NCBI GenBank assembly: GCA_021234155.1
Contig: JAJEKV010000026.1
Coordinates: 18,158,617-18,222,616, forward strand
DNA: 64,000 nt
Reading direction: 5' to 3'
From: Isoetes taiwanensis
Taxonomy: Eukaryota > Streptophyta > Lycopodiopsida > Isoetales > Isoetaceae
The notes below the pieces were generated by a model. The model searched no databases and was not told the DNA's origin. It saw nothing but the letters and a program-made list of their open reading frames with translations. The stretch's first letter is position 1, and every line of letters starts with the position of its first letter. Of this stretch, positions 1 to 64,000 are shown in pieces. Position numbers and translations under genes: made by a program.

Positions 1-420
1 AAATCTTGAGGATGATAGGGGCGGGGATTCAATGGCTTGTGGACTGATTGAAGCAACACTTTAAAAAGCGTCATCATCCACAATGATCATGCCTTCCTTA
101 TCCTCAACACCTAGGGCATCCATCATGTTGCACAAGCATTTCACAAATATCTTTTTACATGCCGGTTCTTTAGGGTTTGTGAATGAAGCACATTTGCTTT
201 GATCCCGATGGGCCTTAATCTCTATTTAGCTTCGAGCACTACTTTCAAAACATCCCTGTATATTTCTATGCTTCATAGATGACCAAATTACTGTAAAAGC
301 AGTGAAGGCCTGGTCCAACATCTCCTTCGGATAAGGGCGCGGGTAAACATATTTGGTACGTGTCTCAAATGGTTCTTGCGCATACCATGACTTTTCAAAC
401 GTTGCTTTAGGTAACGTCAT
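1..420 (-). pseudogene. 3' coding block of a decayed minus-strand gene
   Basis: On the minus strand an open block (226-420) reads through ...TKYVYPRPYPKEMLDQAF... and, after one stop near 226, coding-like sequence continues in the same direction to about position 60 (SKCASFTNPKEP, then GMIIVDDDAF). The family is not recognised. It lies downstream of, and on the same strand as, the coding blocks at 575-4198 and is probably the C-terminal end of the same broken gene. The 420-575 gap holds GC palindromes like those elsewhere in this locus. Function unknown. Confidence 0.3.
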
Positions 421-574
421 TCAAATCAAAGACCAGTACTTTTGGGGAAGCCAAATCATTTCTGTAAGGAGAACAATAGCGTATGAGATAAAAGAAATGG
501 AAAACAGCAACGCCGGCGCGATTTCATGAACGATGCATGTCAACATAATTTAAAAATATGATCTCTAGGAAACT

Positions 575-1390
575 CTAAATCGTGCCAGGCGCGATTTCTA
601 TATGCTTGTAGTTTGTAAAATGCATGGATATAAAAAAAGGAAAACTGTTACGATACCTTTCTTCTTCTTCATTCCCCGTGGTGTTTTCTTCCGTTGCATC
701 CTTATTCTGAGTTGTCTCCGGTCTGATAGAAGCACCAACCACATCAGTTGAGATGCATGCGATGTGAACTATGCTTGATAGTTCATTACTCTTTACGCTA
801 ACCTGGCTAGTGTTTTCAGATTTGGAGTCTTCTTCATCACCATTATTGTTATTATCATCATCCTTGTTATCTTCAACCTGTTCTATATTTTTAGGGTCAA
901 GGATGTTCACAGGGATGTCGACAGGTACTTGGTAATCTGGCTGATCTTCGGTTTCATCCATGATGTTGTGGCCAACGAATAGCTTTCTCAATCCTTCCCG
1001 TTCCTTAAGCAAATCTGCAGGTATTTCGACCTTAGAGGTAGAAGCGTTGTTTTTTGCACTGCCGATTGGTCCCCTAGGTGCTTCCTCTAGTACTTTCTCA
1101 AAGAAGAGGTCCAAGAAATTTTTGGCTCGATCATCGGAGAGGCGGCCTCGACATTTCCTTGCTAACTTCAAAGCTTCTCTACCGATGTAACCCCCAACGT
1201 GAAGTTCCCAACAAGTTGTTCCCAATGGACAAAATGCTTCAATGAGATACTGGGAAAGAACCATAGAGAACCCGCTCTTGTTTAGCTTACCCTTATGTGA
1301 AGTTAGGAGCTCATACTTAATGTGGCCCACAAGAATTGGGTCGTCCTCGTTTTCATCCTCTTCTTCCTCTTCTTCCTCTAACTCTTCCAC
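575..1390 (-). pseudogene. acidic-rich protein block of a decayed minus-strand gene
   Basis: A 271-codon open stretch begins with an almost pure Glu/Asp run (residues 1-16). A globular-looking part follows (HIKYELLTSHKGKL, then WELHVGGYIGREALKLARKCRG), then a long Asn/Asp/Glu-rich linker (about residues 165-195) and a second acidic tail. I do not recognise the family. The acidic runs suggest a nuclear or DNA/chromatin-associated protein, but that is inference. It directly follows the block at 1378-1761 with a frame change at about 1380, so the two probably belonged to one polypeptide. The plus-strand ORFs over the same bases are shadows. Confidence 0.4.
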
Positions 1391-1761
1391 GACCTTGACA
1401 CCCTTCCCCTTGTCTTCTTACTCCCGATAGAAGACATTTCGCGATATCGTTCATCTAGCGATAACACTTGCCATGCTAGCTTGTCTCCGTCTGGTTTTCC
1501 CTTGAGCCTTTCATATTCCTTATCATCCATCATGGCTATCATAATTATAAGCACATGAGAAATTTTACTTGTTGTGCTGAAGTCACTGTCCCTGTTTTCA
1601 TCTATGAGGATCGCCTGTCGGATGACTTTCACGCATTCAAGGTCATTTGCAGCACTTAGAGCATATGCATAGGACATGTCGGAGGGACATATAGTGACAA
1701 TTGTGTAGTTCATCTCCGTGGTGAAACCATTGCATATGTTGAAGAGCGTTATTATAGTCAT
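1378..1761 (-). pseudogene. middle coding block of a decayed minus-strand gene
   Basis: A 127-codon open stretch contains NDLECVKVIRQAILIDENRD and ends in a basic segment (SIGSKKTRGR) just before the Glu-rich block at 575-1390. Upstream (1770-2110) coding-like sequence continues but is broken by stops and frame changes, as expected of a decaying gene. No catalytic motif is visible and the family is not recognised. Confidence 0.35.
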
Positions 1762-2349
1762 CAGCGACCATCGGTGCCTCGGCTATCAAGCGAAGAGTGT
1801 GATATCATGGGGACCTGCACCCACTTCTGGCAAGGCACACTTGAAACCAGTGGACACTTGATAAAAAAAAGTGGATTCCGTCTCCGGAGTCTGCTTCACC
1901 ATCGCGACTTTTCGTTTCAAGTCGGATGCAACTTTAGTGTGAATCCCAATCGATCTTTGCAGCGTTCTTCAACCTGGCTGCTTGACAAAGTCCTTGGACC
2001 AGAATACCTACCTACTTCTTTAGGTCGTGGTTGGGCGTTATACTTTTGCATGAGTCCTAACTCCGACAACGACCGACCACTCTCCTGTAAGCCTTTGTAA
2101 TTCCTCACCAACCGCCTTCTTGAGCACTCTAATATTCTTCAGCTCGTCGCGCGATGCGCATCTTCAAATGATTCGAGCCTTTCTTTGCCGGGGTTTTCTT
2201 GTAAAGAATTTCCTTTCGATTAACCTATCCAGAATCGGAGATCAGCTCTTGATCGTCAATCCTGAGCCTTCCTCATCTCTCATTTATATGTATATCAAAA
2301 TTGATGTGTCAACGGAGGAAATCTTCCTTGTGAATCGGCAACTTTCTTC

Positions 2350-2580
2350 GGCGTAGGCATCCCGAAATTCATTCCATTTCTCCCATACCAGATCTGAAGC
2401 AAATACTATCTTGCAGGCATCCTTGGGCACAGTTGGTTCCTCGGAAGCATCACCCTTTTCATCTCCTTTTTTTTTCTTTGATCTGGTGCTCTTGGTTTTG
2501 TCCTGTATTATCGTCTGACTAAGCGTCCTCTCCAACAACTTGAATTCAGCGCTTTTGGACTGGCCATGTCTGGTTGGCAT
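2350..2580 (-). pseudogene. lysine-rich coding block of a decayed minus-strand gene
   Basis: The open stretch reads SKSAEFKLLERTLSQTIIQDK, then a basic run (STRSKKKKGDEKGD), then SDLVWEKWNEFRDAYAEE, before running into non-coding sequence at about 2340. It sits between the block at 1378-1761 and the hairpin at 2698-3056, which lies upstream in the transcription direction. The aromatic/acidic WEKWNEFRDAYAEE resembles an exposed amphipathic helix. No family is recognised. Confidence 0.3.
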
Positions 2581-2697
2581 TGGCTTCCCATATTCAATCC
2601 ACTGGTTCCAAGCATGCCGAAGTTGCTCTATATAGGGACTGCAAGGAGCAACCTTGTTAGCTTCATAATCGTAAATAAAATAAATTCTTCTAGTTTA

Positions 2698-3056
2698 AAA
2701 TCGCGCCTGGCGCGATTTCATATTAGAAAGCAAATCGCGCCAGAAGAGAAAACGCTTCCTGGATTGGTAGCCGTTTCTCGTCAAACAAGTAAATCGCGCC
2801 TGGCGCGATTTCATATTAGAATGTAAATCGAGTCACGCAAGAATTGCCTAGCCTGAGGAGACTTGGCTATTAGACGGATAGCCTTTTCTCCTGAGGGTAG
2901 GCAAGTCCCGCGTGGGGCGTTTAGCATTCTGATATGAAATCGCGCGAGGCGCGATTTGCTTGTTTGAGGAGAAACGACTACATTCCAGGAAGCCTTTGCT
3001 CTTTAGAGTGGGCAAATCGCGCCTGGCGCGATTTGTCTTCTGATATGAAATCGCGC
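2698..3056. repeat. long foldback (hairpin) in a gap of the minus-strand gene
   Basis: The whole stretch is one imperfect inverted repeat centred near 2874-2883. The left arm contains GCGCGATTTCATATTAGAA (2710-2728), matched by TTCTGATATGAAATCGCGC (3038-3056). The middle arms carry CTTCCTGG and its complement, and the loop region is itself self-complementary (GGCTAT, TAGACGG, ATAGCC). The palindrome AATCGCGCCTGGCGCGATT recurs several times in it. It lies between coding blocks of the decayed gene, presumably in an intron. It could be a foldback transposon or a long hairpin RNA source; the sequence does not decide. Confidence 0.7.
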
Positions 3057-3076
3057 GGCGGCGCCAAAATCTGAAA

Positions 3077-3752
3077 ATGAAACATAAGGGAAGAGAATTA
3101 CCTTTTTGTATAAGAATGTTTTCCCATGTCATTCGAGGTCGCTTATTTCTAGCTTCGGCGGTGTTGTTGATCCGGCCGAACCGGCGGTTCTGCCGAGTAT
3201 ACGTTTATAGAACAAGCGATGCCCGGTATCTTTGTGCCTTCGATCGGGAACCTTCCGGGCCTCTATTGAATCTTTGGCCATCTATTATCATAAAATGTAT
3301 GTCGATTCTCGATGAAGTCCTCCGACTTGCTCCACATGATTACCTTCCTGGATTACGGTATCGTGCGACACTACATCTGCGGGCATTGGCACTTGCCCGG
3401 ATTTTCGATCATCTTTGTTCACTATCTCCAATGAGTCTTTTTTGTCATATCTTCTACCGATATAAATGGCTTTAGTGGACTGAAAAGCCTATCCACGGAA
3501 TTTGGATGGGTGAAGCTTCGAGGCCCACTAGATACTTGTCGACATATTTTTTGAGCTTGCTCATCGCCTCCAACGCACGGCCTTGTCATCGTCACTTGTA
3601 AGGGCTGCCGTAAACTTCAATGGTTTCCACCTTTAGAGCTTTCTTCTTCCTTATCCCTCATTGCCTGTAAGTAGACCTTTGCCGGGGCCCTCGTGCTAAT
3701 GGCTCGTCGAGCAGGTAAAGCCCCTCACATATTCTTTTAGGAGTCAATGGCT
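3077..3752 (-). pseudogene. broken coding-like stretch of the minus-strand gene
   Basis: Short open pieces in different minus frames read AEARNKRPRMTWENILIQKG (about 3160-3090), KAQRYRASLV (about 3220) and LKKYVDKYLVGLEASPIQIP (about 3560-3500). They are colinear with the flanking blocks and separated by stops, so this looks like coding sequence degraded by indels. The plus-strand ORF over 3077-3475 is not supported by any recognisable feature. Confidence 0.25.
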
Positions 3753-3753
3753 G

Positions 3754-4198
3754 CTAACCGTGTCGACCAAATTTGAAGAGGTTATCGGCCATGTCGTCTG
3801 ATCTTAATGCAGTCTCTTTAAAAGAGCTAGCACTGCATCGATTGATCTTCTTTAGGCTCTTCTTATGTTCTTGGCCCACTTCAACTAGCATAGAACAGAA
3901 AGAATCGTCCTGTACTTCACATGTAATAAGAATTCCCTGCTTCTTCATTTGATCAGTCTCTCTTACCCTTGACATGAAGATGAGGTCTGTCTTCCCACCA
4001 GTTTTGAATATCTCCACATACCATTCTGACCCCTCTATAAGATCTTCTTCTGGACATGGAGGTTCCACCTGAGCCTTTATTATTCCAGATGTATCTTCTA
4101 ACGTCAATACATGCTGCAGGTCTGTAACAGTAACATCTTCATCTGTCCTTTGCTTTTTCTGTGCTTGTTCCTCCCTCTTTTGCTTGTCTTTTGTGATC
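3754..4198 (-). pseudogene. N-terminal-side coding exon of the minus-strand gene, family unknown
   Basis: Reading on the minus strand from a plausible acceptor (ttcacag, 4199-4205), the block begins with a charged helix (ITKDKQKREEQAQKKQRTDE), then DVTVTDLQHVLTLED, EGSEWYVEIFKTGGKTDLIF, and ends MADNLFKFGRHG before a stop at about 3754. It is 148 codons without a stop, the longest clean part of this gene besides 575-1390. The family is not recognised. The phase from the first exon (5086-5210) does not join cleanly, so either an exon is missing or the gene is broken. Confidence 0.4.
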
Positions 4199-4263
4199 CT
4201 GTGAAATTACAGCACATGGGTAATCTTTTAATGCTAAAATATATGCTATGTCGAAACATATGC

Positions 4264-4385
4264 AACAAAAACGCGCTTGGCGTGACTTGAAAAGAATAAA
4301 GAGCAAGTCCATTTACTTAATTGGAGCTAACAAAAACGCGCTTGGCGCGATTTGAAAAGAATACAGAGCAGGTTCATTTACTTAA
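4264..4385. repeat. 61-63 bp direct duplication carrying a GC palindrome
   Basis: Two adjacent copies share AAAAACGCGCTTGGCG, then TTGAAAAGAATA(A/C)AGAGCA, then TTCATTTACTTAA. The core GCGCTTGGCGCGA is a relative of the palindrome in the 2698-3056 hairpin. It lies in the presumed first intron of the minus-strand gene. The remaining sequence between 4386 and 4764 is AT-rich with no coding signal. Confidence 0.55.
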
Positions 4386-4764
4386 AATGTTCAGGACATA
4401 ACTAACTATAAAAAATACAACTTAAATTGTCGAATCTTCATCTCCAAATATAGAAACTAATGTAATGCCTTATTCAACTGCGGCTTTGACACAAATAACT
4501 ATAAACACCACAACTTAAAGAGTTGAATCTTCATCAGAGGACAGAACTAACTATAAAAAACACAAGTACCTACTGAATACTGTTTAGCCACACATTAAGC
4601 ATTTATTTGCATACATTTTTGGGACATATGAACTCTAATATTAGAGGACACATGCTTCTTATCGGAGAATGACTCTATTATTACAGAAAAACATCCTAAA
4701 AACCTAACAAAAAAAGGGACACAGAACATCAATTACAGAACAAAAACAGATCAATTACCTGAGG

Positions 4765-5085
4765 GGGTAAAAGCATGTTAGGGTGTCCCTTAAAAAGTAT
4801 TATTTAGTGACCAAAAAAGTACCTAAAAAGGTACCCAGGACTGGGTACTGGGTAGCCGTGTAATATCTCAATAAAAGTTACATTTTAGAACTTTTATATA
4901 TATTTTTGTCTCCGGTAGCATTATCTTTATCTTAACTTTGAATATTAATGCGTCCTTGACTTTTATTTTGGACCTTTGTACTAGTTTTAATGAAAATAAA
5001 AATGAGAAAGTACCCAGTTCTGAAGTACCTAGTGTATGTACTTTTGCAGGTTCCAAAAGTGGTACACCCTAACATGCTTTTACCC
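4765..5085. mobile_element. 321-bp MITE, copy 1, with GAGG target duplication
   Basis: The ends are inverted copies of GGGTAAAAGCATGTTAGGGT, and both flanks read GAGG (4761-4764 and 5086-5089). The interior is AT-rich, noncoding and contains nested GTAC palindromes. A second copy with the same ends and a different 4-bp duplication (GGCT) lies at 32773-38829, so this is a real family. A 4-bp duplication is not typical of hAT, Mutator, PIF-Harbinger, CACTA or mariner elements; Sola- or Academ-like relatives are possible. Deleting it rejoins exon 1 of the minus-strand gene to a GTAATT donor. Confidence 0.85.
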
Positions 5086-5210
5086 GAGGCGCTTGTTGGA
5101 TTTGTGCTTTCTGCTTGTTCAGCAGCCTCCAGGCTTGGGATTTGTGCTTTGGGCTGTCGCCCACCTCTACCTGCGCCTCGGCCGCGGCTGCCAGATCCTC
5201 TAGACGCCAT
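5086..5210 (-). pseudogene. putative first exon of the minus-strand gene
   Basis: From an ATG at 5208-5210 the exon encodes a short Arg/Gly-rich N-terminus (SGSRGRGAGRGGRQPKAQ) followed by an Ala/Glu-rich helix, and would end at CCTCAG followed by a GTAATT donor. The 321-bp MITE lies exactly at this boundary, so the donor is now separated from the exon by 4765-5085. RG-rich N-termini are common in nucleic-acid binding proteins, which is only a hint. The gene is divergent from the DUF7869-type gene that starts at 8678. Confidence 0.4.
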
Positions 5211-5470
5211 AGAACTGCAAGTGCAGATAATATGAGACTGGGGTTTTGGTTTAAACTTATATGTATGCGTTCATAATCTAGGCCGTCAGATTTACAACCG
5301 TAAATTCAAATTCGCGTCCTTTTTAATTTATACCGCCTTAATTAACCGCCCGTCCCGCTCATTTACAAATTTAAATTGTGTTTTTCTTTTTAGTGCAATT
5401 TCAAGATAACAAATAATTATTAATTTCAAGAAACGCATATGTGGCAATCTACTACCACCTAATCGGCCAC

Positions 5471-5545
5471 CTACTATCAGAGCACCCAAGATCATTCCTA
5501 CTATCAGAGCGCCCAAGAACAATCGACTATCAGAGCGCCCAAGAT
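5471..5545. repeat. three tandem 25-26 bp repeats
   Basis: CTATCAGAGC(A/G)CCCAAGA occurs three times at ~26-bp spacing. It is followed by a twofold repeat of TTCAATCCCATTCGAT (about 5569-5602). The position, upstream of both divergent genes, would suit a promoter-proximal subterminal repeat of a transposon, but no binding factor can be inferred. Confidence 0.6.
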
Positions 5546-5612
5546 CTGTCTACAAGGCCTTCAATCCCATTCGATCGAGCCGCCTTCAATCCCATTCGAT
5601 GTCTGCTGAACT

Positions 5613-5960
5613 ATGGTGAGTGTGATTCCATTCCGAATGCATTCTCTTGTTCTCTATTTTTCGTCCTCTATTTTTTCCAATGCATTCGGTTTCTTTATCA
5701 GTGTCGGAGAAGAATGCTATCTTTTAACAGCAAACTTGAAGCGCCGAGTAGGATTGTGTAAAATCGAAGATCTGAATCCATGTTCTATGTGTCATGGTGT
5801 TCCTCTTGGAAAAAGTTTCTGTAAGATTTCCATTATAAACTGCAATTATGAAGATGAGGCTCTTCCAAGAAGACATCCGGGGTGGCGTCTACGGTTGGTG
5901 GTGGCGTGGGCACATTTGTAGCATGGCCAAAAGAACGTCTCCGAAAAAAGGTATGTATAT
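5613..5960 (+). other. short open stretch, doubtful exon
   Basis: A 100-codon plus-strand stretch contains NPCSMCHGVPLGKSFCKISI and is followed by a GTATG donor-like site near 5953. The Cys spacing could be a partial zinc-binding motif, but it is too short to assign. No homologous copy is present in the window. It may be a small exon or chance. Confidence 0.15.
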
Positions 5961-8140
5961 TTGGATATTAAAAAAAAATGAATATATCATAACATCTCTG
6001 GCGTGATGTTGTGAATTTTGGATTCTTTGATGTTCTTTAGCCCGTCATATCAACCCCATGAAACTACACATTAATGAAAATATGTAGTTTCTTGGGGTTC
6101 AGTCCTCTTAGGCTGGAGGGCATCAAAGGATTCAATGTTTTCGACATTGCATATAAAAAACATAATAAACTAATGACATAAAAGTATAGTGCAAAATTGC
6201 ACCAGTAGCGAGTTGTATTCATATTCCAAAAAGTATATGTACATTTCTTCTTACGCAAAAATGCACCGGTAGCAAATTCTTTCTATCTCTACAATATGTC
6301 ACATAGGCCCACTTCATCCATTAATACCGTCCCCCACGAACCACTCGATATGACGGGATCCTCATCTTCCCTCTTGAATGTCGAGTCTCCAAACCGTAAA
6401 GGTTGTATCGATCATTGATACTATAAATCAAATCCTCGTTACTTATTTGTTGGCATGAGCCTTACTAAGAGCATGAGGAGCCGCATATGTCCGGAGATCG
6501 CGATGGAAGTGTTCCCATGGCCCCCGTCTGATGGTATCTAATGGATTCTCCAACTCTCTTTGAATGTTTTGAACAAAGCACAATCAAGTAATATCTTGTA
6601 CGGGGTCCGGCATTGATGGTCATCCGGGAAGTGTATTTGAACTAGAACCCGGCCGGTGTATTTTGAACTAGGGGCGACCAATGTATTTGCATAAGGAAAA
6701 TCCATGGCACTAGAGCGAAGAAATTAAGTAATTAGCAAATGATATATTACAAAAACGATTACGAACATACATAATTCAAAAACGCCGCCAGCGGTAGCGT
6801 TTTTTTTTTTTTTCACGGATCTATTTCACACGCAGCGCCGCGATTTGTATAGAACCGTATGAAATAGAAAAGCCAAACTAAAAGCAGCGCTGGCGCTTTG
6901 GTTAACCTAGTGGAAAATCGGAACCCAAAATCGCCATTCTAACATATTATTCTAACGAGAATGCATAATCACGAGAATTCAAAATATGAAGCCCGATGAA
7001 TATGAAGGCGATAAAATAGAATAGAATAGAATGAAGGCGGATAGAAGCGGATATATAATAATAATACTTCTTGTTTAGTTCATTGTTTTAGTTCATTATT
7101 TAGAAGCGGATAGAGGAAGAGCTAGTGAAATAGAATAAGAGCGGTCTGACAAAATCATATAAGCAAGATCATAGAGCGAGATAGATCATAGAGCAAGATC
7201 ATATAGGCAAGATCATAGAGGAAGATCATAGAGCAAGATCATATAAACAATAGAACATGTTTATGAGCAATAAATCATATATGAAGGTGCTAGGGCGCGG
7301 TTTAGGGCCCGATGCATGTAAAAGTCTAAGACAGAAAGCACTCCCCTTGATTAACCCCAAGCTCATATAACGGATAAAGAACGGATAAAGCGGATAGAAA
7401 CGAGAACTTTCAAATACTAGAATAAAAACAAGAATAAGATAAATGTGACTTTAAGTAAAGAACATGAAATGCTAACCTCTGAATACGACTTTAATATGAG
7501 AAGCCGAGAGCTTTGTAGAAACCTTTAGAGCGAATAACCAAAAGCGTAAGATTGTAGAAGCCAAAAAGCCAGAAGAAGCCAATAGCGGATGATTTCAGCC
7601 GAAGAAGCCAATAGCGTGATGATTTGAGCCGAGAAGAAGCCGAAACCTTTGAGCCGAAATCAAAAACCCCGGCCGAAACCTTTGAGAAATCAAAACCCCG
7701 AAGCCGAGAAACCTTTGTAGAAATAAAAAACCCCGAAGCCGAGAAACCACAGAGAAAAGCAGAAGATTGTAGAAGACAAAGCAGAAGATTGTAGAAGCCG
7801 AAAAGCCACAGAGAAAAAGCCAGAAAAAAGCGGAGAAAAGCCGAAAACTCGAAGCCTAAGCCGGAAGCCGGGTTTAAAAATTACTTACCGAAAGCTCGAA
7901 ATGCTTTGGATGAAAGCGCCGAGAAGCGCCGAAAATCAGAGAATGTGGAGAGATTGCCGAGAAGCACACCGTGATTGTAAGCGCACACCGTGATTGTAAG
8001 CGCATGCACCATGATTGTAGAGAGAAATCGAAAAGCAAACTCGAGATAGAAGAGAAAAGTTCGAAATCGCATCAAAAGCTCGAAAGGGAGTGTAAACTGA
8101 ATGTAATAACTACTTTAAAAAATTCGTACCGCGCCATAAT
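5961..8140. other. noncoding spacer with degenerate short repeats
   Basis: No credible gene is visible. 6800-6910 contains GC palindromes inside A/T runs (AAAAACGCCGC...GCGTTTTT). 7140-7260 repeats GATCATAGAGCAAGATCATA. 7560-7870 is a degenerate repeat of CCGAAGCCGAGAAACC and AGAAGATTGTAGAAGCC. 7975-8025 repeats CACCGTGATTGTAAGCGC. The stretch resembles decayed transposon subterminal repeats rather than a gene. Confidence 0.5.
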
Positions 8141-8165
8141 AACTGCCGTGAAAATTTATTACAAG

Positions 8166-8600
8166 GTTTAGAAGTTTTAAGTTCTAAAACTTAACTTTTA
8201 ACCTTAACTTTTAGCCTTAATACTTTTAACCTAAACTTTTAAGCTTAGTACTTTTAACCTTAACCTTAGTACTTCTAACCTTTAACTTTTAAGTTTTAAG
8301 TTTTAAGTTTTAGAAGTTTTAAGTTTTAGAAGTTTAAAGGTTATATTTATTTAAGGTTAGAAGTTTTAACCTTAGAACTTCTAAAACTTAACTTTTAACC
8401 TTAATACTTTTAACCTAAACTTTTAACCTTAACCTTAGTACTTCTAACCTTAACTTTTAACCTATAATAACCTACCTTAAAACTTCTAACCTATAATAAC
8501 CTATAATTAACTTCTAACCTAAAAATTGCTAACCTATAATAACCTCAAAAGTTTTTTCTAAGGTTACAACATTTAAGGTTATTATAGGTTAATATATTAT
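8166..8600. repeat. low-complexity AAGTTTTA/AACCTTAA block
   Basis: About 400 bp consist of variants of CTTTTAACCTTAA and its complement TTAAGTTTTAGAAG, changing strand partway, so the block can fold on itself. It resembles plant telomere repeat (CCCTAAA) only superficially and has no perfect telomeric units. It ends just upstream of the DUF7869-type gene. Confidence 0.6.
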
Positions 8601-8677
8601 AGGTTAACTCATGCTAGGGATATGTTATTTGGATATGCTAACTTACTATATGTTTTTATGCATTTTAGGTCAATGGC

Positions 8678-10423
8678 ATGCAAAATGCTAAATCCCCCAA
8701 GGCCCCCAATGATGCTGATCAAGGCAAGGAAAAATCCCCAACTAATGAAGATGACAAAGATGATGGCAAAGGAAAGGAAAAGACCAGAAATGAAAAGGAT
8801 GATGCCAAAGGAAAGGAAATTGTACTTTATACTTGGGTCGATTGGAAAAACAAAAAGGTCAAGATATTGCATGCATGCAACAGAGAGGCAGTAGGAGAAG
8901 GGATTATTGTTCTAGCAGATCCTATCAATGCAGTGAATGATGAAAGATTAGGGGAGGACAGGTTAGGTGTGGCAATCTCAAAATTATATGACAATTGGAA
9001 GGAAAAGGGTTCAGGCAAACAAGAATGCCTTGCTTGTGTGAAGCAACTAGAGGTTCCAACTATTGTTGCATGGCCTAGGGACAGTATTCAACTGGAGGGG
9101 AACTACACGTTTCCTATAGATGTAGAACCATTGTCAATAATGTTCACACAGTGTAGCAAGAGGCCACTTCCAACTTTCAAACATTATCCCACCAAAAGAT
9201 GTAAGTCAGATTATGATTGTTCTCCTGAAGCCCTGATGCAGGTTAGAGGAAGTGAATGTTGTTGGGCCTCCTGTATTAGAATGTTCACAATAGAGGAGAT
9301 GGTGGTAGCAAGAGCTACATATCAGGAACATAAGTGTGATAGCAGGAGGAATTTCATGTACACCATATTTGGCTATGCAATTCAGGATGAAAGATCAAAG
9401 AAGAAAAGATTCCCATTGAATGGAAAGTGGATATGTTCAAAAGCATGGATGGCTATACATGGAATTCCAACCTCTTCTTGGCACAACTGGCAAAAGAGAC
9501 ATGAAAATGGTAGTAAAATTGCATTGCATGGGAACACTGGCCTTGTAAGGCCTACCTCAAGAACTATAGCTGCAAAGGAAATATTTGAAAGATATGTGGA
9601 TTTCAATCAGTAAAACATGCCACACAAGAGTAAGAAGGATGAACAGGGGTAGAGTTATTGTTGAAAAGAGATTGCCATCCCATTGTACCCGAAGAAGAGC
9701 ATATTAGAGGAAATAAATGCATTGCTTCGGGAACTTGGAGTGGCCTCTATATCCCAGCCCAGTTTTAGTAGGCTATGGAATAAGCATTTCAAGCATGTGA
9801 CCATAGCAACTTCAAACAACTTTGCCAAGTGCAATTTATGTGCTAAGGCTGAAGGAGACACTAGATAAGGCCCCGTGCAACCAAGTCTAAAGGCAAAGAT
9901 AAGGGAACATATGAAGGACCATATGACAGATCAACTATCATGTAGATCAACTTATTGGATGTGGAGGACCTTATCTGCAATGGAACCTAATAACTATCTA
10001 TGTATTATACATGATAAAATGGACCAACAGAAGACTTGTCTTCCACAATTCAAGTACATTCCTAAGTCATGTGGAAGATCATACCCTTTGCAGATTTCAA
10101 TGACTGGGGCAATATTGCATGGGCAGTCTCAGACCTATTATGGCCATTTCAGTTTAGAGTTGTGGAGTGATGGTCCAGATTTTCACATTGGGAGTATCAT
10201 GAGGTGTTTAAGAAACTATGAGAAGGGTTACAATGGTCACCTACAGGATCCTACAGCTAGCCAGGCACTACATAGTGCATTGTTGGATGGAACCCCTAAT
10301 AGTATTGAAAAGTTTAGCAAGGCAAGGTTTAGGAGGAATGGACCTAATGAACATATTGGAGCTTCAACATCTCGTGCTAAACCTCGAGATCTGCCCAGAA
10401 AGCTCCTCTTGCAACTAGATAAT
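8678..10423 (+). pseudogene. DUF7869-type transposase-like gene, 5' part (interrupted)
   Basis: The first ORF (8678-9613) has a Lys/Asp-rich leader, then a folded part with TIVAWPRDSIQL and a Cys-rich segment (ECCWASCIRMFTIEEMVVAR) that resembles the N-terminal region of DUF7869-type proteins. After a stop at 9613 and frame changes near 9660, coding continues with YPKKSILEEINALL, FAKCNLCAKAEG (zinc-like CxxC) and, from 9875, IIHDKMDQQKTCLPQF, a family hallmark. The block stops at KLLLQLDN (10423), exactly where the 13.65-kb element begins; the remainder resumes at 24074. These proteins have an RNase H-like core and are often transposon-linked. The ORF breaks and two insertions mean it is dead here. 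Family assignment is from memory of motifs, not a search. Confidence 0.7.
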
Positions 10424-10439
10424 CACAAGGCACCCAAAA

Positions 10440-10990
10440 ATTTAACCACTGTAATGAACCGCTAAAAAACCACTATAGATGTTGCTTTTTATGATAAAAT
10501 TTTTATTCTTAGTAAGAATCACATAACATAGTGGTTTTCATAACGAGTACGTGGTTATTAATGTTGATTTTTATGTTATAATGTGGTTTATTAAAATCAA
10601 TATTAGTTTATTACATGGCTTCTAGCATCAATGGTGGTCATTGATGTTGGTTTTCTAACTTAGTATGGCTTATTAATTCAATCGTGGTTTGTAATATGGT
10701 TTTCAGCATTACTTTAAATATGGCAATGGTTTTTTATGTTGGTTTTGTATTGCAATATAGCGTATATAAGTTGAGTTAGTTTATGACATGGTGTTTTATA
10801 CTAATTTAAATGCCATAGTGGTCATTCATGCTAGTTTTCTATTATGACAGCATATGATATAAAATCGTCATGGTTTGTAGCATGGTTTTCAATACCGAGT
10901 TAATTGTCATGGTAATTATTCATAGTTATCACCTAAAAGGATGTGGCTATTCATAGTGGTTACTCATAAGGCACCCAAAAGACTATTGTC
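10440..10990. repeat. left subterminal repeats and internal copy of the terminus
   Basis: TGGTTTNTNA and AACCACTATA motifs recur every 20-60 bp. At 10965-10980 CATAAGGCACCCAAAA repeats the terminal sequence with one change, followed again by AAACCACTATAAATATGG, which parallels the true end (AAACCACTATAGATG). This may be the relic of a nested related element or a duplicated end. No coding sequence is present. Confidence 0.6.
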
Positions 10991-11207
10991 ATAATTTACT
11001 GCTATCAAACCACTATAAATATGGTCTTTTGTAGTTTTTGTTTTTTGAAGGATGCCGGATTACTCAAATATCAAGAAAACCAAAACATGTGAAAGCTCAA
11101 AGGCATCTTTTCTAATCTGCATATCCCTCAACACCATACTATAAACAAGAAAGCTAGGCTCATAATACAAAATATACTTCCTTAGGGGTCTCATAGTTCC
11201 ATGCGGA

Positions 11208-11366
11208 TCAGAAGTTATCAGAAGAGGATCCGCCTTCCATAGCCGCAGCTATGGCGGATTCCTTGAGCTTCAACATTCTCTGTGTAATTGCCAGGATGGA
11301 GGTCTGGTCCTTCCGAGCTATGGGTGCCACTTTTTCCTCTGCAATTTCCTTATGCGATTTCCTGCC
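11208..11366 (-). pseudogene. captured terminal exon, helical Lys/Glu-rich, unknown gene
   Basis: Preceded by an acceptor-like gctag (11367-11371), the minus-strand exon reads GRKSHKEIAEEKVAPIARKD, ILAITQRMLKLKESAIAAAM, and ends EGGSSSDNF at a stop codon (11208-11210). It is a clean C-terminal exon. The sequence looks like an amphipathic helix and might be the C-terminus of a Myb/trihelix-type or transposon-associated protein, but I do not recognise it. It is probably linked with the block at 12050-12167 on the same strand. Confidence 0.35.
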
Positions 11367-11371
11367 CTAGC

Positions 11372-12045
11372 AAAAAAGGGAGATGAAGGGAGATTCGGCA
11401 GAAGGGAGATGAAGGGAAATGAAGGGAGATGAGCGATGAAGGGAGATGAAAGGAGTTGAAGGACAGATCGTTGTCAGGCAGGGTCTGCGATGCTCCTTGT
11501 TCACCATTACAATTGTGTGGCAAGGGTTAGATCCGAAATCAGGTTATTCACAATATTGTTAGTAACACAGGGTTTTAAAATGTAAATGATAGAGAGGTAT
11601 GCTGGCTATGCGAAAGGGAAATAAAAGCTAGTAAAAACTAAACCTACATAGTGCAAAATCCTTCTGTTCTTGAGTAAATCTAAAATCAAGAGAAAACATT
11701 GGAAGAATGGAAATCTAAAATCAAGAGAAAAAATATGGATACACTCAAGACAAGAAACACTAAAGGCAAAAAAAGGAAAGAAAAGAAAGAAGGAGAGAAA
11801 ATGTAACTAACCATGGGACTCTATTGAAACAACAAGGAAAAAGACTAATAAGAATGTTATTCCAACACAAGTCCTACTATTTAAAAATATCGGGCTATTC
11901 CATTTACCTCTAAATTTTAAACCAAACATGCAACTACTTTTAACATTTGAAGTCTGTTATGCATTAAGGATTGGCACATATTAAAAGGGAACAATGTTAA
12001 AAGCTTAAGCTAAGAATGACAACTTTAACATTTCGATCCCATTTT
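11372..12045. other. noncoding AT-rich interior of the TIR element
   Basis: No gene is visible. 11390-11465 contains an irregular GGGAGATGAA repeat (about five copies). 11690-11735 contains AAATCTAAAATCAAGAGAAAA twice. Otherwise it is plain AT-rich sequence. Confidence 0.5.
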
Positions 12046-12049
12046 TCCT

Positions 12050-12167
12050 TCAATATTGTACGTCATTTATGACATCCAAGTATCTTTTACATAAGGTGTC
12101 TTTTGCATCCAGCTGACCAAAAGATATGTTCGCGGCGGCCTTGACCGTCGCGATAAATTTCTTGTAG
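12050..12167 (-). pseudogene. captured coding fragment, unknown gene
   Basis: A minus-strand open piece reads YKKFIATVKAAANISFGQLD then AKDTLCKRYLDVINDVQY and a stop at 12050-12052. It looks like genuine protein sequence, with mixed hydrophobic and charged helices, but is too short to assign. It lies upstream, in transcription sense, of the exon at 11208-11366. Confidence 0.3.
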
Positions 12168-12359
12168 ATATAAGAATGTGGAGCTTCATGCGAAATAAAC
12201 AACTATTAATGTGAAAAGATACGCACTAGGCACAAACTAGAAAACTCTAGTTTAGTATATGATGCAAATAAGATGGGTGTAGGATACGAAATATTATGTG
12301 CCAAACATGCGCCCATGCACGTAAAGGAAGTAACGACATACATGCATCAACTAGAAGAT

Positions 12360-12760
12360 GGTGAGTAGAAAGATGGCCCGAAGCGTCGGAAGCCGGAGGC
12401 CGAATTGTCCCACCGTAAAAACAACCCAACAAGCTTTTGGCATAATGGAAAAACCATTGGGCTTCATTCTGCCTTCCCATCCAATCTTATTACGACACGT
12501 GGCAGGTTTTCTTTATTTGAAAGTCGAGCAAGAACAGCGACATATTTTTACCTTCCTTCATCGATTTTATCCCTCTCGGTTCATGGATCTTACCACGCAT
12601 TCGGTCGATCTTACCTTGCATTCGCCAGCCAGAATGAAGCCCAATGGATATTTTCCATTATGCCAAAGGCCCGCTGGGTTGTTTTCTGATCGGTCAAGCT
12701 AACCTCCACGCTCCATGCGTGGGCCATCTTTTTCGGCTAGAAAATAGCCCAGCGGGCCTT
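12360..12760. mobile_element. foldback/MITE-like inverted repeat inside the TIR element
   Basis: The arms at 12420-12475 and 12625-12685 are inverted copies (CAACCCA...GGCATAATGG...CATTGGGCTTCATTCTG and its complement), separated by about 150 bp. A second short inverted pair lies just outside (GAAGCGTCGG / CCATGCGTGG region). It has no coding capacity. It is nested within the 13.65-kb element and is presumably an older miniature element. Confidence 0.55.
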
Positions 12761-13201
12761 TCCCTTGTACGGAAAAAAAAAAAATTACCTTCAATTCTGC
12801 GACCAGATTTTGAGGTAGAATCGGTAGAATCTGGGGTAGAAATAGGCGAATGCACGAGTAAAAAGCGGCAGAATGCATGGTAAAATCGTGTAAAACAACA
12901 AAGATGCGAGATGTTGAGTTTTGTATTTTTAGGATAAGAAACACGGACGTGTCAAAGGCGCTATTGACGGCAAAAAAAATTAAAGGTAAGGATTCGTTTC
13001 GGCATGCAAAGAATGCCCCTTCTTCCAGAGGTTCTATTTTTATACCTTCACTTAATTATTCAAAAGCTTCTTTCTTGCTTCAAATCTATGATTTAGAGAA
13101 CGAAATTAAGAGTAGTGGTTGATAACGGAGACGTTATCACCAAAACCAGAAAGTAGAATGGTAACCCTATGAACGTAGCCCTAACGGCGTGAACAGAGGA
13201 T

Positions 13202-14480
13202 ATGGCGGCCAAGGCGAGGAGGCTGGATTTGATGCGTCAAAACCTCTTTCGGATGCTTATCGTTCTTTTCTTATATTTTTCAGTTTATCAGGTGATCAAG
13301 CCTTATGTTCTTGAGCTGTAAGTATTTCCTGTCTCTCGTCGTAATGATCTAGCATTCTGAATCTATGGATCAAGATATTCTTGCCATAGTTTCCAATTAC
13401 TAGCAGATCCGCGGCCAGGTTTTGCAAACCATGGGCGATTTAATTCGTTTTGTGATGGAGCTCAAAGCCATATTACCTCGCAATTTTGAACCCATATCCG
13501 TAGCCGTATTCTGCAAGGATTCACCACCAAATTCCAGCAGCTTAATTGTGGGAATGCCTATGCATTCTAGATATGCTCTGCCATTGGTATGTGAAAATCT
13601 TAGATCTGGCAACACAGGTAATTGTTGAAGCATTAAAAAGCTGTAAAAAAATGGATGCCCAGGCAGGATGTAAGAGATGCAGCTCGAGTTTACATTGGTT
13701 GTTGGGTTTTGTGCTTAAATCTTTGAAAAATTTGGTTGTTGGAGACCATGTAGTACGCAGAGTTGTAATTACTAAAGTGTTAGAATATTGCCTTGAGCAT
13801 GTAAATAGGTTGTGCTGCAGCGGCAATTCAAATCATAAGGATTTAAAAAACTCAAAATCTGAACATATTTCTTATCTAAACAGTGCAGATATTCTTCAAA
13901 GTAGTGTCTACCTGTACAAGAATGTTTTGGAGAATAAAAGACCTGCCAGAACTTACTATCTTATAGAAAGTGATCCCTATGAGGTTTAATATTACTTCTA
14001 TCACTTTTAGATCTAATTATCATGCTAACACAGAAATTATGCCATATGCCATTAAGGTTGGCTATGTCACGATTTTCTTATGTCTATTTCTTTATTAAGT
14101 TGTTAACTTTTGCCAATGTTTCTAGCAAATCAGGTTACTGCAGGGTTGTAGATGCAACTTCCATCAGGCAATTGAGGGAATGGAAGGCGCCATCTGGTAT
14201 TTCAATTAGCGAATGCCTCACAAGATTATTCTGTATCATAGACTAGTATTTCTGCATTTATGTTGGAAAACAAGTTTTTGTTTGAAGATTTTATTTGCAA
14301 CTCGTGGTGGTAATCTTGTATATGGAGATCCGGCAAGGAACTTTGTCTTAGGTGAAACATGTGCAACTGGATTATGAAATTTCACGTTTCGATATAAATC
14401 TAATTGAAAATGATCTTGAGCGCAGTCAATTGGCTGCTACATTATGCAGCTTTATAGTGAGCATCAACCTTTTTAATTTG
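13202..14480 (+). pseudogene. captured fragments of an unrecognised multi-exon gene
   Basis: 13202-13317 is a first-exon-like piece with an ATG, a basic N-terminus (AAKARRLDLMRQ) and a hydrophobic segment (RMLIVLFLYFSVYQVI) that could be a signal anchor, ending at a GTAAGT donor. Further coding pieces follow: 13401-13620 (MGDLIRFVMELKAILPRNFE), 13630-13989 (LLGFVLKSLKNLVVGDHVVR, ending DPYEV), 14130-14245 and about 14352-14460 (QLDYEISRFDINLIENDLE). They are separated by intron-like DNA with GT/AG borders, but the phases of the first two do not join, so it is broken or partial. Function unknown. Confidence 0.4.
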
Positions 14481-14871
14481 GAAATTTCCGGCATGGCGGA
14501 AAAGTTTTTGGTTTTTTTTCTTAATCGATTTTACTAAGATTTTTAGGTATTTCGTTGCCGAAATTTTTTTCCGTTACTCTAAAAATCGACTATTGGGAAG
14601 TGTTGAAGGGTTTTTGGCCTTCCGTCCATGCATGTTGGAGGATTTGGCCCACGAATCCAAGTCCTGATTTGGCCTACGAATCCAAGTCCTAGGACGTTTT
14701 GCTCCACGAATCCAAGTCCTAGGTGTCCAAGGAGTGGCGATTTTCAGGTGTAGAAGGCCTGCCATCCGAAATTAATGCCGATTGTATAAGAGTGAGTGAG
14801 AATCGAAAGTGATCAGCAGTAGAATTTGAGATTGGAGGTGAGTATAGTTTTGAAAGTTTTCGATTTTTAGA

Positions 14872-15110
14872 ATGGCTGGCAGTTCTGATGTGCAATCTTT
14901 TGATAATGTTCCTTGCTCTTCTTTTCGGTCTTCTGGTGTGCCCCCTTCTATTCTATTGGATCTGATGCTCCATATTCTCATGTGCCCTCTTCTTCTGATG
15001 TGCCCTCTGTTGGATCTGATGCCCCATGTTCTGATCCTCCTTCCTCTGTTCCATGTTCCTTTTCAAGTTGCAGAGAGACTAGGATCGTTCCTATTCGTAG
15101 TTTAAGTCCC
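14872..15110 (+). other. Ser/Pro-rich short open stretch
   Basis: One frame reads SSDVPSVGSDAPCSDPPSSV with an internal approximate repeat (TCTGATGTGCCCTC twice). It could be a captured disordered exon. Upstream, 14640-14725 contains CCACGAATCCAAGTCCT three times. Nothing is recognisable. Confidence 0.2.
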
Positions 15111-15159
15111 TATATCTTTAATTGGAAGTGGCATTCCAAGAGTAAGCACTTATCCTCTG

Positions 15160-15345
15160 CCTCACCATAATCAAGGCACAAATTGCATTAAATGCCAACT
15201 GACCTGCACTTAATAATCCTGCAGCTGACGCTGGTAGATAGTTTATTGCCCATGTGGATAATAGGTTGTCTAGAGCAGTTAGGCTTCCCAAAGCGGCATA
15301 CACAAGGATTATCTTCAAGCTAGGTCTTTGCAACCTGACTTTCCT
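15160..15345 (-). pseudogene. purine permease (PUP) fragment, copy A
   Basis: The minus-strand frame reads RPSLKIILVYAALGSLTALD then NLLSTWAINYLPAS and GQLAFNAICALIMV, the diagnostic run of plant purine permeases: a nucleobase transporter of the drug/metabolite superfamily with ten membrane helices, of which about two and a half are present. It then continues QRISAYSWNA and stops making sense after about 15125, so only a fragment exists. A nearly identical second copy is at 18163-18391. Inside the 13.65-kb element this is captured host-gene sequence, not a working transporter. Confidence 0.75.
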
Positions 15346-15393
15346 ATGGTTTAGATATTGCAATAGTAATTACATTCTATAGAATGATATGAT

Positions 15394-16215
15394 TATCAGG
15401 AAGGAAATTGCTTTCCAAATATAGTTCAAAATGATATGAAATATGCCCTTTTATATTCCCTCATAGCGAACATCTTCTCAAGTGCTGGGAAGGGGAGTTA
15501 TATAAATGGATTTGTCTTTGGAAACAAACAAAGCAAGGAAGTTTTAACAATCTTAGAGACCTTACCCATGTCTGATGAAGCAACGTTATGATGGATATTG
15601 CATAGGTAAGAATATCAGGAGAACTGCATGGTTATAACATCCTGATGACCACATGCTGACAAGCTGGTTTTCCACATTTCACCACTAAGTACCAGTGATT
15701 GCAAAGCAGATTGTGCATATCATTCTGAGATGCAATCAAGGCAAACTTTCTGCCTCAAGCCATAAGTTAAATTATCACCCTTAATTTGTTGCCAACGATC
15801 TTTTAGGTAATAGACCGCAGCATAGGATGGTTCCAACTGTGTAATGTCACTCTTCAGCGACTTGAAGCTCTAAGGTGTGGAAACTGCATTATATGATGGC
15901 CTTTCCTGTTCATGCATAATACCTTCAGTGCTTTGGATGAAACAAATTTGTAGGATCCACATATTTCATAAGCACTATTAATCCCTGGAACAAGTAGTAT
16001 ACTTTGGTAGGACTTGCACTTTCCATAATTAGTACTTCTCTTCTCAAAAGTTGCAGCGATCTTAGTGCTATTTGCCCAGCTTGCAATAGTAATTCCAGCA
16101 CATATTGACCATCCTAGAGATTGAACAAGAGTATAGAGCCACTTTTTGGAGCCGCCCTACATGAAGTAGAAATGAAGCACGAGGGAAGAAGCTATGAAGG
16201 CAACAAACGTAGAAC
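15394..16215. repeat. segmental duplication inside the TIR element, copy 1
   Basis: Sequence from ATCAGGAAGGAAATTG (15394) to the GAAGCTATGAAGGCAACAAA region (about 16200) is repeated at 16807-17505 in the same orientation, with small substitutions. Copy 1 has about 200 extra bases (around 15717-15935) not present in copy 2. Together with the twin purine-permease pieces this shows that cargo was duplicated after capture. Confidence 0.7.
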
Positions 16216-16806
16216 AGATGCTGATGCTAATGAGGCTTTTGGAGATATCCATCCTCCTGTTGGTTGCTATTTCTTCTGTTATGAAGTAAGACAATGCAGA
16301 GTGGCTCATCTCCCTGGAGGTTATATGAGTTCCTCAGATTTCAAGTTACACTTAAATGTAGTGATACTGTGCAGTGATAAGAGAAATGAAATGCATCTTC
16401 AAGTTTGTTGGTTTGTTTCAGAGAGTTAGTTTGCAAATGGGTCTGAATCTGGACGATCCATTCTGCCAAGGCTTAAAACATGGTTTACCATTACGTTATA
16501 GATTCATTTTGTAGACTGGGGTCAAATGCTTCAAGGACTTTCAAGAAATAGATATAAAGCCAGGCACTGTCATTCACGTGTCTTCTTGCTGCATGCATTC
16601 GTGCAAGTCTGGTGCTAAAAGGACAGATATATTTTAAGATAATGACAGATGGATATGGCATTGTACCAATAGCAGATCATTTTACTTCCATAGTCTATCC
16701 TTTTTCATGCTCTGGGCATCTATTTGAGGCAGTAAATTTACTTGAAATTTTGGAATGTCTAGCTTCAAAAGAAGCATGAATTGCATTGCTCAATGCGTGT
16801 AAAAAT

Positions 16807-17505
16807 TATCAGGAAGGAAATTGATTTTCAAATATAGTTCAAAATGATATGAAATATGCCTCTTTATATTCCCTCATAGCGGACATCTTCTCAACTGCTG
16901 CGAAGGGGAGTTATATAAATGGATTTGTCTTTGGAGACAAACAAAGCAAGGAAGTTTTAACAATCTTAGAGACCTTGAATTTACCCATGTCTGATGAAGC
17001 AACGTTATGATGGATATTGCATAGGTAAGAATATAAGGAGAACTGCATGGTTATAACATCCACATGACCACATTCAAAATTACGACAAGCTGGTTTTCCA
17101 CATTTCACCACTAACTAGCAGTGATTGCAAAGCAGATTGTGCTGAAACAAATTTGTAGGATCCACATATTTCATAAGCACCATTAATGCCTGGAACAAGT
17201 AGTATACTTTGGTGGGCCTTGCACTTTTCATAATTAATACTTCTCTTCTCAAAAGTTGCAGCGAATACCTGTTTCAGAATTCTTTGCAACAGGACATCTT
17301 AGTGCTATTTGCGCAGCTACCATATTCCTCTAGAACACTCATAGCTATTTGCCTAGCTTGCAATAGTAATTCCAGCACATATTGACCATCCTAGAGATTG
17401 AACAAAACTATAGAGCTGTAGGGCGACTTTTTGGAGCCACCCTACATGAAGTAGAAATGAAGCACGGCGGAAGAAAGCTATGAAGGCAACAAATGTAGAA
17501 ACAGA
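16807..17505. repeat. segmental duplication inside the TIR element, copy 2
   Basis: This is the second copy of the segment at 15394-16215. Minus-strand coding-like pieces occur here (17289-17080: SILLVPGINGAYEICGSYKF; 17111-16911: KPACRNFECGHVDVITMQFS) and in copy 1, so the duplicated DNA may itself be captured exon sequence of an unrecognised gene. Confidence 0.65.
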
Positions 17506-17639
17506 AACAGATCATCCTCCCCCCTATCATGGCCAGCAATTGATCTAATCTAAATTCTGTCATGGAAAAACTAACCAGTCCTAGCAGCTAGAATATTTGG
17601 GCACCATTGCATGTTCAAAAAACCCATTGTTCATGACAT

Positions 17640-17850
17640 AATTAAAAACTATATATGATATTTGGTGGATATATATGATATCTGATGCATGGACGAATGT
17701 CAAAGTCTGTCAAAGTAGGATAAAGAACTTTAAAATCGCTGTTGTTCCCATATTCAAAAACAAGGCTAGGTGTTTTTGAGCATAATGTTTGGAGCTCCAT
17801 AAAGATTTTGCAGAATTTTGATTTCACGCTTCATCTACAAGAAATAACAG
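17640..17850 (-). pseudogene. casein kinase II alpha fragment, truncated copy
   Basis: The minus strand reads [14 protein letters not shown], then after a deletion and frame change [20 protein letters not shown] and PTLTDFDIR, which is the hinge and following region of the CK2 alpha kinase domain. The stretch [11 protein letters not shown] present in the neighbouring copy is missing, so this copy has an internal deletion. It is captured cargo; no complete kinase exists here. Confidence 0.75.
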
Positions 17851-17904
17851 AAAAAGTAGTGACTAGAAATCTCCATAGAGATATGGCCGAGAGTACAAAG
17901 TACA

Positions 17905-18138
17905 CTAATTGCTAGGTGTTTTTGATTGCTGAACACGAACTATATCCAGAAGTTCCACAATGTTTGGAGCTCCATAAAGATTTTGTAGAATTTTGATTTC
18001 ATGCTTCATGTACAGCAAATAACAGAAAAAGTAGTGACTATAAAGTTCTGTAGAGACATGGCCAAGAGTATTCTTCACAGGCTTCAGGATTTTAATGATG
18101 CAGCGCTCATTGTTACAAGTGTTAATGCCTTCAAACAC
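17905..18138 (-). pseudogene. casein kinase II alpha fragment with retained intron
   Basis: The minus strand reads [15 protein letters not shown], which contains the ATP-binding lysine of the CK2 alpha N-lobe, then an intron-like stretch (about 70 bp) that is still open, then [20 protein letters not shown] and [10 protein letters not shown]. The retained intron shows capture at DNA level, not by retroposition. The downstream neighbour (17640-17850) overlaps in content, so the fragment was duplicated. Confidence 0.8.
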
Positions 18139-18149
18139 TTCACTATGCA

Positions 18150-18400
18150 GGGTTGTTGCAAATAGAGCTAGATGTCACTAAAACTATGGCATTCCAAGAG
18201 TAAGCACTTATCCTCTGACACACCATAATCAAGGCACAAATTGCATTAAATGCCAACTGACCTGCATTTAATAATCCTGCAGTTGACGCTGGTAGATAGT
18301 TTATTGCCCATGTGGATAATAGGTTGTCTAGAGCAGTTAGGCTTCCCAAAGCGGCATACACAAGGATTAGCTTCAAGCTAGGTCTTTGCAACCTGACTTT
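18150..18400 (-). pseudogene. purine permease (PUP) fragment, copy B
   Basis: Same region as copy A at 15160-15345, with a few changes (LPASTAGLLNAGQLAFNAIC) and a longer C-terminal part ([12 protein letters not shown]) that runs into the next helix of the family. It begins just after a pyrimidine tract at about 18400 that could mark a splice acceptor. It is adjacent to the CK2 alpha fragments, so two unrelated genes are juxtaposed, as in composite gene-capturing elements. Confidence 0.75.
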
Positions 18401-18409
18401 CCCATCAAG

Positions 18410-18905
18410 CTATTACCGTCTTTTTAGACTATCTGGAGCAGGACTCTGATTATCAGATCCACCTTGGGATTTTCCATCCCATTGTTGGATTTGCAAGCCC
18501 ACTGACAAGCTATCCAGATGTAAACCAACATTGGAGTGAATTTCTGACAATAATGAGCCCCCAGAATGCTGGTCAGCATCCATTAAAGTCTTGCAAGTTA
18601 TAGGTTTTAATATCAAACCCAAAGGTTATTCTCAACATGCACATTGCACTCAACATTTGAACTTTCATATCCATTTGTGCAAGCAGCGCTAGCAAATTCA
18701 GAAACATGACCAAAACATCACGCATGTTGCACTTCAGATAGCGGTGAAAAGAATCTTTTGTTGTGTTCTACCACAGAACCTGCAACAAGTATTTGTTGTT
18801 TTCCATGTCCTAGAATCACATCCTTCTGTGATGACTCAAGCGCCTTATAGCTGCAGCAACCAAAGAAGAAAGGTCGAACTTGCATTTCAACATCAACCAC
18901 CAGCT
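18410..18905 (-). pseudogene. unrecognised coding-like fragments
   Basis: Minus-strand open pieces at 18622-18413 (SNVGLHLDSLSVGLQIQQWD) and 18900-18718 (MVDVEMQVRPFFFGCCSYKA) are separated by noncoding sequence. They may be exons of another captured gene. No family is recognised and no clear splice sites link them. Confidence 0.2.
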
Positions 18906-19289
18906 ACTTACTTTCTGTAGACGCCAACTGCCGTTTGCAAGCCTAGCGGAGGCTAGCAGATGTGCGGCATTGCTTTTATAGTTTTGAGTAAGCCATATTA
19001 TTCCTTCGACCCGTTAGTCCATGCAATTGCATGAATGGCTGCAGAATATGATCCATACACATAGACATACTTTGCAAAAGATTTAGAGCCATCAACTTGC
19101 TACTTCTGACTTAGCTAAGACCCTGTCAACTCCAACTACAGACGTGTTTTAGCATATGTTATCTTATTTCATCTTCACATGTGTTATGAAAGATAAATTT
19201 CTAATGTATTATTGTACTGCTGCACTATGATATCAATCTGCATTGTCACTTCTAAACCAATTTTGCTTTGTGTTTGTTGTGACATGCAG

Positions 19290-19364
19290 GGTACAAGAGC
19301 AAAGAAAGCTGAATGTATTCAGTGAATCTCTACTCACAGGTCTTGCAACATGCAGTTGCATGAG
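19290..19364 (+). pseudogene. captured 75-bp exon, unknown gene
   Basis: The sequence is bounded by a strong acceptor (tgtgacatgcag) and a GTACAC donor-like site, and reads VQEQRKLNVFSESLLTGLAT then CSCMR. The flanking DNA is AT/T-rich, as plant introns are. It may belong to the same unknown gene as 20214-20317 but the phase does not join directly. Confidence 0.3.
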
Positions 19365-20213
19365 GTACACAGTCCGATCAGTTTACATAAGCTTACATAA
19401 GACTTTGTATAATGCACAGAGAGTTTGTGCATGTTGCTTAAGTGATGGTAACTCTTTTAGAAGTTGTCATGGACGCGACAATGGTCCATTTACAGATTTA
19501 TAAGCCCCGCTGCATTTCTTTAAATAGACTTGCAACTATGATGCAGTCGCAAAGAATGAGCTGTTTTGCATTTCCTTAAATCTATAGACAGAGTCAGCCA
19601 ACATCCGCATTTCCCATGTTCCATATGTTTCCTTTATCTGTCAGTACTGACATTGTCAGATCCCTTAGTTGCTTTGGATGCAAATAGTTCATTGAGGTTA
19701 GCTAAGCTTGCACCATTTCCAGATCCTTAGATACTCTGAAAGTTCTAAGCGTTAATTGCACCTACAATTTCTGAGCCACGAGACTATAAGCATCTTTGAT
19801 TTGCCATGCCAAGTACTCCTGGCCACTAAGAGGATCGTACATATCCTAGCAACATTACAATACTATAGGTGTAGTTTGTAGAAATAGGTCTATAGGTTGG
19901 CTTTAGAGATAGATCCCAGTTTCTGCGCCCATTGGACTTGGTATTAATTCCATAGATAGAATCAGCCAATGTTGCATTAGAGTTATATAGTTCAATAACG
20001 TTAGATAAACTTACGCACTTGCAAGGCATTAGACAAATGGCCTCATATTGCAGGCCTTAGAATTGCAAAAATGTAGCAAAGGCCCACTTTTCATTCAATA
20101 ACAAAGACACTGTAATGTGCCGTAGTCTGAGCTATTCCTAGCAATGATATGACCTATTCCCAATATCCTATATTGTCTCTAATCACATAAGAAGCTTCAC
20201 CATCTTTCTGCAG

Positions 20214-20317
20214 GTCTCATATTAGGTGATTTGGTGCAGTATATAGCCAAGCCTTTTCATCAAATGATTGAATATGGTACCGTCCAGCTACATGCCTATT
20301 TTAACATTCTGTTTAGG
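20214..20317 (+). pseudogene. captured exon, unknown gene
   Basis: Preceded by ttctgcag and followed by GTAAGA, the exon reads LILGDLVQYIAKPFHQMIEY then GTVQLHAYFNILFR. It looks like real helical protein sequence. The family is not recognised. Confidence 0.35.
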
Positions 20318-20649
20318 GTAAGAAAGTTATTATTCTAATAGTGCCCTATTTCATGCATTTTTTATTTTTTATTGCAGTCCATGCCATTATTGTTTTATGT
20401 TTCAATGACCTCGCTATTTTTCCCAATTTCAGCAAGGCTTGCCACATAGAATTTACTTCTTTCGAATTTAGTTTATGTTGCGTAGCCTCCCATAGATTGA
20501 ACACAAGCAATGTTTATGGAAAAACTCAGTTCGAGCAGTCTTGGATCTTGGGGAGCTTCTGCACAATCATCACACCCAGTAGGCGAAATGCTACCACATC
20601 ACGAAGGAAATGCAAAAATTAACTCAAAAGCTTGCTCAGCTTATGCATA

Positions 20650-22990
20650 GGTCCTTCAGGTAGACATGGTTAAAATAAAAGTATGTTTCAAGCAATGTGA
20701 CCTCTTCTATTGCTCAGCTTATGCTTAGGTTTAGGTTGACATGGTTAAAATACAAATATGTTTCAAGCAATGTGACCTCTTTTATGTGCTTCATCCTCAT
20801 ATCTTCAGATGTCTTAAGGGTAGTCCTTATTCTCTCTAGCTTAGATTCCCTGCCATGCTTTGAAGATGAGTAGTGTTGCTTTAGATGAGTTTAAAGATGA
20901 GAGAGCATTTCCTCCATTTTTCTAGATCCTAATAAGAGCACCAGCAAGACATATCTTCCTTCCAAGCATGTAATAAATATCCTCTTTATTTTCATTTATT
21001 TTTATAGCTAAGAAGTCTGTTGCAATAGTAATGACTTATAACATAAAGGACGATGAAAATCTTATTGAGATGGGAATGCATAATGTTACCAATATATAAT
21101 TGAGGTCGACATTCACATATATGCACTGAAGATCAACGCTAGCGGATGTGTTTTGCAGATAATGTGCAGCAAATTCATATTGAATGCCATTCACATTTAT
21201 GCACTAAAGATCAAGGCTAATAGGTGTATTTTGCAGATAATGTGCAGCAAATTGATATTGAATGCCATTCTACACCAAAAGGTACGAAACTCCAAAGTAG
21301 AGTAGCATTTGAATTTGATTCTCCATCGCTTATATTTTTATATAACATGGCCCTATTTGATCCTTGCTATAACAAAATAATATGTGTAGCAGTATCCTAT
21401 TTGAAGTCACAACATATCCATGAACTCATTACATGCCCATTTGTTAATGTGAACATATGAAATATAGCGATATATATAGCTTTAGAGTTATTATCACAGG
21501 ATATGGTAATACTGAAAATTGAATGCTAAAATTGACAAAGTTTGCACCCAAGATATATAAAAGCAAATGTTTCTAGGAGGAGTTAGGGTATACTTCAATT
21601 CGGGAGAGAACAAAGAACTCACTTCTTAATATGCAAACACAAAAAGTGAGTCCTCTGTTCACTCCCAAACACAAGAAACACACAAGAGATAGTCTTACAA
21701 GTAGGTGCCATGTTGGAGGTATATTTTGAGAATTTTTGCATATATGTTCTCATTACGGACACTGGTGACTCCCAGACATAAGAAATACAACATTATGTTT
21801 GAGATTTTCTAACACTTATCTCCTATCTTCCAGGTACATTTTGAAGAAGGTTAGACTTTGTTCCAAGCCTCAAAGATCTGCACATTACCACACATAAGAA
21901 ATGCAACATTTGTGCTTGGGATTTTCGCACAACTAGGTGCTATTTTGCGATATTTTGAAAAAGATTAGACTTGCTACAAGCGGACTGAAGGGATTTGGAG
22001 ATACAGGAAGTGAGTTCAAAGTTATGTTTTGTACTATTTGCATTTTTAAAAGAATGGTAGAATTAGGTCTAAAAAATTGCAGTGGCAGTATATTGGATTT
22101 CCAATTTGTAGCTAGCCCATTGTTACGGGTAAAATTTTGTTTGCACTTTTATTTCATATTGGCTAGCATTTATATTGATGATTCTACCTTTCAGTCAGAA
22201 TTGCTTATGAACTAATGAAATTAAAATTGAATTTTATAATTCTTTGCTTTCTCCGGAAAAGAATCTTTTTCTGGTTATTGAATAATGATTCGAGAATCTT
22301 TCGTAAGGGGATTGGATGCGTCTTGAAGATTATGGCAATTTCGCTTTAGATCTCGAATGCCTTTAATATTTTGAGATTACGAACTTGCATATACCCAAGA
22401 TCTCTCAATTTGCACTCCCTCATTGATCACCTACTAATATCAAACATTTATTACAGCTACATCCATCAGTTCCATCCATGCTTGCTTTAGTTCAACATGC
22501 TTTAGGTTCATGGATACATCGATCGCATGATATCCCCATATTAACTAAACAACCTTATCCACTTTGTATGCCCATGCCTGAAATAACACTCTTAATTCAA
22601 ACTTATTATAACTATAGCATGTGAATATCAAAATATTCACTATTCATCGAGCATTGCTCAAAGTACTGTAGCAACAATGTTTACCTTAATCAGCCTATAT
22701 CGATCACTTGATTCAACTAACCATGGTATAGGGCCTAGCTGCAATACCATGGATATGCATCTACAAAATATCTATGCCTTTTTTTTCAAGGAATCTTCAT
22801 TGTATAGATTCAGAATTGCATCTATTACATGACGTGTATCAGGCTTTTAAGATGAAGATGGATTTGTTTTAGGAGGCATGACATGGGGAGATCGTTAAAG
22901 TGTCAACAACCTTTCGTGGCAGTAAATGGCAAATCTCCACAGCCAACTAAAATACTATTCCACGAACAAAGACAACACGACTATAAAACA
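20650..22990. other. noncoding interior of the TIR element
   Basis: No supported gene. 21150-21290 contains a ~69-bp direct duplication around GCAGATAATGTGCAGCAAAT. 20640-20790 repeats TTCAAGCAATGTGACCTCTT. The rest is AT-rich intron-like sequence. Confidence 0.45.
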
Positions 22991-23014
22991 ACCAACCGCA
23001 TAAATCAGTATAAA

Positions 23015-23042
23015 GCCCGGCAACGCCGGGCACTATAACTAG
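23015..23042 (+). mobile_element. Helitron-like 3' terminus
   Basis: A GC-rich hairpin GCCCGGCAACGCCGGGC (23015-23031) is followed by ACTATAA and the terminal CTAG (23039-23042), with T next, the expected Helitron 3' layout (hairpin a few bases before CTRR, insertion between A and T). The 5' end is not certain; TC-starting sites exist near 22401 and 22426, which would give a ~0.6-kb nonautonomous element. No Rep/helicase is present. Confidence 0.6.
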
Positions 23043-23117
23043 TTTCTTAAAGTTTTGATTGTGAAATTCTGTAGCTTTGCTAACAAGATACTGGCAATGC
23101 ATATATTTATTTTGCAG

Positions 23118-23152
23118 ATGGATGAGGTATTAGCATCTCCCATTTCATTGAG
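23118..23152 (+). pseudogene. possible small captured exon
   Basis: ATGGATGAGG starts immediately after tattttgcag and reads MDEVLASPISLR up to a GTATTT donor-like site. It lies just right of the Helitron-like end, in the same orientation as the unknown captured gene at 13202-14480. It is too short to be sure. Confidence 0.2.
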
Positions 23153-23559
23153 GTATTTGAAAAGGTATGAGCTTTATGATTCATGCATAGCTATGTTTTT
23201 CTTTTGCATATTATTGTGTATCAGAAGAAAGGAATTATCCATCGACCGGATGATATCCTGGACAACAATATGTACCTTAGTACGTTACATGCATTAACAT
23301 ACCTTACATGCAAGCTTAAAGTATCTTATTATTTTTTGTGCAAATTTGATAAACTTGAGTTATGGAACTTATTATTTATGAGTTTTGGAAATGGTAGGGG
23401 GTTCAAATCCCCTTGCTCTCTAATTTTTGAAATAATACCTCAATACATAAGAAACCGTCCACAGTTCTTAATAGTTTTAGTCTATTAAACTTGAAATGCT
23501 TCAGACTACAGAGCATTATTGATTATCATAGCGGTTTATAAATGATAACCATGAAGTTA

Positions 23560-24040
23560 ATGCTTAAAAAACCGTGCACATTTGGAGAGATAACAATTAT
23601 AGTAATGGTGACACATTGCAAACCATGTGCATTTAGCCATGCTAGTTTATCACAATAACTAACCACGTTATAAAATTACATGAATAAAGCACCATATTAG
23701 ACCACATCCACAACCAAGCTAGTTTATCACAATAACCAACCACATTATAAAATTGCATGAATAAAGCACCATATTAAACCACATCCACAACCATAACGTT
23801 TATCACATGGATAAACTATACTATAAAACCACTATAACATACCACATCCATTTACCAATATAATATACCACTTTGACAAATTCTACAAAGAAGCCATTTT
23901 CATTAACCATGTTATAATACCACCCTAACAAACCTTACAAGAGAACCCATTACTTTAGCCACATATGGTTTTTAATGAAATTAACCCCCAAAGCTGCATT
24001 GGTTTGGTAGAATGGTTTTCTAGTCATAACCATGGGAAAA
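23560..24040. repeat. right subterminal repeats of the TIR element
   Basis: AACCACAT and ACCATATTA motifs recur. A ~78-bp unit (GCTAGTTTATCACAATAAC.AACCAC) occurs twice in tandem around 23638-23800. In inverted orientation these match the GTGGTTT motifs of the left end. Such clusters are usually transposase-binding regions in DNA transposons; here that is inference. Confidence 0.6.
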
Positions 24041-24073
24041 ACCATGTAGTGTTTTAATTTTGGGTGCCTTGTG

Positions 24074-25210
24074 TAATTGTGCTGGTCAAAATAAGAACAG
24101 GTGGATGTTTTCTTTCCTATCCTACTTAACTGATGTGGGTATGTTTGAAAGAGTCAATTTGGGGTTCCTAATGCCCGGACATACTCATGAGGATGTGGAT
24201 GCATTGTTTGGAAAATATAGTCATGTATTGAGACAACAGACAGTTACCAACTTTCCCAGGCTATTGGAAATATTTCATGGATGTACAAATCCATCTCCTA
24301 TAGGATCTATCATAGAAGAAGTGCCTCCCATGGAAGAGTTTTGTGGATGGTTATGCTCTCTCGACATAGAAGGTCATTCTAGACCTCTTCAATTCACTTT
24401 TTGGGTGAGAGAAGGGATTCCAATCATGCAATGGAAAATGAGACCTTCGGAGGAGAAGTGGAGAGGTGGGGCAGAAATTTGGCACAGGGGATGCAAATGG
24501 CAAGCCTATGATACCTCCCCGGTCAACCAAAAGCTCTAAAACCAACTGAAGAAGTCAAGCAATTGGGATTGACTAAGGATGGCATCAATGACTACATCAA
24601 GCATTGGCAAACTAATTCAGATGAGACTAATGCATTGATAGATTATTGGAAGAAGGTGATCAACTTGTTGGATGAGGTAGACACATCCTCTCGGAAAGAG
24701 CTTGAAAAGAAGGGTGGTTCCCTAAAAGTAAGTGGAAAACATTAGTCGGTGTCTTGACGAAGATGATGGTACCATTAGTAGCATTGTGAAGGCATATGCT
24801 CCTCCTCAACTGATAAACACTATGTTGGTCCTAAGAAGGATAGGCCAAAATATCCGGGCATGGATTGTTATGAACCTTCTCTTGGCGGGAGTGCCACCAA
24901 TTTGTAGTAGTAAAACCAGCAGATCTAGAGACCTATCCAGTGTGGTTGGGATGGACTATCTCGGATATTTGCAAAGAAGACGGTGATGTTAACTTCAATA
25001 AGGTGCGCGTGGAATGGTGGTGTCCAGTACATCAGTTGAGTAATGTCACCGATAAAGAAAGATATTTAGATTGTTGGACAAAGAGGTGGAGGAGAAATCC
25101 TAGTGATCCTGATCTTTGGCTAGACATTGAAACCGTATTGTACTCGTGGACTCCAAAAACTATTCCTAGTAAAACAGCGAGAGTTACAATACCTCAGGAT
25201 GTAAGGAATA
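24074..25210 (+). pseudogene. DUF7869-type gene, central and 3' part (interrupted)
   Basis: Directly after the TIR element, coding resumes in frame with CAGQNKNRWMFSFLSYLTDV and MPGHTHEDVDALFGKYS, the core acidic/His motifs of the RNase H-like DUF7869 domain. Three overlapping frames (24074-24539, 24563-24745, 24732-25210) continue a plausible C-terminal domain (MEEFCGWLCS; DISKWWCPVHQLSN-like), so at least two frameshifts have occurred. At 25210 the LINE interrupts it; the last 16 codons lie at 31736-31786. Missing frame integrity makes it a pseudogene. Confidence 0.7.
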
Positions 25211-25377
25211 TATATTTTTTTTTTGTAGGCAAGTTCTTTATTTTTTTATTAATATAGTATAAAGGAGATAGTACAATGGCCCCTTAATGGGTATATAGGA
25301 GCCTGCATTGAGCATCTCTGTCCCCTTCAAGTTAGAGGATGTTATTCCGTCCACTTTATGTGACCTTATTCCTATAT

Positions 25378-28300
25378 TCATTCTTCTCCACTCTCATTAC
25401 CAGTAATAGCCCAAGAGGTGACAAAGTAATTGTAGAATCCACTCAATCTGCCAATCTTGTCAAAATCCTTATCATAGGTGGCTCCGTACTTCCTTCTGTG
25501 CGAGATTCCTAGTAAGGCCACCTCAAAGTTGAATGAAGCAAAGATTCTGTTGTGGTCTGCTGGTTTTGTGCCTATGGATACCTCACACCGATGCTTCCAG
25601 ACACACCATAAGGCAATAATGATGAGTGATCTGCAAACCTTGGTGCACCTCCTTGTGAGGATTTGCGGCCATCCTAAATCACTTGTTTCAAGTCCGAGAA
25701 TGGGCATGATCCTTCTCCAAAATGGGCTGATCTTACCGCAGAAAAACATGTGTTCTATTCCTTCTTCACTTGGGCAGCCTAAAGGGCACATTGCTGCTGT
25801 TACCATTTTCCTTTGGAGAAGTCTTGAGAGCGTAGAGATTCCTCCTTGCCATGCCATCCACACAAATACCTGTAATTTCTTTGAGCACCAATTGTCCCAG
25901 CATTTCACTAACTGAGGAATGAGGCTTTCTTGATCTAATCCCAGTTTTCGTCCCACTTTGAAAGGTGCTCTTTGTAGCAGCCTTCTGTATATCCCATTAA
26001 CCTTATATCCCTTGCTGGCATCGCTTTCATCTGCCATAGTCCATTCCTCTGGTGTTCCTTGCTCACCTGAATAGACATCTACTCTTTTAAGGATGAACCT
26101 GTAAAGCTTCCTATTCCCAGGTCCATCCCCTACCGTGTTCTTCAACGAGGACCATGCTTTCCATCTCTGAAGGTCTGAATTCCAGATATCTTTGAACTTG
26201 CTAATTCCTGCGCTTACCCAATTGTTGACCAATCTAGGATGTGCCAAGGCAAGTGGCTGATTTTCGACCCTGCTTACATGGCTGCTCCAGAATATTAAGT
26301 GCTCACCTACTTTCCATGGGAGCTCCTCTTGCTTGAGATGCTTAGCCACATCTGACCATGAGAGGAGGAGATTCTTCATCATTGCCGATATGCCCGTTCC
26401 AATTTCAACCTGATAATATGCTGAATTTGGGAGTACCATCGAGAGAGAAGGTTTACCTTTTGGGTGACATCTTGTTAGTGCATGCCTTATGAACCCCAAA
26501 GCTGGTGAATGATTATCATGTAGGGCTCTCCAAACCTGTTTTGCTCCAAGTGCTAATGCTTGGGTTCGAATGTCTTTAAGGCCAAGCCCTCCATCCTTTC
26601 TGTTTCTGCATACTTCTATCCATGCAAGCTTCGATGCACCACTCCATAGGAAGTTTCGGATGATTTTTTCTATTTGCTTATACACATATTTGGGCCCTAT
26701 AAGGATACTGGAGAGATATACATGTGAGGACCCCAAAATTGCATTGCAGACTGCAATTCTTCCAGCAAGAGTGAGACATTTAGAGGACCATAGACTGACC
26801 TTCTTCTTAAGCTTGTCAAATATAGGATTCCAAAGTCCTTTGAGAGCAAGATCTGGGCTGAGAGGAATTCCGAGAAGGGTGCTTGCTTCCTTTTTTGAGA
26901 GGATTTTCATGTCAAGGCTTAGCAGGCAGGGATCAACTGGCTCAACAAATGGCCACATCACGGAGCATTTCTTGGTATTCAGCTCAATGCCCGAGATCAA
27001 GGAGAACTTTTTTATGAGTTCTATGAATCTAGGAATACTTTGATCATCATACCTTATGAATGCGAAGGTGTCGTCTGCGAATTGCATCAAGGGAAGCTGC
27101 TTGTGAGGTTCTTCTGGCAAGGCAAGCCCTTGTATCAGACCTTTTTGTTGCTGATCCTTCACCATTGAACTCAAGAGGTGTGCCACCAAGATAAATAGGT
27201 ATGGGGCTAACGGGCAGCCCTGTCGCACTCCTCGTTTGAGAGGGAAGACCTTTGATGGACAGCCATTAATCATAACTGAGGCAGAACCAGCCCTCAGGAG
27301 CCCAAGTATTAACTCCTGTGCTCCTTTAGCCATGTTAAGTCTGTCGAGAATTGAGGCCAGTGCATCCCATCGGATCGTGTCGTAGGCTTTGGCAAAATCT
27401 AATTTGAGGAGCACACATTTTTGTTTAGAGGTGACAGCCCAATGCATACCTTCTACGGCAGCTAGATAATTGTCGTGGATTGATCGTCCAGGTAGAAAGG
27501 CCGACTGCTCACACCCAATGATTCTTGTTAGGCTGTTTTTGAGTCTATTGGCTATCGTTTTAGCAAATATCTTGTACAAGGTGTTAGTGAGAGCAATAGG
27601 ACGCCATTCATGGAAGTGAGCAGGCTTGCTCACTTTGGGGACTAGTGTGATGAAGCCAGTGGCTATGGCTGGATGGAGGGATCGACATGCCCAGGCATCC
27701 TTAAGTGTTGCAAGCACCTCTGGTCCTAGAAGATCCCAGAATTCAACAAAAAACTCCGGGGGCATCCCATCCGGTCCTGGAGATTTCTCGCTGGCCATCG
27801 TAGAGACAGTTTTGAAGATTTCCTCTAATGTGAGCTCTTGCATTAATTTCTCATTGTCTTGAGGCGTAAAACTCTCTTGTAGAGTATCAAGAGCCTCTTC
27901 AAGAAAACCCTGCTGAGGCAGAAGCACTGGAGAATCATTAAACAAAGCGGTGTATTTGCTCACAAAAAAGTCTTCGATATGCTTTGGGTCTGATACTTTT
28001 TGGCCGAGATCATTGCTGATTTCTGTGATGCCATTGGAGGCCATTCTGGATCCAGCCATTCTAAAAAATAGTTTTGAGCTTTCCTGGTCTATTTCCACAT
28101 ATCCTCTAGTTTTGGATCGGATAGCTGCCCCTTTGGCCTCTACCTCTTCTAATGCTTTGATTTCATTTTCTATTTGTTCCTCTGCTAGATGAAGTCTGCC
28201 ATCCCTTGGCTTGTTCAAGAGTTCCTGTCTGACCTTTCTTATCTTCCCATAAAGCTCTTCCTTGGTCTGTTTGAAAGCCTCAGCTTTAGCTTTTCCCCAC

Positions 28301-29193
28301 AGTTTAACCCAGTTTTTTATGTCCTTGATTCTCTTGGTCCATCTTAGCATACTCGGAAGGTGGGAGTATGAAGGTAATTTCTGGAAAAAATCTCTGAATT
28401 CAAGGCAGAATTCTTGCTTGTTGAGGAAGCTCGAGTTGAACTTGAATGGGGTATTCGATCTAGGCTTGATTGATTTGCCTTTGAGTATCAAAATTTGTGG
28501 CAAATGATCTGACTGTGTATAGGAGATATCTGAGTGAACATAGCAGCCTTCAAAGGCTTTGGCACCTTTGTTGGCTATATAAAAACGATCCAGCAAACAG
28601 TAAACTCTTTTCTCACCTTTTTGTTTGTTGCTCCATGAGTATAGATTGTTGGAAGGAGGGATTAGGCATAATCCAGTGCTTGCTAGAAGAGCTTCCCATT
28701 CTATTTTTTCCTCCATTGTGAGGTTTCTATTAAGGCCTAGTTTCTGATTCCAGCTGTCTGTCATATTGAGGTCCCCAGCAAAGACCCAAGTGATTGGAGT
28801 TTGCCGATTCATCCAATCCTTTATCTCCCTCCAGAGGCGGGCTCTTTCTGAAGGTGAATTTGAGGCATAAACATTTATAATTCCCCAACTTTGATGCTGG
28901 TCTTCTTCCTGTATCATGATAGCTTGCCATCTACCAGAAATGCTACAGAATGTGTCACTAACCTTTATGTTTTTCCAGAGGATAGAGATTCCCCCTTTGG
29001 TACCTGTTGCCTGCGAGCTGAGAGATGAGTATCCTCTGCCTATCCAGTCTCCCAGGGATCTGGCTCCAAAATTGTCCAGTCGATGTTCTTGAACCAACAA
29101 AATATCTGCTCCCATAGCCCTAATTGCAGTTAAAACCCTTGCTCTTTTGAGGGCTCCACGTATCCCTCTCAGGTTCCATGATGCAATCTTCAT
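25378..29193 (-). CDS. LINE ORF2: endonuclease-reverse transcriptase, 1,271 aa
   Basis: The N-terminus is an apurinic-type endonuclease: SWNLRGI (residue ~5), QEHR (~35), GDLN (140-143), SDHLP (228-232). The reverse transcriptase follows (about 480-760), with SPGPDGMPPEFF, DFAKAYDTIRWD, GVRQGCPLAPYLF and the catalytic FADDT at 705-709. The C-terminus (about 1090-1170) is a zf-RVT-like Cys/His region. The protein nicks target DNA and copies the element RNA. The start ATG overlaps the ORF1 stop as ATGA (29193-29190), which suggests termination-reinitiation. All landmark residues are present; the ORF appears functional. Confidence 0.95.
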   Translation of the reverse strand: MKIASWNLRGIRGALKRARVLTAIRAMGADILLVQEHRLDNFGARSLGDWIGRGYSSLSSQATGTKGGISILWKNIKVSDTFCSISGRWQAIMIQEEDQHQSWGIINVYASNSPSERARLWREIKDWMNRQTPITWVFAGDLNMTDSWNQKLGLNRNLTMEEKIEWEALLASTGLCLIPPSNNLYSWSNKQKGEKRVYCLLDRFYIANKGAKAFEGCYVHSDISYTQSDHLPQILILKGKSIKPRSNTPFKFNSSFLNKQEFCLEFRDFFQKLPSYSHLPSMLRWTKRIKDIKNWVKLWGKAKAEAFKQTKEELYGKIRKVRQELLNKPRDGRLHLAEEQIENEIKALEEVEAKGAAIRSKTRGYVEIDQESSKLFFRMAGSRMASNGITEISNDLGQKVSDPKHIEDFFVSKYTALFNDSPVLLPQQGFLEEALDTLQESFTPQDNEKLMQELTLEEIFKTVSTMASEKSPGPDGMPPEFFVEFWDLLGPEVLATLKDAWACRSLHPAIATGFITLVPKVSKPAHFHEWRPIALTNTLYKIFAKTIANRLKNSLTRIIGCEQSAFLPGRSIHDNYLAAVEGMHWAVTSKQKCVLLKLDFAKAYDTIRWDALASILDRLNMAKGAQELILGLLRAGSASVMINGCPSKVFPLKRGVRQGCPLAPYLFILVAHLLSSMVKDQQQKGLIQGLALPEEPHKQLPLMQFADDTFAFIRYDDQSIPRFIELIKKFSLISGIELNTKKCSVMWPFVEPVDPCLLSLDMKILSKKEASTLLGIPLSPDLALKGLWNPIFDKLKKKVSLWSSKCLTLAGRIAVCNAILGSSHVYLSSILIGPKYVYKQIEKIIRNFLWSGASKLAWIEVCRNRKDGGLGLKDIRTQALALGAKQVWRALHDNHSPALGFIRHALTRCHPKGKPSLSMVLPNSAYYQVEIGTGISAMMKNLLLSWSDVAKHLKQEELPWKVGEHLIFWSSHVSRVENQPLALAHPRLVNNWVSAGISKFKDIWNSDLQRWKAWSSLKNTVGDGPGNRKLYRFILKRVDVYSGEQGTPEEWTMADESDASKGYKVNGIYRRLLQRAPFKVGRKLGLDQESLIPQLVKCWDNWCSKKLQVFVWMAWQGGISTLSRLLQRKMVTAAMCPLGCPSEEGIEHMFFCGKISPFWRRIMPILGLETSDLGWPQILTRRCTKVCRSLIIIALWCVWKHRCEVSIGTKPADHNRIFASFNFEVALLGISHRRKYGATYDKDFDKIGRLSGFYNYFVTSWAITGNESGEE

Positions 29194-30776
29194 GGGGTGG
29201 GGGAGGTTGTCGATTCTCCTGCCAAGCCTATCTCAGACTCCTTGCCCTCCATTGTAGCTTCATTATGGCTTACTGAGTTGTCATCCTTGCTTTCAGAGTG
29301 GCATCTCAATTTATTTGCCCTCTCTCTGGCCCTTCTCCTTCTCCTTCTTCCGGCTGCTCCAGAAGTAGAGGATAATGCCACAACCAACTCAATTTCATGT
29401 TCCTCTGAGTGTTTGCCTGAACCTGTACAAGTCACGACTGCAGTTCTCTCATCCATCACATGGGGCTGCACAGCTTGACTGTATGTGCCCTGTGGTTGGC
29501 TGATACGATGATCTTCTTGCCTATCTATTGTAGCTTTAGCTTGATTATGAGGAATACCTGTCACCATCCCATCTGCAACTTCGATAGTTACCACTCCCAC
29601 TGTATTGGCTGCATTCACCTTTCTGTCATCATTTCTTTCCCTCCTTGGAGACCCACTGGCATTTGTACCTGCTTCCAAGCCGTTGGGGAGGGTGGCCTCC
29701 ATCTGTTTATCTTTTGCCTTATCTACATGTTGTGTGGAATCCTTATCTGGCACGATAGTGACCTGCTTATTTGCATACTCAAGAGGAGCCACTTGTGGCA
29801 AGGCCGTGTGGCTCACAGGCAGAACATCCCCAGGCAGAACATCCCCTGGGTCTTGGGCTTGGCCAGCAGGCAGAATATCCTCTGGCTCTCTAATTCTCAA
29901 TCTTCCTCCAGAGGGAGACCCTCTATAGCCACCCCTCCTCCTGCCAATAGACTGATAACCAATGAGCTGGTAGCCATCACTGTCAACCTGGGCCGTTGCT
30001 TTCCCTTTGTCTGTAGCAGAGTGGGTGGGGTAGAATCTGTTGGCAGGACAGATATTCTTACCCACATGTAGTCTGTTAGAACAGACTTCGCAAATTGGTG
30101 GAAGGCCTTCAAATTTAAGAGGGAAAGTGATATTCTCCCTGTGATACCCCTTACAGCTGATGCTCTCAGGCAGTGCCTTCATTAAATCCACCATGAAACA
30201 AACTCTGGGCACTGCTTCTGGACGAAATTCCAGAGCCACAAATTCTCCTACCTTTGAGAACAGGATCTTGAGAGCAGCTTCATTCCAGTATTCACAACTT
30301 AGGCCTATTAGAGGGACCCAAACTGGAAATGGCAGAGAGCTAGGATTCTCAGCATTAAAACCAGACCTCCATTTTTGCAGATAGAATTCACCCACTTCAC
30401 AGGCAATTATCCCTCTTCGTAAGAGTATCTCCACTTCTTTCTCATTGTTGGCCTCCACCACAAAATAAGAACCACCTAAAGAAATGATTCTTGGAAGAGC
30501 CTGGGTCCTGCAGATTCTCTCCATGGTCCTCCTGATTGTTGCAAGGGTGGGAGATCCACGGATGATGCATCCGATGATTCCAATAGCACTTAATCTTCTT
30601 ATCCTGTTAGCCACTACTGCTAGGTGTAGAGAGACATCCCCTTCTTCAACTGCTTCACTGGGGGGGATTGGCTCTTTCACCATTTCTTCCAACAGATTCA
30701 CATCCTGTGCCACCTCTTGTGCTACGACCTCAGAGAACTTTCTGTTGCTGCCCTTAAAATCTGGCTCGGTATTCAT
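29190..30776 (-). CDS. LINE ORF1: DUF4283-like RNA-binding protein with zinc knuckle, ~528 aa
   Basis: The most likely start is the ATG at 30776 (MNTEPDFKGS); the open frame extends a few codons upstream without an ATG. Residues ~45-190 resemble the DUF4283 fold of plant L1/Tnt-like ORF1 proteins (TMERICRTQALPRIISLGGS; EFYLQKWRSGFN). A zinc knuckle CEVCSNRLHVGKNIC (CX2CX4HX5C) follows at ~240. The rest is a long low-complexity, disordered region ending in an Arg-rich patch (GRRRRRRARERANKLRC). It would coat the element RNA and accompany ORF2 protein. The frame is intact. Confidence 0.88.
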   Translation of the reverse strand: MNTEPDFKGSNRKFSEVVAQEVAQDVNLLEEMVKEPIPPSEAVEEGDVSLHLAVVANRIRRLSAIGIIGCIIRGSPTLATIRRTMERICRTQALPRIISLGGSYFVVEANNEKEVEILLRRGIIACEVGEFYLQKWRSGFNAENPSSLPFPVWVPLIGLSCEYWNEAALKILFSKVGEFVALEFRPEAVPRVCFMVDLMKALPESISCKGYHRENITFPLKFEGLPPICEVCSNRLHVGKNICPANRFYPTHSATDKGKATAQVDSDGYQLIGYQSIGRRRGGYRGSPSGGRLRIREPEDILPAGQAQDPGDVLPGDVLPVSHTALPQVAPLEYANKQVTIVPDKDSTQHVDKAKDKQMEATLPNGLEAGTNASGSPRRERNDDRKVNAANTVGVVTIEVADGMVTGIPHNQAKATIDRQEDHRISQPQGTYSQAVQPHVMDERTAVVTCTGSGKHSEEHEIELVVALSSTSGAAGRRRRRRARERANKLRCHSESKDDNSVSHNEATMEGKESEIGLAGESTTSPTP

Positions 30777-31110
30777 TGAAGAGCTCAACTTGGACGTTGG
30801 CTCCCAATGCGTTGCAGTGAAGAAGAAAGGAACCTATTGATTGTGGCTCTGGAACTCCAGTAACTCCAACGATACACTCCTTTCTATTTTTCCAAAACCA
30901 AGGGGAAGGGAAAGCTCCCTGGACTGAAAGATAGCGGAATGGGAATTCTTTGTCAACAAAGAAAGATACCCACAGATCCCCAGGAGGTGCAGAAAGCCAC
31001 CCCCAGAGCGTGACCTCGAAGCTAGAGATAAAGGCTAAGTATTTGACGAAACCCCCAGAAGAAGATTGCAAGACCTCAGACCGGGTGCTAGACGAGGCAG
31101 AATGGGCCAT
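30754..31110 (-). CDS. small ORF upstream of and overlapping LINE ORF1, ~118 aa
   Basis: Starting at the ATG at 31110 (MAHSASSSTRSEV) the frame reads YLAFISSFEVTLWGWLSAPP, WVSFFVDKEFPFRYLSVQGA and ends VELFNEYRARF, overlapping the ORF1 start by 23 nt. Its composition is protein-like (aromatic, mixed polarity), not random. No family is recognised. It may be a leader ORF of this LINE family or the remains of an older, longer ORF1. Expression is unknown. Confidence 0.45.
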   Translation of the reverse strand: MAHSASSSTRSEVLQSSSGGFVKYLAFISSFEVTLWGWLSAPPGDLWVSFFVDKEFPFRYLSVQGAFPSPWFWKNRKECIVGVTGVPEPQSIGSFLLHCNALGANVQVELFNEYRARF

Positions 31111-31147
31111 AGGACATTGTTGATAAATCAAATGGACTAGGTAGAGC

Positions 31148-31468
31148 TCAGTATATTTTAACTATAACTTTGCCCTCAGCCCACTCACTGTGCACGTGAA
31201 AAATTCCCACTGCCGAGGCTTCCCTATCCCCTATATATTCACCCAACCAGCTCTCGACCAGATCATGCGGAATCTCAGGGGTGAGCCCTGCTTCTCCAAT
31301 GTAAAGATGGTCTGGGAAAAATCTTTCTTCTACGAGAGCTTCCCAAATCTCTGTAACCGAGCCCTCAATCCAACCACACTGATAATGGCTACCGTGAATG
31401 ATGATTGTAAAGTATTTTCCTTGCCTCTTCCTCTTCGGCCGCAGTTCTGCAGGTAAAGGCACCCCCAT
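31148..31468 (-). CDS. small ORF in the LINE 5' region, 106 aa
   Basis: The ATG at 31468 opens MGVPLPAELRPKRKRQGKYF, then TIIIHGSHYQCGWIEGSVTE and IPHDLVESWLGEYIGDREAS, ending KVIVKIY. It has an even secondary-structure-like pattern and a basic N-terminus. It is separated from the next small ORF by about 40 bp and reads in the same direction as ORF1 and ORF2. Plant L1 elements usually have no conserved ORF here. Function unknown. Confidence 0.45.
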   Translation of the reverse strand: MGVPLPAELRPKRKRQGKYFTIIIHGSHYQCGWIEGSVTEIWEALVEERFFPDHLYIGEAGLTPEIPHDLVESWLGEYIGDREASAVGIFHVHSEWAEGKVIVKIY

Positions 31469-31735
31469 GAACTGGCTGGCTCAGAAGTAGCAGGCAGGCC
31501 CTCTACCGGGGCCTGCAGAATGCTCGCTCAGGGATGATCAAGGCAGGGAGATGGTTGTAGGCAAGGATCGGGCATTTCCAAGAGAGGCCACAAAGACCAA
31601 GGCGCAGGCGCTAGCGTCTTCCATGACTATTCCTCAAGCCGCTCCGGTGTTCTCTTTTTCAATATTTCTCATCATGGATCCTTACCGCGGGCAAATGTTT
31701 TGCGGGCAATGTTTTGTAGATAGAAAGTATTGTAT

Positions 31736-31786
31736 GATGTAAGGAATAAGGTTCTCATATCCTTGGGGATGTTGGTGGAAAAATGA
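31736..31786 (+). pseudogene. terminal codons of the DUF7869-type gene
   Basis: After the LINE, the duplicated GATGTAAGGAATA continues as VRNKVLISLGMLVEK and a TGA at 31784-31786, in the same frame as TIPQD before the LINE. This gives the original C-terminus and confirms the LINE boundaries independently of the target duplication. Confidence 0.75.
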
Positions 31787-32768
31787 TAAACAGTTCTATG
31801 TATCAATCACTTTTAATAAAAGTTGTGTACTACTTGAGTTTCATGATATATGATTTTGTAATTTGAAGTTAAGCTGTGAATTTATATTCCCGTGTTTGAT
31901 TATATGTTAACGTCTATTCTAGTCTAAGGGCAACAAAGTTACTAAAAAAGTGAATTTAACAAAGTTACTAAAAAAGTGCAATATAAAATTTATCCCAAAA
32001 TTAAGACATAATCCCAATTTAATTGAATGATGGTTATGAATAATTAATGGCACATTAATTATTCATAAGCTAAGGTTAGCTGTGAATAATTAATTATTAA
32101 AGTGGAAACCTAACCCAAAACCCTAATTCGAATTTAGGGCTTAACCTAATATTAAAAAGGGCTAAAATACCAAATTAGGTAGGCAGCAGGATAAGCTCCA
32201 CAATAATTGTGTGAGTATGCACCAGTAAAAATTGCCTTCCATGTACACTGGGGCTGGTATACTGGTTGTTGCCTAATATTAACCAATCTAGAGCTGCCAC
32301 CTGGCCCAAATCGATTGGGCAAGAGAGAGTTGCTAACTTGGGACCCAAATTGGGGTTTTGTACCCCCATTTGCCCCAATTCGAATTGGGGAAGGTTGGTG
32401 GAGGAGGAGCTACTGTTCCACCTTGTTCCAGCCAGAAGGATGGCGAACCCGAGCGATAGTGGACCTAGCTACGATTCCGGTTAGTACGTAGATAGCTTGG
32501 ATTCCTAGATAGTCATAGGACTAACCCTTGTATGCTCAAGAGGTAGCTAGGATTAACCCTTATATGAATAGATGTATGGTTAATCTCTATTTTATGTTCT
32601 ATTCGTAGCTATGGATGGATGGATGTATAAGGATAGCTTTCTTTCTGTTCCTCCTGTGTTGTATGGATAAAGGGGGGGTAGAGACCTAAAGGCTATCTAG
32701 AAGTAGAGATGTTCCTAGATAGAACCTTTAAAACCCAGTAAATGCGGCCTGTGCACAAGAGCCAACCT
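31787..32768. other. noncoding sequence, possible retrotransposon remnant
   Basis: No gene. 31930-31980 has a 24-bp direct repeat (ACAAAGTTACTAAAAAAGTG twice). 32030-32100 is a cluster of AATTAATTATTCATA palindromes. 32470-32768 has repeated ATAGATAGCTTGGATTCCTAG-like words and runs directly, across the split MITE, into 38834. LTR character is suspected but no LTR pair or primer site was found. Confidence 0.35.
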
Positions 32769-32772
32769 GGCT

Positions 32773-32832
32773 GGGTAAAAGCATGTTAGGGTGTCCCTTA
32801 AAAAGTATTATTTAGTGACTAAACAAGGTGCA
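32773..32832. mobile_element. MITE copy 2, left part
   Basis: GGGTAAAAGCATGTTAGGGT at 32773, followed by TGTCCCTTAAAAAGTATTAT and TTTAGTGAC, matches the start of the MITE at 4765-5085. It is preceded by GGCT (32769-32772). The homology ends near 32825 where an inserted segment begins; the right part is at 38605-38829. Confidence 0.8.
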
Positions 32833-32892
32833 AAGCACTGTGGATTGCCCCCAAAATGCTATTATGAATAAAGCTTTATAAATGTATCTTCA

Positions 32893-33172
32893 TGCGTCTG
32901 GTCGTTTAGTCTAGTGGTAATACACTAGGTCTAGCAACTATAGGTCTCGAGTTTGAAACCGCCCAGAATCGCACTTTGAACTGTTGGGTGTCAAAACCCA
33001 CAGACGCAATGTAAAGTGGTTGGGGGCAGGGCCCAACAAAGCAATGTAGTGTGGTCACATGTCCAGTTGGAGTGGTTGGGGGCAGGGCCCAACAAAGCAA
33101 TGTAGTGTGGTCACATGTCCAGTTGGATGCTGCCTAGTGGTGTGACGTTAAAATACTATCTATCTATCTATT
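32893..33172 (+). mobile_element. tRNA-derived SINE with internal 56-bp duplication
   Basis: Pol III boxes are visible: A-box TAGTCTAGTGG (32907-32917) and B-box-like GAGTTTGAAACC (32949-32960). The tRNA-unrelated body includes a perfect tandem 56-bp repeat (33016-33071, 33072-33127; GGGGGCAGGGCCCAACAAAG core), and the element ends in a CTAT repeat tail (about 33155-33172). No tRNA cloverleaf remains. Flanking duplications were not identified. Confidence 0.65.
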
Positions 33173-33700
33173 ATTTAAATTATTTAATTATTTTGAAAGT
33201 AGTATAGGAACATGGATGAATCATTTCGTTACATATGTCTTTGTTTTTGCAAGGCAAAGAGGTAAGTGGCCAATATCACCCAAGATGTTGTTTTCTATTC
33301 TCATCCCGTGTTGACAATTCATGTGTATTTTTTTTGTTTTGTTAAGGGTGATGCGTAACTTTTTTTTTTGATGTTTAGATGTAGATTTTGAACATTATTT
33401 ATTAGCATGTGTTTGTGTTGAATGGTTAAGTCCTTTGAGGTGTAGGGTTTGACTTAGTGTTGAATAACATGAGTAACATATGGGATTTGAATTTTTAAAA
33501 TCACGTAAAAGTAAATCATTTATATAAAAGTGTCTAGTTTTGCTTTAAAAAGCAAAAAGATTTCTACAATTATTAAAACATGCATTTAAAGCTCATAGAC
33601 GAGTGTTGATTGTCTAGTTGTTTTCGTACTTTCGATGATTACGCTTTGCACAATTGATTTTGAATATCCCTGTTGGATTTTGTTGAGATACTTGCTCATC
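33173..33700. other. AT-rich noncoding sequence
   Basis: T-rich and A-rich runs, no ORF of note and no repeat recognised. It separates the SINE from the minus-strand relic at 33706-34826. Confidence 0.4.
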
Positions 33701-33705
33701 GAATT

Positions 33706-34826
33706 TTAGTGGCGACGCATCATTTCATTATACAATTCTCCATCGTCCATTCCATATGCTTTGTCAAGGAGTTCATTTCGGAAGAGTGCCTTGTATGCTT
33801 TGCTGTATCGATCGTCAGAGATGGAACCAGCAAGTGTTGGTACCGCTTTGATTTGCGATTTCACATCGCGGCGCGAAGTGTTCTTCTTCATAATGTTTCA
33901 GTCAGTGCAATGTGTACAAACGTATCGTATGCTATCGAAATTGTTAGTTTGTGCTTCAAATTTGCCTTTGATCTGCAGGCCATATGTCAATACATACTGA
34001 AATTACTTGCATATATTTGTGATTGGTACAATTGTTTGCTTACCGTTACGTCCTTGCTGTTTTCGACATGACTTGGATACACAATGTCTTTCATGCGTCG
34101 AATTGTTAATGTGTCGTAATTTACAATTGTCGGGTGTGTTTCCTTCTTCTGTCTTCTTCGCGAAGAATGCTAGTGTTGCATTTGATGTGGAGAGACTGCC
34201 AAATGCCTCAATGCGTGACCTGCAAATGCTTTTGAACAAAACTACTGGCTTGTCCCCTATGAAATCTAGATTAGTTTGTATTGTTGGCAATGACAAAATA
34301 AGAAATAGATTTTGTTACCTTTGAAGAATCTGTTTTGCAACTCATCATGTATTGGTTCTTGTTCTTTCCAGAATGTCAAGTTTGCCATGTCCTCTTCTTG
34401 GTTGCCGTCGGCGATTTGTAGCGCCCGCCTTCCTGCAAGATCTTGTGCTCCGATGACGACAGTAGTATGCTTGCATGGTTTGTAGGAGCAAACCGCATGC
34501 TTTCGCCAGATAGACATGCCTTTACTCGCCCGAGGTTTATGATTATTGAAGTAGGCTGCACTTGGGTGATGTGTGTCCCGCTCCAATCTTTATTGTAAAC
34601 TTGTGGTCACCATAATCGCTTTTTGATTTCGATTACGTATCGTGTAACCTGCAGATGGGAACATTGTTAATAATAGCGCAACATTATTCATTTTCTCAAA
34701 TGTTTTAATTTTTTGAAGTGTACTTACTTGGTGATTGAGACCCATGCTCCCGCTTTTCGGTGTTGGTAACCAGCGCTGCTTGGTCTTGAACTGCTTGGAC
34801 TGTAATTGCAGTGATTCCTTCTTCAT
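33706..34826 (-). pseudogene. exons of an unrecognised minus-strand gene
   Basis: Colinear minus-strand pieces are seen: 34826-34737 (EEGITAITVQAVQDQAALVT, then a GTAAGT donor), 34586-34325 (HTTVVIGAQDLAGRRALQIA; MANLTFWKEQEPIHDELQNR), a tiny exon near 34262-34222 (GDKPVVLFKSICR between AG and GT), and 33891-33706 (RRDVKSQIKAVPTLAGSISD; KAYKALFRNELLDKAYGMDD). Exon-intron borders look genuine but frames shift between pieces. It may be a captured or inactivated gene within the 5.8-kb insertion. Family unknown. Confidence 0.4.
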
Positions 34827-34829
34827 CTA

Positions 34830-36760
34830 TAATGTCGGGAAAGAGCTACAAATTTTGCTTCTGCAAGGGCGTGTATCTCATTGTTTGGCTTGTTGGACAA
34901 GGTTCTCCATAGCTGGAGAGTGTTGCTTCTTGTGTGTTGGCAAACCGGAGTTGGGTGCAATGTTATCTTGAGAGTTGGTCAGAATGGATGCCATTTGAGT
35001 GTGGATGTTGGAAGAATGTGAATGAAGAGGCTTGATGATGAGTGTGATGTAATTGTGAGGATGTGAGGGTTTGTTATCTTTTTATTGTAGTGTGTATCTA
35101 ATTTTATGCTTGTTCTAATTACATTCTTTTGATGAGATTGAGGTGGTTTATGAGCGTGACGCAAGACCGATGAAAAACTATTGATCATGAATAATGACCA
35201 TTTAGAATTGCAATATATATATCCCATGAGAAATGCTTGTGGCTTTATAAGGAGAAGGAAGATAGAATATAGTAGAAGTATGGCAAAGGCACTTGCAATA
35301 TGCATGGTGCTAATGTTTTTAGTAGTTTGTGGCGTTGAAGGGCAATGCAACTCTGTTGTGGCACCATGTATTAATGTCGTATTGTATGGTACCTCCCTTC
35401 ATCCAGTTGTTGTAGTGAAGTCACACGTTTAGGAGCAAAAACACTTTGCTCATGTATTAACCAACTCCCATCTAGTTATCTAAGCAATGCTTGAAATGTT
35501 GGCAAGAAATGTGGACTCACCAACATTCCATGCTAAAGGCTAAAGGTTTCTACTCTCACTTGTTTTTTTTACCATTTTTTTAATTTATTCTTAAAAGTAG
35601 TCTAGAAAGTGTTCTTACAAATTTCTTTCTTTCATGCAAAGATCAAAACAATTGTTTCTCACTTGATGATGTAATACCTAATATTTTGCATCTTAAAAGA
35701 AGGAGAAAAGAAAAAGCAAAATGACATTTCATATATCTCTTCCTCCGACATGTACTATATTTGAAAATTATATATTTGAGAAAGATAATACATTTTAAGT
35801 ATAACAAACATATTTGTGCTTATTGGATTGGCACTTCTTTTTAGATAGTTGGTTTGGGCATATTTTTAGCATATTGGGCCATCTCTAATGGCTAAGATTG
35901 CTTGGTGTTTGGCTATTTTTTTTAGAAAATGCTTTGGTGATTTCTTAAGTGATAGGTCTTTTTCCTTTTGTGTATAAATATGCTCCTGAAAAAAATGTGG
36001 TCGTCCAAAACGCCAAAAGCAATTAAAAAAAAGGGGGGAGGGGGATTTCTGGTCCATAGTCACGAAAAGAAAAAGGAAACAAGAGACAATCTCAAAGATT
36101 TACTTTCAACATCAAGCCCGAGGAGATGTTATTGATGTAGAAACAAAATTGCTTATTGTGGGCATACTTGAAGGATTGATGGATCAAATGGAAAAATGCA
36201 TGGCCCATTTCCCGGCAAAAATCAAGCAATAGCAAGTGAAGCTCCCTCCCAACTTCCTTAATTGTATCCAAGTTCACCATTTGCTTTATTAAAGACATGC
36301 TTTCAAGAGTCCAAGCCAATCCTTAGGTAGCTTGCATATTTAGCTTCAGCCATTGCATCTCAAGATTTTTCTTTCAATCTCAAGATTTACTTTCAACATC
36401 AAGCTTGAGGAGATGTTATTAATGTAGAAAGAAAATTGCTTATTGAAGGATTGATGAATCAAATGGAAAAAGGCATGGCCCATTTCCCGGCAAAAAATCA
36501 AGCAATAGCTCCCAATTGAAGCTACCCTCCCAAGTGAAGCTCCCTCCCATTTCCTTAATTGTATCCAATTTCAATTTTTGCTCTATTAAAGACATGCTTT
36601 TGGCAAGAGCCCGTGTCAATCCTTAGGTAGCTTGCATATTTATCTTCAGCCATTGCCGCTATGACAACACCCCCTTTCATGTGGGTTTGGCATAAATATG
36701 CTCTTTATTATTAGCACGCACTCTTTGAACATGAATCCAAGATGCCAACTTTTCCAAAGC
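34830..36760. other. noncoding sequence with an internal duplication
   Basis: No gene is supported. 36090-36345 and 36365-36660 are direct relatives (TTTACTTTCAACATCAAGC, CATGGCCCATTTCCCGGCAA, TAGGTAGCTTGCATATTTA in both), a ~270-bp duplication. 35180-35430 has an open plus frame with a hydrophobic start (ALAICMVLMFLVVCGVEG) resembling a signal peptide, but nothing supports a gene. Confidence 0.4.
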
Positions 36761-36769
36761 ATTCCCTTG

Positions 36770-38323
36770 CTAGTGAGAAGTTGCCATGCATTTTGTCGGG
36801 TAACCGAGCGCGTGATGTCCATCCAAAGAAATATTGGGTTGTCTTAAACTTCTATTTATGTTTTCTCGCTTCATCAAAGTGCCCGCACGACCTAGGAGAT
36901 CGATCATGCAATTATAATGAACCACTTTTGGTGTTACACGATGGGATTGTGTAGTGGATCTAAAATACCTTTGTCCTTCATCCACAAGACCGCATGGTCG
37001 CATACACTAAGAATACCAAGAAATATCGTATCATCAGTTGAATACCACTCTTATGCATCTGTTCAAACCACCGGATGGCAAATGTTGTATCTCCAAGTCA
37101 TTTGCATATCCCGCAATCAATTTGCCCCACAATACAACATCATGTTTGAGAGATTTGTGAAAGACTATACATGCTTCTTCCATGTTTCCACACTTTGCAT
37201 ACATATCAACAAGGGTGCTCCACATAATTATATCCACTTTTGGGTGGTAGTTTGAAGTATCTGCCATGAATAGATCTGCCCGCGACTATGGCCCCCCCAT
37301 TACTACACGCCTTCAAAGTGCTTAACAATATTACTCTATCTCAAGAACCGTGCCTTCAAGTCGCATATTATCAAAGCATTCTAATGCGAGGAGGCCTTCA
37401 CCATGCCGGGCGATCCGCAATCATTACACTCCATGAGACCACATTTGGATTTTTCAATGAATTGAAGATGCTGCATGCCTCTCTCACATATCAACAAGAG
37501 CGCCCCCCACATGAATATCTAATTTTAACCCGCTTTGTAAAATCTGCTCATGGATGTGCACGCCATGCTCTAAAGCTCCAATGCCGCACAAGCTTTTAAT
37601 ATGCCTAAGAATGTGGCCCTATCCGTTCAATGCCCCAAGAGTGCATATTGTAGAAACATTCTAAGGCAAGATGGACCTCTTCATTTTGGGAATATCCTCC
37701 AATCATGGCTTTCCAAGAAACCGTATTTCTATTTGGCAAATTTTCAAAGACATTTTGTGCCTCTTCAAGGCTACCGTGATTTGGCATACATGTCTACAAG
37801 TGTGCTGCGAGATACACATCAGAGAAAAAGCCCATTCAAGATGATTTGTTTGTGTATTAATCCACCTTTTATGAAGATCTAACATTAAGGTGCACATCTT
37901 TAGTAATGAAAGAAAAATAAACTCATCCATTGTCATACCTAAGGCCGGCATTCTACCATGCAACAAAATTGCAGTCTGGACATGCTGAAGTAGTGTCTGA
38001 GAGGAAATAATTGCAGTCCATGTATAGATGCTAGGCTCCGCAATCCTGTTGAATGTCTGATTTACTTCTATCAAGCAGCCGCAGGAGGCAAAGAAGCGGA
38101 TAATATAATCCCCCAGAATGGCAACCGAATCGATTCCATTTTGTATAAGACATGACCGGATTCGCAGAACAAATTTGAGATCTCTTTTCTTTGTGCATCC
38201 CTGTAAAACCGTAGGGTTAAGAGATAAAGCAATACCTCGCTGCAACGTAACATCATCAAGTGCCTCTTCCGTCGCCCATGCTTCCATAAATGATCCGATA
38301 TCCCGCTCAAAAAAAAAAAACAA
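36770..38323 (-). pseudogene. pentatricopeptide-repeat (PLS-class) protein pseudogene
   Basis: Read on the minus strand from 38323 to 36770 the pieces are colinear: a leader and first repeats (38323-37703; EPSIYTWTAIISSQTLLQHV), 37787-37605 (GSLEEAQNVFENLPNRNTVS, then WKAMIGGYSQNEEVHLALEC), 37267-37034 (MWSTLVDMYAKCGNMEEACI) and 37003-36770 (CGLVDEGQRYFRSTTQ; VHYNCMIDLLGRAGTL). These are signature PPR helices of organelle RNA-processing factors. Several frameshifts and stops separate them and the C-terminal E/DYW region is missing, so it is a pseudogene. It lies inside the 5.8-kb insertion. Confidence 0.85.
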
Positions 38324-38604
38324 AGATACATTCTAAAAAAAGGAATCTCTAGCCCAAAGGTTAAAAAAACCAATAGTTTTTCACAAAAAAAAACGAGTTT
38401 CCGATCGCCGAAAAAATAATTTGGCGTCCAAAACACGGAAAACCTTAGCGTATATTCATACGCAAAAAAACCAAAAAGTTTTTCACCGCCGGAAAAACAA
38501 TCAGTAATGACGGCCGTCAGATTATCAGATATACCCCTGATATGCCGAATATGCCAAAACCAACCCTCCCCTAATCTAATTGCCCCCCATAACGGGGGCA
38601 ATCC

Positions 38605-38829
38605 AAAAGTACCTAAAAGGTACCGGGACTACCGGTAATCGGGTACCTGTAATATGTCAATAAAAGGTACATTTTAGAACTTTTATATATATCTATCTAT
38701 CTATCTATCTATATTTATCCTAACTTTGAATATTAACACGTCCTTGACTTTTATTTTGAAGTTTTGTACTATCTAGTGTATGTACTTTTGCAGGTTCCAA
38801 AAGTGGTACACCTTAACATGCTTTTACCC
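38605..38829. mobile_element. MITE copy 2, right part
   Basis: From AAAGTACCTAAAAGGTACC to ACATGCTTTTACCC the sequence follows the 3' two-thirds of the MITE at 4765-5085, including TGTACTTTTGCAGGTTCCAA. A TCTA microsatellite (38688-38711) is expanded relative to copy 1. GGCT (38830-38833) repeats the base quartet left of 32773, giving a 4-bp target duplication for the whole copy. Confidence 0.8.
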
Positions 38830-38833
38830 GGCT

Positions 38834-40215
38834 GTTGATGCTATGATGTGGTTCAGCACCAGACAACGAGTATGAGGGTGAATCGGGGGTCCTGCCTACC
38901 GCGACCTCGGGACTCCTACGGTGTGGCTAGACTCATAGCCGGGTCAACGGTGTGGGCCGGGTATGGGTCCTCACTCTGGGCGGAGGATGGGAGCCTATAT
39001 GGCCGTCTTGGGCTCGAACGGTTGGTGAGCTGACCTTTAGATTTAGAAGAGTAAGTCGGGTGCGGATGCGGGGGTTACGGGGGGCACGTGTTCTCTAGCA
39101 CACACTCGGGGATCCGTCCATACTCGGGAGGAGGCGCCTCTCCGAAAGCCTCATTGGACCCGGGAGATGTAACCCGAGTAGTCGAAGGGTGATTCCTTGG
39201 GATTGCGTCTCCGGAGGGCTACAAGCACGTCATAGTATGAGTCAGCCTATCTGCAAAGTGTACACAGGAGGGGCGGATGGAGTGGACTACCCTAGCCATT
39301 GTCTTATGCCAGCTAACACCATGTTATACCTCTATCCGCTGTTATCTTGAGGCCCACGACCGTGATCCACCTCCATGGAGTCTCGAGCACATATAGCCCT
39401 TAGTTATGGTGTATTTCCTTTGTTATGTTAGTATTCTGTTGTTAGTATATCGATGATGATGGGCCACCCTTCGTGGTGGTATATTATTTATTAGTATTGT
39501 TCCTAGGTGCTAACATGTATGTATGCTTCCGCTATATAGGATTCCCGTAGAAGGCGTGGGACGAATGACACCTCCGTGTCCTTCACCCGGACACTTGGCC
39601 ATCACAAGTGGTCCGAGTCAAACGGAGGGCCTTTCCATGGTTATGGATTCGCCATGGGAGGGGAATTTCCCGTATTTATATGATGAGAGCATCGTACGGA
39701 TTCGGGGAGCGTCCACGGTGAATCAGAGCATGATCTTGGTAGACCAGATCATAGCACTGGCCATGTCTAACTCGTTAGACCGTTAGATAGTAGGGGACCT
39801 CCACTGTAGGAAACTTACACCAAATCCATAAGTAGGATGAGTTCTAGCCTAAGTATGTGAGGATTGAGCTAGTTAAGAAGGAAAAAAAATAAATTCCAAA
39901 TATTAAGATGAAGTTACGTTCAGTTTCGGCAGAATGCAGTCCCTTTCTTCTGGAGGCCATAACTTTCTCTAGGTAACTCGGATTGAGGCGATTTTTATTC
40001 CAACACGTCGGGCATGGTCCAAATACCCTAGTGGGGTCGTCAACCGGCAGCAAAAGGCCGAGCAAGGGGCCCAAAACCCAACAGCGGCGCCGCTCGGGTT
40101 TGGTCGCTCCAGAATCGCGAGATAAACGCGTATAACCTGAGCAGCGCCGCTCCGTATAAAATGCGTATTTCTGTCGTATAAAATTTTTTATATTTTTTTT
40201 TATATACCTATTTTT
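38834..40215. other. noncoding GC-richer sequence, possible LTR-retrotransposon remnant
   Basis: No protein homology is visible. 38834-39800 continues the sequence that lies left of MITE copy 2. It has retrotransposon-like texture (GGGCTCGAACGG, CCCGGACACTTGGCC), but no LTR pair, primer-binding site or polyprotein was found. 40060-40165 has GC palindromes (AGCGGCGCCGCT; AGCAGCGCCGCT). Confidence 0.3.
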
Positions 40216-40296
40216 TCGAAGCCTCAACCTAGATTTGAACCCATGACCTCTCAACCCCAAACCTAGATGCTTACCACCACACCAAGCTCTCTTGAA
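40216..40296 (-). mobile_element. tRNA-like SINE head
   Basis: On the minus strand the A-box-like TGGTGTGGTGG and B-box-like GGGTTCAAATCT lie about 35 bp apart within a 77-bp tRNA-like region, followed downstream (lower coordinates) by an A-rich stretch (about 40180-40215). The spacing and boxes fit a tRNA-derived SINE. Acceptor-stem pairing is poor, so it is not a functional tRNA gene. Confidence 0.5.
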
Positions 40297-40299
40297 TGT

Positions 40300-41075
40300 A
40301 ATATATATGTTTCACATATCTTAAGTTGCTACAGGGGTTCTGTAACCACCACAACAAAAGTTTAACAATTTGGCTTGCATAAATCAATTTATGAGCAAGG
40401 TGGCCTACCTAGATAGTGCGATGGCAGTTCTAAGCAAGCAGATAGATAGCGGTTCCGCTCAGGTGAGGCAAGCGAGTACAGGTGAGTAGGCGATGAAGCA
40501 GAAAGCCTATACCGTAAGGCATTTTACCTTATCCGATCCCCAAAGCAAGAAAAAAAAAAAGAAGAAGAAACAAGAAAAACTAAATCGGTTAGATTAGGGT
40601 ATTGAGACCCACTACAATTTACATTCGTATTACTAGTTAATTAGTTAGCGATATAGTCCCAAATTTAGTTAACTTTTTAACCAAAACACTACCTAAACTT
40701 ATCTTCGCACATTGTTCGGATTAGTTAGCAAAATTAACTAAAAATTAACTAAATTAGAAATTAGCACTATAGAGGTCACTTTAAGTTTAGTTAATTGTGC
40801 TTATAATTTTTATGCATTTGGTCGACTTAACTAGACATGTTCAAATAATTTAGTTAATTAGTTAAGTTATTTTTTACCAAAGCTTTTAGTGCGAATTAGT
40901 ACTACATTAAGTTAGCCTAACCTATTTTTTTTTAACTAGCACCGTGTGAAGGGAATCATCCAGCCATCGTTAACTTAATCTAGCCCTAGCTACCTCTAGC
41001 TAAAACTTACAATAAACGGAACTAAGGCCAACACCTGGTCCTCCCCACTTTCATGCGGTGGAGCCACCATGTCCT
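40300..41075. other. AT-rich noncoding sequence
   Basis: No gene. It is rich in TTAGTTAA/TTAACTAA words between 40630 and 40920, giving many small palindromes. The sequence matched by the relative at 51.9 kb begins only at about 41077. Confidence 0.4.
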
Positions 41076-41103
41076 TGCCAGAGCCACATCTACCTAAGAA
41101 TGA

Positions 41104-41406
41104 GAAGAAAGGTGGACTTGGACCCCATTACCTAGTCCTCTCCACGCGAAGGTGGAGCCGAATTTGCCCTTTGAACAAGCCACTACAATTTTATTTTAAA
41201 CCTAAAAAATAACAAGTGGAACTGGAAGTGGACTTGAACCCGGGTACGTGGTCCTCTCCACTCTAGGTGGAGCCGACCGTGCCCTTGAACAAGCCACTCA
41301 TTAACCGCGGGAAACATTTATGATTGTAGTGAAAGTGGACTTGAACCGCCGTACATGGTCCTCCCCACTCTAGGTGGAGCCACTCGCGCCCTTGAACAAG
41401 CCACTC
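41104..41406. repeat. three ~73-bp imperfect palindromes (array 1)
   Basis: Each unit starts (A)AGTGGACTTG(A/G)ACC, has an inner hairpin CTCCACTCTAGGTGGAG and ends CCCTTGAACAAGCCACT. Units start near 41111, 41228 and 41334; a decayed fourth half-unit lies at 41030-41090. The same three units are conserved at 51955-52240. On the minus strand each contains GGGTTCAAGTCC, identical to a tRNA B-box, but the T-stem does not pair. They are probably subterminal protein-binding repeats of the transposon. Confidence 0.65.
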
Positions 41407-41910
41407 CATCAATTTTTTTAACCTACTTAAAACTATAAAAATAAAATGCAAGTCGATCAACTACTTACCAAAAGAAGGACGCTGCGGTACAAGATCCCGC
41501 CGGGTCCAAATCGTAATAGAAAGTTGCAACAGAAGTAACAAAGCATTAGGGTAATTTTTTGTTAGTGGTACACAAAAAAGCATGTCGCGACATTGGTGCT
41601 GGCGTGGTGCTTTTTGCCCTTCATCGAATTTCTTCATGCCCGTCACCTATTTTTTCAAGGCGCCGTCCGCGGTTCTTTGACACCCCGCCAATTTCCTTCC
41701 CATCATCCTGAATCCGTTGATCGCCAGCCATCTCGGCAATCCTAATCCTCAAGCCATCTCATCAATCCATCTCATCGATCCCTAATTTGATGCCGGAGAA
41801 TCATGGCTTCAATTTTGAGTCGGTTGAAAGATTGGCGGGCAATTGAGATAGAATGGGCGGGCTTCCACGCTTTATCTTGTTTCGTAATTGATGTGCTTTC
41901 TTTTTACTGA

Positions 41911-43770
41911 ATTTACCATGAATTGGGAGGAAAGATTTCTCCAATGCGCTTCAAGCATAGTGTCACTTTTGATGCTAAAGATTTCATAAGCGTGATCCTA
42001 ATTTGGAACAAAGAATCGGAGGAAATTTTATGCTTATACTCCCGTCTGGCAGATAATTTTCTCCAGTCAGTTCAAAATTGTCCTGTTGTGGAGAATGCAG
42101 ATAATTCTTTTCTTCCTGCTGGCGAAAGAACTGCAAATAGTGAGGGGGAATTTATTTTCACTTCTTATAATGGTAATATCTTGAATTACTGATCAATTGC
42201 TTGCAAATTATGATAGCTAACAAGTTAACCTCATTTTTCGATGAAGGTGAGGCCAATAGTCAATTCGGACCAAATGCAGACAATTGGAATCTTGTTTTTG
42301 GTGAAAGTACTGGAAATTGTGAAGAGGATTTTCGATTGAACACTCAGTCTCATGTTTGTGATGCTACCACTGATGCAGAGCCACCAAAGACATCCAATTT
42401 TGAAACAAACTGTGATGGTTTTGAAGCATTTTGTGATCTACCTACAAATTCTGGTAAGTGCTTGAAAACTGCTTTTAAATGTTAAACAGTCTTGAAATAC
42501 TAGTTTGCTAATTGTTTTAAAGGTGGTGTTGAGGTCCAGCATGAACATGGGTTTGAAGATCAGGAATCACTCTATAGAAAATTGCATGCAATGAAAAGGA
42601 GAGAACAAAGAGCAAAGAAAAGAGCAAGAGAAGCAGACTTACAGAAAGATGTCTCCAGCAGTGGACTAAGCAAGAGAAGAAAACAACAAATTTCAAAAAA
42701 AATAGCATTGTATAATAATAAGGTATGTGCAAATGCTTCACAACAAGACAGGGAAGACATTCTTGAAGGTGCTGCTAAAAGACTGCCAGAATACCAGGTA
42801 TTGAAATTGAAAGAAGTGAAAACAATGTCAACAATAGTGGAAAATTTGAGAAAATCTTTGGCTCAACATAAGTATGATAGGAAAACTGATGTGGTCAGAG
42901 CTCGAACCTCAGCAATGGTTTATGCTGTTGCCTCAGAGAAAACCAATCAGAAGGCTATCCCCGAATGTTTGAATTTGAACAGAAAATATGTTACAACAGC
43001 AGTACATAGAAGAGCAGCAGCAGAAATTGGTGAAGGTCCCTGGTCAATGTTTAAGAGACAAACCAGATGTGACAAACTCACTAATCAACAGCAAAAGCTT
43101 GTGGTTGAGTTCTGGACCAATAATTCAAGAGTGTCTCCATGCAAGAAGCATGTGATTAAAATTAGGATTGCCAAAGGCAATAAAATATTGCATCCTCTAC
43201 ATTTTTTGGAAGAGACTGAGGTTGGTTTATCTAATTTCCTTTTTTTTTTTTTTTTTTTTAAATTTACCATGCCTACAATGCTTATGGTTTTAATGCAGGT
43301 TTCATTTTATGAAAGATTTCGAAGAGAGTTTCCAAAATTCGAGGTGTCTTTCTCAGCTTTTCATGCACTGAAACCTAGCTTTGTAAGGAAAGTAAAGGAC
43401 AGGGAGACATGCTGCTGTGTATATCACATGAGGTTGGATTATGTTAGACAAGCAATTAACAAAATGAGGTTGGACACAAAGATTCATGGAAGTGAATGTA
43501 ATTGTACATGTGTTGTTTGTGGTCCTGGCCTTAAATGTGAAGCCAACTTGAAGACATACAAGTCATCAAGTGACATGTGGAGGTCATTGGTTTGTGTCAA
43601 AGATATAGCAGATGAGTGGTATCAACATAATTGCATGCTATTGAAATGCAATTCTTGTGGTCCTTCCAAATTGCCTATGTGTCCAAAGGAGTTGAATAGA
43701 GGTGCTTTGGTCACACAGCTTGATTGGAAGACATTTGATAGAGTAAACCCTTTGCATTATCTACTTTAAT
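41911..43770 (+). pseudogene. transposase-like gene, 5' part with three introns
   Basis: Exons: ~41911-42172 (FKHSVTFDAKDFISVILIWN), 42247-42453, 42523-43220 and 43299-43769. Introns 42173-42246, 42454-42522 and 43221-43298 have GT...AG ends and join in frame. Exon 3 starts with a strongly basic helix (KRREQRAKKRAREADLQKD, likely nuclear/DNA binding). Exon 4 carries Cys pairs (DRETCCCVYHMRLDYVRQAI; NCTCVVCGPGLKC) like the zinc-binding part of the eukaryotic DFSENY-containing transposase-like family. The true start is uncertain: the first ATG in frame is 41941. The frame is lost after 43769. Confidence 0.6.
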
Positions 43771-45750
43771 CTCATTGCTGTATTGGAGAATCTTTCATAC
43801 TCATTACTAAAAGAGTTTTATGTAAAATTACTGTGTTTTTGAAGCATCTACCTAACCCGATGGAACTGGAGCTTTGAAAGTAGTACCAAAACCAATAGTT
43901 AAGCTCGCTTACAAGAAGTAAAGTACTAATCACTGATATTTTGGAGTATGCTAAGAATGTATTGACAGATTTTATTCCTCACAATTATGAAGCCAGATGG
44001 CAGGCTAAATGTTTTTTAGGGATTGCTTAGCCACTTTTCCAAAAGACACCTGTTGTATCAAGAATAGACTTTCCGAGAATTACACATTCAAAATACAGCA
44101 AGAGATCCAAAGTTTGCATTGGAGGAATGATCAATGCACAATACCGGGTGCACATCACATACGTGCATGCAAATCTCAAGCAGAGGTTCAAGAAAATTGT
44201 CTAAGTAAGTGTGGAGAGGAACATCATCAAAGAGACACACTTTTATGTCTCGGATGACGTAGAGAACATGATACTCTTTGTTCAACATTGTCTTAATAAG
44301 CATGCTAAGTTTCTAGGCCGTAAAAGTGTGGATTACACCAACCATGTGATGTGGTCTGATGGTTGCTCACATCAATTCAAGGGTGCAAGAACATTTTTCT
44401 TCATTGGTAGATTTTTAAGACCTCTGAATTATTCCAATTAACTCGAATTACTTTGCCTCTTACCATGGAAAAGGTATGCCAAAGACTCCAGATTTACTTC
44501 AATTGTATGTCTCCAAAGTAAGCTTCTTTTTTGTTTGTAGGTGAACATGATGGGGTGGGGGCGTGATTAAAAGAGCACTCACACATGAAATGTTAAAGAG
44601 GAATTCTAGACCTTTAAGAGATGCTCATGATGTTGTCATATTTTGCCAGGAACACTTCAGTAATTCTGACAAGCACAGGTAAATATTGTGTTCATACTTA
44701 TATTTGTAAGCACCATTTATGAACTCATTTATTTGGCTGCAGATTCTTTTGGGAAATAGGCAAAGACGATGTGTGCAGGGATGAATTGTTTGAGTGTGCT
44801 ACTTTGGTAGGATCTAGCAAATTCCATAGCATTAGACCAGTCAACAACAAGGACCCTACTATGGTTGCACACATGAATTATTCCTGCTTCTGCCACCACT
44901 GTTGGTCTGCTAAGTACAGCAAGTGTATTAATAAAGAAAGAATAGGATCATGGGTTTTTTCAGAATTAAGGCCAGGAATCGAGGAGGAAATAGAAGCTTG
45001 TGATGGGCGGTGTAGGTATGAAGGTGATGCCGAGTGGAAGTCCGACATCATAGACATTGAGAGAATTTTTATTGTTGTTGCTCCAGCCAGACAATAAGGA
45101 GAAAGTTGATTTTACATTCTCAAATGTACTCGACACAAAGCATGTTGTTGAAAAAAAGCTTTCAAGGATCCCCGGGGACAGAAGTTTGGTAGGAGAGAAG
45201 TTGTAGTAATCGGTAAGTTTTATAAGTTTGTAGGTGATAATAAGTATGAACTTCTAAGACATGAACCGGATCAGTAATGTGTACGATCATTTGGTTGTAT
45301 CATGCAACTTCTGATGGAAGATATGGGAGGTAACATGTATGAGTTACAAGAGGAGGTCCATGAGCACATTCTAGAAAGTTTGCAAGCTCAATCTTCAATT
45401 CTAGCCCGTCTGTGATGCAAAGAAATAACAATAAGCTAGCGGGAGCAACAACCAAGGCCAATTCAAGAAAAGCAAAGAAAGTTGAAAAAGGAAAAACCAA
45501 GAAATGCAAAGAAAAAACAAAGCAGACAAGAAAGATGTTTGTAGGAAATTCAACAAAGCGGGGTTGCAAGCAAGGTCGGTGGTAAGGCAAGCAAGAAAAA
45601 TAGTGAAACAAGAATTAAAAAAAAATAGCAAGAAAGCCAGGACAGCAGAAAACCAAGAAAAAAAGATGTTGCAAAAGTCGAGTAAAGTTGTTGCAAACAA
45701 AACAACTACTAAGAATGGCAAGAACATTCTAAAAGGAAAAAGTTGATGAA
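43771..45750 (+). pseudogene. transposase-like gene, 3' part, frameshifted
   Basis: Pieces in changing frames include DILEYAKNVLTDFIPHNYEA (about 43940), a DFSENY-type motif reduced to LSENYTFKIQQEIQSLHW (44065-44125; one T lost upstream), VMWSDGCSHQFKGARTFFF (44346-44405, the Asp-containing second core motif) and, after an intron-like gap, WVFSELRPGIEEEIEACDG (44950-45010). 45420-45746 encodes a Lys-rich tail. The layout matches one RNase H-like protein, inactivated by indels. Confidence 0.55.
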
Positions 45751-46685
45751 TTAACATTCAGCACAATGCAAGCAGTGATGTATACAAATCAATTCATTCA
45801 ATATACACATTCTTTAAAACCTGCAGCTTTTAGAGTTGTGTTTATTTTGGCAAAAAATTACCCATTCAACACAAATCTAATTATACATTATTTAAAATCC
45901 ATCAAACCATTTGATTTGTGTTAAACTTGCAACAAGAAAAAGGAATGCAGAATAAACAATTCACATTAGGAATAAAACTTAAACTTTCTTTGTATTACAA
46001 AAACGCCCATGTGTGAGGAGTACATTACAAAATGCATTATGTGTATAACATTAGCATCATAAATATTAATGCCGGGTATAACAACAAAGCTCTTTCACCG
46101 ATCAAGAGCAAACTCATTCATCCGCTTGGTAGCGTGAGCCCCGATACTTCTTCAATTCAGCAAGCCAACCTACTTGGTCAAGTGTTATGTCAGTGTTTGG
46201 AATCACATCCTCTTCAAAGTTGCTTCCTCATCCTTATTAACACCTTTTCCATCATTTTGTGGAAACAACCTCAAAAACAAAACAAAAACTCAATTTCGTG
46301 GAAAGAAGTATAAAAGGAAACAAATATATTGTTAAAAAGGTTTTTAACCTTTTCTTGGACTAACATCCTTCATTTCATTGTTGTTTTGTGGACCAAATCC
46401 TGCTCAACCTTTATTTGCCACTATAAAAGATAAAAAGGAATAGATTAAAAAATAATACATCACTTATCCAAAGACCTAGTAACACTTTTACCTTCCTTAG
46501 CAGCCTGCATGTTCAAATCTGGTGCATCATTCTTCTTTGCTTTTTGAAGAGGAAGCATAGTGAGTCATCTTGATCGACCTGGAGCTTGTCCACATCAATA
46601 AGATCAACTGGGCGAAAACACCAAAAAAAAACATCATCAAAAAAGAAAAATAACACATGTAACAATTATAAATTCATTATACCTG
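45751..46685. other. noncoding gap between the convergent genes
   Basis: AT-rich with no supported ORF. Probable 3' ends of both convergent genes lie here, but no polyadenylation signal stands out among the many AATAAA-like words. Confidence 0.4.
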
Positions 46686-46687
46686 TA

Positions 46688-47000
46688 TCACATCTTCTCA
46701 TCTTTTTGTAGCACTTCCGAAAGTACCAATGGTCCTCTTCCCAGCCTTCCTAATAGGTAAAAAATCTTCATCAATTTTTTACCTCTCCTTGCGCTTCCAA
46801 GACTATCTTCAAATTTCCTGGTTTTTTTCACTATCTGTTTCTTGGGAGTTGTATCTTCAATTTCCTCATCTTCTTCAAATTCCTCATCACCATCCTCCTC
46901 TTCAGCATCAGCATCTTCTTCACTCTCTACCGCCGCCGTGATCGCTTTGTATCCCAGCTTTTTTAAAAGTGCTTGAGGCACTTCAAGACCACGATTCTCG
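46688..47000 (-). pseudogene. C-terminal acidic exon of the convergent gene
   Basis: The minus-strand frame begins PQALLKKLGYKAITAAVESE, is followed by a Glu/Asp run of about 25 residues and a basic C-terminus (KKQIVKKTRKFEDSLGSARR). Acidic-then-basic tails are typical of nuclear DNA-binding accessory proteins. The gene upstream on the same strand is at 47166-47996. Confidence 0.4.
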
Positions 47001-47165
47001 AACTATGCATGCCAGAGTTTCCAAAGACTATACTAAAGCAATACACATGATACTTGTGCTGGCAAAGAAAGCTTAACATGCATTTCATAATCAGTAGCAA
47101 GCACCAAACCCACCACGACATTGCATACCTCGTCATGCATTAGAGGAATGTGGTACTCCCCATGG

Positions 47166-47996
47166 TTACTCCTCGACATGCCTTTTGGACTTCACATGCT
47201 GCTGCATGAACTGCACATTTTTACAACACTTGTGCCAGTACTCCATTTTCTCTTGATACCTTGCAACATCCATCTTCAGCTTCTCAATCTCCTTTTGGAG
47301 TGCAAAATGCTGGGTTCTGTCGACTTTGGCAAGCGACCTCTCCAGCATTTCCCTTAACAACTTCTCGTCCCTTTTAAGGGTCTCGATGCATTTCTTTATG
47401 TCATCATCCGGTTCTATATGTGCTTCCATTGCTGTCCAAAGATTGTTTTTTATCCTCAATAGCTTCCAGCAGGATAACAATTTTTGTCGAAGACCTTGTA
47501 CAAAGACCTTCGAAATTCTCAACAGATCCTCTTGTTTCTTCAGTATGTTCATTTCATCAATTTGTTTGAGCTCGTTCAAGCTGTTTATGACATGCAGAAT
47601 GGCCTCTATGCTTTTATTGAAATAAGACCCATCATTTCTTGACCTCTTGTCCATTGAATCTCTCAGAAGCCCGAGCTGCAAACGGCCCAATTCACCTTGT
47701 ATTTCTCCTCGATTAAGACGAAGCTTTTAACAGTGTTTTGCCACACAAAGGCATTGAGAAAGCCGAGTCCTACACTCATTGTTGGTGAGGCCCCTTTGAT
47801 ATATCTTGGAAATCGATCTTTTAGCTTGGTGGCATAATCGCTTTCGAACCATTTTGACATGAATCTTCCCTTTAACCAAAGGGGCTTTCCATATCTCATT
47901 CCAATCACGGAGAAACATCTTTCCACTTAATTTCTTTCGGCTTTGTGCCAAGACTACATAAATCTCGCAATGAAACAAACTCACCTCCGAAAGCAA
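47166..47996 (-). pseudogene. coiled-coil protein of the transposon-like unit
   Basis: Overlapping minus frames give, in order, FLRDWNEIWKAPLVKG (about 47915), KWFESDYATKLKDRFPRYIK and GASPTMSVGLGFLNAFVWQN (47850-47735), then from 47690 a 174-codon helical region with heptad character (LNELKQIDEMNILKKQEDLL; LQKEIEKLKMDVARYQEKME). A coiled coil following a W/Y-rich motif resembles the accessory (TNPA/Transposase_24-like) proteins of plant CACTA elements, but the match is only in style. At least one frameshift (about 47870) is present. Confidence 0.45.
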
Positions 47997-47999
47997 TTT

Positions 48000-48500
48000 T
48001 CATCTCAATCAAAAGGAAAAAATAATCGGTTTCATAACAGAAAAAAAACAGTCTTCAAAGCTAATTCACAGGGCTTACCTCCTTAACTTCGCTTTGCCAT
48101 GGCCTTACAAACAAAGTAATTTAAGAAATCGGGTGTAATCGAGAAGATGAAATAGCGCTTCTTAAGAGGAACAGAGATATCGGGCTTTTCAAGAATACAC
48201 CAAAAGGGGTCGAATTTGAGATCAAACGGCTCGGTCTACTTAATGAATTCCTGATTGTGGGATGAATTATATGTCAATTCACTAGATCATACTCATTTCT
48301 TTTGATAATTGGCATGATGGGATTCAGACGCCTTTTCTACCAAAGACTTCATTACACACATCCCGACTTCATAGACCATCATGAACCCTTCAACTTGGCA
48401 CCCTTCACTTCTTCATTTCGCCCACCGAAAAAAGCGCTAAAAAAAGGTGCTGGAGACGTGCTAAAATTTTGTTTTTTTGTATACCACTAATATAAACATA
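48000..48500. other. noncoding leader region of the convergent gene
   Basis: No supported gene. The sequence becomes A-rich toward 48470, where the polypurine tract begins. Confidence 0.35.
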
Positions 48501-48504
48501 CCCA

Positions 48505-49295
48505 TTAGAAGAATAAGAACAAAGAAGAAAAAGATCGAAGAAGAAAGAAAGGAAAAAAAGGGGGGGATAGAAAACAAGAGATAGAAATAAAACAAGAGAA
48601 AGAAATAAGAGAATACAAAGGAAGAAATAAGGATAGAATAGAGAAGAAATAAGAGAAAGAATGAAGAAAAATAAGAGGAAATAAGAGAAGGGAAGGGAAT
48701 AGAATGGAAGGAAGAAATAAGGGAAGGGAAAGAAAAGGATCCAATGGAAAGTGAGGAAGAAATGTGAAGAATAAGAAACAAATGAAGAATGAAGAAATGA
48801 AATTAAAAAGAATGAAGAATAAGAAATGAAAAAAATGAAGAATAAGGAAGGGAAGAGAAGAAAGAAATGAAGGAAGGGAGGGGAAAGAATGAGGAATGAG
48901 AAAGCATGAGAAAGAATGGAAATGAGAAACAAATGAGAAAGCATGAGAAAGAAATGAGAAAGAAATGAGAAAGCATAAGAAAGAAATGAGAAAGCAAGAA
49001 ATGAGAAAGAATGAGGAAGAATGAGAAAGAGTGAGGAATAAAGAATGAGAAAGCATGAGGAAGAAAGAAATGAGAAAGAATGAGGAAGAAAGAACGAGAA
49101 AGATGAGAAAGAAATGAGGAAAGAAGAAATATGGGAAGAAAGAATGAGGAAAGAATGAAGCATGGAGAAGGAGGAAGAATGAGGAAGAAATGAAGCATGA
49201 GGAAGAAAGAAGGAGGAAGAATGAATGAGGCATGGAAGAATGGGAAGAAAAAAAATCAAGAACAAAGAAGAAGAGGAAGGAAAGGAAACCAAAAA
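48505..49295. repeat. ~790-bp polypurine tract
   Basis: The plus strand is almost entirely A and G, in variants of GAAGAAATGAGAAAGAATGAG. Long minus-strand ORFs over it (Ser/Phe/Leu only) are translation artefacts of the pyrimidine strand. A shorter homologous tract lies at 52375-52700. Such tracts can form triplex (H-DNA) and are slippage-prone. Confidence 0.9.
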
Positions 49296-49299
49296 AAGA

Positions 49300-49690
49300 G
49301 GAAGGTTGGGCATGCACCATTCAATCCAAAAAACCTATTCAATCTAAAAAACATGATATACTAACCTTAGAATAGTTGCTTGCAGGTAGATCAGGGTACT
49401 AGCGCCGCGGATCGCCCAAGAACCTCGAAGAAGTAGGGGAAAAAAAAGTTAGGGAAAAGCCGGCGCCCAGCTGGTTCAAAATTACGAGCGTCAAGATAAA
49501 TGCGCCACGTCGCATGCGACGTTATTTCAAACCGTGATAAATAGGTTTTATGTCGCATGCTTCCATGCGAATTTTTTGTTATAGCGACGTTATTTTTGCA
49601 TCTTTTTTAATGTGATGCTCATTAAAGTTTGTCCCTAGGCTTATTTGAACAGTCCCGAGGCATGCATGCAAATAATCACATTCGGATTCT
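49300..49690. repeat. right-end region shared with 52700-53165
   Basis: CATTCAATCCAAAAAACC, ATGAT.TACTAACCTTA, GCTTGCA and TTTTGTTATAGCGACGT are shared in order with 52715-53060, then CATGAAAGTTTGTCCTT-like and AATCACATTC words follow in both. 49500-49580 has GCATGCGACG palindromes. It probably includes the right end of the transposon family. Confidence 0.6.
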
Positions 49691-49786
49691 ATTACTACCA
49701 AATAAAAATTTTGGTGGCCTAAATATATCTACCGAACGTGAAGTTGGTTTTCCTAAATATCGCCATGAAAAGAACAATTATTTGTA

Positions 49787-50969
49787 TGAGCGAAGTCGAA
49801 TCGCCAAGTCCTCGGGACTACGCCTCGAGACGCTTTTACGATTTGACAGATCTCCCCGAGCAGTCCGTTGAACAAGGGCATTATCTCTATCCATATGCCT
49901 TGATAATCGAAACACAAACCATCATCACAAGCAATCAAATCTAAATCCCCCAACCCCAACCCGTCTTTTGCTTTTCTCAGAATCATTTATCTTCATTCTA
50001 GTAGTTATGATGCTTTTCTCAGAATCATTTATCTTCATTCTAATAGTTATGATGCTTATATTCTCAATGCAATCTTAGACCAAGTATAACGCCCAAATGA
50101 GCCAAGGTCAACCCCAAGTACAAACGATCCCACAAACTCCATTCCTTTGACCTTAGCTAACCCTTTGACCTAGACCTTCTCCGAAAATTCCCAAAATTGG
50201 GCTATGTGGGCCGAGATGAATTAGAATTCAAATGGCAAAAATCAGAATTTATTTTCAGAAATGCATTAATTACTTAATTTATGAATGTCTTGCCCACTTT
50301 GCAAAAGCGCCCGACTTCTACTTTTGCCACATCGGAGGAGGACAGGCTCCAAACTCCCGCCCGTCGGCCCCCTTGTTCAGATTCTCGGCGCAAACTTCTG
50401 CCCAGTCCCAAGCGTAACAGACCAAGTCTCGCCCCCAAAACGCGAACCCTTCTAGAACCTCGCAACCCACGTGGTTTTACGTTTTTGAGGCCCTCTCCTT
50501 TGTCGATTCGACCGGGACCTTGCGCGTGACTTGACGTGGGAGTGGGGGTGTTGACGCCTTGAGCACGGACCCTAAAATCCCCCTGGTCGCTGCCCCGAAT
50601 TTCCCTCTCCCCAAGGCCTCTGGGATCCGACGGGCGACCTCCCCTCTGAATCACGATTTGGCTCGCTTAATGGACTCTAACGTCGACATTGCCCTAGGGA
50701 CCAAGTTCCGGGCCGGGAAGACCAAAACTCGCCCCCCAAACGCAAAAACCCTTCTATAACCCGACAACTCCGTGGTTTTACATTTTCGAGGCCTTCTCCT
50801 TGTCGATTTGGTCGACCTTGCGCCGCGTCTTGACGTGGAGTGGGGGTGTTGACGCGAGGCGGGACCCTAAAATCCCCCCTGGTTGCTTGCCCGAATTCCG
50901 CCCATTACAAGTTAATTATGCCATCCATGTCAAATAGCTTTAGGAGCAAAACCGCTGAACAAGGGCATT
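49787..50969. repeat. 1.1-kb satellite, subfamily B, left block
   Basis: The block starts with GCGAAGTCGAATCGCC and contains the spacer AACAAGGGCATTATCTCTAT, two ~40-bp repeats (TCATTTATCTTCATTCTA.TAGTTATGATGC), GCTAACCCTTTGACCTAGAC, the anchor TTTATGAATGTCTTGCC (about 50278) and GACTTGACGTGGGAGTGGGG. The wording is subfamily B, as in 57.8-64 kb. It ends where the CACTA-like element starts. No gene: the ORFs are chance frames in GC-rich sequence. Confidence 0.75.
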
Positions 50970-51299
50970 CACAACAAGAAAAAGGGTCATTTAGCGACGT
51001 CTATAGCGATGAATCGAACGACGCCTATGCGACGCCCGACGGCGTCGCCGCATTTACGCCTCCAATACGACGTTGCGCATTATCGCCGCGATCGCGACGC
51101 ATCCGTGGCGTCGACGTCGACTTCGCCGGCGCCGTGGCAAACGTGGACTCGTGATGCGGACTTCGACCGCCGGCGTCGCTCAGAGCGTGGACGCCGCGCC
51201 GCACGGCGTGGGTGGACCAAAAAAAAAAAAAAAAAAAAAAAATTAAAAAAAAATTTAAAAAAAAAAAAAAAGGAAAGAATTTTAATAGTTAGTTACAAT

Positions 51300-51900
51300 A
51301 TCATATAAGAAGAGGCGCTTAGTAGTGGCTATCTTTACGGTTCCCCGTTAGGGGAAAACCCGTGATAGCCAATTCTATAACAATACGACCAATATTAGAC
51401 AATGACATTGAAAAGTTAACGTGAACTAAGAGTTTATAGCACTTACTTAATCTATTTCGGCCGCCAACCCAAGTGAGACTAATTGCTTTTGCTTGAAGTT
51501 GCCTTGGCGAAACGGGTGAGGCGTGATTTTTCTTGGAATCCTTTGCACGCTCGAAAGTGATCCGATTGCAAGGAATACAACATGACAAGTTAAATGTCTT
51601 ATTTCTCGAATTGAACGAATGGCAACAAATAACAAATACCTTGATATCTTCCTTATGGACATTAATGGTTTAGGGACCTTTGACCAATCGCCTCCCAATT
51701 TTTGGGCATTCGACTTCAATTTTGCAATCACTTTTGCCTTTTCTATAAATCGATAGATTAACACAAAACAAAAGAATAAAAATAAGACTATGACTAGGTC
51801 ATGTACCTTCTTTTTGAAGCAGCCCCCATCATCTAAAATGAGCCCCTTCCAAATCCGGATTAGTCGGATTAAAAGCTAGAGTTGGCTAACATACGCTTTT
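51300..51900 (-). pseudogene. coding-like relic inside the CACTA-like element
   Basis: The minus strand has KAKVIAKLKSNAQKLGGDWS then KVPKPLMSIRKI (51740-51640), and FKQKQLVSLGLAAEID and ERAKDSKKNHASP in neighbouring frames (51590-51440). They look like short exons of an accessory transposon protein. An inverted GTTCCCC...GGGGAAAACC lies at 51340-51362. No family is assigned. Confidence 0.25.
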
Positions 51901-51954
51901 AGGGTTATAAGCTTGTGATTTGGCCACCTCTACCTAAGAATTACAAGAAAAGTC

Positions 51955-52240
51955 GACTTGGACCCAAACACCTAGTCGTCTCCACTCGTGAGTGGAGCCT
52001 ACCGCGCTCCCTTGAACAAGCCACTACTGCCATTTTATTTTAAACCTAAAAATAACAAGTGGTCAGTGGACTTGAACCCTGCACGTGGCCCTCTCCACTC
52101 TAGGTGGAGCCTACCGCCGTCTTTGAACAAGCCACTCCTTAACCTAGGAAAAATATATGATCGTGAGTGAAGTGGACTTGACACGGTACATGGTCCCTCC
52201 CCACTCTAGGTGGAGCCGACCCGCGCCCTTGAACAAAGCC
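51955..52240. repeat. three ~73-bp imperfect palindromes (array 2)
   Basis: The same order and spacing as at 41104-41406: units near 51955, 52060 and 52168 begin GT(C/G)GACTTG and end GAACAA(A)GCCACT, with the inner CTCCACTCTAGGTGGAG hairpin kept in units 2 and 3. Conservation in two diverged copies argues that the units matter to the element. Confidence 0.65.
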
Positions 52241-52374
52241 ACTCCATCAATTTTTTTTAACCTGCTTAAAATTATAAAAATAAAATGCAAGCGTGATCAA
52301 CTTACCAAAAGAAGGACGTGTGTAACAAGATCCTGAGGGTCCAAATCGAAATAGAAAGCAACAAAGAGTTAGAA

Positions 52375-52700
52375 GAATAAGAACAACGGAAAAAAAAGAA
52401 AAAAAAAAAAAAAAAAGATGAAGAAATAGTAAAAAAAGAAAGAAAAAAAATGAATGAATAAAAGAAGAAGAGAAGGGTGGAGAAAGAAGAGAAGGGGAAA
52501 GAGGAGAAAAAAAAATTAGGGAAGAAAGAGAAGAATGGAAGAAATAAGAGAATGAAATGGAAGAAGATAGAAGAATGGAAGAATGGAAGAATGGAAGAGT
52601 GAAATAAGGGAAGAATCGAAGAAAGAAATGAGGAAAGAAGGAAAAAGAAGAAGAATGCAGAAACAAGAAGAAGAAAAAGAAGGAAAGAGATAGAAAAAAA
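52375..52700. repeat. polypurine tract, short copy
   Basis: Plus-strand A/G-only sequence (AGAAGAATGGAAGAA variants), homologous in position to 48505-49295. The minus-strand Ser/Phe ORF is an artefact. Confidence 0.85.
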
Positions 52701-52924
52701 AATTTGAAATCTACACTAAATCATTCAATCCAAAAAACCATTCAATCCAAAAAGCATGATCTACTAACCTTAAAAAGAGTGCTTGCAAGTCGCTCAAGGT
52801 CAGAAGCGCCAAGATCGCCCAAAATAGTCGATAGAAGGAAGCCTAGGAATGGTCCCTAAAAGACGGCCATTGTGGATCAAAAAACACGGCCACGACGTCA
52901 CGCGACGTCAAGATAAGTAATTTT

Positions 52925-53005
52925 TTGAATCAGATATACGATTTTGAAATCGATATACGATTTTCAAAATCGTATATACGATTTCAAAATCGTGATATAT
53001 AACGT
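52925..53005. repeat. ATATACGATTTTGAAATCG tandem palindromes
   Basis: Four to five overlapping copies of (AT)ATACGATTT(T/C)AAAATCG form consecutive palindromes just before GTCGCGATGCGACGG. The corresponding place at 49500-49560 has GCATGCGACG palindromes instead. Confidence 0.6.
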
Positions 53006-53234
53006 CGCGATGCGACGGTCCGCTGACGATATTTTGTTATAGCGACGTCTAACACTTTTTAATTTTTTGGTGCCTTTTTTTCATCTGATGGTCATGAAAG
53101 TTTGTCCTTATGCTAATTTGGACATTCCCGAGCCATATATGCAGTCAAAATCACATTCTGGATTTAACCAATCTTCTATTGCTACTACTTACGAATGTTT
53201 GAGCCCTGGGGTGGCATGTTTGAGCCCAGGGTGG

Positions 53235-56200
53235 CGGTTTGATAAGTTCTCCTGACGATGTTGGATTTTTTGGCCCTTATCGAACGAGGGCCCTTGAACG
53301 AAGGATTCAAATCTCGGATAGGGGAACCGAGATCCTGGAGTGTGGTCTTTAGCGCCGCGTGGCCCCCGCCGCCAGAAAGGCTGCCTCTGGGAAACTTTTT
53401 GGGGCTCGCCTCTTGGGTTCGGACTCTCCCTCTAATGAGACCGGCCTTGCAAGGTCCTGGCCTTGTTTGACTTTGGGCAAGTGTGCAAAGCTACCGTGCA
53501 AACGCCCAACAACAGTGCCGTTTCGGACCGCTCTAATGCAAACACTTTGATCTAAACCTTGTCCGAAATTTTGAAAACCGCATGTATGTTGGCGATAACT
53601 TTAGGAAGCCTCCGCACAAAAAAATCAGAATTTAATTCCGTACTATGCATTAATTACGAATTTATGAATGTCTTGCTACCGCAAAAAGTCGCCTTTTACT
53701 TAACCGCCACAACGGGAGGAGTACAGATCCAAACTCCATTCCGGCCAGGCCTCTTGCTTCTCTCTCAACCGTATCTTATCTACCAAGTCCCAAGTAAAGG
53801 ACTGTAAACTCGGCAAGACCCAAAACGCAAACCCCCGCTAGAACCCTCGCAACTCATAGGGTTTACGCTTCGAGGCTCTACCTTGTCGATTCGACTAGGA
53901 CCTTTGCGCCGGTCTTGACGTGAGGGGGTGTTGACGCGAGCACGGACCCTAAAACCATCCGAAGGCGCTTTGCCCCCAAAAGTCCTCTCCCGGCTCCCCG
54001 GGCGACGGACGGGCAACTTCCCCTCCTCCCATCGTGATTCGCTCGCCAATGGACTTAACGCCGACATTGCTCTAGGGACCAAGTTTAATGGCCAAAAGAC
54101 CACCCCTCTCGAGGTAGCGGCCAAACTATCTCATGTCCAACACACTTCGTAGTCAATTGGCCTAGGAGCCGGCACCGGCCGGTCAATCGCAAACGTAGGG
54201 CGTAAGTGTTTTTCTTTCTTTGCAAAACCGACCGCGGCAACTTGGTCTCTAGGGTAACTTCGCCTCCCTAACGATGTGGCGAAGTCGAATCGCCATTCCG
54301 AGTTCCGCAATGTCCGAACGACAAAACACTTTGGTTTCTACACGGCCGACCGCTAGACGCTTTCGGGTTTGATAAGTTCTCACCGGACGGATGTTGGATT
54401 TTTTTTTTGACCTTATCGGTGATGGGCCCTTTGAACGGGCGGATTCAACGGCCGGATAGGGGAACCGAGATCCGGAGTGTGGTCTTTAGCGTCATCGGCC
54501 CCCGGGAGCCGCCTGCCAGAAAGGTCGCCTCGAAACTTTTTGGGGCTCGCCTCCCCGGGTCCGGACTCTCCCTCTAATGAGGTGGCCTTGCAAGGTCTGG
54601 CCTTATTTGACTTGGGCAAGTGTGCTTTTCGGGCGCCCAACAACAGCTGCCCTGACCGTTCTAATGCAAACACTTTGATCTAAACCTTGTCCGGAAATTT
54701 TGAAAACTGGCCTCAGTATGTTGGCGATGACTTAGGAAGCCTCCGCCGACAAAAAAATCAGAATTTAATTCCATACTATGCATTAATTACGAATTTATGA
54801 ATGTCTTGCTACCGCAAAAGTCGCCTTTACTTAACCGCCACAACGGAGGAGTACGTATCCAAAATCCATTCCGCCGCCAGCCCTTTGCTTCGCGCTCTCA
54901 ATCGCATCTTATCAGCCAAGTCCCAAGTGCAAAGGACCAAAACTCGGCACCCAAAACGCAAACCCCTCGCTAGAACCCGCAACTCATGGGTTTATGTTTC
55001 GAGGGCTCTATCCTTGTCGATTCGACTAGGACCTTGCGCCGCGGTCTTGACGTAGAGGGGGTGTTGACGCCGAGCACACGGACCCTAAAACCATCCGGAA
55101 GCAGCTTTGCCCCAAAAGTCCTCTCCCGGCGGCCCCGGTGACGGACGCAACTTCCCTCTCCCGAATCATGATTCGGCTCGCCAATGGACTCTAACGCCGA
55201 CGCTGCCCCTGGGACCAAGTTTCATGGCCAAAAGACCACCCCTTCGAGGTAGGCGTCAAACTATCTCATGTCCAACACACTCGTAGTCAATTGGCCCTAG
55301 GAGGTGGTCACCGAATCACCGCAACGTAGGGCGTAAGTGTTTCTTTCTTTTGCAAAACTGACCGCAACTTGGTCTCTAGGGTAATTTCGCCTCCCTAAGA
55401 TGTGCGGCGGTTGAATCGCCATTCCGGAGCCTCCGCGAATGTCCGAACGACAAAACACTTTGGTTTCTACACCTGGCCGACCGCGGGGACGCTTCGGTTT
55501 GATAAGTTCTCACGGACGGATGTTGGATTTTTTGACCTTATCGAGACAAAATTCCTTGAACGGAAGGATTCAACGGCGGATAGGGGAACCGAGATCCGGA
55601 GTGTGGTCTTTAGCGCACGGCCCCCCGGGAGCCGCCTCCTGAAAGGCCTCGGAAACTTTTTTGGGGCTCGCCTCCCGGGGTCCTGACTCTCCCTCTAATG
55701 AGGTGGCCTTGCAAGGTCCGGCCTTATTTGACTTGGGCAAGTGTGCCGCCTCACCGCCCAACAACAGTCGCCCCTGACCGCTCTAATGCAAACACTTTGA
55801 TCTAAACCTTGTCCTAAAAATTTTGAAAACTAGCTTGTATGTTGGCGATGACTTAGGAAGCCCTCACCGACAAAAAATCAGAATTTAATTCCATACTATG
55901 CATTAATTACGAATTTATGAATGTCTTGCTACTACAAAAGCCGCCCTTTACTTAACGCCACAACGGGAGGAGTACAGATCCAAACTCCATTCCGCCGGGC
56001 CCCTTGCTTCGCGTTCTCAACGCATCTTATCGGCCAAGTCCCAAGTGCAAAGGACCAAAACTTCGCACCAAAACGCAAACCCCGCTAGAACCCGCAACTC
56101 ATGGGGTTTACGCTTTGGAGGCTCTATCCTTGTCGATTCTCGACTAGGACCTTGCGCCGTGTCTTGACGTAGGGGGGGTGTTGATGCCAGAGCACGGACC

Positions 56201-57210
56201 CTAAAACCATCCGAAGCAGCCTTGCCCAAAAGTCCTCTCCCCGGCCCCCGGCAACGGGGCGGGCAACTTCCCTCTCGGAATCATGATTCGCTCGCCAATG
56301 GACTCGGAACGCCGACATTGCCCCGGGATCAAGTTTCATGGCTTAAAAGACCACCCCTTCTCGAGGTAGCGCCAAACTATCTCATGTCCAACACACTCGT
56401 AGTCAATTGGCCTAGGAGGTGGTACCGCCGAATCACCGCAACGTGGGGCGTGTCAGTGTTTCTTTCTTTTTTGCAAAACCGACCGTGCAACTTGGTCTCT
56501 AGGGTAATTTCGGCCCTCGACGATGTGGCGAAAGTCGAATCGCCATTCCGAGCCTCCGCGCAATGTCCTAACAACAAAACACTTTGGTTTCTACACCTGG
56601 CCGGCCAGACGCCAGCGGTTTGATAAGTTCTCCTGACGGATATTGGATTTTTGGACCTTATCGAGCCGTGGCCCTTGAACGGCGGATTCAACGGCTTGAT
56701 AGGGGAACCGAGATCCCGGGAGTGGGTCTTTAGCGCACGACCCTCCCGGGAGCGCAAGGAAAGGTCGCCTCTGAAACTTTTTGTGGCTCGCCTCTTGGGG
56801 TTCGACTCTCCCTCTAATGAGGCGGCCTTTGCAAGGTCCTGGCCTTGTTTGACTTGGGCAAGTGTGCCAGCTCTACGCCCAACAACAGCCGCCTTGACCG
56901 CATTTTAATGCAAACACTTTGATCTAAACCTTGTCCGGAAATTTTGAAAACCGGCATGTAATGCTATTGGCGACTTAAAAAGCTCACGACAAAAATCAGA
57001 ATTTAATTCCTTACTATGCATTAATTACGAATTTATGAATGTCTTTGCTACTTGCCTAACAACAGTCGCCTAGACCGCTCCAATGCTACCTATTTGATCG
57101 AACTTTATCCGAAATTCTAAAAATTTGCCTCAGTATGCTGGGGATGACATAGGAAGCCAACCGACAAAAAATCAGAATTTAATTCCATACCATGCATTAA
57201 TTACGAATTT
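53235..57210. repeat. 1.1-kb satellite, subfamily A, inside the CACTA-like element
   Basis: The anchor ATGAATGTCTTGC occurs at 53664, 54797, 55917 and 57035, i.e. 1,133, 1,120 and 1,118 bp apart. Subfamily A wording: GCAAACACTTTGATCTAAAC, GCAACTCATGGGGTTTACG, TTACTTAACCGCCACAACGG. The last unit is cut short after a partial second anchor (57211). Monomers differ mostly by 1-8-base indels in G/C runs. No transcript-type signal (5S, snRNA) is recognised. Confidence 0.85.
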
Positions 57211-57821
57211 ATGAAGCATGAATGCAAAAGAACGATAACTAAAAAAATTCTCGTGATCGAAAAAGGTGGAATTTTGACAAGCGGTTACGCGTGCGGTCAT
57301 GGACATGAGAAAACATTTCACTAGGATATGCAGTGTTGGTGCACGATGAAATAGCTCGAAGTCTTCCGTAGCTCACATGTCGCCACAAAAGTTCTCTTTA
57401 ATGAAGGCCCCGGCGATGGACGAAGCAATTTCCCCTCTCCAAAACCATGATTTGGCTCTTCCAATGGACCTCGTATTATCGACATTACCCCGGGGACCAA
57501 CTTTCGCGGGCCGAAGACCACCCTTGTTCTCCAAAAGAACAAAGTACACTAGACGCCCGCCAGACGTCCCGCCGACGACGTCACGTCGCCGCGACGCGAC
57601 GCCACGCCGCACAAAAGTGACGCGACGCTGCGATGCGACGTGGTGCACTGGCGCGTGATTGATCTCCGCCACGTCATTTGTCGACGTCGCGACCATTGAC
57701 GCCGCATGCGACGTATGCGCGCGTGACGCCGCATTGACGCCGCATGGTCGCACGTATTTGCGACGCCACGCCGCACGGGCGCCGCAAGCCCACGCCGCTA
57801 AATGTCCATTCTCTTGTTGTG

Positions 57822-60800
57822 ATTCTCTCTATTCATATGCCTTGATACCTGAAACACAACCATCATCACAAGCAACCAAATCTAAAACCCCCCTCCCCCC
57901 CAACCCGCAGTAGTCTTTTTGCTTTTCGTAAATCATTTATCTTCATTCTAGTAGTTATGATGCTTTTCAGAATCATTTATCTTCATTCTAATAGTTATGA
58001 TGCTTATATTCTCAATGCAATCTTAGACCAAGTATAACGCCCAAATGAGCCAAGGTCAACCCCAAGTACAACGATCCCACAAACTCCATTCCTTTGACCT
58101 TAGCTAACCCTTTGACCTAGACCTTCTCCTAAAATTTTCGAAAATTGGGTTGTAGGCTTTGGAGATGGATTAGGAATCGGTGGGCAAAAAAATCGAAATT
58201 TATTTTAAAACAATGCATTAATTGCCAATTTATGAATGTCTTGCCATCAAAAAAGCCCAATTACATCGGAGGAAGATGCACCAAACCCCTCGCTCCGTCA
58301 GTTCCTTGCTCAGTATTCTCCGGCCGCGGCTTCTTACCCGATTCCAAGTGCAACGGACCAAGTCTACCCGCCCCCAAAACGCCAAACCCTTCTAGAACCC
58401 GCAACCCACCGGGGTTTACGTTTTGGAGGCTCTCTCCCTTGTCGGTTCAAAGGGACCTTTAGCCAGTGACTTGGCGATGGAATGGGGGTGTGACGGCAGA
58501 GCACTAACCCTAAAATCCCCCTAAGCCGCCATCCCGGCCTCTCTCCCAAGGCCCTCGGGGCTGACGCGCGACCTCCTCTCGAATCGCTGATTTGGCTCGC
58601 CAATGGACTCGAACGCCGACATTGCCCCAGGGGACCAAGTTCCTTGGCGAGAAGACAACCCGACCTCCAAGAAGCGCCAAAGTAGCTCACTTCCATCACA
58701 CTCGTAGTCAATTGGCCTAGGATGTGGATCTTGGGGATAATTGTCGTGGGAGGGTGGAGTGTTTCTTTCTTTTGCAAAACCGACCTTGTAACTTGCCCTA
58801 GGTAATTTCGCCATTCCTCGACGATTTGGCGGGTCGACCGCCATTCAGAGCCTCCCCTGCGTGCCCGACGACAAGACACTGCGGTTTCTACAAGGTCAAT
58901 CCTCGGGCGCCCAGGTTTGACAAGTTCTCCTGACCGATCACGGAATCTTTTGGGCCTTCCCAAAGGGGCCCCCGAATCGGAGGATCCAACGGCCGGATAG
59001 GGGCAGGGCTCCGGAGGGTGGTCATTAGCGTCTGACCCGGGGGGCGCCGCCCCAGAAGGGCTACCTCGAACTTTTTTCGATCCCGCCTCTTGGGGTCCGG
59101 ACTCTCCCCTCTTGTGAGGGATCCCCCCCAAGGTCCCGGCCCTCGCTTGACTTGGGGAAGGGTGCCTTGGCTTCGGTTGCCACAGCGGGCTGCCTGACCG
59201 TTCTAAATGCTAACCCTTTGACTTAGACCTTCTCCAAAAATTTCAAATTGGGGTGTCTTTGGAGATGGACTAGGAATCCACGGCAAAAAAAATCAGAATT
59301 TATTTTCGTACAATGCATTAATTGCGAATTTATGAATGTCTTGCCAATTGCAAAAGCGCCCCCCGACTTCTACTTGCCACATCGGGAGGAGGACATGCCC
59401 AAACTCACTCCGTCAGTTCTCCTTGCTCCGTATTCTACGCAGCTTCTCGGCCGGGTCCCAAGTGCAGGGACCAAGTCTCGGCCCCAAAACGCAAACCCTT
59501 CTAGAACCTGGCAACCCACAGGGTTTACGTTTTGGAGGCCCTCTCCTTGTCAGATTTGGCCGGGACCTTGCGCCGTGACTTGACGTGGAGTGGGGGTGTT
59601 GGCCTTGAGCACGGACCCTAAAATCCCCAAAGCTGCTTGCCCCGTTTCCTCTCCCCAAGGCCCCGGGGGGCGACGGCAACCTCCCTCTCCCGAAATCATG
59701 ATTTGGCTCTGCCAATGGACTCCCAAACGCCGACATTGCCACAGGGGACCAAGTTCCGCGGGCGAAGACCAAAACTTCGGCCCCAAAACATAAACCCTTC
59801 TAGAACCCGACAACTCCACAGGGGTTTACATTTCGGAGGCCCTCTCCTTGTCTCCATTTGGCCGGGACCTTGCGCCATGTCTTGACGTGGAGTGGGGGTG
59901 TTGGCCTTGAGGCGGGGACCCTAAAATCCCGGAAGTTGCTTGCCCCGAATTGGGTTCATTACAAGTTAATTATGCCATCCATGCCAAATAGCTTTAGGGA
60001 GCAATCCGTTGAACAAGGGCATTCTCTCTATCCATATGCCTTGATACTACACACAAACCATCATCACAAGCAACCAAATCTAAAACCCCCTCCCCAACCC
60101 GCTAAAGAGTCTTTTGCTTTTCTCAGAATCATTTATCTTCATTCTAGTAGTTATGATGCTTTTTATGTAATCATTTATCTTCATTCTAATAGTTATGATG
60201 CTTATATTCTCAATGCAATCTTAGACCAAGTATAACGCCCAATGAGCCAAGGTCAACCCCAAGTACAACGATCCCACAAACTCCATTCCTTTGACCTTAG
60301 CTAACCCTTTGACCTAGACCTTCTCCTCAAAATTTCAAAATTGGGTCATGTCTTTGGAGATGGATTAGGAATCCAAACGGCAAAAAATCAGAATTTATTT
60401 TCGTTACAATGCATTAATTGCGAATTTATGAATGTCTTGCCCATTGCGCAAAAAGCCCCCTAATTACATCGGGAGGAAGACATGCACCCAAACTCCGCCC
60501 GCCGGTTCCCCTTGCTTCTCAGTATTCTCCTACTGCAGCTTCGCCCAATTCCAAGTGCAACAGACCAAGTCTCGGCCCCCAAAACGCAAACCCTTCTAGA
60601 ACACCGCAACCCACGGGTTTACGTTTTGGAGGCTCTCCTTGTCGATTCGGTACGGACCTTTGCGCCGTGACTTGACGTGGAATGGGGTGTTGGCCGCCGT
60701 GAGCCACGGACCCTAAAATCCCCAGGCTGCTTTGCCCAATTTCCTCTCCCCAAAGGCCCTGGGGCCGGACCGAATACCTCCGCTCTCGGATCGCGATTGG

Positions 60801-63800
60801 CTCTGCCAATGGACTTAGAACGTCGACATTGCCATAGAGACCAAGTTCCTTGGCCGTAAGACCACCACCTCCAAGAAGCACCAAAGTAGCTCACTTCCAT
60901 CACACTCAGTAGTCAATTGGCCTAGGATGTGGATGCTGGATAATCTTGTCGTGGAGAGGCATGAGTGTTTCTTTCTTTTGCAAAACCGACCTTGTAACTT
61001 GCTCCCTAGGGTAATTTCGCCATTCCTGACGATTTGGCGGGGTCGATCTGCCATTCCGAGCCTCCCGCGTCGGCGACAAGACATGCGGTTTCTACAAGGC
61101 CGACCTCGGGGCCGCCCGCGGTTTTGACAAGTTCTCCGGACCCATCCGGAATCTTTTGGGCCTTCCCAAGAGGGGCCTCCGAATCGGAGGATCCAACGGT
61201 CGGATAGGGGACCCGGGCTCGAGAGGGTGGTCATTAGCGCAGCAAAGGGAGCGTTGCCGGAAGGGCTACCTCGAACTTTTTTTCATCCCCTCTTGGGGTC
61301 CTGGACTCTCCCCTCTTGTGAGGGATCCCTCAAGGTCCCGGCCTCGTTTGACTTTGGGAAGGGTGCCGGCTTGGTTGCCCTGCAACGGGCTGCCCCGACC
61401 GTTCTAATGCTAACCCTTTGACTTAGACCTTCTCCCAAAATTTCGAAAATTGGGTTGTGTGCTGGAGATGGACTAGGAATCCAGCTGGCAAAAAATCAGA
61501 ATTTATTTTCGTACAATGCATTAATTGCATTTTCTTTCAATTGGCCTAGGATGTGGATGTGGGATACTGTCGTGGAGGGCGTGAATGTTTCTTTCTTTTG
61601 CAAAATCGACCTTGTAACTTGCTCCCTAGGGTAATTTCACCATTCTGGACGATTTGGCAGGGTCGATCTGCCATTCGAACCTCCGATTTTTCGAGCGACA
61701 AGACACTACGGTTTACGCAAAGTGACCTCGGGGCGCCCAGCGGTTTGACAAGTTCTCCCGGACCCGATCACGGAATCTTTTGGGCCTTCCTTGAAGGGGC
61801 CCTGAATGGAGGATCCAGCGGTCGGATAGGGGAGCCGGGCTCCACCATGAGGGTGGTCGTGGCGTCTACGGCCCGGGGGGCTGCTAGGGAAGGGCTGCCT
61901 CGGGAACTTTTGGATCCCGCCTCTTGGGGTCCGGACTCTACCCTCTTGTGAGGGATCCACAAGGTCAGTCGGCCTCGTGGCCTCGTTTGACTTGGGGAAG
62001 GGTGCCGGCTCGGTTGCCACAGCAGGGCTGCCAAACCCGGCCGTAATGCTTTGACCCTAGACCTTTGACCTAGACCTTCTCCGAAAATTTGAAAATTGGG
62101 TTGTGTCTTTGGAGATGGATTAGGAATCTAGGCGGCAAAAAATCAGAATTTATTTTCGTACAATGCATTAATTGTGAATTTATGAATGTCTTGCCACCCT
62201 CGCGCCCCCCGGACTTCTACTTGCCACATGGGAGGAGGACAGGCCCAAACTTTGCTCGTCCAGTTCCCCTTGCTCCATATTCTCGGCTGCGGCTTCTCGG
62301 CCAGGTCCCAAGTGCAACAGACCAAGTCTCGCCCCCCAAAAACATAAACCCTTCTAGAACACAGCAACCCACCCGGGGTTTACGTTTTGGAGGCCCTCTC
62401 CTTGTTAGATTTGGCCGGGACCTTGCGTGCGTGACTTGGCGTGGAGTGGGGTGTTGACGCTAGAGCCACGGACCCTAAAAATCCCCGGCCGCTTGCCCAA
62501 TTTCCTCTCCCCAAGGCCACAGGGGCCCGGACCAGGCGACCTCCCTCTCCCGGGAATCGCGATTTTGCTCTGCCAATGGACTCGGAGCGTTGACATTGCC
62601 ACAGGGACCAAGTTCCGTGGCGGAAGACCACCCGACCTCAAGAAGCGACAAAGTAGCTCACTTCCATCACACTCGTAGTCAATTGGCCTAGGATGTGGAT
62701 CTGCGGGATCTTGTGTCGTGGGGGGAAGTGAGTGTTTCTTTCTTTTGCAAAACCGACCTTGTAACTTGCTCCTAGGCTAATTTACCCATTCGGACGATTT
62801 GGCGGCGGTCGATTTGCCGATACGGAGCCTCCCGGTGCGAGCGACAAGACCTTGCGGTTTCTACAAAGGCCGACCTCGGGGCGCCCCAGCGGTTTGACAA
62901 GTTCTCCGGACCGATCTGGAATCTTTTGGGCCTTCCCAGAAGAGGGGCCCTGAGCAGACGATCAGCGGTCGGATAGGGGAACCCGGACTCCGGGAGGTGG
63001 TCATTAGCGTGCAGACCCCGGGGCGCTGCCGAGGAAGGGCTGCCTCGGGAGCGTTTTGGATCCCGCCTCTTGGGAATCCGGACTCTCCCTTCTGGCCTCG
63101 TTTGGCTTGGGAAGGGTGCGGCTCCCGGTTGCCACGCAATGGGCTGCCCGACCCGTTCTAATGCTAACCCTTTGACCTAGACCTTCTCGAAAATTTGAAA
63201 ATTGAAATTTGTGTCTTTGGAGATGGATTAGGAATCAATTGGCAAAAAAATCAGAATTTATTTTAGTACAATGCATTAGTGCGAATTTATGAATGTCTTG
63301 CCAACCAAGCGCCCCCGACTTCTTTGCCACGCCGGGAGGAGGGCTGAGGCCCAAACTACGCTCCGTCGGTTCCTTACTCCGTATTCTCATTTGCGGCTTC
63401 TCGGCCCGATTCAAGTCATGAGACCAAGTCTCGGCCCCCCAAGCATAAACCTTCTAGAACACAGCAACCCCACGGGGTTTCGTTTTGGAAGCCCTCCTTG
63501 TCAGGTCGGCGGGACCTTGCGCCGTGACTTGGCGTGGAGTGGGGGTGTTGGCGCGAGCCACGGACCCTAAAATCCCGGGCGCTTGCCCCATTTCCTCTCC
63601 CAAGGCCACAGGGACCGACAGGCAACCTCCCTCTCCCGGAATCGCGATTTGGCTCTGCCAATAGACTCAGGCTTGTCGACATTGCCACAGGGACCAAGTT
63701 CCGTGCCCCGAGAGACCACCCGACCTCAAGAAGCGCCAAAGTAGCTCACTTCCATCACACTCGTAGTCAATTGGCCCTAGGATGTGGATGCGGGATACTG

Positions 63801-64000
63801 TCGTGGAGGCGTGAGTGTTTCTTTCTTTTACAAAACCGACCTTATAACTTGCTCCTAAGATAATTTCGCCATTAGGACGATTTGGCGGTCGATCGCCATT
63901 CGAGCCTCCGGTGCCCCGACGACAAGACACTGCGGTTTCTACAAAGGCCTCGGGGCGCCCAGCGGTTTGACAAGTTCTCCCCGGACCGATCTGGAAGCTT
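57822..64000. repeat. 1.1-kb satellite, subfamily B, right block
   Basis: Anchors lie at 58232, 59332, 60428, (~61528, truncated), 62182 and 63289; spacing is about 1,096-1,107 bp where regular. Subfamily B wording: GCTAACCCTTTGACCTAGAC, CAACCCACGGGGTTTACGTT, GACTTCTACTTGCCACATCG. Some monomers carry a ~330-bp block (AACAAGGGCATTCTCTCTAT...TAACGCCCAA; 57822-58130, 60000-60330), and others have TTGACTTGGGGAAGGGTGCC in its place. The array runs off the window end. ORFs here are chance frames. Confidence 0.85.

Follow-up and report, generated by a model that had tools for sequence, protein, structure and literature searches.

CACTA elements with internal satellite arrays have already been published, and the present case adds to a known kind. 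For Chenopodium quinoa, PMC8978399 describes a CACTA-like element with a transposase gene and 32.5 copies of an internal 171-bp satellite, explained as capture; several copies of the element carry the same satellite, and arrays also lie near such elements. For the CACTA-like element Jozin and the CficCl-61-40 satellite of Chenopodium, the monomer was traced to a stretch of ∼40 bp within the tnp2 transposase domain (PMC7320549). The same source cites the Atenspm arrays of Arabidopsis and the Afa and TM-2 repeats of Triticeae, in which tandem arrays arise from interior parts of En/Spm (CACTA) elements or from their deletion derivatives. Internal repeats of DNA transposons are also described as seeds of satellite arrays in the reviews PMC12628747 and PMC9659126, for Tetris, a foldback element of Drosophila virilis, and for the internal arrays of Helitrons; these two belong to superfamilies other than that of the present element, and Tetris comes from an insect.

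The window analyzed here, a 64-kb stretch of Isoetes taiwanensis DNA, holds an element that, like the one described in C. quinoa (PMC8978399), is CACTA-like, with a satellite array located toward the 3′ end. It differs in having ∼3.4 copies of a ∼1.12-kb monomer and no transposase that we could find. With Jozin, as far as PMC7320549 describes it, the locus shares a link between a CACTA-like element and satellite monomers, the element being their source in Jozin, whereas ORFs of the present monomer consensus match no Pfam family above cut-off. Atenspm, Afa, and TM-2, as cited in PMC7320549, resemble it in having tandem arrays linked to CACTA elements. Arrays in CACTA elements elsewhere have been explained, in the parts of these sources that treat them, as captured (PMC8978399) or as made from the element (PMC7320549), and a core held in common with the outer array bears directly on this choice. 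The landing of one satellite in another can be read here base by base, from the ends, the target duplication, the empty sites, and two monomer types with two core copies. Whether capture spreads satellite subfamilies, or whether they pass down together with a transposon lineage, thereby becomes testable.

Table 1. Features of the window and states of the monomer pieces. Counts are A-states, B-states, and other states at those of the 79 fixed-difference positions that each piece covers.
Feature	Positions	Strand	Evidence or counts
CACTA-like element, whole, 6,852 bp	50970–57821	.	inverted termini; ATT duplicated at the target; two paralogous sites without the insertion
Target-site duplication ATT, left copy	50967–50969	.	
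Target-site duplication ATT, right copy	57822–57824	.	
Left end, with inverted repeat and a subterminal region rich in GCGACG	50970–51219	+	GCGACG counts, end alignment
Right end, with inverted repeat and a subterminal region rich in GCGACG	57540–57821	-	GCGACG counts, end alignment
Uninterrupted paralogues of insertion site (single ATT)	60021–60023 in spacer X3; 49880–49882 in spacer X1	.	
Array A, ∼3.4 monomers, period 1,122–1,128 bp	53236–57052	+	
Degenerate monomer head A5f, mostly A-like	57073–57215	+	9 A, 2 B, 4 other
Degenerate monomer piece A6f, neither clearly A nor B	57404–57520	+	4 A, 2 B, 1 other (counted on 57404–57546); BLAST match to B only
Array B to the left of the element: B0 (remnant), spacer X1, B1 (truncated, containing a 180-bp duplication), and the left-hand piece of spacer X2	49790–50966	+	
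Array B, right part: remainder of X2, monomers B2–B7, spacer X3; continues past window end	57825–64000	+	
Inner core, collinear with the left flank of array B; non-coding in the tests applied	51923–53164	+	
Outer core, first part, matches 51923–52358	41083–41549	+	83.6% over 451 columns for 41083–41523; remainder by alignment
Unrelated insertion, 6,953 bp, splitting outer core, CATTAG each side	41550–48502	.	
Outer core, second part, matches ∼52369–53164; end motif TAGCGAC at 49582	48503–49688	+	
Piece A0			15 A, 5 B, 2 other
Piece A4f			15 A, 0 B, 1 other
Piece B0			2 A, 2 B, 0 other
Piece B1			4 A, 28 B, 5 other
Piece B3			2 A, 35 B, 0 other
Piece B5h			1 A, 13 B, 0 other
Piece B5t			1 A, 29 B, 4 other
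Piece B7			0 A, 56 B, 1 other

Ends and class of the inner element

The boundaries of the inner element are exact to the base, and the element is inserted into an array spacer with a 3-bp duplication. Its imperfect terminal inverted repeats of 30–31 bp start with CACAACAAG. When the left end (CACAACAAGAAAAAGGGTCATTTAGCGACGT) is aligned locally with the right end in reverse complement (CACAACAAGAGAATGGACATTTAGCGGCGT), the score is 35, which was reached by none of 5,000 random 32-mer pairs from the window (best score, 28). The two uninterrupted spacer copies that remain indicate that the spacer was duplicated before the insertion. The ends, the ATT duplication, and the uninterrupted sites bear out the original prediction that a satellite was carried inside an element that landed in an array of related monomers.

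Terminal inverted repeats are a CACTA trait, as is a 3-bp target duplication, here ATT on each side and a single ATT in both uninterrupted paralogues. A third such trait, short subterminal repeats in both orientations at both ends, is also present. Counted by the 6-base core GCGACG only (published CACTA units have 10–20 bp), these repeats number three forward and two reverse in the 250 bp of the left end and six and two in the 282 bp of the right end. Elsewhere in the element, the counts are 0/0 (51220–52860), 3/1 (52861–53060), and 1/0 (array, 53236–57540). An intact terminal CACTA, the criterion in PMC8978399, is absent; both ends read CACAA, and the element is therefore classed as CACTA-like only. 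The rest of the terminal repeat, compared by eye, resembles published CACTA ends such as CACTAGTAGAAAAATGTACATTTGCGTC.

A Pfam scan of all seven stop-to-stop ORFs of at least 120 amino acids overlapping the element, whose frames small-gap errors could break, detected no transposase; the sole match was SR-25 (21.5 bits, below the cut-off of 40). Absence of a transposase is expected for a non-autonomous CACTA copy. The element is most likely a non-autonomous CACTA-like transposon, the interior of which includes the ∼1.12-kb tandem array.

Two monomer types, inside and outside

Both arrays show the head-to-tail repetition of one monomer that characterizes satellites, with a type A monomer of ∼1.12 kb inside the element and full B monomers with a period of 1,106–1,109 bp outside. 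All four exact occurrences of the word GCAAACACTTTGATCTAAAC lie within the element (53538, 54666, 55788, and 56910), and all four of GCTAACCCTTTGACCTAGAC lie outside (50156, 58103, 60300, and 63163), where one-base variants of the latter are also found at 59209 and 61409. We compared six full monomers (A1–A3, B2, B4, and B6) over 993 ungapped columns. The A/B division yields 79 fixed differences, whereas the nine other three-to-three splits give 0–3. By substitutions, figures that derive from gap-rich alignments, A monomers differ among themselves by 5.9–7.5% and from B monomers by 17.3–17.7%. The monomer tree suggested along with the original prediction separates A from B with an ultrafast bootstrap of 100 in both versions computed. 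The words and the fixed differences confirm that the interior satellite is a different subfamily from the flanking array. Support for the A clade in an earlier FastTree, in which some starts were a few bases off, was 0.57 with A6f and 0.66 without it, a weakness due to the short fragments included.

A switch between the types at the element ends, as originally described, is found for full monomers, but truncated and edge pieces separate less cleanly (Table 1); in the self-comparison of the window, A6f matched type B only, although it lies inside the element. Remnant B0 aligned poorly in the first monomer alignment (39–48% identity). Its sole support is a stretch of 17 bases identical to the tail of an A monomer (score 34), compared with scores of at most 26 for 200 shuffles against one B tail and of 19–20 for B0 against three other monomer tails.

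Within a monomer type, copies differ by 54–77 small gaps per kb, many of which are likely noise. These gaps suggest imperfect base calls and would speak for an assembly artefact in which arrays were wrongly joined or noise made A and B look different. We consider such an artefact highly improbable: noise is rejected at the 79 fixed positions, as random errors cannot account for differences that every one of the three copies of a type shows, and a join of two arrays is unlikely given base-exact ends that match two uninterrupted paralogues with a 3-bp duplication. The greater similarity of A monomers among themselves than to B would fit an amplification of the satellite inside the transposon, but a homogenized inherited array would look alike.

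The monomer was also considered as a decayed gene. All eight distinct consensus ORFs of at least 100 amino acids were compared with Pfam, and the sole match, DUF6870 (E 0.19), fell below the cut-off. No Rfam family reached the gathering level in the window, which argues against monomer or core being a known RNA; relaxing the threshold brought up one miRNA match at chance level in the inner core (E 3.7) and nothing in the outer core. An exact search with a degenerate 27-base monomer pattern returned no match in the prokaryote and none in the virus contig collections, a result that is uninformative on this family.

A core common to the element and the left flank of array B

When the inner element is compared with the DNA left of array B, it becomes apparent that a collinear core precedes both arrays, in the same orientation and order, and ends where the array starts. 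The two core copies differ by 10.6% and 15.6% substitutions (again from gap-rich alignments), close to the divergence between arrays A and B, which is what joint descent of core and array would give. The end motif TAGCGAC occurs only three times in the 64 kb (49582, 50992, and 53040). Three GCGACG words lie within 49440–49600, whereas none of 2,050 overlapping 160-bp segments of 1–41000 contains more than one. In its purine-rich part, the core aligns in several registers, so that the similarity is partly compositional, and ∼400 bp of the outer core (48503–48914) stayed unaligned.

Because the DNA bordering array B on the left matches interior sequence of this element family, the array most likely belonged to the family before the divergence of A and B. 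Array B is, judged from these alignments, most likely the internal array of an older family member, truncated on its left, which received the A-carrying copy as an insertion. The landing in an array of related monomers stands, but this array is probably no independent satellite. A landing in an ordinary, independent satellite, with the shared core beside it a separate, older insertion placed there by chance, is improbable. Such a reading could draw on the unproven continuity of an outer element, the degraded border between outer core and array B (49690–49790), and the single 17-base match of B0, but the outer core has the orientation and order seen in the inner element and, as there, ends at the start of an array.

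The putative outer copy has the core and the end motif in common with the inner element; its left end was not found in the window, and its right end would fall beyond it. The first ∼950 bp of the inner element have no counterpart upstream of 41083, except for 40989–41065, which matches 51923–51999 (72.5% over 80 columns). A relaxed end pattern had six matches in the window (0.56 expected); two are the ends of the inner element, and the other four were unconvincing by eye. The missing counterpart and the lack of an outer inverted end would fit a capture, in which core and array B form a satellite locus or other repeat and an ancestor of the inner element took up the core and the start of the array, later landing back in such a locus. 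For C. quinoa, the satellite arrays are likewise read as captured (PMC8978399). We nevertheless find it unlikely here, because both cores carry TAGCGAC, and clusters of GCGACG, like those of the element ends, suggesting that the core is element DNA. As the outer array adjoins the same core, inheritance within the family is likelier than capture of the C. quinoa type.

A non-autonomous CACTA-like copy with array A inside array B of an older family member is, as a whole, the explanation that we hold to be fairly probable. The common ancestor of both copies would already have held core and array. After the copies diverged, unequal exchange or conversion may have homogenized each array separately, giving types A and B. 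The outer copy, which would extend past the window on the right, may have lost its left end, or this end may have diverged; later, one A-carrying copy, with transposase supplied from elsewhere, would have inserted into the other copy's array B. On this view, the satellite appears to have belonged to a non-autonomous CACTA-like family for a long time and not to be a recently captured free satellite.

More tentatively, and with considerable doubt, the satellite subfamilies of the genome might be element subfamilies: the family would carry the 1.1-kb satellite through many transpositions, its lineages would homogenize their own versions, and insertions into sibling arrays would seed mixed higher-order blocks. 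If so, the "satellite library" would be a transposon phylogeny, and nesting would bring new subfamilies into old arrays.

Element ends and insertion site

The CACTA-like element was found at the same coordinates as in the original prediction. At its termini, inverted repeats 30-31 bp long match imperfectly (CACAACAAGAAAAAGGGTCATTTAGCGACGT and CACAACAAGAGAATGGACATTTAGCGGCGT), and ATT immediately flanks each end. The two ends align locally with a score of 35; among 5,000 pairs of 32-mers drawn at random from the window, none reaches this value (best, 28). Both ends carry clustered subterminal GCGACG motifs. They resemble the CACTA ends listed in PMC8978399. However, both termini read CACAA instead of CACTA, and the element is therefore classified as CACTA-like rather than as a strict member.

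The element-free site is kept in two copies within the flanking array. When joined, the flanks of the element align across the junction with 59954-60125 in spacer X3, which has one ATT (60021-60023), and with 49856-49965 in spacer X1, which also has one (49880-49882). In a self-comparison, 50156-50970 pairs with 59209-60024, as does 57822-59325 with 60021-61528. The element is therefore an insertion, accompanied by a 3-bp duplication, and the duplication of the spacer predates it. The spacer is AT-rich and at most ~350 bp long; with the element removed, its copies are spaced at 1,092 and 2,197 bp and adjoin truncated monomers with a 180-bp duplication. Substitutions among the spacer copies amount to 1.8-3.5%, compared with ~9% among B monomers.

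Coordinates of the features, and monomer pieces with their states at the fixed A/B positions
Feature	Position	Properties
CACTA-like element	50970-57821	6,852 bp
Inner core	51923-53164
Inner array A	53236-57052	~3.4 copies, period 1,122-1,128 bp
Outer core	41083-41549 + 48503-49688
Insertion in outer core	41550-48502	6,953 bp; short inverted ends (GGTA...TTAGTGGTAYACAAAAAA)
Outer array B	~49790 to window end	full monomers 1,106-1,109 bp; truncated monomers; three copies of spacer X
Spacer X1	49858-50156
Spacer X2	50903-50969 + 57822-58103	holds the element
Spacer X3	59951-60300
Junction in array B	61528-61537	monomer head fused to later monomer part; slightly under half a monomer missing
A0		15 A-states, 5 B-states, 2 other
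A5f		9 A-states, 2 B-states, 4 other
A6f	57404-57520	4 A-states, 2 B-states, 1 other, counted on 57404-57546
B0		2 A-states, 2 B-states, 0 other
B1		4 A-states, 28 B-states, 5 other
tRNA-Ser (aga) call	41325-41407, minus strand	within one outer-core unit
LINE-type retroelement	25378-30833, minus strand	1,284-aa ORF
Direct repeat	15129-18402	216 bp, 97.7%, copies ~3 kb apart
Internal duplications	15392-15716 and 16805-17142	92%

Monomer types inside and outside the element

We compared the full monomers inside the element (A1-A3) with those outside (B2, B4, and B6) over 993 ungapped columns in common. Fixed differences between the two types occupy 79 columns; the other nine three-to-three splits of these monomers yield 0-3 each. 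The A/B split received an ultrafast bootstrap of 100 in trees of both 9 and 14 sequences, the latter drawn without A6f and B0 from an alignment of 16 monomer pieces that omitted two 180-bp duplicates. Many branches within either side are weakly supported. With only aligned bases counted, three A pairs differ by 5.9-7.5% substitutions and three B pairs, among them one pair of truncated copies, by 8.5-9.4%; for three A-B pairs the figure is 17.3-17.7%.

The switch between monomer types, predicted to coincide with the element, is thus sharp in full monomers but blurred in the end pieces, where truncated and edge copies carry mixed states; A6f gives BLAST matches to type B only. A blurred monomer type is common at the edges of arrays, and the B-states at the edges of the inner array may be ancestral.

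Between copies of the same type there are 54-77 gap events per kb alongside 5.9-9.4% substitutions, and between the spacers 26-44 alongside 1.8-3.5%. Gaps in such proportion point to errors of base calling or polishing. Such errors are ruled out for the 79 fixed positions, because these are common to all three copies of each type. The observed/expected CpG ratio is 1.03 in array A, 0.80 in array B, and 0.56 in 1-41000; the raised values in the arrays could reflect sequencing errors adding C and G.

A related core beside the flanking array

To the left of array B lies an outer core that matches the element interior in identical order and orientation: 41083-41523 with 51923-52358 (83.6% over 451 columns), 49037-49433 with 52432-52837 (70.6%), and 49603-49688 with 53076-53164 (80.9%). 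Both cores stop shortly before their arrays start. The purine-rich stretch is longer in the outer core, and its part 48503-48914 remained unaligned. The outer core is broken by an insertion with CATTAG on each side; at the corresponding point the inner core carries AGTTAG once. None of three ORFs of the insertion, including one of 421 aa (42504-43766), matched Pfam. On either strand of the window, TAGCGAC occurs only at 49582 (outer core), 50992 (left inverted end), and 53040 (inner core). GCGACG occurs three times in 49440-49600 on the outer core side and four times in 52861-53060 of the inner core; in 1-41000, by contrast, each of 2,050 overlapping segments of 160 bp holds one at most. The core collinearity, the TAGCGAC at 49582, and the GCGACG clustering lead us to infer that array B, together with the outer core, probably constitutes another, older copy of this element family.

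No left end of this putative copy was found, the first ~950 bp of the inner element having no match upstream of 41083, where core matches comprise a single further short repeat unit (40989-41065, 72.5% over 80 columns) besides short A-rich matches. Its right end would lie past the window edge, and the purine-rich segment of the core aligns in several different registers, so that the match is partly compositional. A rival reading therefore stands, in which core and array were captured together from a satellite locus; it is less likely, as the outer core carries the TAGCGAC and GCGACG motifs of the element ends.

Divergence of the core (10.6% and 15.6%) lies close to that between the A and B arrays, which fits joint descent of core and array. 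The most fitting description of the locus is a non-autonomous family of CACTA-like elements that contains its own ~1.1-kb array, with one copy nested in the array of another. A satellite inside an element that landed in a related array stands as predicted, but the flanking array, given the shared core, is probably that of a sibling copy and not an independent satellite. In the window, the interior array sits in the element, and a relative of the element interior adjoins the target array. Because a transposase domain is absent from all seven stop-to-stop ORFs of at least 120 aa overlapping the element, in which gap errors could break frames, transposase would have been supplied in trans. The two arrays may then have been homogenised separately, via unequal exchange or conversion.

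Each core contains some three tandem units (41083-41425 and 51923-52260), imperfect copies whose length, judged by eye, is roughly 110-140 bp. ARAGORN called a tRNA-Ser (aga) in one outer unit, for which Rfam gave no support; the unit is possibly a decayed tRNA-like repeat.

Published systems and other features

Satellite arrays inside CACTA-like elements are already known. A 16.5-kb element of C. quinoa (PMC8978399) holds 32.5 copies of a 171-bp monomer and was interpreted as a capture; elements generating satellites are also published (PMC7320549, citing Atenspm, Afa, and TM-2). Among the literature matches listed (titles and abstract starts), none reports a CACTA element that bears a satellite and is nested in a sibling copy's array; such a description may still exist in print. 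The types of element present point to a plant as the source.

Elsewhere in the window, the LINE-type retroelement combines endonuclease, reverse transcriptase, and zf-RVT in one ORF, adjoined by another of 547 aa. The region of the direct repeat also contains internal duplications.
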